From Halopseudomonas salegens (GTDB taxonomy: Bacteria > Pseudomonadota > Gammaproteobacteria > Pseudomonadales > Pseudomonadaceae), in contig NZ_LT629787.1 of assembly GCF_900105655.1 (NCBI RefSeq), positions 2,294,001 through 2,358,000 on the forward strand: a stretch of 64,000 nucleotides of DNA. Direction: 5' to 3'. Shown here one piece after another: positions 1 through 64,000 of the stretch (its first letter is position 1; each line of letters opens with the position of its first letter). Position numbers and translations under genes: made by a program. Below the pieces are notes generated by a model. That model had not been told where the DNA came from. It worked only from the letters and a program-made list of their open reading frames with translations, and ran no database searches.

Positions 1-560
1 CTTTCGAGCGTTCTGAAATACCATGGGGCCGGATCAATAAAGTCCGTGCCAAAACCAGCCCAAGAGCCTTTCCGCCAACCGTCGATATAAGGCAGGTCAC
101 TCGCGACCACCGGATGAGGTGTTTGAACAATAAAAACTCCGTCCGTTTTCAAACTCGCCGGTACGGCTCCAAACAGCGTCTCGACCGACTCCTTTCCGAG
201 AAGCGAAAAATTACACACAACGACGTCGAACGAACCGTCAACTGCACCGGCAGCCATATCCTCGTAAGATGCGACCCTGAAATGCCCCCCACCGGCACTT
301 TTGGCTTGCTCAATGAGATCAGGCACTACATCGATCCCGACTAAATGTGGCACTTGAGAAGCGAGTTCACGGATGAGCCATCCCTCGCCGCACCCGATAT
401 CGAGAACCGATTCCGGAGCATGACTCAACACAGCCTCGACGATTGCCTTGTTCGTGATCAGTTTGCGGCTCTCAATATGACCACCTCGAACAGCCGCAGA
501 CCACTGAGATGCATTTTTCTCCCACGAGTCGACAATTTTTTCATCACTATACGGGTTCAT
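1..560 (-). CDS. Class I SAM-dependent methyltransferase (3' end outside window)
   Basis: The minus strand reads open from an ATG at 560 to the window edge, about 186 residues without a stop. The start is MNPYSDEKIVDSWEKNASQW. Around residue 60 is the glycine-rich SAM-binding motif I (VLDIGCGEGWL), followed by an acidic strand end (GIDVVPDL) and a motif IV-like segment (FDVVVCNFSLL). This is the methyltransferase 11/25 type that modifies small molecules or proteins; the substrate cannot be told. An attC-like sequence lies just upstream of the start (579-636), so it may once have been an integron cassette. The 3' end is cut by the window. Confidence 0.8.
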   Translation of the reverse strand, partial: MNPYSDEKIVDSWEKNASQWSAAVRGGHIESRKLITNKAIVEAVLSHAPESVLDIGCGEGWLIRELASQVPHLVGIDVVPDLIEQAKSAGGGHFRVASYEDMAAGAVDGSFDVVVCNFSLLGKESVETLFGAVPASLKTDGVFIVQTPHPVVASDLPYIDGWRKGSWAGFGTDFIDPAPWYFRTLE

Positions 561-578
561 AGAGCAATCCGTTTCAAG

Positions 579-636
579 CCGCTAACGCCGCTCGGCATGC
601 GCGGCTACAAAAAAAGAGCTGCATCGGACGTTAACG
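579..636. other. Possible degenerate attC site
   Basis: The left end (GCTAACGCCGCTCGGCATGC) closely resembles the left half of the clear attC sites at 24873 and 25312 (TAACGCCCGCAGCATGCGCG). A GTTAAC core-like end follows about 50 bp later. The right arm is poorly conserved, so this may be a decayed or truncated recombination site. Confidence 0.35.
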
Positions 637-667
637 AATGCGCGAGTTCTTCAACTCTTGTGGCGAC

Positions 668-727
668 GTCCAGGAAGTCCTGCCTTTTGCTTGCTACGAT
701 GTAGGAAAATGGCAAGACCTGTCTCTA
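668..727. repeat. REP-like palindrome (copy a)
   Basis: Imperfect inverted repeat with arms resembling CCTGCCTTTTGC and GGCAAGACCTG, the family also seen at 1779, 3944, 13404, 14689 and 18352. These palindromes resemble the targets of REP-associated tyrosine transposases. No intact transposase of that kind is in the window. Confidence 0.5.
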
Positions 728-750
728 GAGTTTGCTACTTGTTTGGCGCG

Positions 751-1044
751 TCACTTCGATACAAAACGGTGGACAAGATTGCCTTTACGCATGAAGTAAA
801 AAGCTGAAATCCCATAGAGGAAAAATTCTCCAACGCGATTTGACAGTAACGTCTTGGCCGTTTTTTCCGCCATCACCTTGCCACTCAATACGGGAGACGT
901 CTCATCGACAACCATCCCGACATCACTGAGGTACAGCCAATAAGTCCCTACGCTAAGCAGACTTGTCAGGCTGACGACGGTCAGGACAAGGAATACTAAT
1001 CCGGCTGCTCGTATTACAACCCATAGCGCTTCGTCTTTACTCAT
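751..1044 (-). CDS. Small two-helix membrane protein, probable cassette gene
   Basis: 97 residues starting MSKDEALW. A strong hydrophobic segment lies at about residues 9-37 and a weaker one at about 73-87, with a basic C-terminus, so it is probably an inner-membrane protein. No family is recognised. It lies between an attC-like site (579-636) and a sequence CCCTAGC that resembles an attC core interrupted by an IS1182 end (1069). Both its size and its context fit a former integron cassette. Function unknown. Confidence 0.55.
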   Translation of the reverse strand: MSKDEALWVVIRAAGLVFLVLTVVSLTSLLSVGTYWLYLSDVGMVVDETSPVLSGKVMAEKTAKTLLSNRVGEFFLYGISAFYFMRKGNLVHRFVSK

Positions 1045-1068
1045 GCTCTGTCCTTAGATTCCCCTAGC

Positions 1069-1198
1069 GAGGCTGTAGAAAAGCCCATTTCGGACTCACC
1101 CAGCAGCCGCTTTCCTGTTGATGTCTGACCCCGAATCATCAGGGCTGTGTTTTCTCGATTATCGCTCGATACCTGATTTTATCACTGTACTGGGTGGA
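1069..1198. mobile_element. Remnant of an IS1182-family element (one terminal end)
   Basis: About 130 bp match, with scattered differences, the left end of the complete element at 27708-29488, starting from its terminal inverted repeat (GAGGCTGTAGAAAA). The match stops near CTGTACTGG and the transposase and right end are missing. The base before the repeat ends a CCCTAGC motif, an altered attC core, which is the same relative insertion point as the complete copy. Confidence 0.8.
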
Positions 1199-1225
1199 TT
1201 TATGCAGCGTTTACCTAATTTTGCA

Positions 1226-1693
1226 TCATGATTCCGGAGCAGGGTCACCGTCGACTTCCAAACAAGTGGAGAATCTTATTTTCCTCGACACCCCCTTAGG
1301 GTCTGAGAAAAAAGGAACATGCAACTTGCTTTTATTAAAAGCACGCAACTTCCACATGGTTGATCCTGTAAAATTAAAAGCAACCATGTCAGGCTCAATA
1401 AGCTCTGAAAATCGGAATGAGCCAGTAGAATATGGAGCCCCAATAGTTACAGACTCAATCACATGAGCATTGTTATTCAAGAGATAAATACGAAGCATAT
1501 CTTCACTCGGTATATCATCTGACATAAATACTACATATGAATCGTGGAAACCGACACATAGTTCCAGGATAGCGCCGGCGAGTATCGTCTCCGTGCCCAC
1601 CCCTCGCAAAAAAACCTGGCTTTGGGTTAACGTATAGTCGTCACCGTCGCTGACCACTTTAGTGGCTAATATGTCGTCAGGAATAATTTCCAT
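1226..1693 (-). CDS. Hypothetical protein
   Basis: 155 residues from the ATG at 1693 (MEIIPDDILATKV). A GTG nine bases upstream could also serve, but AGGTG sits well placed for the ATG. The protein looks globular, acidic in its first half, with no signal peptide or membrane segment. I do not recognise a family. It begins just beyond the truncated IS1182 end, so its 3' end (ending in PAPES) may have been altered by the event that removed the rest of that element. Confidence 0.5.
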   Translation of the reverse strand: MEIIPDDILATKVVSDGDDYTLTQSQVFLRGVGTETILAGAILELCVGFHDSYVVFMSDDIPSEDMLRIYLLNNNAHVIESVTIGAPYSTGSFRFSELIEPDMVAFNFTGSTMWKLRAFNKSKLHVPFFSDPKGVSRKIRFSTCLEVDGDPAPES

Positions 1694-1778
1694 GTTCCTC
1701 ACCTACCACACGAGACTGACGCCAAACGCGGCAAGCGCGCCAGCAACAAACGCACCAACGCTCACGCAAACCGAGAGA

Positions 1779-1815
1779 AGTCCAGGGGCATATCTTGCCT
1801 TTTGCCCTGGTTTCA
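1779..1815. repeat. REP-like half palindrome (copy b)
   Basis: The stretch TCCAGGGGCATATCTTGCCT followed by TTTGCCCTGG matches one arm of the REP-like palindrome at 3944-4036. It sits directly behind the 3' end of the split lipoprotein gene. Confidence 0.5.
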
Positions 1816-2401
1816 GCCCTTTCGCCCAGGTTACCAGTGTCGCGTGTACTCTTCCTTTGGGGGCAGATCGGGACGAAGCACGCTGTGCCCGGCTTTGAGC
1901 ACAGGGAACAGAGCGTCATCCAATCCGCGCCATTCATCCTCTTCCATGATTGCGAACTCCGCCCGACGCATGTCCAGAAAGGCCGACCACTTGTCGTCCC
2001 GGTCAAAAACGTCGAACCAGCGACCATCGAGTTCGCCGTCGATCACGAGGTAGTGATCCATTGTGACCACCGCCGGTGCGGTCAAATTTGATCCGAACTC
2101 CAGAATCCCGTCGTTGTAGTGACCGATTACAATGTCGGCAACCTCTGCGTCTCCTTCGAACACCAGTTCGGCGCCTCCGCCAACGATGGCATGCGCGCTG
2201 GACTGTCCGCCCACCAGAAGGAAAGGACCACTGTCCCCGCTGGCGTTGATGATCGAGCCGCTGACAGTGAGGTTGCCTGTCACTATCAGGCCATCTGAGC
2301 CCCATTTTTCATCCCAGTCCAGCAGCAGATTGCCGTCGATGCTCAGGTCGCCTTCTATTACGCGAATCTGCGCCCCTTCGCTGGCCTGAAAATACCGACT
2401 C

Positions 2402-3490
2402 GGTGGTCTCAGGATCCAAGTGCAACACATGAGATAGAGTGTTGCCATGAAAACCTACACGCATTTAACTACGGATGAACGGGTCGCCTTGATGCTGATG
2501 CGAAACAAAGGGTTGAGCCTGCGTTCTATCAGCCTCCACCTGGGCCGAAACGCCAGCAGCCTCAGTCGGGAACTCAAACGTAATAGCACCGGAAAGCGTT
2601 ACGATGTCATTCATGCTTGCGCCTTGGCGCGTGAGCGGCGAAGCATACCCCGGCGCCAAAGTCGCTTGCTACCAGACAGCGAGTTTTTCCTGGTTGTACG
2701 CAAAATGCTCAAACGGGGCTGGTCTCCCCAACAAATCGCGTCCAGACTGAAACATCAATGGCCGGACAGCCCCGAGTTTCATGTGAGTCACGAAAGTATC
2801 TACCTTGCCATCTACGCGCATCCCCGCGGCGAACTCAAGCGGCAACTGATCAGCTACTTGCGCCAAGGTCACGGCAAGCGTCGCCGCCGCACAGTCAACG
2901 CAGAACGGCGTGAGCGCTATCCCTCTGAACTGAGCATCCATTTGCGACCTCCAGAGGTTGAGGGTCGCCTGATTCCGGGGCACTGGGAAAGCGATCTGAT
3001 TATGGGAGCCGGTAACCGCTCGGCCGTAGCAACGATGGTTGAGCGTACCAGCCGCTTTGTTGTTTTGGCCAAGCTGGACGCCCCAACGGCTGAATGTGCG
3101 TCACAGGCGATAACGCGCGAAATGACTCGACTCGCACCTTCACTGCTCAAAACCATGACGCACGACCAGGGCAGTGAGATGGCACGTTATCAGGACATTA
3201 CCGCCCAGACGGGCATGAAGATCTATTTTGCCGATCCACACAGCCCATGGCAGCGTGGTAGCAACGAAAACACCAACGGCCTGCTACGCCAGTACCTGCC
3301 AAAAGGAACAGACTTGTCCACGGTCAGTCAGGAGCGCCTTGATGAGATTGCCAACTTGCTGAATACTCGACCACGCCAGACGTTAGGCTGGAAATTTCCG
3401 GTTGAAGTGCTTGTTGAGTACCTTCAGCTGTCGGCGAGCAATAATCTTGAATCCATTAACTGAGTGTTGCACTTGGATCCTGAGACCGCC
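2402..3490 (+). mobile_element. IS30-family insertion sequence, complete copy 1
   Basis: 1,089 bp with terminal inverted repeats (left GGTGGTCTCAGGATCCAAGT; right the matching ACTTGGATCCTGAGACCGCC) and a 3-bp target duplication CTC at 2399-2401 and 3491-3493. It contains one transposase gene. A near-identical copy, itself interrupted, is at 19673-23218. Confidence 0.9.
2447..3463 (+). CDS. IS30-family transposase
   Basis: 338 residues, DDE transposase. The N-terminus holds a helix-turn-helix (ERVALMLMRNKGLSLRSIS, then HLGRNASSLSRELKRN) that binds the inverted repeats. The catalytic core includes GHWESDLI (first Asp), MTHDQGSEMA (second Asp) and [16 protein letters not shown], the typical IS30 C-terminal motif carrying the last Glu. 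It appears intact, so this copy may be active and could supply transposase to the broken copy at 19673-23218. Confidence 0.95.
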   Translation: MKTYTHLTTDERVALMLMRNKGLSLRSISLHLGRNASSLSRELKRNSTGKRYDVIHACALARERRSIPRRQSRLLPDSEFFLVVRKMLKRGWSPQQIASRLKHQWPDSPEFHVSHESIYLAIYAHPRGELKRQLISYLRQGHGKRRRRTVNAERRERYPSELSIHLRPPEVEGRLIPGHWESDLIMGAGNRSAVATMVERTSRFVVLAKLDAPTAECASQAITREMTRLAPSLLKTMTHDQGSEMARYQDITAQTGMKIYFADPHSPWQRGSNENTNGLLRQYLPKGTDLSTVSQERLDEIANLLNTRPRQTLGWKFPVEVLVEYLQLSASNNLESIN

Positions 3491-3943
3491 CTCCCGTAAC
3501 TTTGCAGGCGGCGCTTTAGATCGAAGCGTTCGATCGCTTCAGCCTGCGCAATGCGCACCCCGGGTGTTGACCACTTGTCGAGCGGGGATGGTTCCACTGG
3601 TTCGATAGTCACCTGTTGCGCCTTATCTGCAAATGCATTAGCAGGATTACTTTCTACAGTGGCGTTCAAAGAATAAGGCGCAGAACCAGATGAGTTATTG
3701 CTATCAAGACCCTCATCAGCACTGCAGCTTGAGGCAAAAACTGAAGCTGTAAATATTAGAAAAGGTATATTGGCATTCATTTCTCGTCCTTGATGTTGCA
3801 CTTATGGAGACTCTAAACAAGTCCCCGAAATCGGGGACAATACGGCCATCGTCAACCGTACAGGATTCGCTGTCACCATGGATCATGGTCATCTTTTCCG
3901 AAGCCGAGTAGCAGACGAGGAAGCGCAAGACCCGTCGGAGAAG

Positions 3944-4036
3944 TCCAGGGTCATATCCTGCCTTTTGCCCTACTTGCAATGCTGCATTATTAACAGAGGC
4001 AGATAGTAAAAGGCAAAAGGCAAGACCTGTCCCTGG
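3944..4036. repeat. REP-like palindrome pair (copy c)
   Basis: Two inverted arms, TCCTGCCTTTTGCCC and GGCAAAAGGCAAGACCTG, flank a 40-bp centre. The whole lies between the split lipoprotein gene and the TetR gene. The stretch 3781-3940 beside it holds no gene that I can support. Confidence 0.6.
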
Positions 4037-4102
4037 TTTCATGACCCTAAATTCAAAACAATCCACTTGAATTTTAAGACGACTGGTCATATTATTTCCC
4101 GC

Positions 4103-4729
4103 ATGAGCAGAACAGCCGATCCAACCTACATTCCAGAATGCCTGATCAGTGCAGGTCTCGACCTGTTTATAGGTCAGGGGTACAACGCTACGGGTATCCA
4201 GCAGATCACCGATCATGCCGGGGTGCCGAAGGGATCGTTTTACAATCATTTTGCCGGCAAGGAAGCCTTTGCGGCCCTGGTTGTTGCACGCTATGCCGAC
4301 AACAACGAGAAGTCCTGGGCGCTGATGATGTCTACGGCGCCCAGTGGGCCGATGGATAAAATTCGTCACGTCTTTGAGCAGATGATCGCCTATCACGAGC
4401 ACGGCGAACGGTTGTGTGGCTGCCTTATTGGCAACTTTGCCGGTGAAATTGCTTTGTCCAGCCCGGCCTGTCGTGCCGAGCTGCTCAAAGCCCAGGCTGC
4501 CTGGCGGGATCGCCTGGCAGAATTGATTGTGCAGGCACAAGCCGCGCATGCAGTGCGAGCAGATATTGATGCCACCTTGCTCTCCGAACTGACCTGGAAT
4601 CTGTGGGAAGGCGCGCTGCTGCGGATGAAGATCGAAGGGTCTATTCGATCGCTAAAGCAAAGTATTTCTCTGATTCTCGACCTGTTCTATCCGCCCGTCA
4701 GCGAGCCGGTGGCCGCGCTCAACAAATAA
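4103..4729 (+). CDS. TetR/AcrR-family transcriptional regulator
   Basis: 208 residues from the ATG at 4103 (MSRTADPTYIPECLISAGLD). A longer frame opens at 4067, but the TetR domain fits the inner start. The DNA-binding helix-turn-helix is clear at residues 20-55 (GYNATGIQQITDHAGVPKGS, then FYNHFAGKEAF). The C-terminal ligand domain has CGCLIGNFAGEIA, typical of the subgroup that senses small organic or electrophilic compounds. It ends 9 bp before the membrane protein at 4739, so the two are probably one operon and the regulator probably controls its neighbour. Confidence 0.85.
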   Translation: MSRTADPTYIPECLISAGLDLFIGQGYNATGIQQITDHAGVPKGSFYNHFAGKEAFAALVVARYADNNEKSWALMMSTAPSGPMDKIRHVFEQMIAYHEHGERLCGCLIGNFAGEIALSSPACRAELLKAQAAWRDRLAELIVQAQAAHAVRADIDATLLSELTWNLWEGALLRMKIEGSIRSLKQSISLILDLFYPPVSEPVAALNK

Positions 4730-4738
4730 GGTTTCCCC

Positions 4739-5650
4739 ATGAAATACTTTTCCTCGCTTATCCCATTAGCCTTGGGTTTACTGGTATTGCTCCTGTCTGA
4801 CAGCTTGCATGAGACCAGTCTGATCAACGCGGCGCTGCAATGCATCCTGTTTGCCCTGGTGGTGTGCCTTCCGGCCTGGCTGACAGGGCGTATGTCCTAT
4901 GTCGATATAGGCTGGCCCTGGGGTTTGGTGGTGATTGGTGTAGTGGTTTACTTTTACGGAGAGGGCGATGCGATGCGGGTCACCCTGGTCAGCATTGCCT
5001 ATCTGTTCGCTGGTGGAAGGATGGGGGTGGACGCCTTGAGGATGTGGTTGTCCGGCGAGTTGAAAACCGAGCTTCCACGCTATGAATACCAACGGCGCCG
5101 CTGGGAAAAGAACGGCAAAAGCAATGCGCCCTTGGTCAAGCAGGTTGAAGTCATCTCCCAGGGGATGGCGAACATGTCCTTTCTCGCCCTGCCTGCACTG
5201 ATCATCGCGTCCAACCCGCACAGCAGTATTTCCGTTTTTGAAGTGATCGGTCTGGCGTTGTGGTTTCTGGCGTTCGCCATGGAATCCCTTGCTGATCGTC
5301 AAAAACATGCCTTTATCAAGAAGATGAAAGCGGCTGGAGAGACCAACAAGGTATGCAACGCAGGGCTGTGGAAGTACAGCCGTCATCCAAACTACTTCGC
5401 CGAATGGATGGTATGGAATGCTTTGGTCATTGCTGCCATCCCTTCCTGGATAGCGCTGTATGACAGCGAGGCATTGGCGATATGGGTCTTGCTCGGAGCA
5501 GGTTTGTTGTTTGCTTCAAGAATCATGTATGTGACGCTGGTGTATTACACTGGCGCGGTTCCTGCGGAGTATTACTCGGTTAAAAAACGCCCCGAGTACA
5601 AGGCGTATCAACAGAGCACCAATATGTTCTTTCCCGGGCGCAAGAAATAA
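4739..5650 (+). CDS. DUF1295 membrane protein (steroid reductase/ICMT-like fold)
   Basis: 303 residues with about seven hydrophobic segments, so an inner-membrane protein. The segment GLWKYSRHPNYFAEWMVW near residue 215 is the hallmark of DUF1295, related to 3-oxo-5-alpha-steroid dehydrogenases and isoprenylcysteine methyltransferases; the His-Pro-Asn-Tyr is thought to bind a cofactor. C-terminal YYSVKKRPEYKAYQQST also fits. The substrate is unknown. It lies directly behind a TetR regulator and is probably co-transcribed with it. Confidence 0.8.
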   Translation: MKYFSSLIPLALGLLVLLLSDSLHETSLINAALQCILFALVVCLPAWLTGRMSYVDIGWPWGLVVIGVVVYFYGEGDAMRVTLVSIAYLFAGGRMGVDALRMWLSGELKTELPRYEYQRRRWEKNGKSNAPLVKQVEVISQGMANMSFLALPALIIASNPHSSISVFEVIGLALWFLAFAMESLADRQKHAFIKKMKAAGETNKVCNAGLWKYSRHPNYFAEWMVWNALVIAAIPSWIALYDSEALAIWVLLGAGLLFASRIMYVTLVYYTGAVPAEYYSVKKRPEYKAYQQSTNMFFPGRKK

Positions 5651-6028
5651 AGCGCTCTTGGCCAAGCAATATCAGTTCGGCTGGGCGCGCACCCTCCGTT
5701 CAGCACTAAGACTTCCGGCTGATACGGAGCTGGCGCCTGGTCAGCTGCTCCCAAGTATTTACGTTCGAAGCTGCCGCTCCCCTCGCATTTCGCATGTACG
5801 CGCGACCACGACAAAATTAATAATGAGACATTGGTCACAGTTACGGGCAGACCACGTTGAATCTATTTTCGGTCGGACATAATCTCACTCTCGCTCAAGA
5901 CACCCGGATGTTGACGCAAACCTCTACCCCATAGTTGTGTGCGAAATAACGTGCCTGGGGCTCATCAATACATCGCCATTTACCCCGTGGTGGCCTGCGC
6001 GCAGGCCGTTTTATGTCAGAAGAAAAAT
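5651..6028. other. Intergenic stretch without recognised feature
   Basis: 378 bp with no convincing coding frame, repeat or terminator. A GC-rich hairpin (GGCCTGCGCGCAGGCC) lies near 5993-6008, just before the next gene. Confidence 0.4.
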
Positions 6029-6550
6029 ATGCGAATTGCACGTTTCACAGTATCTGTTGCCCTTTGGCTTGCTGCTCTGCCGGCAAATGCTCACTTGCTG
6101 TGGCAAGGCAGTGAGCTGGGGATGACTCCCGTTCAGATTCAACAGCTTTTCCCTGGTGCGCAACCGCCAGGCATCCAAGGTTCACTGTATGGCGGTGCGA
6201 AGGAGTTGCTTGCAGTCCCAGACGTAGAAATAGCGGGCAACACGTTCGTGGCTTCATTCTTCTTCAAAGACAATGGTCTGACACAAGTAATGCTGAAATT
6301 GACTGGCGAGGAGACAACGGATGGCATGGAACGTGCCTACGTCTCGCTATACGGTGCCTTCAGAGCCAAGTACTGTGATGAAGAGTTAACGACGATGAAT
6401 ACTGCCTTCATGCGGACAATGACGACAGAGTGGCTTCCAGAGGGGAGAAGAGTCATTCTCCGTTACTTTGAGTGTCGAGACTGTATTTCTGACCTCTCTA
6501 TTGTTTATCAGGTGCGATTGCCATCCAGGGAAGAACTGAATAACCACTGA
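6029..6550 (+). CDS. Secreted hypothetical protein
   Basis: 173 residues from the ATG at 6029 (MRIARFTVSVALWLAALPAN); the open frame extends further upstream, but only this start gives a clean signal peptide, cut after ALPANA. The mature part is globular with two CxxC-type cysteine groups (FECRDC near the C-terminus and a further Cys in KYCDE). The region LGMTPVQIQQLFPGA recalls small periplasmic beta-lactamase-inhibitor-like folds, but I cannot assign a family. It is followed after 160 bp by another exported protein. Confidence 0.6.
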   Translation: MRIARFTVSVALWLAALPANAHLLWQGSELGMTPVQIQQLFPGAQPPGIQGSLYGGAKELLAVPDVEIAGNTFVASFFFKDNGLTQVMLKLTGEETTDGMERAYVSLYGAFRAKYCDEELTTMNTAFMRTMTTEWLPEGRRVILRYFECRDCISDLSIVYQVRLPSREELNNH

Positions 6551-6709
6551 ATGCGCCAGCGCGGATGTTGGTCGGCTTGAAACGTGAACCCCAGACACTT
6601 CACTCCCGTTACTTGTGAGCTTCTGGCCGTTCCCCTTTCATGCTTTCTTTCCTCCTTTCCCGTCCTCGAATCGCCTGATGAGCGGGCGTCCGCCCAGTGG
6701 AATCTATCA

Positions 6710-9049
6710 ATGCGTATATGGAGTGTACTGCTAATGCGAGTATGGAGTGCTTTGCTTATGTCTGCCCTTGTGAGTGTTTCGAGCGTCGCCAGCGCGATGC
6801 CCTGGATTTCGCCCAATGACTTTCCCGGCGTCCGCCCGGCCACCGCCGAGGAGCGGGCTGGCATCTCCAGGCTATTGAGCGGCTACAACGTCCTCTACGA
6901 TTTGGCGGACAGAGATTTCCTGGTGCACGAGGGCGATCTGCACGTGCCCGGGCACTTCAAGTCCACGGGGCCGCTGCTGGTGCGGGGCGATCTGCGGGTC
7001 TATGGTGTCTACGACGACGATAATCTGCCCTACGGCATCGTCGCGGTGCTGGGCAACATGCAGGCGCAGCACCTCTACAGCTTTGCCTCACTCTACGTAC
7101 AGGGCAACCTGGAGGTCGAGGGTGTGATCGCGACGGTCTACAACGATTTCACCTTCGAGATCGACGGCGAGGTGAACGCCGCTGGCCTGATCGTCTCCGG
7201 CAAGTATGCGAACTTCCAGGTGGGTGAGCTGGGTTTCCAGCTGGATGATCGCTACCACGGGGCGGAAGCAATGTCGCCCGCGCACAAATTGCGGCATGAG
7301 AATGGTCTGCGTCGCCTGCGACCGGAGTTCTTCAGCTCGCCCGGCTTCCTCGAGGCCGTCTACAAGGGCCAGACGGCGTACTGTTTGGCCGTTGACGCGG
7401 ATGCCCTGCGCCTTGCGATGCACCAAGGCCTCCCCCTGCTGCGCGACACCGAGGCTCCTCCGAAACTGCCGCAGTGGCTGGATGCAGCGATCGATTTCGA
7501 GGCCGACGACGCCAGTCTGCTTACCCTGATCGGCAAGGATCCCTTGGTCGACCAGTTGATGGCTGCACGCGAAGTGCTGAGCCCGGTCGCCGCTGAAGCG
7601 CTGGCCCCCGGCGGTGATCCGATCGTACTGGAGTGGCTGACCCAGATCTATCCGGAAATCGCCCAGGCGCACGCGGGCGAGAACCTGCAGCCCGGCGTGG
7701 CGCAGCGACTGGCTGCCGCCCATAGCACCGACGAAGCCACACTCGAACGCATCGCCCGCAGCCCCGACGCGGAAGTGCGTGCAGCACTGGCCATGCGCAC
7801 GGATCCTCCGGTCGCGCTGATCCGTTTGCTGGCCGAGGATGCCGAGCCCGCCGTGCGCAGCACCATGCTGACCAAGGGCTTCAACGTGCTGGCACTTGAA
7901 CCCACGGCGCTGGCGCCGCTGATCGAGTCTGCCGATCAGCCGCTCGTCAATGCCCTGGCCAAGGCCAGCCTCAGCATCGACGAAATCGAAGCCTTACTGC
8001 CGCGCATGGATCGGATGGGCCATATCTATCTGGCCGAATCGCTGTGGCGTCAGGCGCTGGGCGCGCAACCAGCGCGCATGGACACCGAGCAGCGCGTGCA
8101 GCTGATTGATCGTTTGCTGTCGATGCCGAAGATGGACGGCATTGCACGCACATACGCCTTCCTTGCGCTGGACGGCGCTCAACAGGCGGCGCGCATCGAA
8201 CTGTTGGAGCAGGGCGATGTGGATGAGCGTAGCCTGGTGCGTCTGGTCGCACCCGAAGTCGCCGACTGGATGCTGACGCACTCGGACAAGACAGGCAGCG
8301 CGCCCATCGGGCTCGGCCTCAATCGCGGTCTGTCGCCCGAGCGCCAGCGACAGGTGCTGGCGCTCAGCCTGAAGGCCCCCGAAAACGAGCGCGCGCAGGC
8401 CTTGGCTGACCTCGCCGACAATGACTCCCTGGACCCGGATGTGGTGGGGGCACTGATGCACGAAGCGCTGCGACTGGGGCTGCCCAGGCACACCGATCTG
8501 GCGGATCAGCTGTTGGACCGCGGTGACCTGCCGAAAGCCGCCCTCGACGCGCTCGTCGCCAGGCACGGCTACATCGAGGACGTGGCGCTGACCCTGCTCT
8601 TCCAGGCCCATGCCGACGCCGATCAGCTCAAGCCTGCGGTCGCTCGCTGGTACAAGCACGAGGACGTGGCGAGTGAAGCCGCCACTCTGGCGGGGCTGCA
8701 GGGCGAGGCCTACTTTCATGGCCTGGCCAAGGCGAAGTCGCCCGAGCTGCGTGAGCTGGCCGCGTTCAACCACGGCACCCCGGCCGAGCTCATTCCCGAC
8801 CTGCTGGCAGATGAGGTCGCCGAGGTTCGCTACGCTGCAGGCCGGCAGCCCTCGTTGACTGCCGAGCAAATCGCCGAACTTGTCGGCTCTGTCGGGTCCT
8901 GGCGCAATTCCTGGGACATGCCGGTGCTGCCTGCCGAGGTCTGGACTGCGCTCCTCGCGCGTCATCAAGAAGGCGTCGGTGCACGTCTCCAGCTGATGGA
9001 ATGGGCTGCCATCGCCGAGCTGGAAGCACGCCGACGAGCCCAGCCTTGA
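6710..9049 (+). CDS. Large exported protein: GDL-repeat head plus LRV/HEAT-like repeats
   Basis: 779 residues from the ATG at 6710; the signal peptide (MRIWSVLLMRVWSALLMSAL) ends at VASA. Residues about 30-180 contain repeated strands (HEGDLHVPGHF, VRGDLRVYG, VQGNLEVEGVI, GEVNAAGLIV) like polymer-forming beta-helices and like the split lipoprotein at 1831-3780. From about residue 250 the protein is a long helical solenoid with recurring units such as AEVRAALAMRTDPPVALIRL, AEPAVRSTMLTKG and AEVRYAAGRQP, resembling leucine-rich-repeat-variant or HEAT repeats. This suggests a periplasmic or surface scaffold. GC content is high and it reads intact. No function can be assigned. Confidence 0.7.
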   Translation: MRIWSVLLMRVWSALLMSALVSVSSVASAMPWISPNDFPGVRPATAEERAGISRLLSGYNVLYDLADRDFLVHEGDLHVPGHFKSTGPLLVRGDLRVYGVYDDDNLPYGIVAVLGNMQAQHLYSFASLYVQGNLEVEGVIATVYNDFTFEIDGEVNAAGLIVSGKYANFQVGELGFQLDDRYHGAEAMSPAHKLRHENGLRRLRPEFFSSPGFLEAVYKGQTAYCLAVDADALRLAMHQGLPLLRDTEAPPKLPQWLDAAIDFEADDASLLTLIGKDPLVDQLMAAREVLSPVAAEALAPGGDPIVLEWLTQIYPEIAQAHAGENLQPGVAQRLAAAHSTDEATLERIARSPDAEVRAALAMRTDPPVALIRLLAEDAEPAVRSTMLTKGFNVLALEPTALAPLIESADQPLVNALAKASLSIDEIEALLPRMDRMGHIYLAESLWRQALGAQPARMDTEQRVQLIDRLLSMPKMDGIARTYAFLALDGAQQAARIELLEQGDVDERSLVRLVAPEVADWMLTHSDKTGSAPIGLGLNRGLSPERQRQVLALSLKAPENERAQALADLADNDSLDPDVVGALMHEALRLGLPRHTDLADQLLDRGDLPKAALDALVARHGYIEDVALTLLFQAHADADQLKPAVARWYKHEDVASEAATLAGLQGEAYFHGLAKAKSPELRELAAFNHGTPAELIPDLLADEVAEVRYAAGRQPSLTAEQIAELVGSVGSWRNSWDMPVLPAEVWTALLARHQEGVGARLQLMEWAAIAELEARRRAQP

Positions 9050-9233
9050 AAACCTGAGCAGGACATGGGCATCTACCACTTTTGTTCAGCGGCGCCCTTT
9101 TCAGCAAGCAGAGAAAAGGACGCCCGGTGGAGGGCTGTCAGCCCCGGAACCAACCAACCCCCAACAATGTCCCTGTTATAGCACCACAGAAATCCAATCG
9201 CCCCCTGGTGCCGACAAAAAGGCGTCTTCAGCA

Positions 9234-9776
9234 ATGAGCACCAACAAAACCAATGCCGCCGCATTCGTGGTTCGAGAAGCCCGAGAGGCGGATATTCCGG
9301 TACTCATCGATTTTCTGGCCAAACTGGCACTGCATGTCGCCGGTGGCGTCGACCACGTACTCAAAGACAAGGAACAGAAACGACTCGCAGAGTCGCTGCG
9401 TCGCACCATGAATGACGCGAACGCGCGAATCCTGGTAGCAGAGCTACCGGATCAGCGTCTCGCAGGGATGGGCTATCTCGCAGTCTGGCGCAGCCCGGGA
9501 ATCTGGGAACAAGCCGGAGACATCGAATTCAAGTCAGGCATCATTGACGATATCTGGGTCGAACCGGATTGCCGGAAACTGGGTATTTTCAGTGCCCTGC
9601 TCCAGGACCTGATCGCCTTTGCGGAAAGCCGAGACGTTCAGGAGCTTATTCTGGAGTATTCAGTTACCAACAAGGAAGCCGACGCCGTTTGGTCTAAACT
9701 GGGATTCAAGCCCACGGGCGTTCGCGCCGCCGCCTTTACCCAGACAGTGAAGGCGGAACTAGCGAACAGACAATAA
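9234..9776 (+). CDS. GNAT-family N-acetyltransferase
   Basis: 180 residues. The GNAT core is visible: FVVREAREADIPVLIDFLAK at the N-terminus, DDIWVEPDCRKLGIFSALLQ at about residues 105-125 (the acetyl-CoA binding region, with the usual R-x-x-G-x-G/A partly changed to RKLGIF), and the C-terminal LEYSVTNKEADAVWSKLGFK. The acceptor is unknown. It ends 23 bp before a histone-deacetylase-like gene; the two probably form an operon of an acetylase and a deacetylase. Confidence 0.8.
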   Translation: MSTNKTNAAAFVVREAREADIPVLIDFLAKLALHVAGGVDHVLKDKEQKRLAESLRRTMNDANARILVAELPDQRLAGMGYLAVWRSPGIWEQAGDIEFKSGIIDDIWVEPDCRKLGIFSALLQDLIAFAESRDVQELILEYSVTNKEADAVWSKLGFKPTGVRAAAFTQTVKAELANRQ

Positions 9777-9799
9777 CCGGGTAATGAAGCGGAGACAGC

Positions 9800-10897
9800 G
9801 TGATAGGTGATCGCACGGTAACCATATTTTATGACGAAGTCATGCTGCAGCATGATCCCAAAGTGGATCTTCCCTTTATTCCCAGCCGGGTGGAAAAGCG
9901 TGTCAGGAACCTTCTCGGCACACTGGACTTCAAATGGAGTTACCCGGAACACCCCGGACGACTGACAGCCATCCTGGATTTGCTCGAGAAAGAGCCCGTC
10001 CCCGGCACCAGTTTCCGGGCCGGGCCCAGTGCCACCTACGAGCAATTAGGCCGCGTTCACACCAGCGGCTATCTGGACGATATCTTTTCCCTTGATGGCA
10101 AAGCGGCCTGGCTCGACCGCGACACCACAGCCGTGTCGGAGGGCAGCATCAAAGCGGCCACCGCCGCCGCTGGGCAGGCGATTGCAGCCGTTGAATGTGT
10201 GGTCAAAGGCGAAGCGCAAAGCGCATTCGCCCTGGTCCGGCCACCGGGCCATCATGCCGAGCCCGTGCGTGCCCGGGGCTTTTGCCTGTTCAATAATGTT
10301 GCGGTAGCAGCGGCCCACGCGCAGGCAAAGCTGGGCTGCGAACGCATCCTGATCATTGACTGGGATGCCCACCATGGCAACGGCACGCAGGAAATCTTCT
10401 GGGCCGACCCCGATGTACTGTTTTTCGACATCCATGGCGCAGCGCCTTTTTATCCGGGTTCCGGTGACCTCGATGAAGTGGGCGCCGGTTTCGGCGAAGG
10501 CTATACCGTGAATGTTCCCATTCCGGAAAACTCCGGCGATATCGCCTTTGAAAAAGCCTTCCGGGAGATATTGATTCCCGCTGCCGAACGCTTCAAACCG
10601 GACTTGGTGTTGGTGTCTGCCGGCTTCGATCCCCACCGCAATGACCTGGCACTCAACCTGAGCTACGACGGATTCGCTGCGATCACGGGTATTGTTCAGC
10701 AAATTGCCGACCAGCACTGCGGTGGCAAGCTCGCCCTGGTGCTGGAAGGCGGTTATAACCTGACCTCACTTGCCAAGGGGACACGCACTGTTCTGGAGGT
10801 ACTGGCCGGAGGCGACATACCAACCTTGTACGAATGCGGCGTAAAAGCCGTCAACGAGGCAGCAGAATTTCACCGTGACGCGTTTACCGATGATTGA
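9800..10897 (+). CDS. Histone deacetylase-like amidohydrolase (AcuC/AphA superfamily)
   Basis: 365 residues, starting at a GTG with GGAG five bases upstream. It has the full zinc deacetylase signature: RPPGHHAEPVRARGFCLFNN with the His pair, DWDAHHGNGTQEIF carrying the Asp and His zinc ligands, SAGFDPHRND with the second Asp, and LEGGYNL near the C-terminus. Family members remove acetyl groups from lysines of acetyl-CoA synthetase, from polyamines or from acylated small molecules; the substrate here is open. The preceding GNAT gene suggests that they act on the same target. Confidence 0.9.
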   Translation: MIGDRTVTIFYDEVMLQHDPKVDLPFIPSRVEKRVRNLLGTLDFKWSYPEHPGRLTAILDLLEKEPVPGTSFRAGPSATYEQLGRVHTSGYLDDIFSLDGKAAWLDRDTTAVSEGSIKAATAAAGQAIAAVECVVKGEAQSAFALVRPPGHHAEPVRARGFCLFNNVAVAAAHAQAKLGCERILIIDWDAHHGNGTQEIFWADPDVLFFDIHGAAPFYPGSGDLDEVGAGFGEGYTVNVPIPENSGDIAFEKAFREILIPAAERFKPDLVLVSAGFDPHRNDLALNLSYDGFAAITGIVQQIADQHCGGKLALVLEGGYNLTSLAKGTRTVLEVLAGGDIPTLYECGVKAVNEAAEFHRDAFTDD

Positions 10898-10949
10898 AGT
10901 AACGCCCAAAGCAGCAGCCCGCGAACATTCAATAGCCTCCCTTTGTTGG

Positions 10950-11417
10950 TTAAGCATTTTCTGACTCGACTCTAGCCTTCAGATTATTGAGCCCCACACG
11001 CGCTTGAGCAATAATACTTTTTCGCAAAAATATGGGCTCTATTATCTTTAGCCATGACTTAGTCACATACCTGAATTCTCGTTTGAATGATGTACCATTA
11101 GCTATTGGCGTAAGCGTATAACTAGTTGTTGAGTCCACGAGACTCGAAGTGGCAGTAACTTCCCAGATCTTGGCATACTCCGATTTATAAACTGTGTAAG
11201 TGAGCGCTTTTTTAATCGTAAAAGGAAGTAATTTTATCGGTTTTTGCACAGTGACTATTTCGAATGTCTGTCCAACTTCACTAGCTCTATATTCTTTATT
11301 AGAAGGCTGTGATGACGGATACCATTCATGCCATCTATTTGGATTAGTGACATACTCAAATACTGATTCTGGATCACACACAATCTGTACTTCGTTCAAA
11401 AAATGTTGCGCAGACAT
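10950..11417 (-). CDS. SRPBCC (polyketide cyclase/dehydrase-like) family protein
   Basis: 155 residues from the ATG at 11417 (MSAQHFLNEVQIVCDPESVF). The open frame continues upstream but that part has no protein-like features. The pattern of a hydrophobic strand, VFEYVTNPNRWHEWYPSS and alternating beta strands (YTLTPIANGTSFKREF) is that of the START/Bet v 1 fold, which encloses a lipid-like ligand. The C-terminal helix is long and amphipathic. It lies downstream of, and on the same strand as, a TetR regulator. Confidence 0.7.
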   Translation of the reverse strand: MSAQHFLNEVQIVCDPESVFEYVTNPNRWHEWYPSSQPSNKEYRASEVGQTFEIVTVQKPIKLLPFTIKKALTYTVYKSEYAKIWEVTATSSLVDSTTSYTLTPIANGTSFKREFRYVTKSWLKIIEPIFLRKSIIAQARVGLNNLKARVESENA

Positions 11418-11572
11418 CAGTTTTGTCCTCGTGATGTTTAATGCTGAAATAACCGGCGGCCCGATAGAGACGTCCGGTGGGCGGCGCCCCGGCCGTGACC
11501 TATTGCTTTTCAGGTGCAGCGGGAAAACACTCTCGGTCAAGCTATGAAAACCTCCATAGGTCAATTTCAAGC

Positions 11573-12163
11573 CTATATCCTGAGACCGTTCAGCATATCC
11601 TGCACCATCTCGTCCAAGTCTTGGTTGGCCTGATGAACGTTCGGCAGACTGCTTAGATTCATGGCAGCATTGACGAGCAGGCCATAAATCATATTCACCA
11701 CTAACTCTCGCGAGTAAAGCTTCATACGTCCATTGTCCTGCAGGCTCGCCACTACCCGTTCGATATGCCCCAGAGTGTAATGAGAATCGATCGCACGCCA
11801 CGCATCCCATCCAAGTATGGAAATCGCTTGCTGCAGGGAAATCGTGTGCTTGCCGTGGGCGACTATAAAATCCAGAAAGGCTCGACACTGGGCGAATGCA
11901 TAAGCCCAAACGTCATCCTGCAGGGGGACAGCGGCCATTACCTCAGACACTTGTTTCGCCTGACGCTCTAAACAAGCACTGAAAACAGCTCGCTTGTCTT
12001 TGAAATGGTGGTACACAGCGCCCTTGGTTACTCTCGACTGCACCGCTATCGCCTCAAGGGTTGTGCCACTGAAGAGCTGCCGGCTAAAAAGTCTATGACT
12101 CGTTTCTAGAATAGCCTCCCGGGTTTCTTCTGCGTACGCCTGGCGCCTGCTCTGTTTTTCCAT
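11573..12163 (-). CDS. TetR-family transcriptional regulator
   Basis: 196 residues. The N-terminal helix-turn-helix is typical: TREAILETSHRLFSRQLFSG, TTLEAIAVQSRVTKGAVYHH, FKDKRAVF. The C-terminal domain (ALLVNAAMNLSS region) is not diagnostic. It is transcribed away from the hydrolase gene at 12334, with an inverted repeat in between that is a plausible operator, so it probably represses its own gene and the hydrolase. The start at 12163 follows from the domain layout. Confidence 0.88.
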   Translation of the reverse strand: MEKQSRRQAYAEETREAILETSHRLFSRQLFSGTTLEAIAVQSRVTKGAVYHHFKDKRAVFSACLERQAKQVSEVMAAVPLQDDVWAYAFAQCRAFLDFIVAHGKHTISLQQAISILGWDAWRAIDSHYTLGHIERVVASLQDNGRMKLYSRELVVNMIYGLLVNAAMNLSSLPNVHQANQDLDEMVQDMLNGLRI

Positions 12164-12201
12164 GGTTGATCTTCCATAAATTATGGGCCTAATATTACCT
12201 T

Positions 12202-12236
12202 ACATACCAATAGTATGCGAGGTACCCTTGGTATGT
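12202..12236. promoter_or_regulatory. Probable TetR operator between divergent genes
   Basis: A perfect 9-bp inverted repeat, ACATACCAA (12202-12210) and TTGGTATGT (12228-12236), is separated by 17 bp in the space between the TetR gene and the hydrolase gene. Further ATAC/GTAT half sites lie inside. That it binds the TetR protein is inferred from position and symmetry. Confidence 0.6.
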
Positions 12237-12333
12237 CGTATTCTAAATGCGGTTGAAAAGCCAAGACTCTCTCCAGGTGAAGGCCGTAGCGATCGACTGC
12301 ATATTCTTTTCATTCGGAAAACTAGAGGCACCT

Positions 12334-13257
12334 ATGGACAAGGAAATCGCTGATAAACCAGTTGTACAACACCTGGTGTGCGAGGATGGATATCCAATCG
12401 CAGCGACTCTCTATCGAGCGAGTGTGCCTCGAGGGACGATCATTATCGCCCCAGCCTTGGCAGCTACCCAGTCTTTCTATGCTGACTTCGCGGATTTTCT
12501 GACTTCACAGGGTTTCGACTGCCTCACATTTGACTATCGAGGGTCGGGCCGCTCCCTATCAAAATCAGAGACGTACGACATCCGCCTTGAAGATTGGGGT
12601 AAACAGGATATTGAAGCCGTCATTAGGTTCGCAACACAGCGTTGTCGAAACGTTTCAGAGAACCACCCTATTTACTTGATAGGGCACAGTATAGGCGGCC
12701 AATTGGTAGGCCTGGCCCGATCTTCACGGGACCTCAGCCGGATTGTTCATGTAGCCGTATCCGCACCATACTGGCGCCGTTGGCCTTTTCCGCTTAACGC
12801 TCGTATGCTAGCGGTTTCCCGAATTCTGTTGCCTTTGTTTTCAGCCTTCCGAGATCGATTTCCTTCGCGGCAACTAGGATTGGGTGGCATGGATATTCCC
12901 GCCTCTGCTGTCAAACAATGGGCAAGGTGGATGCGCTGTCGCGACTACATGTTTGACCCTCGCTTTGGACTCGACCTGAGTGGCTATAAGGCGCTTGAGC
13001 AGCCCTTGCTTTCAATGAGTTTCAGCGACGATGATATGGCCCCCTATACCAACATCGAACATATATTGACTAATTTCCCGAATGCGCGAGTCACCCGCCG
13101 ACATGTGGATGTCTCAACTCTTCAACCCGGCGCAGTTGGACACGCAGGCTTCTTCAAGCCTCGTTTCGAGAAATCTATTTGGCGGGAAACGCTCGCATGG
13201 CTAACGGCCACGGACACCAATATTCAGGATCAACCCGAGATGCAAGGGAACGAGTAG
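12334..13257 (+). CDS. Alpha/beta hydrolase
   Basis: 307 residues from the ATG at 12334 (MDKEIADKPVVQHLVCEDGY), chosen because AGAGG lies six bases before it; the frame is open further upstream. The fold is marked by IIIAPALAATQSFYADFADF, FDYRGSGRSLS and the nucleophile elbow GHSIGGQL around residue 120. The C-terminal HAGFFK carries the probable catalytic His. Related proteins are described as serine aminopeptidase-like or lysophospholipase-like hydrolases. Divergent from a TetR gene that probably controls it. Confidence 0.8.
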   Translation: MDKEIADKPVVQHLVCEDGYPIAATLYRASVPRGTIIIAPALAATQSFYADFADFLTSQGFDCLTFDYRGSGRSLSKSETYDIRLEDWGKQDIEAVIRFATQRCRNVSENHPIYLIGHSIGGQLVGLARSSRDLSRIVHVAVSAPYWRRWPFPLNARMLAVSRILLPLFSAFRDRFPSRQLGLGGMDIPASAVKQWARWMRCRDYMFDPRFGLDLSGYKALEQPLLSMSFSDDDMAPYTNIEHILTNFPNARVTRRHVDVSTLQPGAVGHAGFFKPRFEKSIWRETLAWLTATDTNIQDQPEMQGNE

Positions 13258-13403
13258 CTGAATGAGGCCCAACAGACCCAGCTAACAGGGAGCCACTGTG
13301 TCACATGTAAAAGTGCCGACTGCCTTTGTAGTGGTCAACAGATACCGGACAGTATTTTGAGTTTTTCTTCCGCCGCTAACGGCATGGGCCGGGGTCGTGG
13401 GCC

Positions 13404-13477
13404 GGGGTCAGGTCTCGCCTTTTGCTCAAAGCACATGTGTACCGCTATTGAGACAGGCAAAAAAAGACCTGACACCA
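13404..13477. repeat. REP-like palindrome pair (copy d)
   Basis: GGGGTCAGGTCTCGCCTTTT at the left and the inverted AGGCAAAAAAAGACCTGACA at the right enclose about 25 bp. It belongs to the same family as the copies at 3944 and 14689 and lies in the 295-bp gap before the oxidoreductase gene. Confidence 0.65.
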
Positions 13478-13552
13478 AGGCTTGCCCCGCACCTTATGCG
13501 GTAACATCGGTTAGCGCAGTACCAGACCCCTCAATTATTGCTGGAGAAAAAA

Positions 13553-14680
13553 GTGTCAGATACCAACATCGAACTTACCTCGACCATCAGCGAAAACAAC
13601 ACACTGAAACTGGCCCTGAACGAGATCGAGATCCCGCAGCCGGGCGAAAACCAGATCGTCATCCGCGTCGAAGCCGCGCCTATCAACCCGTCTGACCTGG
13701 GCGTGATGTTCAGCGCGGCCGATATGACAACGGCCAAGCAGTCCGGTAGCCCCGATCGCCCGGTCATCAGTGCCGATGTCCCGGCCAAGTTCATGGGCGC
13801 CGTTAAGAAGCGGATTGGCAAGCCGATACCCGTAGGCAATGAAGGCGCCGGTACCGTCGTCGCTGCGGGCTCATCCGCCGCTGCGCAAAGCCTGATGGGC
13901 AAAACCGTTGCCTTCATTGGCGGTGGTAGCTACCGCAAATACCTTTGCGCCAATGTACAAAGCTGTCTGGAACTCGAGCCGGGTACCACGGCAGTCGAAG
14001 GCGCTTCCAGCTTTGTTAATCCGCTGACGGCATTGGCCATGGTAGAAACCATGCGCGCTGAAGGTCACAAGGCTATTGTTCACGCTGCCGCCGCCTCCAA
14101 CCTCGGACAAATGCTCAACCGCATCTGCATCGCCGATGGCATCGACCTGGTCAATATCGTCCGCAAGCCGGAACAGGAAGCACTGCTGCGCGACATGGGT
14201 GCTAAATACGTGGTCAACTCCAGTAGCGACAGCTTTATGGCAGACCTGACCCAGGCATTGATCGACACCGGCGCTACCATCGCCTTCGACCCTATCGGTG
14301 GCGGTCGCCTGGCCAGCGATATTCTCACCTGCATGGAAGCCGCCGTCTCTCGCAACATCACTGAATACAGCGTGTATGGATCGGATATCTACAAACAGGT
14401 GTATATCTATGGCGGCCTTGATCGCGGCCCCATCACACTGAACCGCACCTTTGGTTTTGCCTGGGGTGTGAACGGTTTTCTGTTGTTCAATGCATTAGGA
14501 AAACTGGGCCAGGAAACCAACATCGCCATGCGCAAACGCGTAGCCGCTGAAATCAAAACCACCTTCGCCAGTCACTACACCCACGAAGTATCCCTGGCTG
14601 GTGCCTTGCAACTGGATGCCATCGCGGCCTACGGCAAACTGGCTACCGGCGAGAAGTACCTGATCAAACCACAGAGCTAA
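13553..14680 (+). CDS. MDR-superfamily zinc-free alcohol dehydrogenase/quinone oxidoreductase-like
   Basis: 375 residues from a GTG at 13553, which has GGAG six bases upstream; the TTG at 13538 is less likely. The N-terminal GroES-like domain reads IVIRVEAAPINPSDLGVMFS, followed by VGNEGAGTVVAAGSSAAA; the Rossmann part has NPLTALAMVETM and IVHAAAASNLGQMLNRIC. The structural zinc cysteines are absent, as in the quinone reductase branch. NAD(P)H-dependent reduction of an enone or quinone is likely but the substrate is unknown. REP-like repeats flank the gene on both sides. Confidence 0.85.
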   Translation: MSDTNIELTSTISENNTLKLALNEIEIPQPGENQIVIRVEAAPINPSDLGVMFSAADMTTAKQSGSPDRPVISADVPAKFMGAVKKRIGKPIPVGNEGAGTVVAAGSSAAAQSLMGKTVAFIGGGSYRKYLCANVQSCLELEPGTTAVEGASSFVNPLTALAMVETMRAEGHKAIVHAAAASNLGQMLNRICIADGIDLVNIVRKPEQEALLRDMGAKYVVNSSSDSFMADLTQALIDTGATIAFDPIGGGRLASDILTCMEAAVSRNITEYSVYGSDIYKQVYIYGGLDRGPITLNRTFGFAWGVNGFLLFNALGKLGQETNIAMRKRVAAEIKTTFASHYTHEVSLAGALQLDAIAAYGKLATGEKYLIKPQS

Positions 14681-14688
14681 CCTTTAGA

Positions 14689-14766
14689 GGGTCAGGTCAG
14701 GTTTTGCCGTTTGCTCAGAGCATATGCATCACGCTTTTGAGACAGGCAAAAACAAGACCTGATCCT
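14689..14766. repeat. REP-like palindrome pair (copy e)
   Basis: GGGTCAGGTCAGGTTTTGCC and the inverted GACAGGCAAAAACAAGACCT flank a 30-bp centre directly after the oxidoreductase gene. The following 14767-14980 holds a short inverted repeat (AAACTG...CAGTTT near 14812) and no gene I can support. Confidence 0.65.
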
Positions 14767-14980
14767 CGTTTCGTTTTGACCCTCATTTCGTTTTTTCAGA
14801 TGCTCATTGAAAAACTGTGAACTGCATCGCAGTTTGATCACAAACGACCCTGTCGCCTGCGGTTTTTTGATATCTTGCGGCTTGGCCATAAAGCCTGGGC
14901 GGCACTGACAGTTTTTCAGCGATAACCTGGATGTTGTAGCTTTCAAGTGATCACGTTTGAATCATGAGCAAGGATTAAAA

Positions 14981-15301
14981 ATGGATTTTAACGATAGGCA
15001 GTATGCAACGGCAGTCATTAATTTTTTTTGGGGGGCTGGAACCACAACGCCAGAGGGGGTTAATGAGGCTGCGGTGCTTGCAACCTATGAAGCTCTTGAG
15101 CAAGCAAATGTCTGCTCAGATTCCATGGATCTGGTACCAAGGCCGGCTTTTGGGAGGGTTAATATCAAGTATGCATTGAAACAGCTGGCAGGGATTGGCA
15201 AACGAATAATGCAAGGCGATGACAATATATATAATTCCTGCAGGGCCGTAGTGGGTGTCCGGTATAAATCTAAAATAGTTATGGCACTGGCTGGAGTCTA
15301 A
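14981..15301 (+). CDS. Hypothetical protein
   Basis: 106 residues from the ATG at 14981 (MDFNDRQYATAVINFFWGAG), which has an AAGGA site seven bases upstream. It contains no signal peptide or membrane helix. No family recognised. It is separated from the next gene by one base, so the two are co-transcribed. Its base composition is lower in GC than that of the large genes nearby, as expected of cassette or otherwise acquired DNA. Confidence 0.55.
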   Translation: MDFNDRQYATAVINFFWGAGTTTPEGVNEAAVLATYEALEQANVCSDSMDLVPRPAFGRVNIKYALKQLAGIGKRIMQGDDNIYNSCRAVVGVRYKSKIVMALAGV

Positions 15302-15302
15302 G

Positions 15303-15815
15303 ATGAAGAAAGTATTTTTTGTGCTGTTCTTGTCATTTGCGGTAATAAGCTGCAAGGCCCTTGCCACTCCTGCAAAAACTGACTTGCATTATAGCGGCCA
15401 CGTCTTTTCAGTTCCCGTCAATGCCCATGTGATTGCAGTATTGGGTGACGGAGATGAGACTATGCTGGTACTTCGCTATGGCCCGGAGAAGGGTGAAAGA
15501 TACCTGGCCTTTTCAGATATTGAAGATGACAAAGACGCGAGTTATGGATGCGAGCCCAGCGTGTTTTTTGCGGCGCTGTTTACAGAGGCACCCGGTGAGG
15601 GCTGCAGCGCTGATATGTTGAGCTCTTTTAATGACGTGTTTGTAAAGCAACATGACGTGGGCAAGTGGGAAGGTGACAAACTGACGGTATATTTCAGTAT
15701 TGGTGAAGAGCTGTCATTTCTCTTTGCCTTTGATGCTGCCGGAGAGTCCATCAAGATTGACACCGACTTTTTGTCGAAAGAAGAGCTGAAGGCGCTTGTG
15801 GATAGCGCGCTGTAG
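15303..15815 (+). CDS. Exported hypothetical protein
   Basis: 170 residues starting MKKVFFVLFLSFAVISCKAL: a signal peptide, possibly with a lipobox (VISC). The mature part is mostly beta strands with an even spread of charged residues, plus cysteines in GCEPS and GCSAD that may pair. No family recognised. It follows the previous gene with a one-base gap. A degenerate attC-like sequence is downstream, so the two genes could be one former cassette; this is uncertain. Confidence 0.55.
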   Translation: MKKVFFVLFLSFAVISCKALATPAKTDLHYSGHVFSVPVNAHVIAVLGDGDETMLVLRYGPEKGERYLAFSDIEDDKDASYGCEPSVFFAALFTEAPGEGCSADMLSSFNDVFVKQHDVGKWEGDKLTVYFSIGEELSFLFAFDAAGESIKIDTDFLSKEELKALVDSAL

Positions 15816-15864
15816 CCTGCCTGCAAAAGGCCCAGGCAGCAGTCATCCGGGCCGTTTTGCTGTT

Positions 15865-15950
15865 ACCAACGCTTTAGGGGGCAGGTCTTATGCTCAAACG
15901 CTCGCCATCAGCCGCGCGAGCTACGAGCGTTGGTTGCATGGCATTGTTAT
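15865..15950. other. Possible degenerate attC-like structure
   Basis: Nested inverted repeats (ACCAACGC with GCGTTGGT; AACGCTCG with CGAGCGTT) are followed by a GTTATAG core-like end. The stop codon of the ada-like gene lies inside that end, as in several real cassettes here. The arm lengths and cores do not match a normal attC well. Confidence 0.25.
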
Positions 15951-16789
15951 AGCTCAACCGGCTCATCACGCATTTTTTCCCAGGTTTGCACCATAAGCTT
16001 CTTGGTTGGCCCCCAGCGGTATCCCCCCAGCGCGCCACTCTGCTGTATAACCCGGTGGCAGGGAATCAGTAAAGCAACTGGATTTGTTCCAATGGCGTTA
16101 CCAACCGCCCTTGCAGATCTGGGGGCGCCGAGTGATTTGGCTACGTCGGCATAGCTGGCCACAGCGCCCGTTGGTATTTTCAGTAGAGCTCGCCACACAG
16201 CGATTTGAAAATTGGTTCCTGCCACATGCAGCGATAGCGGACCATGCCTGGAGGCAGCATCACTGCTAAAAAATGCATCAATAACATGGCGCGTAGAGGG
16301 GAGGCTCTCCCTGATCGAGCTGAGAGGCCAGGCGTTATGCAAGTTATCCAGCAACTCGTCCATGCTGTTGAAGTCCATGAACTCTGCCCGGCACACACCA
16401 CGCTGGGTAACCGCAACAAACATTGGTCCCAGCGGGGTAGCGTGTACACCGTACTCGATATGAACCTGCTTACCTCGACTTTTATACTCGCCGGGTGTGA
16501 CTGCTTCCAGCTGCACAAAGTGATCGTGCAACCTTGAACTGCCGCTTAACCCAAGTTCATGTGAGACTTCGAGCATGGAACGAGAATTCTCCAGCAACAC
16601 TTTGCCCCGTTCCAATGTCAGGACCTGTAAAAAGCGCTTCGGCGTAGTACCCGCCCACCGACAAAACAGCCTTTGAAAGTGATAGGGGCTCAGATGCACA
16701 TGGGCGGCTATCTCTTCAAGGCTGGGCTGATCAATTGCCCGATCAACCAAATAGGCCATAGCGCTTGCGATTCGGTCATAGTCTGACAT
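15947..16789 (-). CDS. AraC domain fused to O6-methylguanine-DNA methyltransferase (Ada-like, no N-Ada domain)
   Basis: 280 residues. Residues 1-100 form an AraC-type DNA-binding domain (SLEEIAAHVHLSPYHFQRLF, CRWAGTTPKRFLQVLTLERG). The C-terminal part is a methyltransferase with the active-site cysteine in IPCHRVIQQSGALGGYRWG and the DNA-binding loop GTNFQIAVWRALLKIPTG. The zinc-cysteine methylphosphotriester domain of E. coli Ada is missing, so this is the short form that repairs O6-alkylguanine and may activate genes. It lies 11 bp behind an SDR gene on the same strand. Confidence 0.9.
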   Translation of the reverse strand: MSDYDRIASAMAYLVDRAIDQPSLEEIAAHVHLSPYHFQRLFCRWAGTTPKRFLQVLTLERGKVLLENSRSMLEVSHELGLSGSSRLHDHFVQLEAVTPGEYKSRGKQVHIEYGVHATPLGPMFVAVTQRGVCRAEFMDFNSMDELLDNLHNAWPLSSIRESLPSTRHVIDAFFSSDAASRHGPLSLHVAGTNFQIAVWRALLKIPTGAVASYADVAKSLGAPRSARAVGNAIGTNPVALLIPCHRVIQQSGALGGYRWGPTKKLMVQTWEKMRDEPVEL

Positions 16790-16800
16790 GGCGCGGCCTC

Positions 16801-17565
16801 TCAGACACGATTTATGGATACACCACCATCTACCAGCATCGCAGAACCAGTTGTGAAACTGGAAGCATCGGATGCCAAGTACAATGCGGATTGAGCAATT
16901 TCATCGGGTGTCGCCATACGCTTGAGAGCATGCAGACTGTGCACAAACGCCAATGCTTCCGGCGTATTGGCAAATTCACGCCCCGCTGGCGTATCAGTAC
17001 CACCGGGCAGAAGGGCATTGACCCGGATATTCTGAGGTCCATGCTCTGACGCCAGCACTTGAGTCAACCCAATAAGACCCGCCTTACTGGCTGCGTAGGC
17101 AGCCATGCCAGGCATGCCTGCGGTGTAACCAACAAAGGTAGAGGTAAAAATTAGCGAACCTCCATTTCGGACAGCCATGGCGGGCAACTGGTACTTTGCG
17201 CCCAAAAATGCGCTGGTCAAGTTGGTCGCAATAACCTGATTCCAGTCCGCTTGCGACATCTCCGGGACAGGGCCCATAGCACCCAGGATAGCCGCATTAT
17301 TGAAAGCGATATCCAATCCGCCAAAGTGACTTACCGCCTTATCTACCAACGCTTTGGCAAAAGCCTCATCCCCAACGTCGCCCGCTAGTGCCAGTGCCTG
17401 ACCGCCTTCCGCATTGATTGAGTCCGCAAGGTCATCAAGCTCCTTTTGTCGCCTTGCAGCCACCACGACGGCAGCACCTTCTTTTGCAAAAAGCTTCGCA
17501 GCTGCGTAGCCAATACCGGTGCTGGCGCCAGTAACGATAGCAACTTTGTTAGCAAGTATAGTCAT
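16801..17565 (-). CDS. SDR-family oxidoreductase
   Basis: 254 residues from the ATG at 17565 with a strong AGGAGG eight bases upstream. Classical short-chain dehydrogenase: cofactor motif TGASTGIG at residues 12-19, FNNAAI for NNAG, catalytic Ser in FTSTFVGYT, YAASKAGL with the Tyr and Lys, and C-terminal GSAMLVDGGVS. The arginine pair after the third strand (VVVAARRQKEL) suggests NADP(H). Substrate unknown. It precedes the ada-like gene in what looks like a two-gene operon. Confidence 0.9.
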   Translation of the reverse strand: MTILANKVAIVTGASTGIGYAAAKLFAKEGAAVVVAARRQKELDDLADSINAEGGQALALAGDVGDEAFAKALVDKAVSHFGGLDIAFNNAAILGAMGPVPEMSQADWNQVIATNLTSAFLGAKYQLPAMAVRNGGSLIFTSTFVGYTAGMPGMAAYAASKAGLIGLTQVLASEHGPQNIRVNALLPGGTDTPAGREFANTPEALAFVHSLHALKRMATPDEIAQSALYLASDASSFTTGSAMLVDGGVSINRV

Positions 17566-17677
17566 CAATCATTCCTCCTGGCTCTGCCCACTGTATAAGG
17601 GCACATGCCCGAACAGGGGCTATATTAGGAGGACGAACGACTACTGCCGACCCGAATCTTGCTGTACTTCAATTGCG

Positions 17678-17761
17678 CTATAACGCCGCCAACACGCGCT
17701 GCTTTACAGTGAAGGCGAAGCCAGAACGAAGGAGCTGTCGCCGAGCTTGGCCTTGTCAGGT
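17678..17761. other. Degenerate integron attC site
   Basis: 84 bp with the same length and order as the attC at 24873-24956: left CTATAACGCCGCCAACACGC, central GAAGGCGAAGCC, then TGTCGCC and a right end TTGTCAGG. The right core is GTCAGG instead of GTTAGG, so recombination is probably weakened. It bounds the toxin-antitoxin pair on the left. Confidence 0.65.
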
Positions 17762-17808
17762 CTGTTGACACAAAATCGTACGGGAACACAGTACATAAAG
17801 GTGCCGAT

Positions 17809-18081
17809 ATGGACACAATGAGTGTAAACAAATTCAGAGACAACCTGAAAAGCGTTGTAGAGCAGGTGATTAGCAGGCATGAGCCGCTCAAGGTGACACG
17901 ACGAGCCGGAGAGGCTTTCGTGGTGATAAGCGCCGACGACTGGGAGCGGGAACAGGAAACCCTCCACGTCCTTCAAAGCAAGGAACTTATGCAGCAGATT
18001 TCGGCTTCTCTTGAAAGCCACTCCCGTGGAGATGGCTATCAACCGACTGACGAGCAAATGGATGAGATCACTGGTATTTGA
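17809..18081 (+). CDS. Phd/YefM-family antitoxin
   Basis: 90 residues. The N-terminus MDTMSVNKFRDNLKSVVEQV and PLKVTRRAGEAFVVISADDW are typical of the Phd/YefM fold, which binds its operator and, through the C-terminal tail, the toxin. A TTGACA box (17765-17770) upstream may be its promoter. The stop overlaps the toxin start by 20 bases, so translation is coupled. The pair lies between a degenerate attC and a truncated attC, in the orientation opposite to the main array, as is common for self-promoted toxin-antitoxin cassettes. Confidence 0.85.
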   Translation: MDTMSVNKFRDNLKSVVEQVISRHEPLKVTRRAGEAFVVISADDWEREQETLHVLQSKELMQQISASLESHSRGDGYQPTDEQMDEITGI

Positions 18082-18334
18082 GGGTAACACCAGGGAAGCG
18101 TATGAGGTTATGCGTGAAAAGGACAAACGATTGCACAAGGGCTTGTGCAAATTGCACAAGGAAATGCTGCGATCGGACGATCCTTCTTCCGGGCTTGGAA
18201 AGCCTGAACCGCTAAAGCACAACCTCTCTGGCTTATGGTCAAAGCGGATCTCACAGAAAGATCGTTTGATATATCGGTTCGACGACAAGTCCATTTATAT
18301 CTTCGCTATTGGTGGACACTACGATCAGCCCTAA
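18062..18334 (+). CDS. Txe/YoeB-family toxin
   Basis: 90 residues from the ATG at 18062 (MRSLVFEGNTREAYEVMREK). The family's most conserved part is complete: GLGKPEPLKHNLSGLWSKRI, then DRLIYRF and the C-terminal GGHY. YoeB toxins cut mRNA on the ribosome, with the Glu, Arg and terminal His-Tyr needed; all are present. The stop codon TAA lies inside the CCCTAAC core of a truncated attC, typical of a cassette. Confidence 0.88.
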   Translation: MRSLVFEGNTREAYEVMREKDKRLHKGLCKLHKEMLRSDDPSSGLGKPEPLKHNLSGLWSKRISQKDRLIYRFDDKSIYIFAIGGHYDQP

Positions 18335-18350
18335 CGCTTTGCTCAGGGAA
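18329..18350. other. Truncated attC (left half only)
   Basis: CCCTAACGCTTTGCTCAGGG has the 7-base inverse core (CCCTAAC) and first arm of an attC. The rest is replaced by a REP-like sequence and a transposase tail from 18352 on. Confidence 0.5.
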
Positions 18351-18359
18351 ATCCCGAGG

Positions 18360-18575
18360 TCAGCTCTTGCCTTTTGCCCTGCCGACGATTCTGCTTATGC
18401 GCGAATAGTGCAGACCAAAATGCTCTCCAATGGCTTGCAGCGTATAACCTCCACTCACATAAGCACGACAAAAACTCTGGTAATTGGCAATGGCAATTGC
18501 GGCATGTACCGCCGTATTCACCACACCAACCAAGCCAAAGCGTATAAATTGATGATGTCTCGTGAAAATTATCAT
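18360..18575 (-). pseudogene. Chimeric remnant: GtrA N-terminus fused to the tail of a REP-associated transposase
   Basis: 71 residues. Residues 1-30 (HQFIRFGLVGVVNTAVHAAI) match the first membrane helix of GtrA-type flippases. From NYQSFCRAYVSGGYTLQAIG to EHFGLHYSRISRIVGRAKGK it matches the C-terminal helix-turn-helix of REP-associated tyrosine transposases. The reading frame ends in a REP-like arm (18352-18376). The start is 5 bp behind the glycosyltransferase, the usual gtrA position, so the original gtrA was cut and joined to transposase debris. The fused product is unlikely to work as a flippase. Confidence 0.75.
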
Positions 18576-18580
18576 GCTGA

Positions 18581-19525
18581 CTACTTGATCACTTCACGTA
18601 CGATGTATACCGGACGTTTCTTTGATTCAGCAAAAATCCTACCAACGTACTCACCCAACACGCCGATACCGATCAGTTGCACGCCGCTGGCGAAAAGCAC
18701 AGTGATCATGATAGAACTGTAGCCAGGAGTATCTACACCAAAGAAAAGTGCCGTGATAAACAGATAAGCAGCATAGACGAATGCCGCCACCGATACCGCA
18801 CAACCGAGGTAAGTCCACACTCTAAGAGGCGCAGTGCTGAAGCTGGTTATACCTTCGATCGCGAAGTTCCACAATTTCCAAGTATTAAAACTGGTAGCGC
18901 CATGCTCACGGGGCGCCACTTTATAGTCTACTGTTGTGGTGCGAAAACCCACCCAAGCGAACAGTCCCTTCATAAAGCGGCTATTTTCCGGCAGGTTTTT
19001 CAGTGCCTCGACTACCTTGCGATCCATCAACCGAAAGTCACCTACGTCGGCCGGAATGTCAATATTCGAAATACGGTTGTGCAGCTTGTAGAAGTAGTTG
19101 GCTGTAAACTTTTGAACAAGCCGGTCTGTTTCACGGTCAACTCGCTTAGCCAGAACCACTTCAGCACCCTCTTCCCATTTTTCAATGAGTTCCAGAACGA
19201 CTTCTGGAGGATGCTGGAGATCGGAGTCAATGGGAATGATCGCATCGCCGGTTGCATAATCCAAGCCTGCAGAAATGGCTGCTTCCTTACCGAAGTTGCG
19301 CGACAAGTCGACAATCGTCAAGTAATCATTATCTGCCTTGGCCTTGATCAGCTCTTCATAGGTCTGATCAAGGCTGCCATCGTTAATGGCAATAACCTCA
19401 ACTTCGTATCGTTCGGTCAATGGCGCTAGCGCTTCATTGATTCTATTGAAGAACACCCGCACGCCCTGTTCTTCGTTATAGAAAGGGCACACCAAGGAAA
19501 TTTTGCGCTTCATTAAGACTGTCAT
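18581..19525 (-). CDS. GtrB-type glycosyltransferase (bactoprenol glucosyltransferase family)
   Basis: 314 residues, GT2 family. The N-terminus KISLVCPFYNEEQGVRVFFN, the DGSLDQTYEEL segment and the metal-binding PIDSDLQHPPEV (DxD region) are intact; the C-terminus has two membrane helices (YLGCAVSVAAFVYAAYLFIT and a second around residue 275), ending LLGEYVGRIFAE-like. These enzymes load glucose onto undecaprenyl phosphate for O-antigen modification or make polymyxin-resistance precursors. Its flippase partner gtrA is broken immediately downstream. Confidence 0.88.
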   Translation of the reverse strand: MTVLMKRKISLVCPFYNEEQGVRVFFNRINEALAPLTERYEVEVIAINDGSLDQTYEELIKAKADNDYLTIVDLSRNFGKEAAISAGLDYATGDAIIPIDSDLQHPPEVVLELIEKWEEGAEVVLAKRVDRETDRLVQKFTANYFYKLHNRISNIDIPADVGDFRLMDRKVVEALKNLPENSRFMKGLFAWVGFRTTTVDYKVAPREHGATSFNTWKLWNFAIEGITSFSTAPLRVWTYLGCAVSVAAFVYAAYLFITALFFGVDTPGYSSIMITVLFASGVQLIGIGVLGEYVGRIFAESKKRPVYIVREVIK

Positions 19526-20102
19526 CGAGCTTCTTTTACCGATTATGAGATACCGCCGACGTGGAAAATTCCAATTTTTACTGTTTGGCTGCTGATCGCC
19601 CGGGACCCGGGAACAGAGCTTCCATCTCAGTCAATTGTGGCATATCGGCCTTAACAAACAAATATAAGGATTGGCGGTCTCAGGATCCAAGTGCAACACT
19701 CAGTTAATGGATTCAAGATTATTGCTCGCCGACAGCTGAAGGTACTCAACAAGCACTTCAACCGGAAATTTCCAGCCTAACGTCTGGCGTGGTCGAGTAT
19801 TCAGCAAGTTGGCAATCTCATCAAGGCGCTCCTGACTGACCGTGGACAAGTCTGTTCCTTTTGGCAGGTACTGGCGTAGCAGGCCGTTGGTGTTTTCGTT
19901 GCTACCACGCTGCCATGGGCTGTGTGGATCGGCAAAATAGATCTTCATGCCCGTCTGGGCGGTAATGTCCTGATAACGTGCCATTGTTAATGGCCAATTA
20001 ATCTGACCCACCTCTGGCCAACAATTTTGACCCACCCATGGTGGCATAGGCCACCGATCCATGTAGCGTCCCCCGCCTTATGCACAGGCCGGGGACAGAT
20101 CA

Positions 20103-21638
20103 TTGAAGGAGTGGGTTGTGATTCACAAGATCAAGGGGTTGTATGACCAGGGCCGTGGCCTGTCGGTCCGTGCCATCAGTCGCGAGCTGGGGATATCCCG
20201 GAACACCGTACGCAAGTATCTGCACCTGGATGAGGTGCAAATCAGCACTGCCATTGCTGACCCTTCACGCACCAAGTTGCTCGACCAGCACCGTGATTAT
20301 CTGATCAATCAGTTGGGTCAGTTTCCAGCCCTCAGCGCGGTCAAGCTGGCCCGTCGTCTGAGGCAGCGCACCGTTGACCTAGCGGTGTCAGACCGGAGCA
20401 TCCGCCGGTATGTGCAAGAGCTCAAGCAGCAGGTTGCCAGCGGTCAGTTGCGCTATTACGAACCGGTCGTTGAGTCGGTACCGGGCGTCCAGTGTCAGGT
20501 CGATCCTGGTGAGCTGCGAGGCGTCATGATCGGCGGCCTGGAGCGTGTCGTTCACTTTGTGGTGTTTGTGCTGTCCTGTTCCCGCTTGATGTATGTCGGC
20601 CTCGACTTCCGTCCCTTGCACACCGAGCGATTTATTCAGATGCACGACGAGGCCTTCCGTTACTTCGGCGGCGTCACCGAGGAGTGCATCTACGATCAGA
20701 CCAAGATGGTGGTGATTAACGAGCAGTACCGTGAGCTGACGCTGAACCAGCGCTTCCACCAGTATGCGACTACCGTCGGGTACCGCATCCACGCGTGCGA
20801 GGGCTATGACCCGGAGAGCAAGGGCAAGGTGGAGTCCGGGGTCAAGTACGTCAAGCGCGACTGCTTCTACGGTGAGCAGTTCCAGGACGAGAACGCCGTT
20901 CGCCAGCACCTGCATGACTGGCTTGAGACGGTGGCCAACGCCCGCCTGCATGGCACGACGGGCCAGCATCCACGGGTCCATTTCGAGGCGCTGGAGCGTA
21001 GCCAACTCAAGCCCTATCTGGTCCCGCAGAGCCTGCTGCACTTGGCGCCGACAAGGGAGACACGCAAGGTCGACAAGACCGGCTTGATCTCCTGGCAGGC
21101 CAACAAGTACTCGGTACCCATGGCCTGGCAGCAAGCCCGTGTCGGTGTCAGCGCACAGGACGACCAGTTACTGATCCATGACCTGGAGAGCGGTGAACTC
21201 ATCGCCACCCATGACCTGTGCAAGGCCAAGGGCCGGATGATCAAGAACAACAACCATTACCGCGACCATGCCCAGCGCATCACCGACTTGGAGCACAGCA
21301 TCGACTCGATCTTGCCCGATGACCTGGGGGCAACCCTGTGCCAGTTGCTCAAGCGTACTTCCCCGCGCATCTACAAGGACCAGTTGGTCGCCGCACGCGA
21401 CCTACTCATGGCCCATGCGCCGGTTGATACGACGCTGCTTGGTGAGCTGTGCGGGCGCGGCGAGCTGACTGCCACTGGACTCAAGCGCTATCTCGAAGCC
21501 TGGCAGCAAGCCAAGGCGCGGGGGCGGGTCATCAGCGATCAGGACTATGCTCCCGTAACTGGCAGCCAGGTCAGTCACGCCGACCTGAACGCTTACGCCC
21601 GGGTTGGCCAGTCGACTGGCCACGGGGTGACCCCATGA
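20103..21638 (+). CDS. istA: IS21-family transposase IstA
   Basis: 511 residues. N-terminal helix-turn-helix GLSVRAISRELGISRNTVRK. The DDE core follows: CQVDPGELRGVMI with the first Asp, EECIYDQTKMVVI with the second, and ESKGKVESGVKYVKRDCFYG with the Glu. The TTG at 20103 gives the longest fit; a GTG at 20118 would be an alternative. It overlaps istB by 4 bases. IstA cuts and joins DNA ends, with IstB choosing the target. Confidence 0.93.
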   Translation: MKEWVVIHKIKGLYDQGRGLSVRAISRELGISRNTVRKYLHLDEVQISTAIADPSRTKLLDQHRDYLINQLGQFPALSAVKLARRLRQRTVDLAVSDRSIRRYVQELKQQVASGQLRYYEPVVESVPGVQCQVDPGELRGVMIGGLERVVHFVVFVLSCSRLMYVGLDFRPLHTERFIQMHDEAFRYFGGVTEECIYDQTKMVVINEQYRELTLNQRFHQYATTVGYRIHACEGYDPESKGKVESGVKYVKRDCFYGEQFQDENAVRQHLHDWLETVANARLHGTTGQHPRVHFEALERSQLKPYLVPQSLLHLAPTRETRKVDKTGLISWQANKYSVPMAWQQARVGVSAQDDQLLIHDLESGELIATHDLCKAKGRMIKNNNHYRDHAQRITDLEHSIDSILPDDLGATLCQLLKRTSPRIYKDQLVAARDLLMAHAPVDTTLLGELCGRGELTATGLKRYLEAWQQAKARGRVISDQDYAPVTGSQVSHADLNAYARVGQSTGHGVTP

Positions 21639-22375
21639 GCCTGCTCGACAGCACCATCGCGCAGTACCGCAGCCTTCGCCTCAGCGCGACCGCTGGTGAG
21701 CTGGCCACCCTGCTGACCAAGGCCGAAGCCAATGAACTGTCCTACCTGAACTTCGCCCAGTCACTGGTCGAGCATGAGCTGAACGCCCGCTCCAGCAGCC
21801 GCGTGAGCCGCAACCTCAAGCAGGCCCAGTTCCCCTCGGAGAAGCATCTGGAGGCCTTCGACTACCGGCACCAGACCACCATCACCAAGCGCCAGGTCAG
21901 TGCCTTGCTGGACTTCAGCTTTATCGACAACCGGGACAACCTGGTGTTCATCGGACCACCGGGCGTGGGCAAGACCCACTTGGCCATTGGGATTGGCCAC
22001 AAGGCGGTCCAGGCTGGCTACAAGGTGCTGTTCCGCACCGCTCTGGCACTGGTCGAGGATCTAGAACTGGCAGAGATGAAGGGCGAGCTGAAGAAGCGTT
22101 TGAATCAGCTGAGCAAGTACGACGTGCTGATCATCGACGAGCTGGGCTATCTGCCGATGACACGGCAGGCCCGGTACAACCTGTTCCAGTTGATCAACAA
22201 CCTGTACGAGTACCGCTCGGTCATCCTGACCACCAACAAGGACTTCACCAGTTGGGGCGAGTTCTTCCATGACGATAACGTGGCCGTGCCCATCATCGAC
22301 CGCGTTATCCACCATTCACACATTTTTATGCTGGGAGGTGAGAGCTATCGACTGAAGCAGAAAACCGGCGGTTAG
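21635..22375 (+). CDS. istB: IS21-family helper ATPase IstB
   Basis: 246 residues from the ATG at 21635, overlapping the istA stop. DnaA/DnaC-like AAA+ ATPase with Walker A GPPGVGKTHLAIG around residue 110 and Walker B YDVLIIDELGYLPM. The C-terminus RVIHHSHIFMLGGESYRLKQ is typical. It assembles on DNA and directs IstA to targets. It appears intact. Confidence 0.95.
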   Translation: MSLLDSTIAQYRSLRLSATAGELATLLTKAEANELSYLNFAQSLVEHELNARSSSRVSRNLKQAQFPSEKHLEAFDYRHQTTITKRQVSALLDFSFIDNRDNLVFIGPPGVGKTHLAIGIGHKAVQAGYKVLFRTALALVEDLELAEMKGELKKRLNQLSKYDVLIIDELGYLPMTRQARYNLFQLINNLYEYRSVILTTNKDFTSWGEFFHDDNVAVPIIDRVIHHSHIFMLGGESYRLKQKTGG

Positions 22376-23218
22376 CGGTACGCAAGTGGGTCAATTTTAT
22401 TGGCCAAAAGTGGGTCAAAATTAATGGCCATTGACAGCCATCTCACTGCCCTGGTCGTGCGTCATGGTTTTGAGCAGTGAAGGTGCGAGTCGAGTCATTT
22501 CGCGCGTTATCGCCTGTGACGCACATTCAGCCGTTGGGGCGTCCAGCTTGGCCAAAACAACAAAGCGGCTGGTACGCTCAACCATCGTTGCTACGGCCGA
22601 GCGGTTACCGGCTCCCATAATCAGATCGCTTTCCCAGTGCCCCGGAATCAGGCGATCCTCAACCTCTGGAGGTCGCAAATGGATGCTCAGTTCAGAGGGA
22701 TAGCGCTCACGCCGTTCTGCGTTGACTGTGCGGCGGCGACGCTTGCCGTGACCTTGGCGCAAGTAACTGATCAGTTGCCGCTTGAGTTCGCCGCGGGGAT
22801 GCGCGTAGATGGCAAGGTAGATACTTTCGTGACTCACATGAAACTCGGGGCTGTCCGGCCATTGATGTTTCAGTCTGGACGCGATTTGTTGGGGAGACCA
22901 GCCCCGTTTGAGCATTTTGCGTACAACCAGGAAAAACTCGCTGTCTGGTAGCAAGCGACTTTGGCGCCGGGGTATGCTTCGCCGCTCACGCGCCAAGGCG
23001 CAAGCATGAATGACATCGTAATGCTTTCCGGTGCTATTACGTTTGAGTTCCCGACTGAGGCTGCTGGCGTTTCGGCCCAGGTGGAGACTGATAGAACGCA
23101 GGCTCAACCCTTTGTTTCGCATCAGCATCAAGGCGACCCGTTCATCAGTAGTTAAATGCGTGTAGGTTTTCATGGCAACACTTTATCTCATGTGTTGCAC
23201 TTGGACCTCGAGACCGCC

Positions 23219-23363
23219 CATCCTTAAAGATGATTCGGTCGACCTCACTAAGATCTTCAAGACGAATGCCGCCTTTCTCGACCAATGATTTGCACTCGCT
23301 TGCTTCTATGCCAATTTCAGTCCAGGCATAAGAAATGATTTCCCAGACGTAATACCGATCCAT
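23219..23363 (-). pseudogene. Cassette gene truncated by the IS30 element
   Basis: Reads MDRYYVWEIISYAWTEIGIE from the ATG at 23363 and breaks at the IS30 end after about 48 residues (VDRIIFKDG). The remainder of the gene is not found beyond the other IS end, where the gtr region begins. It follows the attC at 23376-23489, so it is the next cassette of the array. Family not recognised, though the spacing and acidic character recall small DUF-type cassette proteins. Confidence 0.55.
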
Positions 23364-23375
23364 GGCATACCTCAC

Positions 23376-23489
23376 GCCTAACGCTTGTAGCACCTGCACA
23401 AATTGTGACGTGCCTTTTGGTGTATTGTGAGCAACGCGAACACCAAAAGGCGCGTTGCAATTTGTGTCAGGTGGCTACACTTGTTAAAT
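23376..23489. other. Integron attC site (attC10)
   Basis: GCCTAAC and GTTAAAT cores bound 114 bp. The long arms pair (CACAAATTGTGACGTGCCTT region with AAGGCGCGTTGCAATTTGTG). The last codons of the VanZ-like gene lie within it. Confidence 0.75.
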
Positions 23490-23859
23490 GTTTGTTTGCT
23501 ACGTAGGCAATGCCGACCGCGATTACTATACCCACCGCGTCTGCGGCTAAATCCACAAAGTCAAAAGTTCTGGATGGTATAAATGCCTGACTAAGCTCCT
23601 CCACAACTACAAATAGTCCAACCAACACAGCACCATAATATAGTTTAAACCCGCCACAAGAAAAAGCCCGAAACTTTGATCCAACAATAGTGACCAAAGT
23701 CAAAAAACCAAAAAGGCACATATGCCCTAGCTTGTCGCCGTAAGGGATCGATCTAATAAAATCGAAAAAAACACTGCTCCCCCCTGTATTCGCCAAGTAG
23801 ATTACCCACAAAATAAATGCGAAAAAAACAACAGCTATGGTTACGATTAGCTTATACAA
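23467..23859 (-). CDS. VanZ-like membrane protein (cassette gene)
   Basis: 130 residues with four hydrophobic segments. IPYGDKLGHMCLFGFLTLVT and VVVEELSQAFIPSRTFDFVD, followed by LAADAVGIVIAVG, are the VanZ-family signature (conserved Glu, Asp and His residues in the membrane). VanZ gives low-level teicoplanin resistance in enterococci; in Gram-negatives the role is unknown. The start overlaps the Coq4-like gene by 13 bases, so the two share one cassette and are translationally linked. Confidence 0.8.
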   Translation of the reverse strand: MYKLIVTIAVVFFAFILWVIYLANTGGSSVFFDFIRSIPYGDKLGHMCLFGFLTLVTIVGSKFRAFSCGGFKLYYGAVLVGLFVVVEELSQAFIPSRTFDFVDLAADAVGIVIAVGIAYVANKHLTSVAT

Positions 23860-24302
23860 AAATCACGCCTTAATTCTGAAAGGTTCTTTGGGATCATGGA
23901 TGCAACAGGAATGTTAGACAAAGGCGTAGCGCTCTTTCCTCGAATTATTTCTTTCCGAAACAAGGAGTGCTTTGACGGGAAAACTATCCATCCAAGTATA
24001 AATAGGACTTTACCAGCGAAAGTGGAATTTTTGTTGCCCCACATAAACGCCTGAAGCTTCAACTCTTCTGTGACTGTCGTTCCGTACCCCAGCAACACGT
24101 GGTAGGAATCGTGCTCTTCGTATTTTGATAGATACCCTAGATTTCTACTACTTAAGAAATTATAGAGCTCCCGACCAAGCGTTTCATCTTCAAATTGAGC
24201 TAGATTCTCAAACGGATACGGCCACGCGTCCGGCGTTCTAAATAAATTCAAGACCGGAACACTCAATTGGATGAGCTTAGCAATAACTTTGTGTCGATTC
24301 AT
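23847..24302 (-). CDS. Coq4-like protein (cassette gene)
   Basis: 151 residues. The central EEHDSYHVLLGYGTTVTEEL carries the HDxxH motif of Coq4, the scaffold or hydroxylase-like factor of ubiquinone synthesis, followed by LKLQAFMWGNKNS as in that family. The N-terminus (NLFRTPDAWPYPFENLAQFE) is also consistent. It is shorter than typical Coq4 (about 220 residues). Function in the cassette is unknown. It begins next to attC9 and is the first gene of a two-gene cassette. Confidence 0.65.
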   Translation of the reverse strand: MNRHKVIAKLIQLSVPVLNLFRTPDAWPYPFENLAQFEDETLGRELYNFLSSRNLGYLSKYEEHDSYHVLLGYGTTVTEELKLQAFMWGNKNSTFAGKVLFILGWIVFPSKHSLFRKEIIRGKSATPLSNIPVASMIPKNLSELRRDFCIS

Positions 24303-24308
24303 GATTAC

Positions 24309-24377
24309 ATTTAACGCCCAGCTCAGCGGGCAATTGAAGCGAAGCGTAGATTGCTCCGCTGCAGCTGCTTGTTATAA
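24309..24377. other. Integron attC site (attC9)
   Basis: 69 bp with ATTTAAC and GTTATAA cores and pairing arms (GCTCAGCGGGCAATTGAAGC against ATTGCTCCGCTGCAGC). Confidence 0.8.
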
Positions 24378-24380
24378 GGT

Positions 24381-24863
24381 CTATCTTTCATAGCTATTCA
24401 AGACTCCTTCGTGGAGACGGCGACATTGCTTCAGAATCTCCAGCGAAGCTGCTATTAGATGTTCATTTCTTCCCAGCTCAACTTCACCATCTGGTGAGTA
24501 CTTACCGCCGTGGAAGAGATTATTCCTGACCGTTCGAACCATTTTTAATAACTGCTGAGTAGATCGCTGACCTTGCTCAAGCTCTTGCTCAACAAACTGA
24601 AGGCGACCATCTCTGAGCACTTGTTTCCTCGGCCGCTGTTCTAGTAAGAACTTTGCGGCCTCAGCAAGATGCTCGTCTTCCAATTGAGTAAAGCGCTCAT
24701 GTATGTGGTTCGCGAAACGGTCCCAAGCAGGATCGACTCTGGCGGGGCCACCATCGGCAAACTCAGTTGATTTAAGAGCGTATTCCATGCGAGAAAACAC
24801 TGCTAGAAACTCTGTCGCCAGTTCGACCGGGATATTCAACTGCCTGAAGATAGCTCCATTCAT
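24381..24863 (-). CDS. Hypothetical cassette protein, possibly HEPN-like
   Basis: 160 residues, predicted mostly helical. Near residue 115 the sequence LLKMVRTVRNNLFHGGKYSP contains RNNLFH, the R-x4-H pattern of HEPN domains, which are often RNases in defence and toxin-antitoxin systems. The surrounding pattern (helix, RNNLFHGGK, helix) also occurs in non-toxic HEPN proteins. No second gene is present in the cassette. It is flanked by attC8 and attC9 and read in the array direction. Confidence 0.6.
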   Translation of the reverse strand: MNGAIFRQLNIPVELATEFLAVFSRMEYALKSTEFADGGPARVDPAWDRFANHIHERFTQLEDEHLAEAAKFLLEQRPRKQVLRDGRLQFVEQELEQGQRSTQQLLKMVRTVRNNLFHGGKYSPDGEVELGRNEHLIAASLEILKQCRRLHEGVLNSYER

Positions 24864-24872
24864 GGTTCTGCC

Positions 24873-24956
24873 TTATAACGCCCGCAGCATGCGCGGCTTT
24901 GGAATGGAGGCGAAGCCGCAATGGAAAAGCCGTCGCCTTGCCTGCGATTGTTAGGA
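24873..24956. other. Integron attC site (attC8)
   Basis: 84 bp with TTATAAC and GTTAGGA cores. Arms GCCCGCAGCATGCGCGGC and GCCGTCGCCTTGCCTGCGA pair imperfectly. It is almost identical to attC7. Confidence 0.88.
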
Positions 24957-24959
24957 CAA

Positions 24960-25286
24960 TCAACTATGCCCGAATTCATCAAGTCGTCGCACCTCAAGCC
25001 CGATCTCATCGGAAGACGACATTATATTGCGAAGGATCTGCGGTGAAATTGCCACGCCGTCCTCTTCGATAGCCAGTGAAAGGTTCAGCTCCTTTGACTG
25101 ATCCAGCAAGCCCCGTACTAGCGCAAAAGTTTCTTCAATCTCGTTGTCAAAGATCTCACGCTCGAAAACAGGCGCCTCGGTTTCGAGGGCCCAAGTGACT
25201 TCAGCAATGCTTGCCTTGGTCAGCGATCGGACTGCCTTCACGACAGCTCCCGATTTGGAGCCACCAAGAACTGTAATTGAAATCAC
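24960..25286 (-). CDS. Hypothetical cassette protein
   Basis: 108 residues from a GTG at 25286 (read as MISITVLGGSKSGAVVKAVR). The frame is open to 25328 but that would start inside attC7. The sequence is acidic, looks like a small alpha-beta domain (ISITVLGG strand, then SKSGAVVKAVRSLTKASIAE) and resembles the size of ferredoxin-like folds. No family recognised. Flanked by attC7 and attC8. Confidence 0.6.
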   Translation of the reverse strand: MISITVLGGSKSGAVVKAVRSLTKASIAEVTWALETEAPVFEREIFDNEIEETFALVRGLLDQSKELNLSLAIEEDGVAISPQILRNIMSSSDEIGLEVRRLDEFGHS

Positions 25287-25311
25287 CGACTTACATACCC
25301 TCGGCTCATGT

Positions 25312-25394
25312 CCTAACGCCCGCAGCATGCGCGGCTTTGGAATGGAGGCGAAGCCGCAATGGAAAAGACGTCGCCGTGCCTGCGATGGTTATGC
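25312..25394. other. Integron attC site (attC7)
   Basis: 83 bp with CCTAAC and GTTATGC cores. Differs from attC8 at only a few positions. Confidence 0.88.
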
Positions 25395-25397
25395 TTT

Positions 25398-25781
25398 TTA
25401 CTCATACTGAGCGGCCTCATCTCTTAGGCATTGCGCCAAGTCAGCCGGTTCCATAACCCAGAACACCCACTCTTTGTTCGGAAATACCGCGACCTTAACA
25501 TTGTCAGCCTCAAAGGTTGGCAGCCAATGGGATAGAAATTCTTCAAGTGCTATCTCTACCGCATGATGGCCAGGGAAATGCTCATCAACAATTTTTTGAG
25601 CATACTCGGGGTGCGGCCAAACGGGGAAATACTCTAAATCTTCGGGAGTGATCGGAACCAGCCAGCCAAGATCGTTTTTGACACCCCACAACTGCCCCCA
25701 ATCAGCAACCTTTCCAACAAAATGAGAGCTTCGGTCAGCACTGCTAAGTGCTAACACAGCATCGAATTGTTGGGGATTCAT
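25398..25781 (-). CDS. DUF2750-family protein (cassette gene)
   Basis: 127 residues from the ATG at 25781 (MNPQQFDAVLALSSADRSSH); a GTG four codons earlier is possible. The regions DWGQLWGVKNDLGWLVPITP, FPVWPHPEYAQKIV and the C-terminal KEWVFWVMEPADLAQCLRDE are characteristic of DUF2750, a family of unknown function. Soluble and acidic. Flanked by attC6 and attC7. Confidence 0.75.
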   Translation of the reverse strand: MNPQQFDAVLALSSADRSSHFVGKVADWGQLWGVKNDLGWLVPITPEDLEYFPVWPHPEYAQKIVDEHFPGHHAVEIALEEFLSHWLPTFEADNVKVAVFPNKEWVFWVMEPADLAQCLRDEAAQYE

Positions 25782-25808
25782 TTTGTAAGGCACTCGAAAT
25801 CCTTATGA

Positions 25809-25886
25809 GCATAACGCAGAGCTTTGCGGCAATTTTGTAGCCGCAAAGCGGTGGAAAAATTGTCCGGCAACAGTGACTGGTTATCC
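25809..25886. other. Integron attC site (attC6)
   Basis: 78 bp with GCATAAC and GTTATCC cores. Near-identical to attC1 and attC4 (shared TTTGCGGCAATTTTGTAGCC). Confidence 0.88.
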
Positions 25887-25887
25887 A

Positions 25888-26151
25888 TTATTCGTAGTGG
25901 CTCCAGAGGCGGAGGACTTTTACCACTTTCTCGTCTTCGAGCACTTGGTATACCAGGCGGTGCTGGATATTGATGCGGCGTGAATAGGCACCCGCAAGAT
26001 CACCAATAAGCTTCTCAAGCGGAGGCGGCTTGCGGTACGGATCTTCTGCAATTAGTGCCAACAACTCTTGGGCTTTTGGTTTGAGGCCGCTGGAGGCCAG
26101 CTTCTTTGCATCTTTCTGGGCTTGTTTGGTGTAAACCAACTTCCATGTCAC
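25888..26151 (-). CDS. Txe/YoeB-family toxin (cassette gene)
   Basis: 87 residues. RelE-fold toxin: KLVYTKQAQKDAKKLASSGL, PPPLEKLIGDLAGAYSRRIN, HRLVYQVLEDEKVVKVLRLW, ending SHYE with the conserved His-Tyr. Expected to cut mRNA on ribosomes. The start overlaps the antitoxin stop by four bases (ATGA), so the two are translated together. Toxin-antitoxin cassettes are known to stabilise large arrays. Confidence 0.9.
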   Translation of the reverse strand: MTWKLVYTKQAQKDAKKLASSGLKPKAQELLALIAEDPYRKPPPLEKLIGDLAGAYSRRINIQHRLVYQVLEDEKVVKVLRLWSHYE

Positions 26152-26390
26152 CAGTTCAGCTCCTCATCGCATTCATCCACGGAGGTATCCATTCCCTCAC
26201 GAATAGACTCACGCATACCCGGTACGGAAAGCAGGTAAAGCGTTTCCTGGATGGCAGACCAGTCATCCTCCGAGATCAGGACAGCTTTGTTTCGCTTGCC
26301 CAGAATGACGATTGGTTGATGGGATTCGGCAGTCTCGTCAATCAACCGATAAAGGTTGCTGCGCGCCTCAGTTGCTGTGATTCCGGTCAT
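26148..26390 (-). CDS. Phd/YefM-family antitoxin (cassette gene)
   Basis: 80 residues. The YefM pattern is clear: MTGITATEARSNLYRLIDET, HQPIVILGKRNKAVLISEDD, WSAIQETLYLLSVPG, then an acidic toxin-binding tail (DECDEELNW). It probably represses its own promoter. First gene of a two-gene cassette between attC5 and attC6, read in array direction. Confidence 0.92.
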   Translation of the reverse strand: MTGITATEARSNLYRLIDETAESHQPIVILGKRNKAVLISEDDWSAIQETLYLLSVPGMRESIREGMDTSVDECDEELNW

Positions 26391-26462
26391 GACGCACCTA
26401 TTGCGTGTTCAACTTTTCACCAAGTGTACGCCTCCAATCACGTACGTCAAGACGGACGTCAT

Positions 26463-26540
26463 GCATAACGTGTGAACTCATGGGCCGGCTTATAGCCGCG
26501 AAGCGGCGGAGAGCCGGTCCCATGCAGTGATTGGTTATGA
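26463..26540. other. Integron attC site (attC5)
   Basis: 78 bp with GCATAAC and GTTATGA cores. Arms GGGCCGGCTTATAGCCGCGA and GAGAGCCGGTCCCATGCAGT. The stop codon of the DUF1272 gene is inside the right core. Confidence 0.85.
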
Positions 26541-26783
26541 ATTGGCAACACAGCCTCCAATCTTATGGACACGCTTTGTTGAAGCCGGATATTTGGCCAG
26601 GAGCTGCACAGGACGGATTGGGCGAGTCACAAGATTCCCGCCACAGTTTGGGCACTGGTGGTTCAGGACCTGGGCTGCGCAAGAAACGCAAAAGGTGCAT
26701 TCGAAGGTACAGATTACTGCCTCGGTCGATTCCGGCAGTAGGTCTCTATCACAGCACTCACAGTTCGGCCTTAGCTCAAGCAT
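26535..26783 (-). CDS. DUF1272-family zinc-ribbon protein (cassette gene)
   Basis: 82 residues. LELRPNCECCDRDLLPESTE, ICTFECTFCVSCAAQVLNHQ and CPNCGGNLVTRPIRPVQLL match DUF1272, with eight conserved cysteines that probably bind zinc. Function unknown. The stop codon sits within the GTTAT core of attC5, so the gene and its recombination site overlap. Flanked by attC4 and attC5. Confidence 0.88.
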   Translation of the reverse strand: MLELRPNCECCDRDLLPESTEAVICTFECTFCVSCAAQVLNHQCPNCGGNLVTRPIRPVQLLAKYPASTKRVHKIGGCVANS

Positions 26784-26802
26784 CCATGTCTCCGTGCTGA
26801 TT

Positions 26803-26879
26803 CATAACGTAGAGCTTTGCGGCAATTTTGTAGCCGCGAAGCGGTGGAGAAATTGTCCGGCAAAAGCGACTGGTTAGAT
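26803..26879. other. Integron attC site (attC4)
   Basis: 77 bp with CATAACG and GTTAGAT cores. Near-identical to attC1 and attC6. Confidence 0.88.
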
Positions 26880-27272
26880 TGCTTTTGCATAGCAGTGCCA
26901 GATGCTGAGCCCTGAGAAAACACCACTGGCACAAAAATACAACCCGTTGGTATGCCAGTACGCTTCGAAATGTCCCCCCGTGTATGGATAGAACCATACC
27001 GCCCAAAATGCAGCACCGCACAAAAAGCCGCCGAAAATAAAATACTGCCAGCCAATTGCACCCAATCTTCGAGCCAACAAGAACAATGGTACGCCCAATA
27101 CGACTGCAACCACCCAGCCAATTATAGTCGCGACTATTCCATACATCCCAATCGCAGACATCAGAGAAAAACCACTGCTACCCAGGAGCGCAGCGCCACT
27201 CAAAAACAGCGCGGTGACCGCGAACATCGCAATGGGTATACCTCTGAAAATGCTGAGTAATAGGTATCTCAT
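26874..27272 (-). CDS. Membrane protein, cassette gene
   Basis: 132 residues with four hydrophobic segments (for example GIPIAMFAVTALFLSGAALL and ATIIGWVVAVVLGVPLFLLA), so an inner-membrane protein. No family recognised. The stop overlaps attC4. Read in array direction between attC3 and attC4. Confidence 0.65.
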   Translation of the reverse strand: MRYLLLSIFRGIPIAMFAVTALFLSGAALLGSSGFSLMSAIGMYGIVATIIGWVVAVVLGVPLFLLARRLGAIGWQYFIFGGFLCGAAFWAVWFYPYTGGHFEAYWHTNGLYFCASGVFSGLSIWHCYAKAI

Positions 27273-27287
27273 CGGTATCTCATAGCA

Positions 27288-27380
27288 ATCTAACGCCCGG
27301 CTTTGGGGCGGTCTTGTAGCCGCGAAGCGGCGGAGGGGCCGTCCCAGCCCCGCAGGGGCGACAACAGCCGATTGTTAGTA
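27288..27380. other. Integron attC site (attC3)
   Basis: 93 bp with ATCTAAC and GTTAGTA cores. GC-rich arms GGGGCGGTCTTGTAGCCGCG and CGGAGGGGCCGTCCCAGCCC pair. An extra GGCGACAACAGCC segment makes it longer than its neighbours. Confidence 0.82.
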
Positions 27381-27386
27381 GCTTTT

Positions 27387-27686
27387 CTACTCATGCTTTA
27401 AGTGGTGCTCGTAGAGATACTCGACGTTGACCGGCGTCATTTGTGCGCCACGGCATGATGGAATCTTGCTTTCCATAAATAGCTGCGATAGATCGTCTAT
27501 CGGCCATGGTGAATTTGATTTTTCGAGTATCAAATAAAGCTCAGCGGCTGCACGGATGAACTCTCGCGAATACGTCGTTGCCCAGCTTCCAGGGCCGTGG
27601 GTGTTTGGCAGATATTCGCCTTGATATTTTTTACATGTAGAGATTAGCTCGCGAACCCTGGCCTTCTTCGATTTAGGAATTTTCAT
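27387..27686 (-). CDS. Hypothetical cassette protein
   Basis: 99 residues (MKIPKSKKARVRELISTCKK). Basic N-terminus, no membrane segment, predicted mostly helical. The WATTYSREFIRAAAELYLIL stretch is the most conserved-looking part, but I cannot name a family. Its upstream attC is the one carrying the IS1182-family element, and its own attC is attC3. Confidence 0.6.
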   Translation of the reverse strand: MKIPKSKKARVRELISTCKKYQGEYLPNTHGPGSWATTYSREFIRAAAELYLILEKSNSPWPIDDLSQLFMESKIPSCRGAQMTPVNVEYLYEHHLKHE

Positions 27687-27707
27687 GAGACTCCCTGAGC
27701 GACTAAC

Positions 27708-29488
27708 GAGGCTGTAGAAAAACCCATTTCGGACTCATCCAGCCGCCGTCTTCCTGTTCATGTGTGACCCCGAATCATCAGGGTTGTGTTTTCTCAGTTG
27801 CCGACCAAAAGCTGACTTTATCGCTGTACTGGTGTTCTGAGGCTTGGCAACCCAGTGCTATCAGCCATATTGTCCGTAATTCGCCAGTTTCTCAATGTTG
27901 TGTATCAGGCAATACAGCTGCCATTGGCCCTGGACCTTTCTACGGCCCCGCAAGCTGAAGCGACTCAGCCGCTTGTTGGTGCCGATATTGCCAAACACAG
28001 GTTCCACCACTGACATCCTGTGGCTGTAGATCGCCCTGCCTTCAGGACTATCCACCCGGTGCTTCATCCAGTCGGTGTAACTGGGAGGCCGGTTAGCTTC
28101 GAGCTGGAATGATACTTGTCTTCCTGCCCCCTTGCGGTGTTCTGCCGATTGCGGGTTATGCATGCACGCTTCGCGCTTGGGGCAGTGTCGGCATTGCAGC
28201 AGTCGGCCTTCGAAGTAAGCGACTGGGATGCCGTTGTCATTTGCACGTACGCCCCGGTGGCTCAGCTGTTGTCCGGCGGGGCAGATGCAGGTCATCTTGA
28301 TTGGGTCAAACTTAAAAGCACCGGCTGGAAACGTGGTTTTGCGGGTCTGGCCTGCAGGCTTCTGGTGACGCTTGCCGTATTTGTCTTTCTGCTCGGCAAA
28401 GCGCGGGTCGCGGCTCCGGAACCGATTGTCCGGGATGTAGCCGTTGATTTTCCGGTCATGCAGGTAGTGCATATTCGCTTCGTTGGCGAAGCCCGTGTCG
28501 GCAGTGACAACCGTGCCTTGCTGGTAGATGCTGTCGGCGATGCCCAGCTTCTTATAGCGGGCTTCGACCGTTTCCAGCACCGGTTGTAGGGTATGGTGCT
28601 CCTGCCCTTCGCCAAAGGCCTGAGCATCGATGATGACCTGGTATTTCCTGTCCACTGTGGCCACGCCGTTATAACCCTGGATCGTGCCCTTGCTGGTGGT
28701 CATCTTGGCGCTTTCATTATCGGTGATGTTGCTCTTCACTTCCTTGCGGCGTTTACCCTGGCCCATCCTTGGACTCTGGGTCTTTAAAAAGCGATCGACC
28801 TTTTCCATGGCCTGATCCAGCGAGAGGATCATCTTGCCATGACGGATGGCGCGTTCCATCTCAGCTTCAGTCTCGGCGGAGTCGTGCTGACGGTGCTCAG
28901 CCAAGTGGTGGCGTATCAGTTTGCGTAGCTTATCGCGCTTGGCCTTCAGTTCCTTGAAGGTGCCTGACCACTCCTTGGCAGCATTGGATGAGGTCTTACA
29001 ACCGTCGATAGCAAACAGCTCGTTTCCCAGCAAACCCTGCTGGTGACAGACCAACAGCACTTGCTCAAACACAGCTTCGATGGCTTCTGCATTCTCGCTG
29101 ACAAAGCTCGCCAGCGTGGTGAAGTGCGGGACCGTATCGCAGGACAGGGCCTTGAACAGAATGTTGGTTTCACAGCACCACTGAATCTGGCGGCTGGAGG
29201 TAATGCCTTTGGAGTAGGCAAACAGGATGATCTTCAACAGGATGGCTGGATCGTAGGCCAGGCGGCCGGTGTCCTCATTGCGATAACGCGGGTGAAATAC
29301 CGACAGATCCAGCTTGTGTTCAATCAGGTAGTGAACCGCGTACTCGAACGTACCTGGCTGGAGCTGCTCTTGGTAGTTGATCACCACCATGCTGTGCTGG
29401 CTGTAGTCGTAGGGCTTGAAGCGTGGCATGCAACACTCCTTGTTGGTCTGCCCAAATCCTAGCAAATCAGGGGTTTTTCTACAGCCTC
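27708..29488 (-). mobile_element. IS1182-family insertion sequence inserted in an attC
   Basis: 1,781 bp with matching terminal repeats GAGGCTGTAGAAAAACCC at both ends and a 3-bp AAC duplication (27705-27707 and 29489-29491). It holds one intact transposase. Its left end is also found, diverged, at 1069-1198, inserted at the same place in an attC-like core. Confidence 0.88.
27861..29429 (-). CDS. IS1182-family transposase
   Basis: 522 residues from the ATG at 29429 (MPRFKPYDYSQHSMVVINYQ) with AGGAG upstream. DDE transposase of the IS1182 type: FAIDGCKTSSNAAKEWSGTF with the first Asp, VVTADTGFANEANMHYLHDR with the second, and SVVEPVFGNIGTNKRLSRFS with the Glu. A cysteine cluster (CICPAGQ, CRHCPKREAC) near residue 405 is typical. 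Intact. Confidence 0.93.
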   Translation of the reverse strand: MPRFKPYDYSQHSMVVINYQEQLQPGTFEYAVHYLIEHKLDLSVFHPRYRNEDTGRLAYDPAILLKIILFAYSKGITSSRQIQWCCETNILFKALSCDTVPHFTTLASFVSENAEAIEAVFEQVLLVCHQQGLLGNELFAIDGCKTSSNAAKEWSGTFKELKAKRDKLRKLIRHHLAEHRQHDSAETEAEMERAIRHGKMILSLDQAMEKVDRFLKTQSPRMGQGKRRKEVKSNITDNESAKMTTSKGTIQGYNGVATVDRKYQVIIDAQAFGEGQEHHTLQPVLETVEARYKKLGIADSIYQQGTVVTADTGFANEANMHYLHDRKINGYIPDNRFRSRDPRFAEQKDKYGKRHQKPAGQTRKTTFPAGAFKFDPIKMTCICPAGQQLSHRGVRANDNGIPVAYFEGRLLQCRHCPKREACMHNPQSAEHRKGAGRQVSFQLEANRPPSYTDWMKHRVDSPEGRAIYSHRMSVVEPVFGNIGTNKRLSRFSLRGRRKVQGQWQLYCLIHNIEKLANYGQYG

Positions 29489-29578
29489 AACGCCTGCCAC
29501 AGCGGCTAAAAATGAACGTCAGTGAGTTTTTAGTCCAAAGCCCGGAACGGGCTGGCTGCTGGCGATTGTTAGGTTCTT

Positions 29579-30097
29579 TTACCATGATTTCTTTATGTTT
29601 GCCCAATATTCTTCGTGTTCTGGTGTGCACGGAAAATTACGTAAAAGTGTTGGAGATTTATAAAAGTCGTTTTGCGTATAACTCCACCTAAAAATATGAC
29701 CATCATGAGCAAAAGCCGTATGGCCGTAAAACCCTTCTAGATTGATAAGTGCATCTATAAAAGACTCACGAATAATACATTCAGGTTTTGGTTCGGGTAA
29801 AAGATGGGAGATTCTGCTTTCCAATAATGCTTCCCCACTAAATAAAAATAACACTATGAAAGTACTGCTAGCTATAAAGTACTTAATTGCCAAATGCAGT
29901 TTTATATGTCGAATTAGCAATATAAGTGCAATAGATGAAAAACCCGAAATAAACAGGGGAATCCAGAGGAATTCAATGGAAGAAAGAAGATAAAAGAGTG
30001 CTAAAGGTGGTATCAAAGCTAAGTGATCAGCTCCAATTGTTAGCCAGAAAACAATCCATAGTAAGCATACTGGAATTAAATTGATGATTAGTTTCAT
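29579..30097 (-). CDS. Membrane protein, cassette gene
   Basis: 172 residues. Three or four hydrophobic segments in the first 100 residues (for example INLIPVCLLWIVFWLTIGAD, LWIPLFISGFSSIALILLIR), then a soluble domain of about 70 residues with GFYGHTAFAHDGHIFRWSYT. AT-rich like other cassettes. No family recognised. It lies between attC1 and the split attC2. Confidence 0.65.
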   Translation of the reverse strand: MKLIINLIPVCLLWIVFWLTIGADHLALIPPLALFYLLSSIEFLWIPLFISGFSSIALILLIRHIKLHLAIKYFIASSTFIVLFLFSGEALLESRISHLLPEPKPECIIRESFIDALINLEGFYGHTAFAHDGHIFRWSYTQNDFYKSPTLLRNFPCTPEHEEYWANIKKSW

Positions 30098-30102
30098 GGG
30101 AA

Positions 30103-30179
30103 CCTAACGTGGAGCTTTGCGGCAATTTTGTAGCCGCGAAGCGGTGGAGAAATTGTCCGACAAAAGCGAATTGTTAGGC
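30103..30179. other. Integron attC site (attC1)
   Basis: 77 bp with CCTAACG and GTTAGGC cores. The arms TTTGCGGCAATTTTGTAGCC and GGAGAAATTGTCCGACAAAA pair. Closest attC to the integrase. Confidence 0.9.
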
Positions 30180-30614
30180 CCTTTTGCGAATAATATAAAC
30201 GGCTTCATCACCATACTTAACCTTGCCTATTTCATGTATGGAATCTACAACACCCTGTGCTTCTTCTGGAACCTCCGAACCCCATACAACACCCTCATAT
30301 TCATATGGATAGGGCGTACCATTTGGATTTGGTGAATGAAGAAATATTCCATTATTTCCGGTGTTTTCACACAAAGTAGCCCATACCTGAATTGGCTCTT
30401 CGCGCTGTACACAACGCGCCTCAACCCGAAGAAGTAATTTGTATGTAAGCGAAGCAACCAAGCCCCTTGCTTTATTTGCACGGCACTTCATATCAGGATG
30501 TGTATGCCAATATGAAAACCAGCTAGACATATCTAGTCTGTCAATATGCGAGTTACATGAGGCTTCTCGCTCTGCTAGATAACGTGTGATACGTTTTTTG
30601 AATCTACGATCCAT
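30174..30614 (-). CDS. Hypothetical protein of the first cassette
   Basis: 146 residues from the ATG at 30614 (MDRRFKKRITRYLAEREASC). The frame also has an ATG at 30635 that spans the attI junction and would add seven residues. Soluble, basic at the N-terminus, with aromatic-rich SSWFSYWHTHPD and a C-terminal domain containing GTPYPYEYEGVVWG. No family recognised. As the cassette nearest attI it is likely the best expressed of the array and the most recently acquired. Confidence 0.65.
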   Translation of the reverse strand: MDRRFKKRITRYLAEREASCNSHIDRLDMSSWFSYWHTHPDMKCRANKARGLVASLTYKLLLRVEARCVQREEPIQVWATLCENTGNNGIFLHSPNPNGTPYPYEYEGVVWGSEVPEEAQGVVDSIHEIGKVKYGDEAVYIIRKRA

Positions 30615-30626
30615 CTTTTTTTGTAG

Positions 30627-30700
30627 GCCTAACATTTATATAGTGGTCTCACCGACCAATATGTCGATGAACGTTTTGTCCTTCCGATATTCATCCCGGC
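30627..30700. other. attI integration site (approximate extent)
   Basis: The junction between the first cassette and the integrase side is GCCTAAC (30627-30633), the reverse of a GTTAGGC core. The next 70 bp towards the integrase have no attC-like arms, as expected of attI. The right limit is an estimate. Confidence 0.7.
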
Positions 30701-30886
30701 GCCCCTTCAATCCTGCATTTAACCTTGCTTTTGGGCTTTTAGCGCTTATTTCACTAGCCGACAAAATGATCATCGAGCCTCATATCTCAGTTTTTCGCCA
30801 ATGTCCCAACCCATTGAGTTTAGACAAGAAAATGGAGTGTCGCGCTGTTGCTCCAAGATATCGGTCACAAGGGCCGTTTTCCTGGC

Positions 30887-30938
30887 TTGCCCAATGCAAT
30901 ATTTTTATTAATACTGTTTATGCATACAGCATAAGGAG
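30887..30938 (+). promoter_or_regulatory. Integrase promoter with LexA box and ribosome site
   Basis: TACTGTTTATGCATACAGCA (30912-30931) fits the LexA consensus CTGT-N8-ACAG exactly. Candidate promoter boxes TTGCCC (30887) and TAATAC (30909) are 16 bp apart, and the LexA box overlaps the second, so repression by LexA and induction by DNA damage are expected. AAGGAG (30933-30938) precedes the ATG by six bases. Confidence 0.82.
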
Positions 30939-30944
30939 CAGTCA

Positions 30945-31931
30945 ATGGATGACATTCCGATTCCCCTACCGGCGCAACCTGCGCGCTTTATGGATCGATT
31001 CAGGGCGCATATGCGGGCCAAGCGTCTGGCTTACCGCACTGAAAAAACTTATTGCCTCTGGGTGCTTGATTTCATTCGTTTTCACAAGCGTCGTCATCCT
31101 GAAACGATGGGAGCGGCAGAAGTTGATGCCTGGTTGAGCTACCTGGCTAACCAACGCCACGTGGCAATTAATACCCAGAAAACGGCCCTCAATGCAGTAG
31201 TTTATCTATATCGGCAGTTCCTTGAACGTGACTTGGGTGAGCTGCAGTTCAACAAAACCAACAAGGGCAGGCGCTTGCCTGTGGTGTTTTCCCATGAAGA
31301 GGCCATGCAGGTGATTGACGCCATGAACGGTGTCCATCAATTGGTGGCCAGTCTGATGTACGGTTCTGGTCTTCGGGTCATGGAAGCCGTGCGTTTGCGA
31401 GTGCAGGATGTCGACTTCTCCGAGCAATGCCTTTTTATTCGTGAGGCCAAGGGCGAAAAGTGGCGCCGTACACTGCTGCCGCATGCTTTGCTGGCACCCT
31501 TAAGGGCACAGATCGATATGGCTCTGGCGCTCCATAAACGTGATCTTCTGGATGGCTATGGCGCCGTTTATCTACCAGGCGCTCTCGACAAGAAATACCC
31601 AAAGGCTGCGACCAGTTCGCAGTGGCAATATATATTCCCTGCCCCTAATCGGGCGATGGATCCTCGCAGCCAGGTTATGCGCCGGCACCACGTCGGTGAA
31701 CAACAGGTTCGTCGCGCGATGGCTGCTGCCATGTCCAGATTGGATATTCGTAAAAAAGCCAGTTGCCATACCTTTCGCCACAGCTTCGCCACCAATTTGC
31801 TCAAGGCCGGCACTGATATTCGCAGCATTCAAGAGCTGATGGGGCATACCGATGTGAATACGACAATGATTTACACCCATGTTGTCGGGGCGCATGCCCG
31901 TGGCGTGGCCAGCCCGCTGGACCGGTCTTGA
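30945..31931 (+). CDS. intI: Integron integrase IntI
   Basis: 328 residues, tyrosine recombinase. Catalytic residues are visible: Arg in YGSGLRVMEAVRLRVQDV, His and Arg in SCHTFRHSFATNLLKAG, His in GHTDVNTTMIYTHV with the Tyr nucleophile. The IntI-specific insert is present (LDKKYPKAATSSQWQYIFPA, RHHVGEQQVRRAM), which separates integron integrases from XerC/D. The N-terminal domain has RFRAHMRAKRLAYRTEKTY. It resembles chromosomal integron integrases of Pseudomonas and related marine bacteria. It is transcribed away from attI and the cassettes, the usual layout. It appears intact. Confidence 0.96.
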   Translation: MDDIPIPLPAQPARFMDRFRAHMRAKRLAYRTEKTYCLWVLDFIRFHKRRHPETMGAAEVDAWLSYLANQRHVAINTQKTALNAVVYLYRQFLERDLGELQFNKTNKGRRLPVVFSHEEAMQVIDAMNGVHQLVASLMYGSGLRVMEAVRLRVQDVDFSEQCLFIREAKGEKWRRTLLPHALLAPLRAQIDMALALHKRDLLDGYGAVYLPGALDKKYPKAATSSQWQYIFPAPNRAMDPRSQVMRRHHVGEQQVRRAMAAAMSRLDIRKKASCHTFRHSFATNLLKAGTDIRSIQELMGHTDVNTTMIYTHVVGAHARGVASPLDRS

Positions 31932-32137
31932 TGTTACAATTGATCGGAGACGCTACCGCCCTACCCTGTTTACGCGAGCATGCCGGTGGTACGCCACATC
32001 AACTGATTGTCACTTCAGGAAGGAAGTCAGTTCATCCATAAACGGGGACTGGCATCCGGCCATTAGTATTGACCATAAACCAGGATTGTCGGTTTTTCCA
32101 GTTGCGGGGGCGTTTTCTTGCTCGGATTGTTGTGCAC

Positions 32138-32464
32138 TCAGAACGGCGGAAAGCCTGCCATGCGCCAGCAGCCGCTGAGATCCAGGGCCATATGAATGAC
32201 CAGCCCGAGCCCGATCAGGCGTGTCGGGCGCCAGGTGCACATCAGCAGGTAGATGCCGATGGCGGGCCAGGTGTGCAGGGGATGAAAACCGATGGAGCAG
32301 CGGTCGGGAGAGAAGATGGGGGTGGCGAGCAGGTGGTCGAGGTCGACCAGCATGGTGGCCAGCATGATCAGCCAGGCTTTGAGCCAGATGCTGCGGTAAC
32401 CGAACCAGGCGACCAGTCCGGGTACCAGGGCATGCAGCAGCAGATGTATTGCGGTGGTGAGCAT
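32138..32464 (-). CDS. DUF6122-like membrane protein
   Basis: 108 residues, about four hydrophobic segments. HALVPGLVAWFGYRS, MLVDLDHLLATPIFSPDRCS, IGFHPLHTWPAIGIYLLM and GLVIHMALDLSGC contain repeated histidine and aspartate residues in the membrane part, as in DUF6122 and distantly in metal-dependent hydrolases of the YdjM type. Function unknown. It overlaps the DsbA-like gene by one base, so the two are probably co-transcribed. Confidence 0.65.
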   Translation of the reverse strand: MLTTAIHLLLHALVPGLVAWFGYRSIWLKAWLIMLATMLVDLDHLLATPIFSPDRCSIGFHPLHTWPAIGIYLLMCTWRPTRLIGLGLVIHMALDLSGCWRMAGFPPF

Positions 32465-33093
32465 CAGACGGCTTGTTTTGCCCCGGCGGCGAGCCAGCGC
32501 TCGAGCAGTGATTGCACGGCTTCGGGGGGCTGGTAACCGTTGGCCAACAGGGCCAGTTGGCCGTTGCGCTCGGCCAGCAGGGTCGGGAAGCCGCTGATAC
32601 CCAGATCCCCTACCCAGTTGATATCACTGGCCAGGCCGGCCAGGCTGGCTTCCGCGTCGTAGGCTTCGGCAAAGCGCTGTGCCTTGTAGCCTGCCGATTC
32701 AGCCAGCGCCACCAGGGTGCTGGTGACGGTGATGTCTTCGGCGCGGGCATAAAAGGCCGATTGCATGGCTTGCACCAGCGGCCAGACCTTTTTGGCATCC
32801 AGCCCACGTGCGGTGACCAGTGCGCGGCAAGCAGGGGTGGTGTTATAGCAAAAGTCTGCCGGCAAGGCGTCTATCGAGGTAAAGGGCTGGCCGGAGACGT
32901 CGGCGACGGCGATCCAGTGCTCATTGAGCGCGTCGCGGGTGGCAGTATCCAGCGGTTCACGGGCTGACCGCAGGCCACCGGCAACCAGGTGCACAGGCAC
33001 CTCGCCGGCTTGCACGATCTGCTCGATCACCGGCGCAAAGCCCCAGCACCAGGAACACATCGGGTCCATTACGTAGATCAGGCGCTGGGACAT
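32464..33093 (-). CDS. DsbA-family thioredoxin-fold protein
   Basis: 209 residues from the ATG at 33093, with GAGGAAA upstream; a much longer open frame exists but lacks protein-like features before this point. DPMCSWCWGFAPV near the N-terminus is the CxxC active site (CSWC), followed by a helical insertion and LGISGFPTLLAERNGQL with the cis-proline. No signal peptide, so it is cytoplasmic, like the FrnE/2-hydroxychromene isomerase branch. It lies 10 bp behind trhO. Confidence 0.85.
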   Translation of the reverse strand: MSQRLIYVMDPMCSWCWGFAPVIEQIVQAGEVPVHLVAGGLRSAREPLDTATRDALNEHWIAVADVSGQPFTSIDALPADFCYNTTPACRALVTARGLDAKKVWPLVQAMQSAFYARAEDITVTSTLVALAESAGYKAQRFAEAYDAEASLAGLASDINWVGDLGISGFPTLLAERNGQLALLANGYQPPEAVQSLLERWLAAGAKQAV

Positions 33094-33103
33094 GGGCTTT
33101 TCC

Positions 33104-34051
33104 TCAGTCCGGGTTCTGGTTTGGCGATGCCAATTGCTGCGGCAAGCCAATCGGGTGTGGCTGGTTGCGCTGACGGGCCAACCGAATCTGCCGCTGGCGT
33201 TCTTCTGCCCGCTTGCGGGTTTTTTCCGGCAGGCTGTCATAGCAGTGCGGGCAGCTGACGCCTTCCTCGTATTGCTCGGAGGCCTTGTCTGCCGCTGAAA
33301 TCGGGTGGCGGCAAGCGTGGCACTGGTCGTACTCGCCCGGCGCCAGGTCATGCCCCACAGTAACCCGATTATCAAACACGAAACACTCGCCCTGCCACTT
33401 GGTCTGCTCGGCGGGCACCTCTTCCAGGTATTTGAGGATGCCGCCCTTGAGGTGATACACCTCGTCAAAGCCCTGCTGCAGCATGTAGCTGGAGGCTTTT
33501 TCACAGCGGATGCCACCGGTACAGAACATGGCCACTTTCTTGTGTTTGGCGGGATCGAAGTGTTGCTGGATGTACTCCGGGAACTCGCGGAAGGATTTGG
33601 TCTTGGGGTCTACCGCCTGTTCGAAGGTGCCGATGGACACTTCGTAATCATTGCGGGTGTCGATCAACAGCACTTCCGGGTCGCTGATCAGGTCGTTCCA
33701 GTCCTTGGCTTCGACGTAAGTGCCCACACGCTCGTTGGGGTTTACGCCGGGTACGCCCAGGGTGACGATCTCTTTTTTCAGTTTGACCTTGGTGCGGTAG
33801 AAGGGCATCTCGTCACAGACCGAGACCTTGTAGCCCAGATCGGTCAGCCGCGCGTCGCTGCGCAGCCAGTCGAGTACCCGCGCCATGCCGGCGGGTTCAC
33901 CGGCGATGGTGCCATTGATGCCTTCCTGCGCCAGCAGCAGCGTGCCCTTGACGCCATTGTCGAGCATTTGCGTGAGCAGGGGCTCGCGCAGTGCCTGATA
34001 GTCTTCCAGGGTGACGAACTTGTACAGCGCCACCACTTCGATTGTTGCCAT
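33104..34051 (-). CDS. trhO: tRNA uridine(34) hydroxylase TrhO (rhodanese-like)
   Basis: 315 residues. The N-terminal acylphosphatase-like part ([20 protein letters not shown]) and the rhodanese domain with active-site loop [16 protein letters not shown] are typical of the YceA/TrhO family, which makes 5-hydroxyuridine at the wobble position of certain tRNAs using oxygen. The C-terminal zinc-like CHACRHPIS and [15 protein letters not shown] also fit. First gene of a short operon with the DsbA-like and DUF6122 genes. Confidence 0.93.
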
Positions 34052-34157
34052 GCCTTTTCTCCGTCAACGCCCGCGTAAAGGGCGAACAAGGCGCGCAGTC
34101 TAGCAAAATGGTCGGCGCTGCACAGCGCCTCCCGTCAGCCAGACTGCTGGCAACGCC

Positions 34158-35009
34158 CTAGCAGCCTAATGCCGCCGCATGATGCTGCATGTGCTCCGGC
34201 AGGAAGCTGGCGATAAAGTAATAGCTGTGGTCATAGCCCGGTTGCCGGCGCAGGGTCAGCGGGTGGTTGTGCTGATTTGCTGCGGCCTCAAGCAATTCCG
34301 GCTTGAGCTGCTCGACCAGGAAGTTGTCGTCTTCACCCTGGTCGACCAGCAGCGGCAAGCGCTCTTCGGCGCGAGCGATCAACTCGCAGGCGTCCCAGTC
34401 CTTCCAGGCTTGCCGATCCGGCCCCAGGTAATTGCCCAGCGCCTTGTGCCCCCAGGGGCAATGCAAGGGGCTGCTGATCGGCGCAAAGGCCGATACCGAC
34501 TGATAGCGACCGGGGTTTTTCAATGCACAGACCAATGCGCCATGGCCGCCCATGGAGTGGCCGCTGATGCTGCGCTGGTCCGACACCGGAAAGTGCGCCT
34601 CGATCAGCGCCGGCAACTCGTCCACTACATAGTCATACATGCGGTAATGCCGTGCCCAGGGCTGCTGGGTGGCATTGACGTAAAACCCTGCGCCCAGGCC
34701 AAAGTCATAGGCGCCGTCTGCATCATCCGGCACCTTGTCGCCACGCGGGCTGGTATCCGGCGCAACCACCACCATGCCCAGCTCTGCCGCCAGGCGCTGG
34801 ATGCCGGACTTCTGCATCACGTTCTCGTCGGTACAGGTCAGCCCCGACAGCCAGTACAACGCCGGCAAGGGCTTGCCCTGATCCGCCTGCGGCGGCAAAT
34901 ACACGGCAAATACCATATCGCAGTTCAACACCGCCGACGGATGCCGGTAGCGCTTGAGCCAGCCACCAAAACACTTGTTGGCTGACACCAGTTCCAGAGA
35001 GGTCGTCAT
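34158..35009 (-). CDS. fghA: S-formylglutathione hydrolase
   Basis: 283 residues. It hydrolyses S-formylglutathione to formate and glutathione, the last step of glutathione-dependent formaldehyde removal. The esterase D motifs are present: [19 protein letters not shown], the nucleophile [20 protein letters not shown] and [15 protein letters not shown], and a catalytic His in [18 protein letters not shown]. It is 20 bp behind the alcohol dehydrogenase that makes its substrate. Confidence 0.95.
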
Positions 35010-35029
35010 AGTTGCTCCTGTGGTCGCGT

Positions 35030-36184
<1,155 letters not shown>

Positions 36185-36214
36185 CTAAACACTGATGAAT
36201 GCACAGAATCTGAA

Positions 36215-36324
36215 AGCGGTGTTGCCAGCGCCCTGCCTCAGACCGTCGATGCACAAGGACGTGCATCGACGAGCCCCAGGGACGGCTCGTAGCGTGTCTG
36301 AGGCAGGGCGCTGGCAATGCCGCT
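36215..36324. repeat. Cloverleaf-like structured repeat (copy A)
   Basis: Outer arms 36215-36243 and 36296-36324 are complementary over 29 bp with two mismatches. Between them are two further hairpins: an 11-bp stem CGTCGATGCAC/GTGCATCGACG (36244-36271), and GAGCC with GGCTC (36271-36288). Together they could form a four-way junction in single-stranded DNA or RNA. A shorter relative is at 59131-59200. Confidence 0.85.
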
Positions 36325-36402
36325 TAACACCGAAACACGACTAATCAGGGTTTAACCGACACGAAGCGTTTAATTGATAGCAGTGTAGTAGACTCACTCA
36401 CA

Positions 36403-36423
36403 GATAATAATCAGCCAATTATC
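36403..36423. promoter_or_regulatory. Probable LysR-regulator binding site
   Basis: GATAAT (36403-36408), nine bases, then ATTATC (36418-36423) form a perfect inverted repeat with the T-N11-A pattern of LysR-type regulators, 29 bp before the LysR start and in the space shared with adhC. Binding is inferred. Confidence 0.6.
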
Positions 36424-36451
36424 AAAACATTATTGCCATACAGGGATAATC

Positions 36452-37372
36452 ATGGATCCGTGGGAAGGTTTTGACGCCTTTGTCAGTGTCGCCGACAGTG
36501 GCCACTTCAGTACCGCCGCCCAGCGACTGGGCGTCTCCACCTCACATGTCAGCCGGCAAATCGCCCGCCTCGAAGAACGCCTGCAAACCCGATTGTTCTA
36601 CCGCAGTACGCGCCAGGTCAGCCTCACCGAAGCCGGCCATACCTTCCTGCAACACTGCCGCCACCTGCTGGATGCCCGTGACGAAGCCATCCAGGCCGTC
36701 AGCGATCTCGGCGGCGAACCCAAGGGCCTGCTGCGCCTCACCTGCGCCGTGGCCTACGGCGAAAGCTTTATCATGCCCCTGGTTACTGACTTCATGCAGC
36801 GCCACCCCAAACTGCAGATCGACATGCAACTGACCAACCAGACCCTCGACCTGCTGCATGGCAGTTTCGATCTGGCCATCCGCCTCGGTCGCCTGCAGGA
36901 CTCCAACCTGATCGCCACCCGCCTGGCACCGCGCAACATGTACCTGTGCGCCGCTCCTGGCTACCTGCAACAACATGGCGCCCCGCACAGCCTGTCCGAA
37001 CTGAACCGGCACAACTGCCTGATTGGCAGCAGCGACATCTGGAGCTTCGACCAGAATGGCCGCGAAACACCGATACGGGTACACGGCAACCTGCGCTGCA
37101 ACAGTGGCCGCGCCGTACTCGATGCCGCCCTGCGCGGACTCGGCCTGTGCCAACTGCCCGACTACTACGTGCAGCAACCCATCGCCGACGGCAAGCTGCA
37201 CGCCCTGCTGCCCCAGCATCAGCCACCCCACACCGGTGTCTGGGCGCTGTACCCACAAAAACGTCACCTCTCGCCCAAGGTGCGCCTGTTGATTGATCAT
37301 TTGCGAGCCGGGTTGGCCGCCCGCCCCGAATACCATCATGCAGAACTACCCTGGTCCCAGCAGCAGCGTTAA
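36452..37372 (+). CDS. LysR-family transcriptional regulator
   Basis: 306 residues. N-terminal helix-turn-helix GHFSTAAQRLGVSTSHVSRQ, IARLEERLQTRLFYRSTRQV; C-terminal effector domain ending near YPQKRHLSPKVRLLIDHL. This is the LTTR subgroup commonly encoded beside formaldehyde dehydrogenase genes. Divergent from adhC-fghA with an operator-like palindrome between, so it probably controls that operon; the effector is unknown. Confidence 0.9.
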   Translation: MDPWEGFDAFVSVADSGHFSTAAQRLGVSTSHVSRQIARLEERLQTRLFYRSTRQVSLTEAGHTFLQHCRHLLDARDEAIQAVSDLGGEPKGLLRLTCAVAYGESFIMPLVTDFMQRHPKLQIDMQLTNQTLDLLHGSFDLAIRLGRLQDSNLIATRLAPRNMYLCAAPGYLQQHGAPHSLSELNRHNCLIGSSDIWSFDQNGRETPIRVHGNLRCNSGRAVLDAALRGLGLCQLPDYYVQQPIADGKLHALLPQHQPPHTGVWALYPQKRHLSPKVRLLIDHLRAGLAARPEYHHAELPWSQQQR

Positions 37373-37406
37373 AAACAACCTTAAAAGGCTATTTACCCAC
37401 GCGCAC

Positions 37407-37438
37407 AAAAAAACCGCCCGGCGAACCGGGCGGTTTTC
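37407..37438. terminator. Bidirectional Rho-independent terminator
   Basis: ACCGCCCGG (37413-37421), a four-base loop and CCGGGCGGT (37426-37434), with A-rich bases before and TTTT after. It lies between convergent genes: the LysR gene (ending 37372) and the DUF4168 gene (ending 37459). Confidence 0.88.
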
Positions 37439-37458
37439 AGAACTGGAATCCAAACAAC

Positions 37459-37848
37459 TCAGTTCATGGCTTCAGCGCGCTCTTGCAGCTCTGGGTCAGC
37501 CTGCAGGCGAGTAGCGATCTCGTTGTACTGGTTGACTTCAATGCCTGAATCTTCAACGGCTTCAACCATTTTTTCCTGGGCTTCGATCTGCAAAGCCTGT
37601 GCTTCTTCCTGGCTTTCTACGCCTTCAAGACGGCCAGTGAATTCGTCACGGATTTCGTTGACTTCGCTGGCGGCATCGACGAAGTTCTGCAGATCTTCAT
37701 CGCTCACTGGCTCGGCAGCTGCTTGTTGTGCAGGCATGCCACTGGGCGGCTGCTGGGCCGGGTCTGACGCTTGTGCCATGGCAGCGGTAGATGCCATGCC
37801 AAAGGTGGCCAGAGCGACTGCAGCGGTCAATGTTTTCAAGTTCATCAT
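37459..37848 (-). CDS. DUF4168 exported protein
   Basis: 129 residues. Signal peptide MMNLKTLTAAVALATFGMAS to AMA; then an acidic helical domain, VSDEDLQNFVDAASEVNEIR and GIEVNQYNEIATRLQADPEL, typical of DUF4168. AGGAGA lies six bases before the ATG at 37848. Periplasmic, function unknown. It starts back to back with the histidine kinase gene at 38017, which may regulate it, though this is only suggested by position. Confidence 0.8.
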   Translation of the reverse strand: MMNLKTLTAAVALATFGMASTAAMAQASDPAQQPPSGMPAQQAAAEPVSDEDLQNFVDAASEVNEIRDEFTGRLEGVESQEEAQALQIEAQEKMVEAVEDSGIEVNQYNEIATRLQADPELQERAEAMN

Positions 37849-38016
37849 AGGTGTTCTCCTTTCCGTTTAAAGTTATCAAATACTATTCAGATAGCGTGCC
37901 AACTTTCTAGAAAACTACCTATCTGATTGAATTTTATCGAATTTACCGAATAAAGGCGATATCGCGGCACGCGCCTGGCTGGTTAAAACCCACCCATTCA
38001 TGTATCTTTTTTACAC

Positions 38017-39505
38017 ATGAGAAAATTATATCCGTTCATATTCAACACAGGTCTGCGTCTGAACACCGTTCAACGCAGCTTGTTGCTGTTCGTTGTCTTG
38101 CCCCTGGTGCTGCTCACCGCACTGGGCATTCGCTTCGGCCTGGGCCAGGCAGGTGACTACCAACAAGAGCGACTGAAGAATGACCTTGAACTGATCGGCC
38201 GCGCCATCAGCATCCCGGTCGGGGCCGCCCTGTCGCAAAACGATAGCCAGGCAATCGAGCTCGCGCTCGGCTCGGTGTTCGTGCTTGGCGAGGTGTATGG
38301 CGCATCGGTATTCGATGTTGACGGCAACCGTATCGCGTCTGCCGGAATCACCGAAACCGACCTCAGCCGCACGTCCATCCCCACCCGCATCGTCGCCACG
38401 GGCAAACAACAGGAAGCCTTCAGCCGGGTCGGCGGGCGCGAGCTGTTTTCCCACTTCGAGCCGCTGTTCGATACCAGCGGCCAGATCAAGGGCATGATCC
38501 AGATTACCCGTCGCGCCAGTGATTTCGGGCAGGCGTTGTCGCAATTGCAGATTATTGCCTGGCTGGTCTGGGGGCTGCTCAGCCTGACGATCCTCTGTGC
38601 CGTTCTGCTCGGCCACTACGGCAGCATCGGCCGCCATGTCGACAAACTGCTGCTGCACATGCAGCGCGTAGCCCAGGGCGACCACGCCCACCGCGCAGCT
38701 CTTGAAGGCCCCAATGAAGTCGCCGCGCTGGGTGAGGGGCTGAACCAGATGCTCGACAGCATCGAACAGGCGCAGGACAACCTGGAGCAGCATCGCAAGG
38801 CCGAAACCGAGCTGCTGGCCCGTCTCAAGGACAACGAAAAAATGGCCGCCATCGGCAGTATGGCCCGCGGCATCGCCCATGAGCTTGGAGCGCCATTGAG
38901 TGTGATTGATGGTCGCGCCCGGCGCCTGCAAACCAGCCTGAGTGACGACCCGCAGCAACAGCGCCAGCTGGAAGGTATTCGTGATCAGGTCGCCCGGCTG
39001 ACCCGCACGGTACGCCAGTTGCTCGACTACTGCCGCCCGGCGGCCACCGAGCCGCGGACCCAGACTCTGCTGCCGCTGTTGCAGGGGCTGCACAGCGCAC
39101 TGCAACCGGAACTGGATGCTGCCGGCAAACAGATGCACTGCCAGCTGCCGGACGATTTACCCCCCGTTTACGCCGATGATGGCCGCCTTGAACTGGCCCT
39201 GCTCAACCTGTGTCGCAATGCCCTGCAGGCCGCCGACGGGCAGATCGGCATCAGCGTGGAAGCCGATGCCGACTGGCTGCACATGCACATCGACGATGAC
39301 GGCCCCGGCCTGCCGGACGGTCCGATCGAACGCTTGCTGGAACCCTTTTACACCACCAAATCCCCGGGCGAAGGCACTGGCCTTGGCCTCGCCATCGTCA
39401 ACAGCGTCGCGGAAGAGCATGCCGGCAGCTTGCAGCTCGGGCACAGCCCGCTGGGCGGTTGCCGCGCCACCCTGAGCCTGCCACTCACCCGACCGGAGAC
39501 CCCGC

Positions 39506-39519
<14 letters not shown>
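38017..39519 (+). CDS. Membrane sensor histidine kinase
   Basis: 500 residues. Membrane helices at about 20-42 and 176-198 enclose a periplasmic sensor domain of 130 residues; a HAMP linker follows (HMQRVAQGDHAHRAALEGPN). Phosphorylated His in SMARGIAHELGAPLSVIDGR, N box LLNLCRNALQAADG, G1 DDDGPGLPDG, G2 GTGLGLAIVNSVAEEHAGSL. The signal is unknown. It overlaps the response regulator gene by 14 bases, so the two form a two-component pair. Confidence 0.93.
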
Positions 39520-40888
<1,369 letters not shown>

Positions 40889-40972
40889 TGCGGCCAGTGA
40901 ATACACCGGCATAGCGCGCAAACCGCCTGACCACGGGTAGACTGACCTTTTCGGATTACCGGGGGACAATCC

Positions 40973-41650
40973 ATGCAACTAGCCAAAGCTTTTTTCGATG
41001 TCGGCCTGTTCAGCAACCAGGCTGCCGCGCACCACAGCTTCTGGAGCGAACGCATCGCCCTTCCCTTCGATCACAGCCTGAAGCTGGGCGGCGGCGTGCT
41101 GCAGCACCGCTTTCAGGTGGGCAGCGCCGTACTCAAACTGAACGATGCCCGCGATCCCTTGCCGACAGCCCGGGGGCCGATCCGCGAACTGCTGGTGGCG
41201 CACCCTGACTGCCAGCAGGTGGAATCCCTGCAGGACCCCGACGGCAACCGGATCACCCGCGTGCCGTCGGGGCATGATGACATTCATGGCCTGGCCGTGC
41301 GTCTGGCCGTGGCCGACCCGGCCCGCAGTGCCGATTTTTACCAGCGGGCGCTGGGCTGCAAGCTGATCAGCCCGGCCCGGCTGCAAGCGGGTGAAGCCAT
41401 CCTGCTGCTTGAGCAGGCCGACTCGCCAGCCGAGCAGGAGCAACCCCTGGCCGCTATCGGCCTGCGCTATCTGACGCTGCAGGTGTTTGACTGCGATGCA
41501 GCCCACGCGGCCGCATTGGCCGCCGGAGCCAGCAATGGCCGCGACCCGGTGACCCTTGGCAGCACCGCCCGGATTGCCTTTATCCGCGACCCGGATGGCA
41601 CCTGGATCGAACTGTCCGAACGCGCTTCAGTGACCGGCAAGGCGGTGTGA
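40973..41650 (+). CDS. VOC (glyoxalase-like) family protein, two domains
   Basis: 225 residues with two copies of the beta-alpha-beta-beta-beta unit: the first in LAKAFFDVGLFSNQAAAHHS and the second from DIHGLAVRLAVADPARSADF to ARIAFIRDPDGTWIELSERA, where the DPDG...IEL pattern with a metal-binding Glu is clear. The first half has DPDGNRITRVP. The family includes glyoxalases, dioxygenases and resistance proteins; the reaction here is unknown. Single-gene unit between the two-component system and the exporter operon. Confidence 0.8.
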   Translation: MQLAKAFFDVGLFSNQAAAHHSFWSERIALPFDHSLKLGGGVLQHRFQVGSAVLKLNDARDPLPTARGPIRELLVAHPDCQQVESLQDPDGNRITRVPSGHDDIHGLAVRLAVADPARSADFYQRALGCKLISPARLQAGEAILLLEQADSPAEQEQPLAAIGLRYLTLQVFDCDAAHAAALAAGASNGRDPVTLGSTARIAFIRDPDGTWIELSERASVTGKAV

Positions 41651-41752
41651 GCCGACCTCACACAGGGATTTACACAGTCTTTACCCAACGCCGGCACAAC
41701 AGTGGCCCCTTCCGATTACACTAGGCGCAGTTTTCAGTTGATTGGATAGTCC

Positions 41753-42907
41753 ATGTCTGCGTCTCGTCGTTCCTATTGGTGGTTACTGCTGTTATTGCTT
41801 GTTGGCGCCCTGCTGGTGGCCGGTTATCTGTGGCATGCCAATCAGCAAAATACGCCGCAATACACCACGGCCAGCGTCACCCGGGGCGATGTGGAAGACA
41901 GCATCACTGCGCTGGGTACCCTGGAGCCGCTGAACTCGGTGGACGTTGGCACCCAGGTGTCCGGCCAGCTGAAACAGTTGCATGTCGAACCCGGCGACCA
42001 GGTCAGCGAGGGTGATCTGCTGGCTGAAATCGATTCGACAATTTACCTGGCCCGCGTCGAAGCCAGTACCGCACAGCTGGCCAACCAGCGTGCGCAGCTG
42101 ACGGATCGCCGGGCCCAGCAGACCCTCGCCCGCCTGCAAGCGGAACGCCAGCGCGAGCTGTTTGCCCTTGATGCCACCAGCGAAGAAGCCCTGCAGACTG
42201 CCGAAGCCACGCTGCTCTCGGCCAATGCCCAGATCGAAGCCTTGCAGGCGCAGATTCGCCAGACCGAATCCGGCCTCAAGGGCGATCAGGCCGACCTCAA
42301 TTACACCCGGATCTACGCCCCCATGGCGGGTACCGTGGTAGAGCAGTTTGCCAATCAGGGCCAGACCCTGAATGCCAACCAGACCGCGCCGGTCGTGGTA
42401 CAGATTGCCGACCTGGCCACCATGACCGTGCGCACCCAGGTATCCGAAGCGGATATCAGCCGCATCGAGCCGGGCATGCCGGTGTACTTTTCCACCCTTG
42501 GCCAGCCCCAGCGCCGCTGGGAAAGCAGCCTGCGGCAGATATTGCCAACCCCGGAAATCATCAACAATGTGGTGCTGTTCAACGCCCTGTTCGATGTACC
42601 CAACCCGGATAACGAACTGCTGCCGAAGATGAGCGCCCAGGTGTTTTTTGTGCGCGCCGCCGCCGAAGACGTACTGACCGTTCCGATTGCTGCCTTGCAA
42701 CCGTTGCCCAACGCCGACAGCCGTGACCGTTTTCGGGTGCGCGTTCTGCATCAAGGCGCGGTAGAAGAGCGCGAAGTGCGCACCGGCGTGCGTACCCGGG
42801 TGGTGGCGGAAATTCTCGAGGGGCTGAGTGAGGGCGAGCAGGTGATTACCAGCCAGCCACTGGACGCAGCCAGCGGCAGTGAAGGCATGCCACGGCGGAT
42901 GCGTTGA
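41753..42907 (+). CDS. macA: MacA-type periplasmic adaptor (membrane fusion protein)
   Basis: 384 residues. N-terminal signal anchor ([20 protein letters not shown]), lipoyl and beta-barrel domains ([40 protein letters not shown]), and a helical hairpin between about 95 and 175 with repeated [23 protein letters not shown] heptads. It bridges the inner-membrane ABC transporter and the outer-membrane channel. One base separates it from macB, so this is an operon. Confidence 0.9.
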
Positions 42908-42908
42908 G

Positions 42909-44849
42909 ATGAATACGCCCCTGATCGAGCTGCGCGATATCAGCCGTACCTATCGCAACGGCGAGCTGGCCACCACGGTGCTGACGGATGTCTCGCTGAG
43001 CATTCAGCCCGGTGAGTTCGTTGCCATTATGGGCGCTTCCGGGTCCGGCAAATCGACCCTGATGAACATCCTCGGATGCCTGGACAAACCCAGCACCGGC
43101 CAGTACCTGTTTCAGGGCCGCGATATTGCCCAACTGGACAAGGACGCCCTGGCCAGCCTGCGGCGGGAAACCTTCGGCTTTATTTTTCAGAGCTACAACC
43201 TGATCCCCTCGGCCAGTGCCACGGAGAATGTCGAAGTACCGGCGATCTATGCCGGCATGCCGCGCGAAGCCCGGCACCGTCGGGCTGAACGTCTGCTGAC
43301 CGAGCTGGGTCTGGGTGAGCGGTTGCGCAACCGTCCCAGCCAACTGTCCGGCGGCCAGCAACAGCGGGTATCCATCGCCCGCGCGCTGATGAACGATGCC
43401 CGCGTGTTGCTGGCCGACGAACCCACAGGCGCGCTGGATAGCCAGAGCGGCAAGGATGTACTGGCGCTGCTCAAGCAGCTGCATGAACGGGGCAAGACAG
43501 TGATCGTCATCACCCACGATCCGAAGGTCGCCGCCCATGCCGATCGGCTGATCGAGATTGCCGACGGTCAGATCATTGCCGACAGCGGCAGCCGCAGCGA
43601 GCAACCCGCCGCCCCGCAATCGCCGGCCGAGGAGCACCCGATACGCGGCCTGCTCGGCGACACCCTGGAAGCGGTACGCATGGCTTTGCGTGCGTTGCGC
43701 GCCAACCTGTTTCGCACCGTGCTGACGCTGCTCGGCATCGTGATCGGCGTGGCGTCGGTCGTGGTCATGCTCGCCGTCGGCAATGGCGCACAGAAAGAAG
43801 TGGTCGACCGCATCAGTGCCATGGGTACCAACCTGTTGCTGGTCCGCCCCGGCGCACCCAATACCCGCCGCTCGGTGGATGGCTCGACCAATACCCTGAT
43901 GCCGGAAGATGCCGAACTGGTTGCCCAGGTGGACAATGTGCGCGCCGCCGTACCGGAAATGAGCGGCCGCGCCACCCTGCGCTTCGGCAATACCGATTAT
44001 CAGACCAGCGTGACCGCCACCAGCCCCGATCTGCCGCTGGCACGCAGCTGGCCGGTCGCCAACGGCGTCTTTCTCGACCAGCAGGACAATGCCCGTTACG
44101 CCGCCGTGACCGTGCTCGGGCAAACAGTGGTGAACAACCTGTTCGGTGACCAGGACCCGCTGGGCGACTATGTGCTGATCAACAACGTGCCTTTCCAGGT
44201 GATCGGCGTGATGAGCGAACGAGGCGCAACACCCTGGGGCAGCGACCAGGATGATGTGGTGCTGGTACCCCTGAACACTGGCAGCCTGCGGCTGATTGGC
44301 CAGCGGCACCTGAACACCATTACCGTGATGGTGGATGATCTGGGTCTGGCCGACCAGACCCAGGAAGCTGTGCGACAAACCCTGATTCAGGCCCACGCCG
44401 GGGTGGAAGATTTCCAGATTCGCAATATGGCCTCGCTGATCGACAATGTGGCGCAGACGCAGAATACCTTTACCGTACTGCTCGGCTCGATTGCGGCCAT
44501 CTCGCTGCTGGTTGGCGGCATCGGGGTGATGAACATCATGCTGGTGAACGTGACCGAACGCACCCGCGAGATCGGTATTCGCATGGCCACCGGCGCCCGC
44601 ACGCGGAATATCCTGCAGCAGTTTATTGTCGAGGCGATGGTGGTTTCCGCCATTGGCGGCGCGCTGGGCGTGCTCTTCGGGCTGGCCTTTGCTGCCGGCC
44701 TGCAGGCTCTGGGCACCGCCATCCAGTTCACCAGCGGCCCGGTCATTCTCGCCTTTGCCTGTGCCTTTGCCACCGGCCTGATCTTTGGTTTCATGCCGGC
44801 GCGCAAGGCCGCTCACCTTGACCCCGTGGTAGCCCTGAATGCTGACTAG
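42909..44849 (+). CDS. macB: MacB-type ABC transporter (ATPase and permease in one)
   Basis: 646 residues from the ATG at 42909. N-terminal ATPase: Walker [14 protein letters not shown], signature [16 protein letters not shown], Walker [14 protein letters not shown], and H-loop [10 protein letters not shown]. Then a membrane helix ([20 protein letters not shown]), a large periplasmic domain, and a C-terminal FtsX-type group of three helices. It is a mechanotransmission exporter, which with MacA and the channel protein moves macrolides, toxins or lipid-like substrates out; the substrate here is unknown. Confidence 0.92.
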
Positions 44850-46245
44850 ACTCCTTGCCTGCCTGTTCGCCAGCCTGACCCTGAGCGCCTGCGCCCTGCA
44901 AACGCCATTGCCGGAACAACCCATTGCGCCACCGGCCCACTGGTCAACCGAGAGCAGCGCCGAGCTCGAAACAACCGACTGGACGGCCTGGCAGTCAGCC
45001 CAGCTACAGACCCTGCAACAACAGGCACTGAGCGCCAACCTGGATATCGCCAGCTCCATCGCCCGGCTGCGACAGGCCGATGCGCAATTGCAACAAAGCG
45101 GCGCCAGCCTGTTACCCCAGCTCAGTGCCGGACTGGGTGCCAACCGCAGCGACAGCGAACGCACTGACAGCGACGGCAACAGCAGCCGCAACAGTTACAG
45201 CGGCAACCTGAATGCCAGTTATGAAGTGGACTTGTGGGGCCGCCTGCGCGCGGAACGCGATGCCAGCCGCGCCAGCCTGCTGGCCAGCGAGTTTGATCAT
45301 GCCAGTCTGCTGTTGACCATCGAAGCCAGCGTGGCCAGCACCTGGTTCCAGCGTCTGGAAACCCGCCGCCGTCTGCAACTGGCCGAAGACAGCCTGGCCA
45401 ATGCCCAACGGGTGCTCGAGCTGGTGGAAAACCGCTATCGCCTGGGTGCGATCGACAGTCTGGAAGTCAGCCAGCAGCGTACGCTGGTCGCCCAGCTGCA
45501 AGCCGGCTTGCCCACCCTGCGCCAGCAATACCGCCAGCAAAGCAACGCCCTGGCGCTATTGATCGGCCAGGGCCCGGATGCCGAGCTGCCGGAGTCAGCA
45601 CCCGCACTGCTGGCCGACTTGCAGGTACCCGAGATTGCCCCCGGCCTGCCGGCCAGCCTGCTGCAGCGCCGGCCGGACATCCGTGCCAGCGAAGCCCGCC
45701 TGCAAGCGGCCAATGCCGATCTGACCGCCGCCCGTGCCGCCCTGTACCCGAGCATCCAGTTGACCGGGCAATACGGCGCACAAAGCCTGGCGCTGTCCAG
45801 TCTGGTGAATAACCCGGTCACCGCCTGGAACCTGGCCGCCGGCCTGAGCCAGCCCATCTTCCAGGGTGGCCGCCTGCGCGCTCGCGTTGCCCAGACCCGT
45901 GCCCGTCAGGACGAATTGCTGATCGATTATCAGCGCACCCTGCTGACGGCTTTTATCGATGTTGACAACGCCCTGAGCAATGTCGACCAGACCCGCCAGC
46001 GCGCCGCATACCTGGCCGCCACCGAAGCCGAGGCCAGCCGCGCTCTGGAACTGGCCGAGATCCGCTACCGCTCCGGTGCCATCGATCTGCAAACCCTGCT
46101 GGATACCCAGCGCACCTGGTACAGCAGCCAGGACAATCTGGCCCAGGTCCGTGCGGCGCAACTGCTGGCCAGTGTCGATCTGTTCCGGGCCCTGGGTGGC
46201 GGCTGGCAAGCGGGCGCGGTAAGCTATCCGACCGACAATGATTGA
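44839..46245 (+). CDS. Outer-membrane efflux channel lipoprotein (OprM/NodT family)
   Basis: 468 residues, overlapping macB by 11 bases. Signal peptide with lipobox ([11 protein letters not shown]), so it is lipid-anchored. Two similar halves of coiled-coil and beta strands: [80 protein letters not shown] are family landmarks. It forms the trimeric outer channel of the MacAB-type system encoded upstream. Confidence 0.93.
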
Positions 46246-46712
46246 CTGGAGCCAACACCACCTTGCCCGCCTGCCTGCATCTCGCCACGCTGAATGAGCG
46301 CCACTTTACCCGCCACCCCGAGCCCCTGCCCGCGCTGACGGCTTGTCTGGATGGGCTTGATCGTTTGGGCAAGGCGCTGGGCGCAGGCAGCCTGAGTCAG
46401 TTCGTGGATATTACCGAGCTTGAATTGCAGGATGCCGAAGCGCTGCTGGAAGCATCGGAAACAGTCAACCGCAGCGTTGACCCCGAAACCGGCCTGGTCT
46501 GCGCGCTGGAAGACATGCAGTGGTTTCCCGTCGCCGCCGGCATGATTACCCTGGAAGCCATGCTCAATCACCTGGCTCGCAATCACCCACGCGAACTCAA
46601 GGGTGCCGATCTGGCGCAACTGAGCGCCGAACTTGTCTACTGCGAACAGCAGCTACGCCCGCTGGAGCACGAGGGCGCGCAATTTCATTTGCATGCGGTC
46701 GTCAGCGACTGA
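46242..46712 (+). CDS. Hypothetical protein at the end of the exporter operon
   Basis: 156 residues if started at the TTG overlapping the previous stop; a TTG at 46263 with GGAG upstream is an alternative. No membrane segment. DGLDRLGKALGAGSLSQFVD and a central NRSVDPETGLVCALEDMQWF look like a small helical domain. No family recognised. It may be co-transcribed with the exporter; its 3' end overlaps the acyltransferase gene on the other strand by 28 bases. Confidence 0.55.
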   Translation: MTGANTTLPACLHLATLNERHFTRHPEPLPALTACLDGLDRLGKALGAGSLSQFVDITELELQDAEALLEASETVNRSVDPETGLVCALEDMQWFPVAAGMITLEAMLNHLARNHPRELKGADLAQLSAELVYCEQQLRPLEHEGAQFHLHAVVSD

Positions 46713-47503
46713 TCGCGCACTGCCAGCCCGACGCCTGACTCCAACTGATCATCCAGCACCTCTCCCATCAAACCCTGAATGGAGTGCCGGGTAGTCAGCA
46801 TCAGCGATTCCAGTTCAGCGCGCGAGTAATCGCGCGTATCGATCGGCTCACCGATATGCACCGACACTGGCTGGCCCAGGTTGAAACGCCAGCTTCTGGC
46901 CGGCAGCACCTTGCTGATGCCGCGAATACCGACCGGAATGATCACCGCTTCGGTATCCAGCGCCAGATGAAAGCAGCCCTTCTTGAACGGCAATAATTCA
47001 CCGCCCAGCGATCGCGTGCCTTCCGGCGCAGCCCAGAGCACAATGCCCGATTCCATCATCGCCCGCGCCTTGTCCAGATCTTTCAGCGCCTGGTTACGCT
47101 TGCGCCGGTTGATCGAGGGGAATTCTGCGGTACGCATGGTGATGCCGAGCAAGGGAATGCGGTACAGCTCGGCCTTGGCCAGCATGCGGATCGAACCCGG
47201 CATGGCGGCAAATATGGCCGGAATATCGTAGTGACTGGCATGGTTGCAGAGAATAATGTAACGCCGACCATCGTTGAGCTCCGGTGCCTGCCCCACGACG
47301 TGCAGATCCATGCGCACCAGGCGCAGCAACAGCGCTGCCCACCGACGGGTATAGCGATCAACCCGTGACCGGTCGAGGCGGCGGAAAGCCGCACGAACCA
47401 ATACGTCGATACAAAATCCTGCTGTTACCAATACCGATCCCAGAACCACGCCAATACGGCGTGCCAGGTTGGCTGACTCGGTAAATACCGGCAGTCTGGT
47501 CAT
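46685..47503 (-). CDS. 1-acyl-sn-glycerol-3-phosphate acyltransferase (PlsC family)
   Basis: 272 residues from the ATG at 47503 with GGAG upstream. One N-terminal membrane anchor, then the acyltransferase motifs: CNHASHYDIPAI (HX4D), PSINRRKRNQALKDLDKARA and APEGTRSLGGEL. It adds an acyl chain to lysophosphatidic acid or a related lipid on the inner membrane. Single gene, divergent from the BLUF gene. Confidence 0.88.
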   Translation of the reverse strand: MTRLPVFTESANLARRIGVVLGSVLVTAGFCIDVLVRAAFRRLDRSRVDRYTRRWAALLLRLVRMDLHVVGQAPELNDGRRYIILCNHASHYDIPAIFAAMPGSIRMLAKAELYRIPLLGITMRTAEFPSINRRKRNQALKDLDKARAMMESGIVLWAAPEGTRSLGGELLPFKKGCFHLALDTEAVIIPVGIRGISKVLPARSWRFNLGQPVSVHIGEPIDTRDYSRAELESLMLTTRHSIQGLMGEVLDDQLESGVGLAVRDQSLTTACK

Positions 47504-47615
47504 TGTTATTCTCCGGTCTTGCAACCTGGACGTGTCTTGAAATACAAAGGTTGCCATAATACCGACATAAAAGCCTATTCTGCACTCTCATTACCTACGT
47601 AGTACAAGGCATCAC

Positions 47616-48239
47616 ATGACAGAGCTGGTTCGCATCATCTACATCAGCCGGGCAACGTTCGACACTCTGCCAGCGGCAGACGGCGTTGAACCTACGGTTT
47701 CACGCATTCTTTCTGTTTCCCGGCGCAACAACCGCAACAATGGTCTGGTGGGCATGTTGTATTACGGCGACAGCTGCTTCTTTCAGTGCCTGGAGGGTGA
47801 GCGCAACAAGGTCGAGGCACTGTACCGGACCCTGCTGAAAGACAAGCGGCATACCGATCTGAAAATTCTTGCCAGCGAACCGATCAAGCGCCTGTCATTC
47901 CCGGACTGGAACATGAAATATGTTCCCCTGGATCAGAGCATGAGCCGTTTGATGAGTGAGCATGGATTCGAGCGCTTTGACCCTTACCGCTTTGATCACC
48001 ACCTGGTTGAGCGCGTGATGCAGTTGATGCAGGGCGTACCCGACCCGACCGAGCCGACTACGGAACCCCGGCCTTCAGCCCCCTGCCGCAGCATCCAGCT
48101 GGACACCGCAGAGCAGGCACCGCCAGCGTCCGAGGGTAGCCGCACCCCCCTGCTGCTCCCCGCGATTGCCATCACCATCAGTAGCCTTGCCCTGCTGATA
48201 AGCCTCAGCTGCCTGGGCATGCAACTGGGCTGGCTCTAG
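47616..48239 (+). CDS. BLUF-domain blue-light photoreceptor with C-terminal membrane helix
   Basis: 207 residues. The BLUF domain fills residues 1-100: LVRIIYISRATF with the flavin-contacting Tyr, RRNNRNNGLVGMLYYGDSCF with the Asn and the SCFFQCLEG Gln, and FPDWNMKYVPL with the Trp/Met strand. It binds FAD and responds to blue light. After a proline-rich linker there is a hydrophobic helix at about 180-203 (LLLPAIAITISSLALLISLS), so it may be tail-anchored in the membrane. It converges with the HD-GYP gene, overlapping by four bases. Confidence 0.92.
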   Translation: MTELVRIIYISRATFDTLPAADGVEPTVSRILSVSRRNNRNNGLVGMLYYGDSCFFQCLEGERNKVEALYRTLLKDKRHTDLKILASEPIKRLSFPDWNMKYVPLDQSMSRLMSEHGFERFDPYRFDHHLVERVMQLMQGVPDPTEPTTEPRPSAPCRSIQLDTAEQAPPASEGSRTPLLLPAIAITISSLALLISLSCLGMQLGWL

Positions 48240-51118
48240 CCACTGATCAGCGCTTCCAGGCGGGCCAGCAAACCGGCCTCATCCACCGTATCGCATTGCT
48301 CGGGTTGCAGAAACTGTTCCGCGTACTGGCGATAGACACCCCCGGCAATGAACAGGTGCAACAGATCGGCATCCACGTGTTGCTGTTCGGCCATGCTGAC
48401 CAGAATACCGAGTGATACCGACAGGGTCTTGGCCTCCTTGTAGGGCCGGTCGGCAGCGGTGAGCGCTTCGAAAATATCTGCAATCGCCATAATCCGCTCC
48501 GGCACACCCAACTGCTCGGCAGTCAGCCGGCGCGGGTAACCCCGACCATCCAGCGTTTCGTGGTGAGTGGCTGCCAATGTCGGTACCCGTTGCAGGTAAC
48601 GCGGGAATGGCAAGCTTTCCAGCATGATCAACGTCTGCACGATGTGATCATTGATCTTGAAGCGTTCTTCCGGCGTCAGGGTGCCGCGACTGATGCGCAG
48701 GTTGTACAGTTCCCCCAGGTGCATGGCGTGCTCGGGCAATGCCATATCAAAGCCCCAGTGGTTGGCCGGATTATCCCGCTCGACCGGTGGCTTTTTGTCG
48801 CCCCAGGGAAAAATATGCTCCGGACGGTCAGCCAGCAAGCCCTCGCTGACCGGCAAGTCTTGCGTCGGGATCTCTGCCATGCGCGCCTGCTCGGCCAGGG
48901 ACAGCCCCAGGCGATTGTCAAAGTGGCGCAGCCAGCGCCGCTGGGCAATCTGTTCCAGTTCGGCAACCTGCTCATCTGACATGGCTTCGCCACCGATATT
49001 GGCCTTGGCAACCAGGGCAAACTCTTCCTGCAATTGCTGCTGCACTGCCCGGCAATCCTGGCGTAACTGCTCACCATCGCCACCGCTCAGCTGGGCGCGC
49101 AGACAGTCCAGCTCGGCATCGCGCCAGAGCACTTCGAAGCGGGTGCGGATTTCATGGATACGGTTGTAGATGGTTTCCAGCTTGGTGGCCTTGTCGACCA
49201 CATATTCCGGGCTGGTGATCTTGCCACAATCATGCAGCCAGGACGCCAGATGAAACTCGTAATGCTGATCCTCGTTCATGTTGAAATCCGCCAACGCGCC
49301 TTCCCGCGCTGCTTCGGCCTTGGACAGCAACATCTTCGCCAGCTGTGGCACGCGCTCGCAGTGCCCGCCCGTGTAGGGTGACTTGGCATCAATCGCATCG
49401 GCCAGCAAGCGAATCATTGCATCCAGCAGTCGCTGCTGGCCGGCAAACAGGATGCGCGTTTCAATGGCCACCGACAGGGTGCCGGACAGGTCCTGCACAA
49501 AGCGCTGCAGGCGCTGCCGAAAGTCGCCTTCCAGTTGCACCGAGAGCTCCACGACCAGCAAACCGAGCAAGGCCTTGTGGCGGTCATGCAAGGCCACCAC
49601 CAGATAGCTGTGATCGGCATCCAGGCGATGCAACAGCTGCTCTTCCGGGGCGTTGCGGAACGCCTCGTCCAGCACAAAGGTGTCAGGGTAATGGGCTCCC
49701 TGGTAGCGACTGCTGCAGTTGAGCCGGGTATCCGTTTCATTGCACAGATACACGGCGCCGCTGCGTCCTTCAGCTGTGGCCACCAGATGCTCCATGACCT
49801 CGTCGAGCATTTGCTCCAGGTGCGGCTCATGACTCAGCGCCAGCGTGATCTGCTGAAAATGGTCAATCGCCGAACCCATGCGCCCCATGAGCACGCTCAG
49901 GTGGTTGACCTCCCTGATTCGCGAACGCACGCGCGGGGGCTGGGTAAAATCGAAGTCGCTGAATGCACGCACCTGCTCGGCCAATTCACTCAACGGCTCC
50001 CCCAGACGCCGCCCGAATTTCCAGCCCAGCGGCAATATGACCAGCATAATGGCCAGCGCCCAGATGGCCTGATCAAGCAGGATGTCACGGGCGCCGGCAA
50101 GCAATTCCCAGCCGGGAATGGCGATCAGAACATGCACCCCGGAATCGGCAAAGGCCGCCAGCGGCAAGCTGATGCCATACCAGGTCGCGTTATCCGACAC
50201 ATAGCTGACGGGCTCACTCTGATCCGCCCGCAGGGCCACCTGCCCGGAGAGAGTGTGCAAGGCCGGGTTGGTCAGTTCTGACAGTCCGGCCAATCGAAAA
50301 CTGCCGTTCTGCTGTTTCAGGATCTGCTCCAGGTCCGGGTAGGCCAGCACCCGGCCGTCGGCATCAACCACGGCAACTTCGCTGCCCGGTGTCATGCGCA
50401 TATCGTGGAGTTCGCTGGCCAGATCACCCAGGGCAGCATCGAGGCCAATGACTGCATCGCCCACCTTGCTCGGCAAGGCCATGGTCAGGCCGACTTCACC
50501 GGTGGTAAAGAACACATAGGGTTCCGTCAGCAGCAGTTCACCGGTCTCTCTGGCCTGCTGGTACCAGGGGCGGGTACGTGGATCGAAGCGGTATTCAGCT
50601 TCAGCCTGCCCCGGCAGCACAGTCAGCTCGGCATCATAGAACTGCCAGTGCCCCCGGAGCTGTTGATCATCGCCATAATGCATGCTCTGGACCAGATAGG
50701 CTGCCTGCTCGGGAGGGGCCTGTGCCAGCGCCGGATTGCGCCCTTGCAGCGGGCGGACCAGCAGAAATTCGCCATTGGCATAGCCGATGAAAACCGCACT
50801 CAGGGTGGAGTTCGCCGTCAACACCTCGACCAGCAGGGGTAATCGCTCCAGGCGTTGTTCAATATCGGTAGCGGCACCCAATGGATCATGCGCCAAGGCA
50901 TGCAGGGTATTTTCCGCCGGGCTGATCAGACGACCGGCCCGTTCATCCATGATCACCGCCAGTTGCCGCGCCGAATCCTCGGCGGCGGCCAGCATGGCAG
51001 CACTGGTTCCGCGATAGCCCTGAACCACGGTAACCAGCATGACCGCCAGCAGACTGAGAACGATACCGCCAGCCAGCATCCATTGCACCGGCAAGCCGCT
51101 ATTGCGCATTTTCTTCAT
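48236..51118 (-). CDS. Cyclic-di-GMP phosphodiesterase with dCACHE, HAMP, GAF and HD-GYP domains
   Basis: 960 residues. Membrane helices near 13-34 and 350-370 enclose a CACHE sensor domain. A HAMP segment, a GAF-like domain (about 430-570, EEQLLHRLDADHSYLVVALH) and then the catalytic domain follow: FHLASWLHDCGKITSPEYVV carries the HD, AATHHETLDGRGYPRRL the GYP. An insertion of about 200 residues sits between the HD and GYP parts. Degradation of cyclic di-GMP is expected. Divergent from the solute-binding gene at 51220. Confidence 0.9.
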   Translation of the reverse strand: MKKMRNSGLPVQWMLAGGIVLSLLAVMLVTVVQGYRGTSAAMLAAAEDSARQLAVIMDERAGRLISPAENTLHALAHDPLGAATDIEQRLERLPLLVEVLTANSTLSAVFIGYANGEFLLVRPLQGRNPALAQAPPEQAAYLVQSMHYGDDQQLRGHWQFYDAELTVLPGQAEAEYRFDPRTRPWYQQARETGELLLTEPYVFFTTGEVGLTMALPSKVGDAVIGLDAALGDLASELHDMRMTPGSEVAVVDADGRVLAYPDLEQILKQQNGSFRLAGLSELTNPALHTLSGQVALRADQSEPVSYVSDNATWYGISLPLAAFADSGVHVLIAIPGWELLAGARDILLDQAIWALAIMLVILPLGWKFGRRLGEPLSELAEQVRAFSDFDFTQPPRVRSRIREVNHLSVLMGRMGSAIDHFQQITLALSHEPHLEQMLDEVMEHLVATAEGRSGAVYLCNETDTRLNCSSRYQGAHYPDTFVLDEAFRNAPEEQLLHRLDADHSYLVVALHDRHKALLGLLVVELSVQLEGDFRQRLQRFVQDLSGTLSVAIETRILFAGQQRLLDAMIRLLADAIDAKSPYTGGHCERVPQLAKMLLSKAEAAREGALADFNMNEDQHYEFHLASWLHDCGKITSPEYVVDKATKLETIYNRIHEIRTRFEVLWRDAELDCLRAQLSGGDGEQLRQDCRAVQQQLQEEFALVAKANIGGEAMSDEQVAELEQIAQRRWLRHFDNRLGLSLAEQARMAEIPTQDLPVSEGLLADRPEHIFPWGDKKPPVERDNPANHWGFDMALPEHAMHLGELYNLRISRGTLTPEERFKINDHIVQTLIMLESLPFPRYLQRVPTLAATHHETLDGRGYPRRLTAEQLGVPERIMAIADIFEALTAADRPYKEAKTLSVSLGILVSMAEQQHVDADLLHLFIAGGVYRQYAEQFLQPEQCDTVDEAGLLARLEALISG

Positions 51119-51219
51119 TCCTTGAACTACCCGTTAGCGATATACCTTTACAAGATAGGTCACTTTAAGGTGAACTGCCGTGGCAGACGCCATTCATCAG
51201 AACAATAATTCGTATTTCA

Positions 51220-51996
51220 ATGCTCCGACTGCTGTTTACACTCGCCCTGACATTTGCCCTGACCGCCAACCACCTGTGGGCGGACTCGCTGCCCCTGGTA
51301 CCGGATGCTGATGGCCGCCATCGCATTACCGTGGGCCTGATTGAATTCCCGCCCTATTCCTACACCACCGAGACGGGTGACATTGGTGGGCTTTTTATCC
51401 CCTTGATGGAGCAAATTCTCGACGAGGCGGGTTTCACCGCCCAGTTTCGCATGCTGCCGATCAGCCGCCTGAGCCTGGGGCTGCAGGATGGGGCTGTGCA
51501 CCTGTGGCCGGGCATCGATGGCAAAAGCGACTTGCGCGACCATACCTTCGTCGGTGATCAGTCTCTGGCGCATATCAGTATCAACCTGTATCACCGCAAG
51601 GACTCGCCAGCTCCGGTCTGGCCCGATGCCCTGCATGGTCAGGAAGTGATCATGCTCAGCGGCTACGACTACTCGCCAGGCATCATGCAGGTGATCAATT
51701 CACCGGCGAACCAGATTACACCGCGTTACTCCCACCAGCATGAAGGGGCTGTCGGGATGCTGCTGCACCGTCGTGCCAATTTTCTGATCAACTACCAGGC
51801 CCCCATGCAGCAACTGTTTCAGCAACAACCGGAACTCGCCGAGCAACTGCGTCAGCGGCCACTGGAACGCATCCCTCTGCAGATGGTGGTCTCTCGCCAG
51901 GCACCGATCGGCGGTGAATATCTGTTGCAGCAACTGGAGCAGGCCTACTCGACTCTGCGTACTGAACAGCGCGATATTCAGCTGCCCGATAGCTGA
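51220..51996 (+). CDS. Periplasmic solute-binding-like protein (SBP family 3)
   Basis: 258 residues with a signal peptide (LLFTLALTFALTANHLWA). HRITVGLIEFPPYSYTTETG is the start of the amino-acid-binding-like fold; PLMEQILDEAGFTAQFRMLP follows. There is no transporter gene beside it, so it may be a sensor partner or an orphan binding protein. It lies divergent from the HD-GYP gene and 80 bp before the epoxide hydrolase-like gene. Confidence 0.82.
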   Translation: MLRLLFTLALTFALTANHLWADSLPLVPDADGRHRITVGLIEFPPYSYTTETGDIGGLFIPLMEQILDEAGFTAQFRMLPISRLSLGLQDGAVHLWPGIDGKSDLRDHTFVGDQSLAHISINLYHRKDSPAPVWPDALHGQEVIMLSGYDYSPGIMQVINSPANQITPRYSHQHEGAVGMLLHRRANFLINYQAPMQQLFQQQPELAEQLRQRPLERIPLQMVVSRQAPIGGEYLLQQLEQAYSTLRTEQRDIQLPDS

Positions 51997-52078
51997 TGCA
52001 GCCGGGCACTGGCTGACGTAAGCTGGCGGCAATCATGGCCCGACCGCATGGGGCTTTTTTACCGGGGAGAGTGCCGAC

Positions 52079-53050
52079 ATGCCGACCTTTGAACACCAGA
52101 TGCTGCAACTCGACAGTATTCAACTCAGCCTGTACAGCGCAGGCCCGGTTAGCGGGCCCGTGGTCTGGCTGCTGCACGGCTTTCCCGAATGCTGGTATTC
52201 CTGGCGACACCAGATAGCAGCCCTCAGTGCTGCCGGTTACCGGGTAATGGCCCCGGAAATGCGTGGCTACGGCCGTACCAGTGCCCCCCAGGCTGCCGAG
52301 GCATACGACATCATTACCCTGTGCGGCGACATTCAGCAGGCCATGGACAAGCTGGGCCAACAGCGGGTGGCGATGATCGGACACGACTGGGGTGCACCGG
52401 TCGCCTGGCACCTGGCCCTGCTGGAACCCGAACGGGTGGCGGTAGTCGGCGGCTTGTCAGTACCCTATGGCGGCCGACCGAAGCGGCCGGCAATCGAGGT
52501 GATGCGCGAGCTGTATCAGGACAAGTTCCATTACATGCTCTACTTCCAGCAGCCGGAGCGCGCCGAAGCAGAACTGGCGGAAAATATCCCCCGCACCATG
52601 CGGGTGATCATGCATGGCATGTCATCCACTGATGCCGGCAATTCTCTGGTGCAGGACAAACCGGCCGATGCCCGCTGGCTGGATGACCGGGAAGACTCCG
52701 GCGAGCCACCCGTCTGGTGCCCGCCGGACGCCTTTCAGGTCTATGTGGATACCTTTGAACGATCGGGCTTTCATGGCCCCATCAACTGGTACCGCAACTT
52801 TGAACGCAACTGGGAACGCACCGCCGACCTGGCTGGCCGCAAGATCGAGCAACCGGCACTGTTCGTGATTGGCGACCGTGACCCGGTGGGCCAACTGGAA
52901 GCCTACACCATCAAGAAAATGCCCAGTGTGGTACCCCGCGTCGAGCAGCATCAGATAGCTGACTGCGGGCACTGGATTCAGGCGGAACAACCGGAACCGG
53001 TCAATCACTTGCTGCTGGACTTTTTGCAGCGTCATTTTCCGCTGCCCTGA
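52079..53050 (+). CDS. Epoxide hydrolase-like alpha/beta hydrolase
   Basis: 323 residues with GGGGAGAG upstream. LLHGFPECWYSWRHQIAALS carries the oxyanion HGFP motif, GHDWGAPVAWHLALLEPERV the catalytic Asp of the nucleophile elbow, GINWYRNF-type segment INWYRNFERNWE the lid tyrosine, and ADCGHWIQAEQPE the catalytic His. This is the soluble epoxide hydrolase pattern (Asp-His-Asp triad). Substrate unknown. Ends near a hairpin terminator. Confidence 0.9.
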   Translation: MPTFEHQMLQLDSIQLSLYSAGPVSGPVVWLLHGFPECWYSWRHQIAALSAAGYRVMAPEMRGYGRTSAPQAAEAYDIITLCGDIQQAMDKLGQQRVAMIGHDWGAPVAWHLALLEPERVAVVGGLSVPYGGRPKRPAIEVMRELYQDKFHYMLYFQQPERAEAELAENIPRTMRVIMHGMSSTDAGNSLVQDKPADARWLDDREDSGEPPVWCPPDAFQVYVDTFERSGFHGPINWYRNFERNWERTADLAGRKIEQPALFVIGDRDPVGQLEAYTIKKMPSVVPRVEQHQIADCGHWIQAEQPEPVNHLLLDFLQRHFPLP

Positions 53051-53058
53051 AACATCAA

Positions 53059-53079
53059 CGGGGGCCATCAAGGCCCCCG
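53059..53079. terminator. Hairpin terminator between convergent genes
   Basis: CGGGGGCC (53059-53066), a five-base loop and GGCCCCCG (53072-53079) make a strong GC stem between the epoxide hydrolase gene and the chemoreceptor gene. No long T run follows, so the termination mode is uncertain. Confidence 0.65.
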
Positions 53080-53103
53080 CTCTGATCCACGCTGCTGACA
53101 CCG

Positions 53104-55032
53104 TCAGACGCGGAACTGCTGCACCAGAGCACGCAATTGCTCAGCCAGCTTGGCCAGCGCCTCGCTGGCCTGGGTCGATTGCTCCACGCTGTGACTGGTT
53201 TGCTGGGCTACATCATTGACGCCGTGGATGTTCTGATTGATTTCACGCGCGGTGGCAGTCTGCTCTTCCGCCGCACTGGCAATCTGCTGCATCATTTCAT
53301 CAATCAACAAGACACCCTTGGCGATACTTTCCAGCGACTCGCCGGTCTCACCCACGTGTTCAACCGTGCCTTGCGCACTTTCCCGACTGACCTGCATCAC
53401 CTGCTCTGCCCGTGACGCGCCAGCCTGCAACTTCTCGATGGTCGACTGGATTTCGGTGGTCGAATCCTTGGTACGACTGGCCAGTGAGCGCACCTCATCG
53501 GCAACGACGGCAAAACCGCGCCCACTCTCACCGGCCCGGGCTGCCTCGATAGCCGCATTCAACGCCAACAGGTTGGTCTGCTCGGCAATGTTTTCGATGA
53601 CCTGCAACACATTGTCAATGCGGTCGCTGTCTTGCTTGAGCTCGGCGACCACCGTGGTGGCGTTTTCAATTTCATCCGCCAGACGGTTGATCGCAGTCAC
53701 GGTATTGCCGACCACGACGCGGCCGTTATTGGCATTGCCGCTGACTTCCCGGGCGCTGTCCGCCGCCCGCAGGGTATTGCTCGCCACTTCTTCCACCGTA
53801 GCGGTCATTTCATTCATTGCTGCCGCTGCGCTGTTGATCTGGGTCGTCTGCTGCTGCATGCCGGCTTCGGTTTCTTCGCTGATTTGCGATAGCTCGGTCG
53901 CCGCGGCGGCGACCTGTTCGGAATACTGGTTGACCTCGCCAAGCATGGTGCGCAGGCTCGCCTGCATGGTCCGGATGGAAGCCAGCAGACTGCTGTCGTC
54001 CCCCGACTTGAGCGTGATTGTTGCCGTCAGGTCACCCTGCGCCACTTGATGCACGACATCAGCCGCGTATTGGGGATCCCCACCCAGGGTACGCAGGACC
54101 GAGCGCACCATCAGCAAACAGATGCCGACGGCGACAACGATAATCACCAGCGATACGCCAATGATCAGCCACATCATGCGATTGAGTTCAGCCATGGCGA
54201 CCGAGGCTTCGGTTTCTACCACCAGCCCCCAGCCCAGCATGGGGAGATAGGTGTAACTCCCGATCACCGGCGTTGCCGCTGCATTGGCATACTGGCCTAC
54301 CCCGCTGCGCCCGTTGGCCATGGCCTGACCCGCTTCGGTATCGACCTGGCCACTGACGCCACGCAATGAGTCAGCCGTGGTCACCGGCTCACCCTTGCTG
54401 TCGAGCAGGAAAATTTCCGTACCCGCCGAGCGATCAAGTTCGGCTACGCGTTCGATGATGGTGTCGACCATCACCGCCCCACGCATGACGCCAACGATCT
54501 CGCCGCCCCGGCGTACCGGAATGGCTACCGTCGACACGCGATTGCCGGTAGCACGGGAAACCACCGGCTGCGAAAAGGTATCCTGACCGCTGATAGCCTG
54601 TTTGAACCAGGCCCGGTCGGCCACATTGAATTCTGCTGCCTCACTTCGGCGCATCACTCGCGTACGACCATCATGGGCAACACCCACGACCCCGCGCCCA
54701 TCGGGGCCGACAAAGAAGATGGTGTCATAAAACCCCTGGGCATCGGCGATCCGCTCCAGCAGATGTTCCAGCTCATCGAGGTTTCCATGCACGCTGGCAT
54801 TCAGGTCCGCCAGGTAGCGCATCTCATCCTGCCGCGCCTGCGCCCAGTCTTCGAAGGACTGGGCATTGAGCCCACCCATGGTCTGCAGCTGGTCGAGGGT
54901 CGCGGTAGTGAAGGAGGCCCGGTACGACATCATGATCAGGCTGGAAATGGTAACAATGGATACCAGTATCAGGCCTACCAGCATCAGGGTCAGCCGAGCA
55001 GCGAAACTCAGCCGGGGTGTATTCTTGCTCAT
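53104..55032 (-). CDS. Methyl-accepting chemotaxis protein with CACHE sensor
   Basis: 642 residues from the ATG at 55032, with GGAG upstream; the frame opens further upstream but those residues do not fit. Membrane helices near 12-35 and 295-320 enclose a dCACHE domain (residues 40-290), typical of ligand-binding chemoreceptors. HAMP follows. The signalling hairpin [20 protein letters not shown] and [20 protein letters not shown] is intact, flanked by methylation-helix-like regions. No C-terminal CheR-binding pentapeptide. The ligand is unknown. Confidence 0.93.
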
Positions 55033-55390
55033 AAAAACTCCAGTGTTGGCAGGCAAACTCATGGCTTTGGGACCGCATGCATGACCACAGTGCAGCCGGG
55101 ACACCAAACAGCGTCCAGTTCTTGACCAAAGCCTGTCTTACAGTTGGTTATGCTGAAATTATGGCATAATATTTCAGCTTTCACCGGAGCTATCGACCTC
55201 TCTTGACAGTTCTTTAGCGCACTCTGACGCCACGTCGGCAACTTGACGAATCCGCTATTCAGCGCCATTGTGACTGCTGAATCGTTCTGCCCGGCGCACC
55301 GCTCTGCCACAACATGTTGGAGTAGCCGTTTGGCGACAGGATTGACCGCCCGCGCAGGCAAGCAGTATCAATCTGAAACAGGTGTCCTTT

Positions 55391-56089
55391 ATGGAAATGT
55401 CAGCCTTGGCCGGCACGCCGCTCACCGCTACCGGCGCCCTTTTTCTGGTGTTTTTTCTGATTTTCTCGCTGGTCTACAACCGCATTCTGGTCGGCCGTTT
55501 GAAAACCCGCGACAAGACAATCCAGGCGCTGCACAGCAAGCTGGAAAAGGCGGAAAAACACACGCATCAGAACAATCAGACGGACCCTCTGACCGGGCTG
55601 TGGAATCGTTGGCGATTGAGTGACGAAGCAGATGCTGAACTCAAGCGATGCCGGCGTCATGATGTTCCGCTGAGCACCCTGGCCATCGAACTCGATCAGT
55701 TCAATGACATCAACCAGAATCATGGCCACCAGGTCAGCGATGAAGTGCTAAGCAGTTTCAGCAAGCTGCTGAGTACGACTATCCGTCAGTCGGACCTGGT
55801 TTGTCGCTGGAGTGGTGGCAAGTTTCTCATGTTGCTGCCCCACACGGATCTCAAACAGGCAAAGGAGCTGGCAGAAAAGTTGCGCCAACTGACTGCGGAC
55901 AGCAACCTGCTGGTCGATAATGCCATCAGCATCAGTGTCGGCATCGCCAGCCTGCAAAAGGATGAAGACTTCAACAGCCTGGTGACCCGAAGCGAGATGG
56001 CCCTGGGCGAAGCCCAACGCAATGGCCGTGACCGCAGCCAGGCTTGTCTGACCGAGCCCGGGCGCGAGGCTGAAGCCAAAGAAACCTGA
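55391..56089 (+). CDS. GGDEF-domain protein with degenerate active site
   Basis: 232 residues from the ATG at 55391. One membrane helix (TGALFLVFFLIFSLVYNRIL), a coiled stretch (KTIQALHSKLEKAEKHTHQN), and a GGDEF domain: DPLTGLWNRWRLSDEADAEL, ALDQFNDINQNHGHQVSDEV and then RWSGGKFLMLLPHTDL where the catalytic GG(D/E)EF should be. The Asp and Glu needed for catalysis are replaced by Gly and Lys, so diguanylate cyclase activity is doubtful; it may bind GTP or act as a receptor. Confidence 0.85.
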   Translation: MEMSALAGTPLTATGALFLVFFLIFSLVYNRILVGRLKTRDKTIQALHSKLEKAEKHTHQNNQTDPLTGLWNRWRLSDEADAELKRCRRHDVPLSTLAIELDQFNDINQNHGHQVSDEVLSSFSKLLSTTIRQSDLVCRWSGGKFLMLLPHTDLKQAKELAEKLRQLTADSNLLVDNAISISVGIASLQKDEDFNSLVTRSEMALGEAQRNGRDRSQACLTEPGREAEAKET

Positions 56090-56198
56090 CCCAACCCGCA
56101 CCTCAGCTCACCATTTTCACCATTAAAGAAAGACTGATTGACGCCACAAAACCCTTGCAGCCCGGTTGTTGCTGACCGGGCTGACGCACAGCAGTGAT

Positions 56199-58133
56199 TT
56201 AATCGGTGTTTCCTGAATTCGCATTGAGATAAGACGAGCGGGTCAGACCCAGGCGCAAGGTATCCAGAATCCTGGCCCGTTCACTCGGACTCAAGCGAGC
56301 CCCTGCGACCTTGTCGCGATACAGGGTCAAGAGTTCACCGGGTGCAAAGTGCACATAGCGCAGCATGTCTTCAATGGTATCGTGGGTCTCGATGCCGCCA
56401 TGCTCGACCCGGCCGCCTTCGCGCAGGTAGACGTTGACCGAATCGGTATCGCCAAACAAATTGTGCATATCGCCGAGAATTTCCTGATAGGCGCCGACCA
56501 GGAATACGCCCAGCAGATAATCTTCACCCTCGCGCAGATCATGCACCGGCAAGGTGTTCTCGATGGATTGCTCATCGACGTAATGGCGAATCTTGCCGTC
56601 CGAGTCGCAGGTCAGATCCTGTAGAACCGCACGGCGCAGGGGTTCTTCATCCAACCGGTTGAGCGGCATGATCGGCAACACCTGATCAATCGCCCAGGTA
56701 TCGGGCAGACTCTGGAATACCGAAAAATTGCAGATGTACTTGTCGGCCATCTTGTCATTCAGCTCGTCCAGCACCTGACGGTGCGAACGCTGGCGCGCTT
56801 TCAACTGGGCATGCAGCCGATTGCACAGGGCAAAGTAGCACTGCTCGGCCAGGGCCTTTTCCGCCAGGCTGACCTTGCCCTCGGCATACTGGCTGGCGGC
56901 ATCACTGATGTAATGCGTTGCACGCCAGTAGGTTTCAGTGACCAGCTCAATGTCATCCCGATCCAGCAGGGCGATCAGGTTGCGCACCACCGCCGGCAAG
57001 GCCTCCAGATCATCGATTGGCGGCACCATGTCGTTGTAGCGCTCGACATCGGTCACCTGGACTACCAGTACGGCATGGTGGGCGGTCAGTGCCCGACCGC
57101 TTTCGGAAAAGATGTGCGGATGGGGCAAGGATTGCTGGTCACAAAAATCCTTGAGCATGGCGACAATCGTGTGCGCATACTCATTGACGTCGTAGTTGAT
57201 CGAGCTGGCATTGCGCGAATGGGTGCCATCGTAGTCCACCCCGAGGCCACCACCGACATCAATATGATCGACCGGCAAACCCAGCGCACGCAGCTCGCCA
57301 AAGTAGCGAATGGCTTCACGAAAGCCGTGCTGGTAGTCGGCCAGATTGGCAATCTGCGAGCCCATGTGAAAATGCAGCAGACGCATGCCATCCTGCAGGC
57401 CGGCGTCGGTGAAGCGTTGCACAACGCGCAGAAGTTGCGCGGCAGAGAGGCCGAACTTGGACTTTTCGCCCCCGGTATCGGCCCACTTGCTCGATGCCAG
57501 GGATGACAGCCGCACGCGCAAGCCGATATTCGGCGTCAGCCCCAGGGCGGCCGCTTCTTCGATCACCAGATCGACTTCGGACTCTTTCTCGATAACGATG
57601 AATACCCGGTGCCCAAGCTTTTGCCCGAGCAGCGCCAGATGGATGAATTCGCGATCCTTGTAGCCATTGCAGACGATGGTGCCGCCCTTGGGGGATAGTG
57701 CCAGCACGGCCATCAGTTCCGGTTTGGAGCCGGCTTCCAGCCCAATGGATACATTCGGGGTGGCAATGATGTTTTCCACCACCGCTTCCTGCTGGTTGAC
57801 CTTGATCGGATAAAGCGCCGTGTAGCTGGCCTGGTATTCCAGCTCGGCAATACTCTGATCGAAAGCGCCGGTCAGTTGACGAACGCGGTGCTGCAGAATA
57901 TCGGGAAAACGGATCAGCAGGGGCAAGTCCAGCCCGGACTCACGCAACTGCTGCACCAGCTCATGCAAATCAATCTCGGCACCCTGTTCGCCTTGGGGTG
58001 TCGCTTGCACATGCCCCTGATCGTTCAGATTGAAGTAGCCAGCGCCCCAGTGGCGAATACCGTAGACGCTGCGGCTGTCGGCAACGGTCCAGGCGGAAGC
58101 ATCTTCCTTGCGCGATCGGCGAGGGCTGGGCAT
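56199..58133 (-). CDS. speA: Biosynthetic arginine decarboxylase
   Basis: 644 residues, PLP-dependent fold III enzyme converting arginine to agmatine in putrescine synthesis. [20 protein letters not shown] carries the PLP lysine; [15 protein letters not shown] segment [38 protein letters not shown] and [16 protein letters not shown] are family landmarks. Full family length. Single gene. Confidence 0.96.
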
Positions 58134-58322
58134 GGGGCAACTCCTTCAACTGTCTGAAATCAATGCGCAAGGATAACGCAAATACCCGCACGCCGCTGCC
58201 CAAGCTGGCGCGCGCCGTCTCAAGTCAGGGCATAACAGCCTATTTGTCCATTCGATAAGCATGGCAGGCTGACAGCAGCAGGACTATGGTGTTGGCTTTA
58301 CCCCATTATGAAGGAGTCCGTC

Positions 58323-59093
58323 ATGCAGGAATATTTCAGTCTCGCCGGTCGCACGGCGCTGGTTACCGGTGGCAGCCGTGGTATCGGTCGCATGATCGCC
58401 AAAGGGTTCGTCAAGGCTGGCGCCCGCGTTTTCATTTGCTCGCGCAAGCTGGCTGAAGGCGAAGAAACCGCGAAAGAATTGAGCCAGTTCGGTGAATGCA
58501 TTGCCCTGCGCGCGGATCTGTCGTCGGAAGAAGGCGCCAAGGCGCTGGCTGCCGAGCTGCAGCAACATACCGGGCAGCTGGATATTCTGGTGAATAATGC
58601 GGGTACTGCCTGGGGCGGCGAGCTGGAAACCTTTCCAGCGGAAGGCTGGCACAAGGTCATGCAGTTGAATGTGACTGCGGTATTCAGCACCATCCAGCAA
58701 TTGCTTCCCTTGCTGCGCAAAGGCGCCAATGCCGATAACCCGACGCGGGTCATCAATATCGGCTCGGTCGCCGGCATCAGTACCTTTGGTGAGCAGGCCT
58801 ATTCCTATGGCCCGAGCAAAGCAGCCGTGCATCAGATGTCACGCCTGCTGGCCCGCGAGCTGGTCAATGAACACATCAATGTGAACGTAATTGCACCCGG
58901 CCGCTTCCCGAGCAAAATGACGCGCCACATCCATAGCGACCCCAAAGCTCTGGCCGAGGATTGCGAAATGATCCCGATGGGGCGTTGGGGCAAGGAAGAG
59001 GAAATGTCGGCATTGGCGATTATGCTGGCCAGTGCAGCAGGCGCCTACATGGCCGGCAATATTATTCCCATTGATGGCGGCTTCACTTTGTAA
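58323..59093 (+). CDS. rhlG: SDR-family reductase, RhlG-like
   Basis: 256 residues from the ATG at 58323; GGAG lies six bases before it (an ATG at 58308 precedes that site). Cofactor motif TGGSRGIGRMIAKG, NNAGTAWGGELETFPAEGWH, catalytic Ser in INIGSVAGIS, YSYGPSKAAVHQMSRLLARE, and IPMGRWGKEEEMSALAIMLA to IPIDGGFTL. The sequence closely resembles Pseudomonas RhlG (NADPH-dependent beta-ketoacyl reductase first linked to rhamnolipids). No rhlAB genes are in the window, so a role in surfactant synthesis is not implied. Confidence 0.85.
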   Translation: MQEYFSLAGRTALVTGGSRGIGRMIAKGFVKAGARVFICSRKLAEGEETAKELSQFGECIALRADLSSEEGAKALAAELQQHTGQLDILVNNAGTAWGGELETFPAEGWHKVMQLNVTAVFSTIQQLLPLLRKGANADNPTRVINIGSVAGISTFGEQAYSYGPSKAAVHQMSRLLARELVNEHINVNVIAPGRFPSKMTRHIHSDPKALAEDCEMIPMGRWGKEEEMSALAIMLASAAGAYMAGNIIPIDGGFTL

Positions 59094-59130
59094 ACAAGTG
59101 CATCCATCAGCCCGCTAAGAGTGCGTGCAT

Positions 59131-59200
59131 GCGGCATTGCCATCCACCCGCTCCAGACACGCTACGAGCCGTCCCTGGAGCTCGTCGATGGCAACACCGC
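59131..59200. repeat. Cloverleaf-like structured repeat (copy B, short form)
   Basis: GCGGCATTGCCATC (59131-59144) pairs with GATGGCAACACCGC (59187-59200). The centre CAGACACGCTACGAGCCGTC matches the reverse complement of copy A at 36215-36324, but the long inner hairpin of copy A is missing. It lies between the convergent genes rhlG and the quinone oxidoreductase. Confidence 0.75.
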
Positions 59201-59253
59201 TCTCGGGCTTTCTGCATTCTGACAGCAAATAACCCGCAGTTTTTAAACAGCAA

Positions 59254-60204
59254 TCACTCCGCAACCAATACCAACTTGCCCACTACCTTGTCGGCCGCCA
59301 ATTCGGCGAAGGCATCTTCCGCCGCCTTGAACGGGTAAGTACCCGCCACCAATGGCTTCAGGGTGCCGTCCGCAAACAAGGGCCAGAGCCTCTGTTCCAT
59401 TCGTGCCAGCAAGTCCGCCTTGAAATCGGCACTGCGCGTACGCAAGGTCGAGCCGGTCAGTTGCAGACGCTTGACCAGTACCTTGGCCAGATCCAGCTTG
59501 GCTTCTCGCCCGCCCATCAGACCAATCATCACCCAGCGGCCGTCCAGTGCCAGCAGATCAAGGTGGTCAGCGGCATAGCTGCCGCCAACGGGGTCGAGCA
59601 CCACATCGAAGGGACCGAAATCCTGCAACTGGCTGATACCCTGCTGGCGCAATACCCCGCCGCTCGCACCCAGAGCACGCGTCTGGGCCAGTTTTTCCTC
59701 CGAGCCCAGGCTGACCCAGCACGGGTTGCCCATCGCATGACACAGCTGGATAGCCGCCGTACCCACGCCGCTGGCACCGGCATGAATCAGGACTTTCTCA
59801 CCCCGTTTGGCCGCACCCAGCTCGAAAACATTCAGCCAGGCCGTCGCGAAGACTTCCATGATCGCACCCGCCTGCGCCCAATCGAAACCTTCAGGCACGG
59901 GCAGCAGGTGTCTGGCATCCACTACCACTTCTTCCGCCATCCCCCCACCCGCCAGCAAGCCGCACACGCGGTCGCCAACGGCCCAGCGGGTATCGCCACA
60001 GGTTTCAATGACTTCACCGGCGCACTCCAGCCCCAACACGGCTGGAGCACCCGGCGGGGGTGGATACATCCCAGCCTTTTGTAACAAATCTGCCCGGTTC
60101 AGTCCGGCAGCCTTGATTGACAGACGAACTTGCCCAGAATCAAGGGGTTGCGCAGGTTGTTCAACCCACTCCAGCTGTCCGCCATTGGCTTGCAATCCTC
60201 TCAC
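59254..60204 (-). CDS. PIG3-like NAD(P)H quinone oxidoreductase
   Basis: 316 residues starting at a GTG with GGAGG four bases upstream. KAAGLNRADLLQKAGMYPPP and GAPAVLGLECAGEVIETCGD are the TP53I3/PIG3-type landmarks, VLIHAGASGVGTAAIQLCHA the cofactor part. No zinc-binding residues. It reduces quinones by NADPH, by analogy with its family. Single gene, divergent from prc. Confidence 0.9.
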   Translation of the reverse strand: MRGLQANGGQLEWVEQPAQPLDSGQVRLSIKAAGLNRADLLQKAGMYPPPPGAPAVLGLECAGEVIETCGDTRWAVGDRVCGLLAGGGMAEEVVVDARHLLPVPEGFDWAQAGAIMEVFATAWLNVFELGAAKRGEKVLIHAGASGVGTAAIQLCHAMGNPCWVSLGSEEKLAQTRALGASGGVLRQQGISQLQDFGPFDVVLDPVGGSYAADHLDLLALDGRWVMIGLMGGREAKLDLAKVLVKRLQLTGSTLRTRSADFKADLLARMEQRLWPLFADGTLKPLVAGTYPFKAAEDAFAELAADKVVGKLVLVAE

Positions 60205-60286
60205 GCTGCCTCCATAGTGTTTGTGTTAATAGGTAGGTTCGGCATTGGCCGACAATACCCCACCAGCCGCGGATACGATACCCACC

Positions 60287-62389
60287 ATGAATGCTTTGAA
60301 TACCCTGCGCTCGGCTTTCCTGATCAGCTTGCTGGCCTGTTCCAGCCTGCTGCCGGCCTATGCTGAACAAGCCGATAGTCTTGACCTGGAAGCCTTGCAA
60401 CCTACACGCGAGCAAATGGTTGCCAGCCTCAACATTGTCGAGCTGTTGCGCCGCCATCACTACAACCGCATTCAGCTCAATGACGCGCTATCAAGCGACA
60501 TTTTCGATCTCTATCTCGAGCAGCTTGACCCCCAACGCAGCCTCTTTACTGCGCAGGATGTCAGCAACTTTGAAGAATACCGCTATCGCATGGATGACTT
60601 GCTGCTTGACGGCGATCTGACCATCGGTTTCGGCATGCATGCACAGCAAATCCAGCGCGCAGATCAACGTATCGAATTTGCTCTCCAGTTGGTAGATGAA
60701 GGTCTCGAGCAACTGGACATGAACAGCGACGAGCAGATTCTGGTTGATCGGGAAAACGCTGAGTGGCCGGCGGATGAGCAGGCCCTCGAAGCCCTGTGGC
60801 GCAAACAGATTACCGACGAAGTGCTGCGCCTGTCGCTGGCCGGACGCGAGATGGAGGCCATCAGCGAGCAGCTTGAGAAGCGTTACAGCAATCAGCGAAA
60901 CCGTTTGTACCAGACCCGCGGTGAGGATATTTTCCAGAATTACATCAATGCCCTGGCCCAGGCCTATGATCCGCACACCCAGTACATGTCACCGGAAAAT
61001 GCGGAAAACTTCGACATCAATATGAGCCTGTCGCTGGAAGGCATCGGTGCGGTCTTGCAGAGTGACAACGAGTTCACTCGCATTGTCCGACTGGTACCCG
61101 CGGGGCCGGCACAGAAAAGCCAGCAGCTGGAACCGGCTGACCGTATTGTCGGTGTTGCCCAGGGAGCCGATGAAATGGTCGATGTCATTGGCTGGCGTCT
61201 TGATGAAGTGGTCAAGCTGATTCGTGGCCCCAAGGGCTCCAAAGTCCGCCTTGATGTCATTCCTGCCGCCAACGCCCCCGGCGATTTGAGCAGTCGCGAA
61301 GTCAGCCTGACCCGCGAAGCGGTCAAGCTGGAAGATCAGGCAGCTCGCTCCAGCATTCTCGAATGGCAGGACAAGGAGCAGGAATACCGCATTGGTGTGA
61401 TCGAGGTGCCGGGCTTCTATCTTGACTTCAAGGCCTATCGCAACGGCGATGAAGATTACCGCAGCACTACCCGTGACGTACGCCGCCTGCTGAGTGAATT
61501 GCAAGAAGAAGGTGTCGATGGCGTGGTGCTGGATTTGCGCAACAATGGCGGTGGTTCACTGCAAGAGGCCACCGAACTGACTGGTCTGTTTATCGAACAG
61601 GGTCCAACGGTGCTGGTACGCAATAGCCAGGGCAAGGTGCAGGTGCTGGATGACAGCAATCCCGGCATTGCCTATCAGGGTCCACTGGCGGTGATGGTCA
61701 ATCGTCTTTCCGCCTCGGCCTCGGAGATTTTTGCCGGTGCCATGCAGGACTATGGCCGTGCCCTGGTGATCGGTGAACCCACGTTTGGCAAAGGTACCGT
61801 GCAGTCAATTCAGCCGCTCAACCACGGCGAACTGAAACTGACGCTGGCCAAGTTTTATCGCATTTCCGGGCAAAGCACGCAACATCGTGGCGTAGTTCCC
61901 GATATTGTTTTCCCGTCACTGCTGGACAGCCGCGAGATTGGCGAAAGCAGCCTGCCCCGGGCCCTGCCCTGGGATACCATTGCGCCGGCAGACTACAACG
62001 CCGGATTGCAGCTTGCGCCCTTTATTCGGCAATTGTCGGAGCGTCACCTGGACCGGGTAGCCAGTGATGCCGAGTTCAATTACACCCTCGCCCGCGTTGA
62101 CTTGAACAAGCGCATGCAGGAACGAGAATTTTTGCCGCTGAACAAGACGCTGCGGCAGGAACAGCAAAAAGGTTTTGAGGCTGAAATGCTTGCGCTGGAA
62201 AACCGTAGGCGGGAAGCACGTGGCGAGGAAGCACTGACCGAGATCGAGGAGAAGGACCCTCTGACCGAATCGATTCATGCCCTCAACCAGGAAGATGAGG
62301 ATTCCGAGGATGACCCTTTCCTGGTTGAAACCGGACGCATACTCATTGACATGCTGGAACTGAATGAACGCCTGGCGCATGCAGGCTGA
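60287..62389 (+). CDS. prc: Tail-specific protease Prc (C-terminal processing peptidase, S41)
   Basis: 700 residues from the ATG at 60287 (signal peptide MNALNTLRSAFLISLLACSS up to AYA). A PDZ domain lies near 235-330 (GIGAVLQSDNEFTRIVRLVP, LIRGPKGSKVRLDVIP). The catalytic Ser is in NRLSASASEIFAGAMQDYGR and the Lys in GEPTFGKGTVQSIQPLNH. C-terminal DUF3340 region follows. It degrades misfolded or tagged periplasmic proteins and trims penicillin-binding proteins; in Pseudomonas it also affects alginate control. Full family length. Confidence 0.96.
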   Translation: MNALNTLRSAFLISLLACSSLLPAYAEQADSLDLEALQPTREQMVASLNIVELLRRHHYNRIQLNDALSSDIFDLYLEQLDPQRSLFTAQDVSNFEEYRYRMDDLLLDGDLTIGFGMHAQQIQRADQRIEFALQLVDEGLEQLDMNSDEQILVDRENAEWPADEQALEALWRKQITDEVLRLSLAGREMEAISEQLEKRYSNQRNRLYQTRGEDIFQNYINALAQAYDPHTQYMSPENAENFDINMSLSLEGIGAVLQSDNEFTRIVRLVPAGPAQKSQQLEPADRIVGVAQGADEMVDVIGWRLDEVVKLIRGPKGSKVRLDVIPAANAPGDLSSREVSLTREAVKLEDQAARSSILEWQDKEQEYRIGVIEVPGFYLDFKAYRNGDEDYRSTTRDVRRLLSELQEEGVDGVVLDLRNNGGGSLQEATELTGLFIEQGPTVLVRNSQGKVQVLDDSNPGIAYQGPLAVMVNRLSASASEIFAGAMQDYGRALVIGEPTFGKGTVQSIQPLNHGELKLTLAKFYRISGQSTQHRGVVPDIVFPSLLDSREIGESSLPRALPWDTIAPADYNAGLQLAPFIRQLSERHLDRVASDAEFNYTLARVDLNKRMQEREFLPLNKTLRQEQQKGFEAEMLALENRRREARGEEALTEIEEKDPLTESIHALNQEDEDSEDDPFLVETGRILIDMLELNERLAHAG

Positions 62390-62544
62390 GCACTGAGCAA
62401 GGCGGGTAGCATGCGGTCACCCATGCTACCCCGCCGACAGCCCTCCGGGGGCCTGTCAGGCCGGTCGAGATTTGGCTTGAGTCCCTTACCAAAACCCCGC
62501 ATAGTCCATGCTTGACGTTTGCTCCTTCCAGGTGGAGTTACCCA

Positions 62545-63285
62545 GTGCGCCTTGCCATCCTGAGCCTTTCACTGCTGCCCGCAACCAGTCTCTGCGCTGC
62601 CCCGCCAGAAGCACCCATCCGTTGGGGTTTTTCCCCGGCCGACCCTGCACCCTACGTAATAACGCAGAGCGACAACAGCCTGGCACCCAGCAGCCTGACC
62701 TACCTTATCGGCAATCTGGTTGCCGACCAGCACGGCAAACAGGTCGACTTTATCCCTACGCCGAATAACCGGATCGATGAATCGCTGCAGCAGGGCCGTA
62801 TTGAATTGCTGTGCAATACGCAGCCGGATTGGCATGCCAACCCGAATGATTACCTGTGGACGCAGCCCTTGTACAGCGATGCCGACATCATCGTCAGCCG
62901 CGAACACCCCGCGCCGGACAGCTTGAGTGATCTGCATGGCAAAGTACTGGGGACCACCCTGGGTTATCACTACGCCGACGCGTTGAACCGTGCCTTTCAG
63001 GACCAGCAAGTCAATCGTCACGATGTACGTGATATCAGCGTGCGCATGGCCATGGTGCAACGCGGTCGATTGGACGCCAGCATTGAACTGCGTCGAGCTG
63101 CCCGGTTTTATATTCGCCAGGAGAATGTCAGCGAATTGCATTTGAGCGACTGGAGTCTGGAGAGTTTTGACTTGCGTTGTGCCATTGCCGGCAATGATCA
63201 GGCGCGCCGAAACAAGCTACGCAACAGTATCAATGAACTCCTGGCCGAGGGTGTTATTCAACGCCTGGTCAGACGTTACGATTAA
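62545..63285 (+). CDS. Periplasmic solute-binding-like protein (SBP family 3)
   Basis: 246 residues from a GTG at 62545 with GGTGGAG seven bases upstream. Signal peptide LAILSLSLLPATSLCA. The fold is that of amino-acid-binding proteins (EAPIRWGFSPADPAPYVITQ; LLCNTQPDWHANPNDYLWTQ; SLSDLHGKVLGTTLGYHYAD). No transport genes beside it. Similar in type to the gene at 51220, but only distantly alike. Confidence 0.8.
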   Translation: MRLAILSLSLLPATSLCAAPPEAPIRWGFSPADPAPYVITQSDNSLAPSSLTYLIGNLVADQHGKQVDFIPTPNNRIDESLQQGRIELLCNTQPDWHANPNDYLWTQPLYSDADIIVSREHPAPDSLSDLHGKVLGTTLGYHYADALNRAFQDQQVNRHDVRDISVRMAMVQRGRLDASIELRRAARFYIRQENVSELHLSDWSLESFDLRCAIAGNDQARRNKLRNSINELLAEGVIQRLVRRYD

Positions 63286-63293
63286 ACCGGAAG

Positions 63294-63316
63294 TTACCCA
63301 CAGATGCTGTGGATAA
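63294..63316. promoter_or_regulatory. Pair of DnaA-box-like sequences
   Basis: TTACCCACA (63294-63302) and TGTGGATAA (63308-63316) are a near-perfect and a perfect DnaA box in inverted orientation, five bases apart, in the gap after the solute-binding gene. Whether DnaA binds here is not shown. The rest of 63286-63537 has no gene. Confidence 0.4.
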
Positions 63317-63537
63317 GTCTGTGAAAAAGTCGGGTAAAGCCGCCTGAAATAGCCATAAAACAAGGCCTCAAGACAAACTGAGCAGATTTTGAGCAGACTG
63401 AAAAACACTTTAAAATCAGATAGATATAAAAAAACGCCAGTTTGAAACAAGGCTTGCATCGGGCCCGAAGAAAGTGTTACCGGCATTTGTGCATAAGGGT
63501 AACACTATTGAACCTGAAGGCTCTGGGAAAGGGTAAA

Positions 63538-63564
63538 ACCGGCCAGTCAGAACGCCTGGCCGGT
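63538..63564 (-). terminator. Rho-independent terminator of the FKBP gene
   Basis: ACCGGCCAG (63538-63546), a nine-base loop and CTGGCCGGT (63556-63564), followed on the minus strand by TTTTACCC. It begins 10 bp behind the FKBP stop. Confidence 0.82.
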
Positions 63565-63574
63565 AACAGTCGAT

Positions 63575-64000
63575 CTACTCTGCGGAATCGATGCTGAGCA
63601 ATTCCATATCGAACACCAGAATGGAGTTCGGCGGAATGCTCGGGCTCGGGCTGCGTTCGCCGTAAGCCATGTCGCTCGGAATGGTTACTGTCCACTTGTC
63701 ACCCACTCGCATCAGCTGCAGGACCTCAACCCAACCCGGGATAACACCGCTGACCGGAAACTGGGCCGGCTCACCGCGCTCAAGCGAGCTGTCAAATACC
63801 GTCCCGTCTACCAGACGGCCTTCATAGTGCACCGTCACCATGTCATTGGCGCCAGGGCTTGCTGCCTCTTCATCGGCAGCGCTGAGCACTTCATACTGCA
63901 AACCCGACTCGGTGGTGACCACGCCTTCACGCGCGGCGTTTTCTTCCAGGTAGCTCTGATTGGCAGCACTGGCTTCTTCCGCCAAGGCTTCAACCCGCTC
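63575..64000 (-). CDS. FKBP-type peptidyl-prolyl isomerase (5' end outside window)
   Basis: The C-terminal 141 residues are visible. The FKBP domain begins at [19 protein letters not shown] and continues [56 protein letters not shown], with the Asp, Trp and Tyr of the drug-binding pocket (VFDSS, PGWVE, AYGER). The upstream helical part (LEENAARE) is typical of FkpA/FklB/Mip-type proteins with an N-terminal dimerisation domain. It helps fold proteins in the periplasm or cytoplasm. Confidence 0.92.

Follow-up and report, generated by a model that had tools for sequence, protein, structure and literature searches.

Sedentary chromosomal integrons, such as those of Vibrio, Pseudomonas and Xanthomonas, comprise an IntI integrase, an attI site and an array of attC cassettes read away from intI, and they carry a LexA-type box, cassettes of mostly unknown function and toxin-antitoxin cassettes, all of which recur at the locus described here. 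In the excerpts of PMC11023631 used here, cassettes beyond the first few of an integron are said to be silent. PMC12444791 already notes that CALIN arrays, attC clusters with no integrase, are open to mobilisation in trans, and neither attI nor ops is mentioned for CALINs in the parts of that paper and of PMC9229058 drawn on. In RfaH-controlled operons, the ops element in the non-template strand of the leader recruits RfaH and termination is suppressed (excerpts of PMC6391919 and PMC9765446).

The window, by which we mean the whole 64,000-nucleotide stretch analysed, lies in the 3.8-Mb genome of Halopseudomonas salegens, from the same genus as Halopseudomonas pelagia. Its integron appears in working order, and with moderate confidence we read its cassettes as being expressed via ops/RfaH-protected transcripts that would come from co-oriented upstream genes. 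The platform consists of the following features:

30945..31931, plus strand: intI_A, intact integron integrase, 328 aa (TIGR02249 profile, PDB 2a3v)
30914..30929, plus strand: LexA-type box CTGTTTATGCATACAG upstream of intI, exact CTGT-N8-ACAG
30627..30680, minus strand: attI_A core, crossover G/TTAGGC (at the slash) at 30627-30633, conserved across loci
31950..31961, minus strand: ops element GGGCGGTAGCGT, antisense to intI and in cassette direction (motif conservation; Rfam JUMPstart)
32138..32464, minus strand: DUF6122 gene, the final gene of a minus-strand run aimed at the ops element

The sequence-only reading had proposed an intact integron integrase with its specific insert behind an exact CTGT-N8-ACAG box, and both calls were confirmed. 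Against the 'integron integrase' profile TIGR02249, intI_A scores 405.8 bits (cut-off 265), while scores of 119.5 bits for XerC and 116.2 bits for XerD fall far short of the respective cut-offs of 335 and 330. Its best PDB match, the integron integrase 2a3v, spans residues 14-327 and covers the integron-specific insert. The protein clusters with integrases from Microbulbifer and Cellvibrionaceae (support 100/100), and a third group in this comparison is presumably the class 1 type. Judged by its sequence, intI_A is not the usual integrase of Halopseudomonas; its type was present in 3 of 37 genomes. The box starts 31 bp ahead of the intI_A ATG, and the stricter form of the LexA box, CTGTNTATNNATACAG, occurs a single time in the genome. 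Across the genus, CTG-N10-CAG lies close to the start of intI at 19 of 22 loci, with CTGG-N8-ACAG as the version in two close relatives. The LexA-type box suggests that intI_A is under SOS control.

The attC sites were assessed with a covariance model (R2) trained on 24 attC sites, all from outside the window. The array, listed from the attI end, is as follows:

30102..30179, minus strand: attC of cassette 1 (R2 E 3e-18; fold)
30174..30617, minus strand: ORF of cassette 1, 147 aa, no match in Pfam or NCBIfam
29489..29574, minus strand: larger part of the attC of cassette 2, split by an insertion sequence, remainder at 27701-27707 (R2 29484-29574, E 0.00024)
29579..30097, minus strand: ORF of cassette 2, 172 aa, hydrophobic, no Pfam match
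27288..27380, minus strand: attC of cassette 3; ORF 27387-27686, 99 aa, no Pfam match
26802..26879, minus strand: attC of cassette 4; ORF 26874-27272, 132 aa, hydrophobic, no Pfam match
26463..26540, minus strand: attC of cassette 5; ORF 26535-26783, DUF1272
25809..25886, minus strand: attC of cassette 6; PhdYefM-like antitoxin 26148-26390 and YoeB/ParE-like toxin 25888-26151
25311..25394, minus strand: attC of cassette 7; ORF 25398-25781, DUF2750
24873..24956, minus strand: attC of cassette 8; ORF 24960-25295, no Pfam match
24309..24377, minus strand: attC of cassette 9; ORF 24381-24863, no Pfam match
23376..23489, minus strand: attC of cassette 10; Coq4-like 23847-24302 and VanZ-like 23467-23859
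23200..23363 (low end approximate), minus strand: remnant ORF of an eleventh cassette, interrupted by an IS30-type element

R2 recovered all ten array sites (E 3e-18 to 0.0024), in agreement with the earlier call of ten minus-strand attC in an array divergent from the plus-strand integrase, and the interpretation of the locus as a chromosomal integron is supported. The model also found an isolated attC at 17678-17761 (E 8.5e-8) and gave weak matches in the window at 10897 (E 0.15) and 15894 (E 0.41). When folded with DNA energies, the bottom (plus) strand was more stable than the top at 10/10 attC, and nine of the ten fell within the lowest 3% of 200 dinucleotide shuffles; the attC at 25311-25394 was no better than its shuffles (z 0.1, 107/200 at least as stable). 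Our own attC finder detected nine array sites, missing the split one, plus three other places in the 64 kb, with a background of four matches across three shuffled windows. An earlier model, R1 (49 columns), was dropped as too weak because it recovered only 2/10 sites in the window at E<=10 and 3/10 genome-wide, where scoring covered 150 of the 1397 candidates. Pair counting in the R1 alignment was mixed: a structure slid by one column covaried more (0.266 versus 0.241), and pairs changed on both sides were no more numerous than in shuffles. A 60-base attC among the sites examined is presumably of the aadA type.

An attI with a G/TT crossover stands beside intI, with the cassettes pointing away, and homology and breakpoints together uphold the attI junction that had been proposed. 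The attI_A core is conserved in two relatives with an intact intI and at two integrase-less loci of the same genome. In four of six locus comparisons homology ends exactly one base past the attI GTT, showing that related species have different cassettes following one and the same attI, while the other two stop short of attI and are silent on the breakpoint. Within the genome, cassettes 95-97% identical are common to different loci. For example, the toxin-antitoxin pair of cassette 6 recurs in the second integron at 95% identity, and cassette 10 is 96.6% identical to a cassette at 821 kb. A PADLOC search of 10 cassette proteins, the toxin-antitoxin pair left out, found no defence genes (best E 0.013), and the window contained no tRNAs and no Rfam families at gathering scores.

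The attC of cassette 2 is interrupted by a mobile element:

27708..29488, no strand assigned: insertion sequence GAGGCTGTAG..CTACAGCCTC, splitting the attC of cassette 2
27861-29429, minus strand: its DDE transposase, DUF772 and DDE_Tnp_1_6 (Pfam)

From these Pfam domains, we take the element to belong to the IS1182 family; compared with plasmids it gave a single match of 47 bases. It is placed in attC, as are some IS1111 elements, which target these sites. IS1272 (IS1182 family) targets inverted repeats and likewise sits at a hairpin but replaces it (excerpts of PMC5678879), whereas here the attC is retained with AAC at each end of the element, inside the R' box. Set against IS1111 elements and IS1272, the transposase here is of the DDE_Tnp_1_6 type.

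Four attI-headed cassette arrays were detected on the chromosome, and two of them have an integrase of their own. The second integron adjoins purL, encodes an integrase 48% identical to intI_A, and has both integrase and place in common with related species, as sedentary integrons do; the integron in the window does not, its flanks being unlike those of H. pelagia, whose strain CL-AP6 has a closely related integron. The other two arrays, at 819-832 kb and 3.274-3.294 Mb, carry attC sites behind an attI of intI_A's integron type, and no integrase was found beside them. As for the position of the window's array in other genomes, one (G031) has the DUF6122 gene without attC beside it (one finder match lies ~5 kb off, inside a long ORF) and with neighbours that are presumably phosphonate-transport-like; as a candidate empty site it lacks a match to the left side of the window. 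In another (G026), cassettes occupy this position behind a different attI.

The feature that sets this platform apart is the sequence GGCGGTAGCG, which starts 19 bp beyond the intI_A stop on the cassette strand and is the core of ops, the element on which the antiterminator RfaH loads. The conserved stretch beyond intI was first read as the end of a mobile unit, until operon leaders beside rfaH indicated ops. Among the 21 intI loci of the genus with 400 bp of downstream sequence, the core is antisense to intI at 17 (<=2 mismatches to the 14-mer), whereas the best sense-strand match had 3-6 mismatches in 21/21; one genome (G023) has an integrase without ops. Of 13 attI_A sites located without use of ops, most of them integrase-less, 12 likewise have the core upstream, three of these overlapping with the 17 intI loci. 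By motif match, the platform end in most integrons of the genus is an ops core facing the array. Exact copies of the motif number 95 across 37 genomes versus 9 for the reversed control, with 16 occurrences <=1.5 kb from an RfaH-family match (13 above the cut-off, 3 below), 14 beside intI, 8 at attI_A without an intact intI, and 57 at neither rfaH, intI nor attI_A; of 20 motif matches sampled, 12 were not integron platforms. Part of the conservation of ops reflects common descent of the platforms.

RfaH is encoded in the genome (171 bits, cut-off 144.5) and lies above the cut-off in 29 of 37 genomes; three of the remaining eight, G019 (with a degenerate ops), G026 and G027, are nevertheless among the 17. 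The window's ops site is the sole Rfam JUMPstart match of the stretch, at 13.5 bits and so below the gathering score of 35. Four of five tested non-integron leaders matched at 24.7-26.4 bits, also under 35, and 16 integron loci gave no match at E<=1, so that it is the ops core and not the full JUMPstart motif that is present.

An ordinary SOS-controlled integron, with cassettes read from the usual Pc near attI and ops as a passive relic of a shared ancestor, would account for every anatomical part found, and common descent is plain from how much sequence the platforms share besides ops. We nevertheless consider this unlikely. Across 34 motif-aligned leaders, mean identity is 99% over the 12 positions of ops, compared with 43-57% over the preceding 60 bases and 47% over the following 30; the 99% is inflated, however, because these rows were picked for carrying the motif, 17/21 and 12/13 being the fairer measures. 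In addition, ops is found with two integrase types that share just 48% identity, and was absent at 20/22 integrase loci outside the genus, and at 11/11 loci in two further genera of the family whose integrases are of the same type (71-77% identity), so ops is not tied to intI. The family thereby offers natural controls, the same integrase type occurring with and without ops.

At intI loci ops lies 13-25 bp past the integrase match, and a transcript through it would be antisense to intI, so ops might instead serve the integrase, an RfaH-protected transcript through intI and attI damping integrase expression or access to attI. This seems improbable, since ops is retained at eight attI_A platforms, and at eight sampled ones with a second type of attI, that have no integrase found beside them. 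A separate proposal, compatible with the other readings, concerns these integrase-less arrays only: that they are dead leftovers of intI loss, without further use. Integrase fragments do persist at 2/13 attI_A sites (G013:C9:325856 and G014:C1:2870425), but the changing cassettes in four of six comparisons make it rather doubtful. A broader and tentative reading, slightly less likely than not, is that the genus has a distributed integron, with attI-headed arrays behind housekeeping genes, many integrase-less and served in trans, each forming one RfaH-protected read-through transcript past ops.

Returning to the reading of cassettes expressed through RfaH-protected transcripts, DNA damage would induce IntI_A, which would recombine attI with bottom-strand attC hairpins. 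RNA polymerase would arrive from a co-oriented upstream gene, here the minus-strand run of trhO, a DsbA-like gene and DUF6122, pause at ops, pick up RfaH and turn Rho-resistant. It could then cross the untranslated antisense intI and attI (~1.3 kb here, ~0.3 kb at most intI-less sites) and transcribe deep into the cassettes. No terminator-like site was found on the minus strand of 30560-32500, and a consensus scan of the same interval found no sigma-70-like promoter, including around the LexA-type box, which makes the transcription source an assumption. Elsewhere, the upstream genes oriented toward arrays are purL, rimO, pnp, a decarboxylase locus, the SRP RNA, and cydC with a VC0807-family gene.

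None of the literature matches listed links RfaH to integron arrays by title; PMC4048246, which names RfaH, integron, gene cassette and ops, concerns surface-polysaccharide operons in the excerpts used. As in RfaH operons with ops/JUMPstart, the GGCGGTAGCG core lies on the coding strand of the leader in a genome with RfaH; unlike them, the unit downstream is an integron array and the JUMPstart score falls under the gathering score. The two integrase-less arrays of this genome resemble CALINs in having attC and no integrase found, but differ in retaining attI together with an ops leader; the attI of ops-led integrase-less loci also shows a cassette turnover unlike CALINs. An attI without an integrase yet with changing cassettes suggests that a single integrase can suffice for several arrays of a chromosome. 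The integron of the window differs from sedentary ones in its ten cassettes, in an integrase and position uncommon in the genus, in the ops core closing the platform, and in distal cassettes that may be read through. An RfaH loading site before the array would, if true, alter the picture of silent distal cassettes (PMC11023631, in the same excerpts) and make RfaH antitermination the missing route to their expression, and an ops core heading arrays of captured genes suggests an unexpected way of switching such genes on.

The array in the window (positions 2,294,001-2,358,000 of one 3,796,005-bp contig) has at its head an integrase gene with a LexA-type box:

30945-31931, plus strand, intact integron integrase (TIGR02249 profile)
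30914-30929, exact CTGT-N8-ACAG, starting 31 bp ahead of the integrase ATG

The sequence-only reading of an intact integron integrase with its specific insert, preceded by an exact CTGT-N8-ACAG, is borne out: the protein scored 405.8 bits against TIGR02249 (cut-off 265), and its best match among solved structures is 2a3v, an integron integrase, in an alignment that spans residues 14-327 and takes in the integron-specific insert. The XerC and XerD models scored far below their own cut-offs. A stricter version of the box occurs once in the whole genome, and the cassettes have minus-strand orientation, pointing away from the integrase, as had been described.

The ten attC sites claimed for the array were all scored as attC by R2, a covariance model built from 24 sites outside the window (E 3e-18 to 0.0024); the bottom strand forms the more stable fold at every one, and nine fold better than dinucleotide shuffles, the exception being 25311-25394. 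An earlier, shorter model, R1, was dropped as too weak (3 of the 10 array sites at E<=10 in a genome search). R2 also matches a lone site outside the array (17678-17761; E 8.5e-8), perhaps decayed because its final box reads GTCAGGT, and gives two further, weak matches in the window (E 0.15 and 0.41). The expectation of mostly unknown proteins, some in pairs, agrees with the content of the ten complete cassettes with attC, six of which code for a protein without a Pfam match (E<=0.1) and two of which carry two ORFs (toxin-antitoxin; Coq4-like plus VanZ-like). An eleventh cassette is truncated by an IS30-type element. The far end of the array is cut at 19700-23173 by an IS30-type element, itself split by an IS21-type element, and a further IS30 copy lies at 2447-3463 in the opposite orientation.

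Halopseudomonas salegens and Halopseudomonas pelagia belong to one genus, and the window integrase as query found a match at E<=1e-60 in 21 of its 37 genomes. The window type itself (>=87% identity) is present in three: H. salegens, H. pelagia and one metagenome bin. In a tree of 30 integrases, for which the program warned that some long branches elsewhere may join falsely, this type joins the Microbulbifer and Cellvibrionaceae integrases (100/100) and stands separate from the genus's common integrase. The common type also occurs in this genome, beside purL, and is 48% identical to the window integrase. Of five genomes compared for the flanks of the purL integron, three (G007, G016 and G018) have them too; those of the window integron are not in common with the H. 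pelagia copy, the window right flank being on another contig there. About 9.7 kb from its intact integrase gene of the window type, H. pelagia also carries another, broken one together with its attI (L006, 1-441). A close relative (G026; L087, 1-1150) has cassettes at the window integron's chromosomal place, where the attI is not the same and the extracted stretch contains no integrase. The integrase of G029 (L057), G035 and G021 is near-identical across several genera, with a 60-base attC in the G029 array; by its features it looks like that of a class 1 integron.

The same chromosome holds four arrays: that of the window with 10 attC sites, that beside purL with 19, one at 819-832 kb with 13 (R2 gives 12 of these at E<=1, a separate attC finder one more) and one at 3.274-3.294 Mb with 14; the R2 training set includes 8 of the 19 purL sites and 1 of the 13. 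The arrays at 819-832 kb and 3.274-3.294 Mb are both headed by the window integron's attI type, and tblastn found no integrase at either. The arrays have cassettes in common: a copy of the toxin-antitoxin cassette with 95.0% identity sits in the purL integron, and one of the VanZ/Coq4-like cassette with 96.6% identity at 821 kb. The first cassette after the attI at 3.274 Mb matches, IS21 insertion aside, the first cassette of the metagenome bin's intact integron.

A pattern search for this attI type found 14 places in 6 of the 37 genomes, one of which (G024:C1:169744) was dropped as doubtful. An intact integrase gene stands at three of the remaining 13, fragments at two and none at eight. Seven loci from other genomes that lack an intact integrase gene beside the attI were scanned with R2, and every one has at least one attC after it (L124-L129 and L103: 8, 3, 4, 1, 2, 6 and 17 sites). 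In comparisons of the purL, rimO and decarboxylase loci, homology stops exactly one base past the attI GTT in four of six and therefore different cassettes stand behind the same attI, as would be expected from recombination there; the other two comparisons end short of the attI.

Platforms, the stretches leading to the attI with or without an integrase gene, have in common on the cassette strand the short sequence GGCGGTAGCG(T), present in the window as follows:

31950-31961, minus (cassette) strand, ops core, 19 bp past the integrase stop

Judged by sequence, this is the core of the 12-base ops site. According to two papers, ops loads the antiterminator RfaH (PMC6391919, PMC9765446). The name is supported by the 95 occurrences of the exact motif in 37 genomes versus 9 for a reversed control, by the 16 of these 95 within 1.5 kb of an RfaH-family match (13 above the family cut-off), and by JUMPstart, the Rfam model of the fuller motif, which matches four of five non-integron leaders tested (24.7-26.4 bits; gathering score 35; the fifth, in this genome, has no match) and is the sole Rfam match in 301 bases around the window ops (13.5 bits). 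Against the name, JUMPstart had no match at E<=1 at 16 integron loci, so that integron leaders have the ops core and not a good full motif. Three of the four exact matches in this genome are at integron platforms and one (2191977) is ahead of another gene; the 3.274 Mb platform has the motif with a variant first base. Six loci of the genus (L162, L165, L169, L170, L173 and L179) have ops/JUMPstart-like leaders before Wzz-like and low-molecular-weight phosphatase-like genes, named by eye.

Antisense to the integrase gene, ops (<=2 mismatches to a 14-mer) is present at 17 of the 21 genus integrase loci with 400 bp downstream, L046 being left out as too short to judge, and at loci other than the window it follows the integrase match at a distance of 13-25 bp; on the sense strand, the best match at all 21 has 3-6 mismatches. 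Those without ops are G035 and G029, of the near-identical third integrase group, G011, with a truncated integrase match, and G023, which is a plain exception. The core is present at 12 of the 13 sites of the window attI type (missing at G014:C1:2870425), and at loci without an integrase gene it is mostly 246-301 bp ahead of the attI (458 bp in one case). It is absent at all eight integrase loci of other families; among 14 in other genera of the same family, exact ops occurs in two, both of genus g16, and is absent in 12. A sample of 20 motif places (16 from 57 at neither rfaH, integrase gene nor the window attI type, and four from the rfaH group) comprised eight integrase-less platforms of a second attI type, judged by eye, seven of them with attC, and 12 other leaders or places without attC.

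The platforms examined sit behind co-oriented genes (purL, rimO, pnp, the decarboxylase locus, SRP RNA, and cydC with a VC0807-family gene), as judged without the neighbours of G030 and G013:C9:325856, and trhO, DsbA-like and DUF6122 genes are co-oriented upstream of the window platform. A scan of 30560-32500 turned up neither a terminator-like site on the minus strand nor, with both strands covered, a promoter-like site. RfaH is encoded in this genome (171 bits; cut-off 144.5). Beyond this anatomy, we infer that RNA polymerase would enter the platform from the upstream genes, pick up RfaH at ops, withstand Rho across the untranslated stretch and then transcribe the cassettes. RfaH is above cut-off in 29 of the 37 genomes and not in eight, three of which (G019, G026 and G027) retain an ops-like core beside the integrase gene, which argues against a strict ops-RfaH link, a case softened by G026 and G027 being only 81% and 93% complete.

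The array also contains a mobile element:

27708-29488, insertion sequence with DDE_Tnp_1_6 transposase, in an attC R' box with AAC at both ends

Going by its Pfam domains, it probably belongs to the IS1182 family. This genome has four copies whose ends are intact, three being internally shortened; every copy stands between AAC and AACG, within the R' box of an attC of its own. Among the family's other genomes, AACG follows all six element 3' ends seen (five loci); the flank was called attC at three (L103 by R2; L104 and L108 by the separate finder), and no attC was called in the flank of the remaining three. Copies outside the window were seen in L050, L069 (two copies), L103, L104, L106, L107 and L108, and a 125-base fragment of the same element, 85% identical, lies at 1069-1193 behind CCCTAGC, one base off an attC R' box. 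The element seems to represent a group that targets attC and is separate from IS1111-attC. According to PMC5678879, inverted repeats are what IS1272 of the IS1182 family inserts at, replacing them, whereas the element described here leaves the attC in place.

As a chromosomal integron, the window element is what the sequence-only reading held it to be and is of a known kind; its ops leader, together with the attI arrays that lack an integrase, would set it apart as a variant worth testing.
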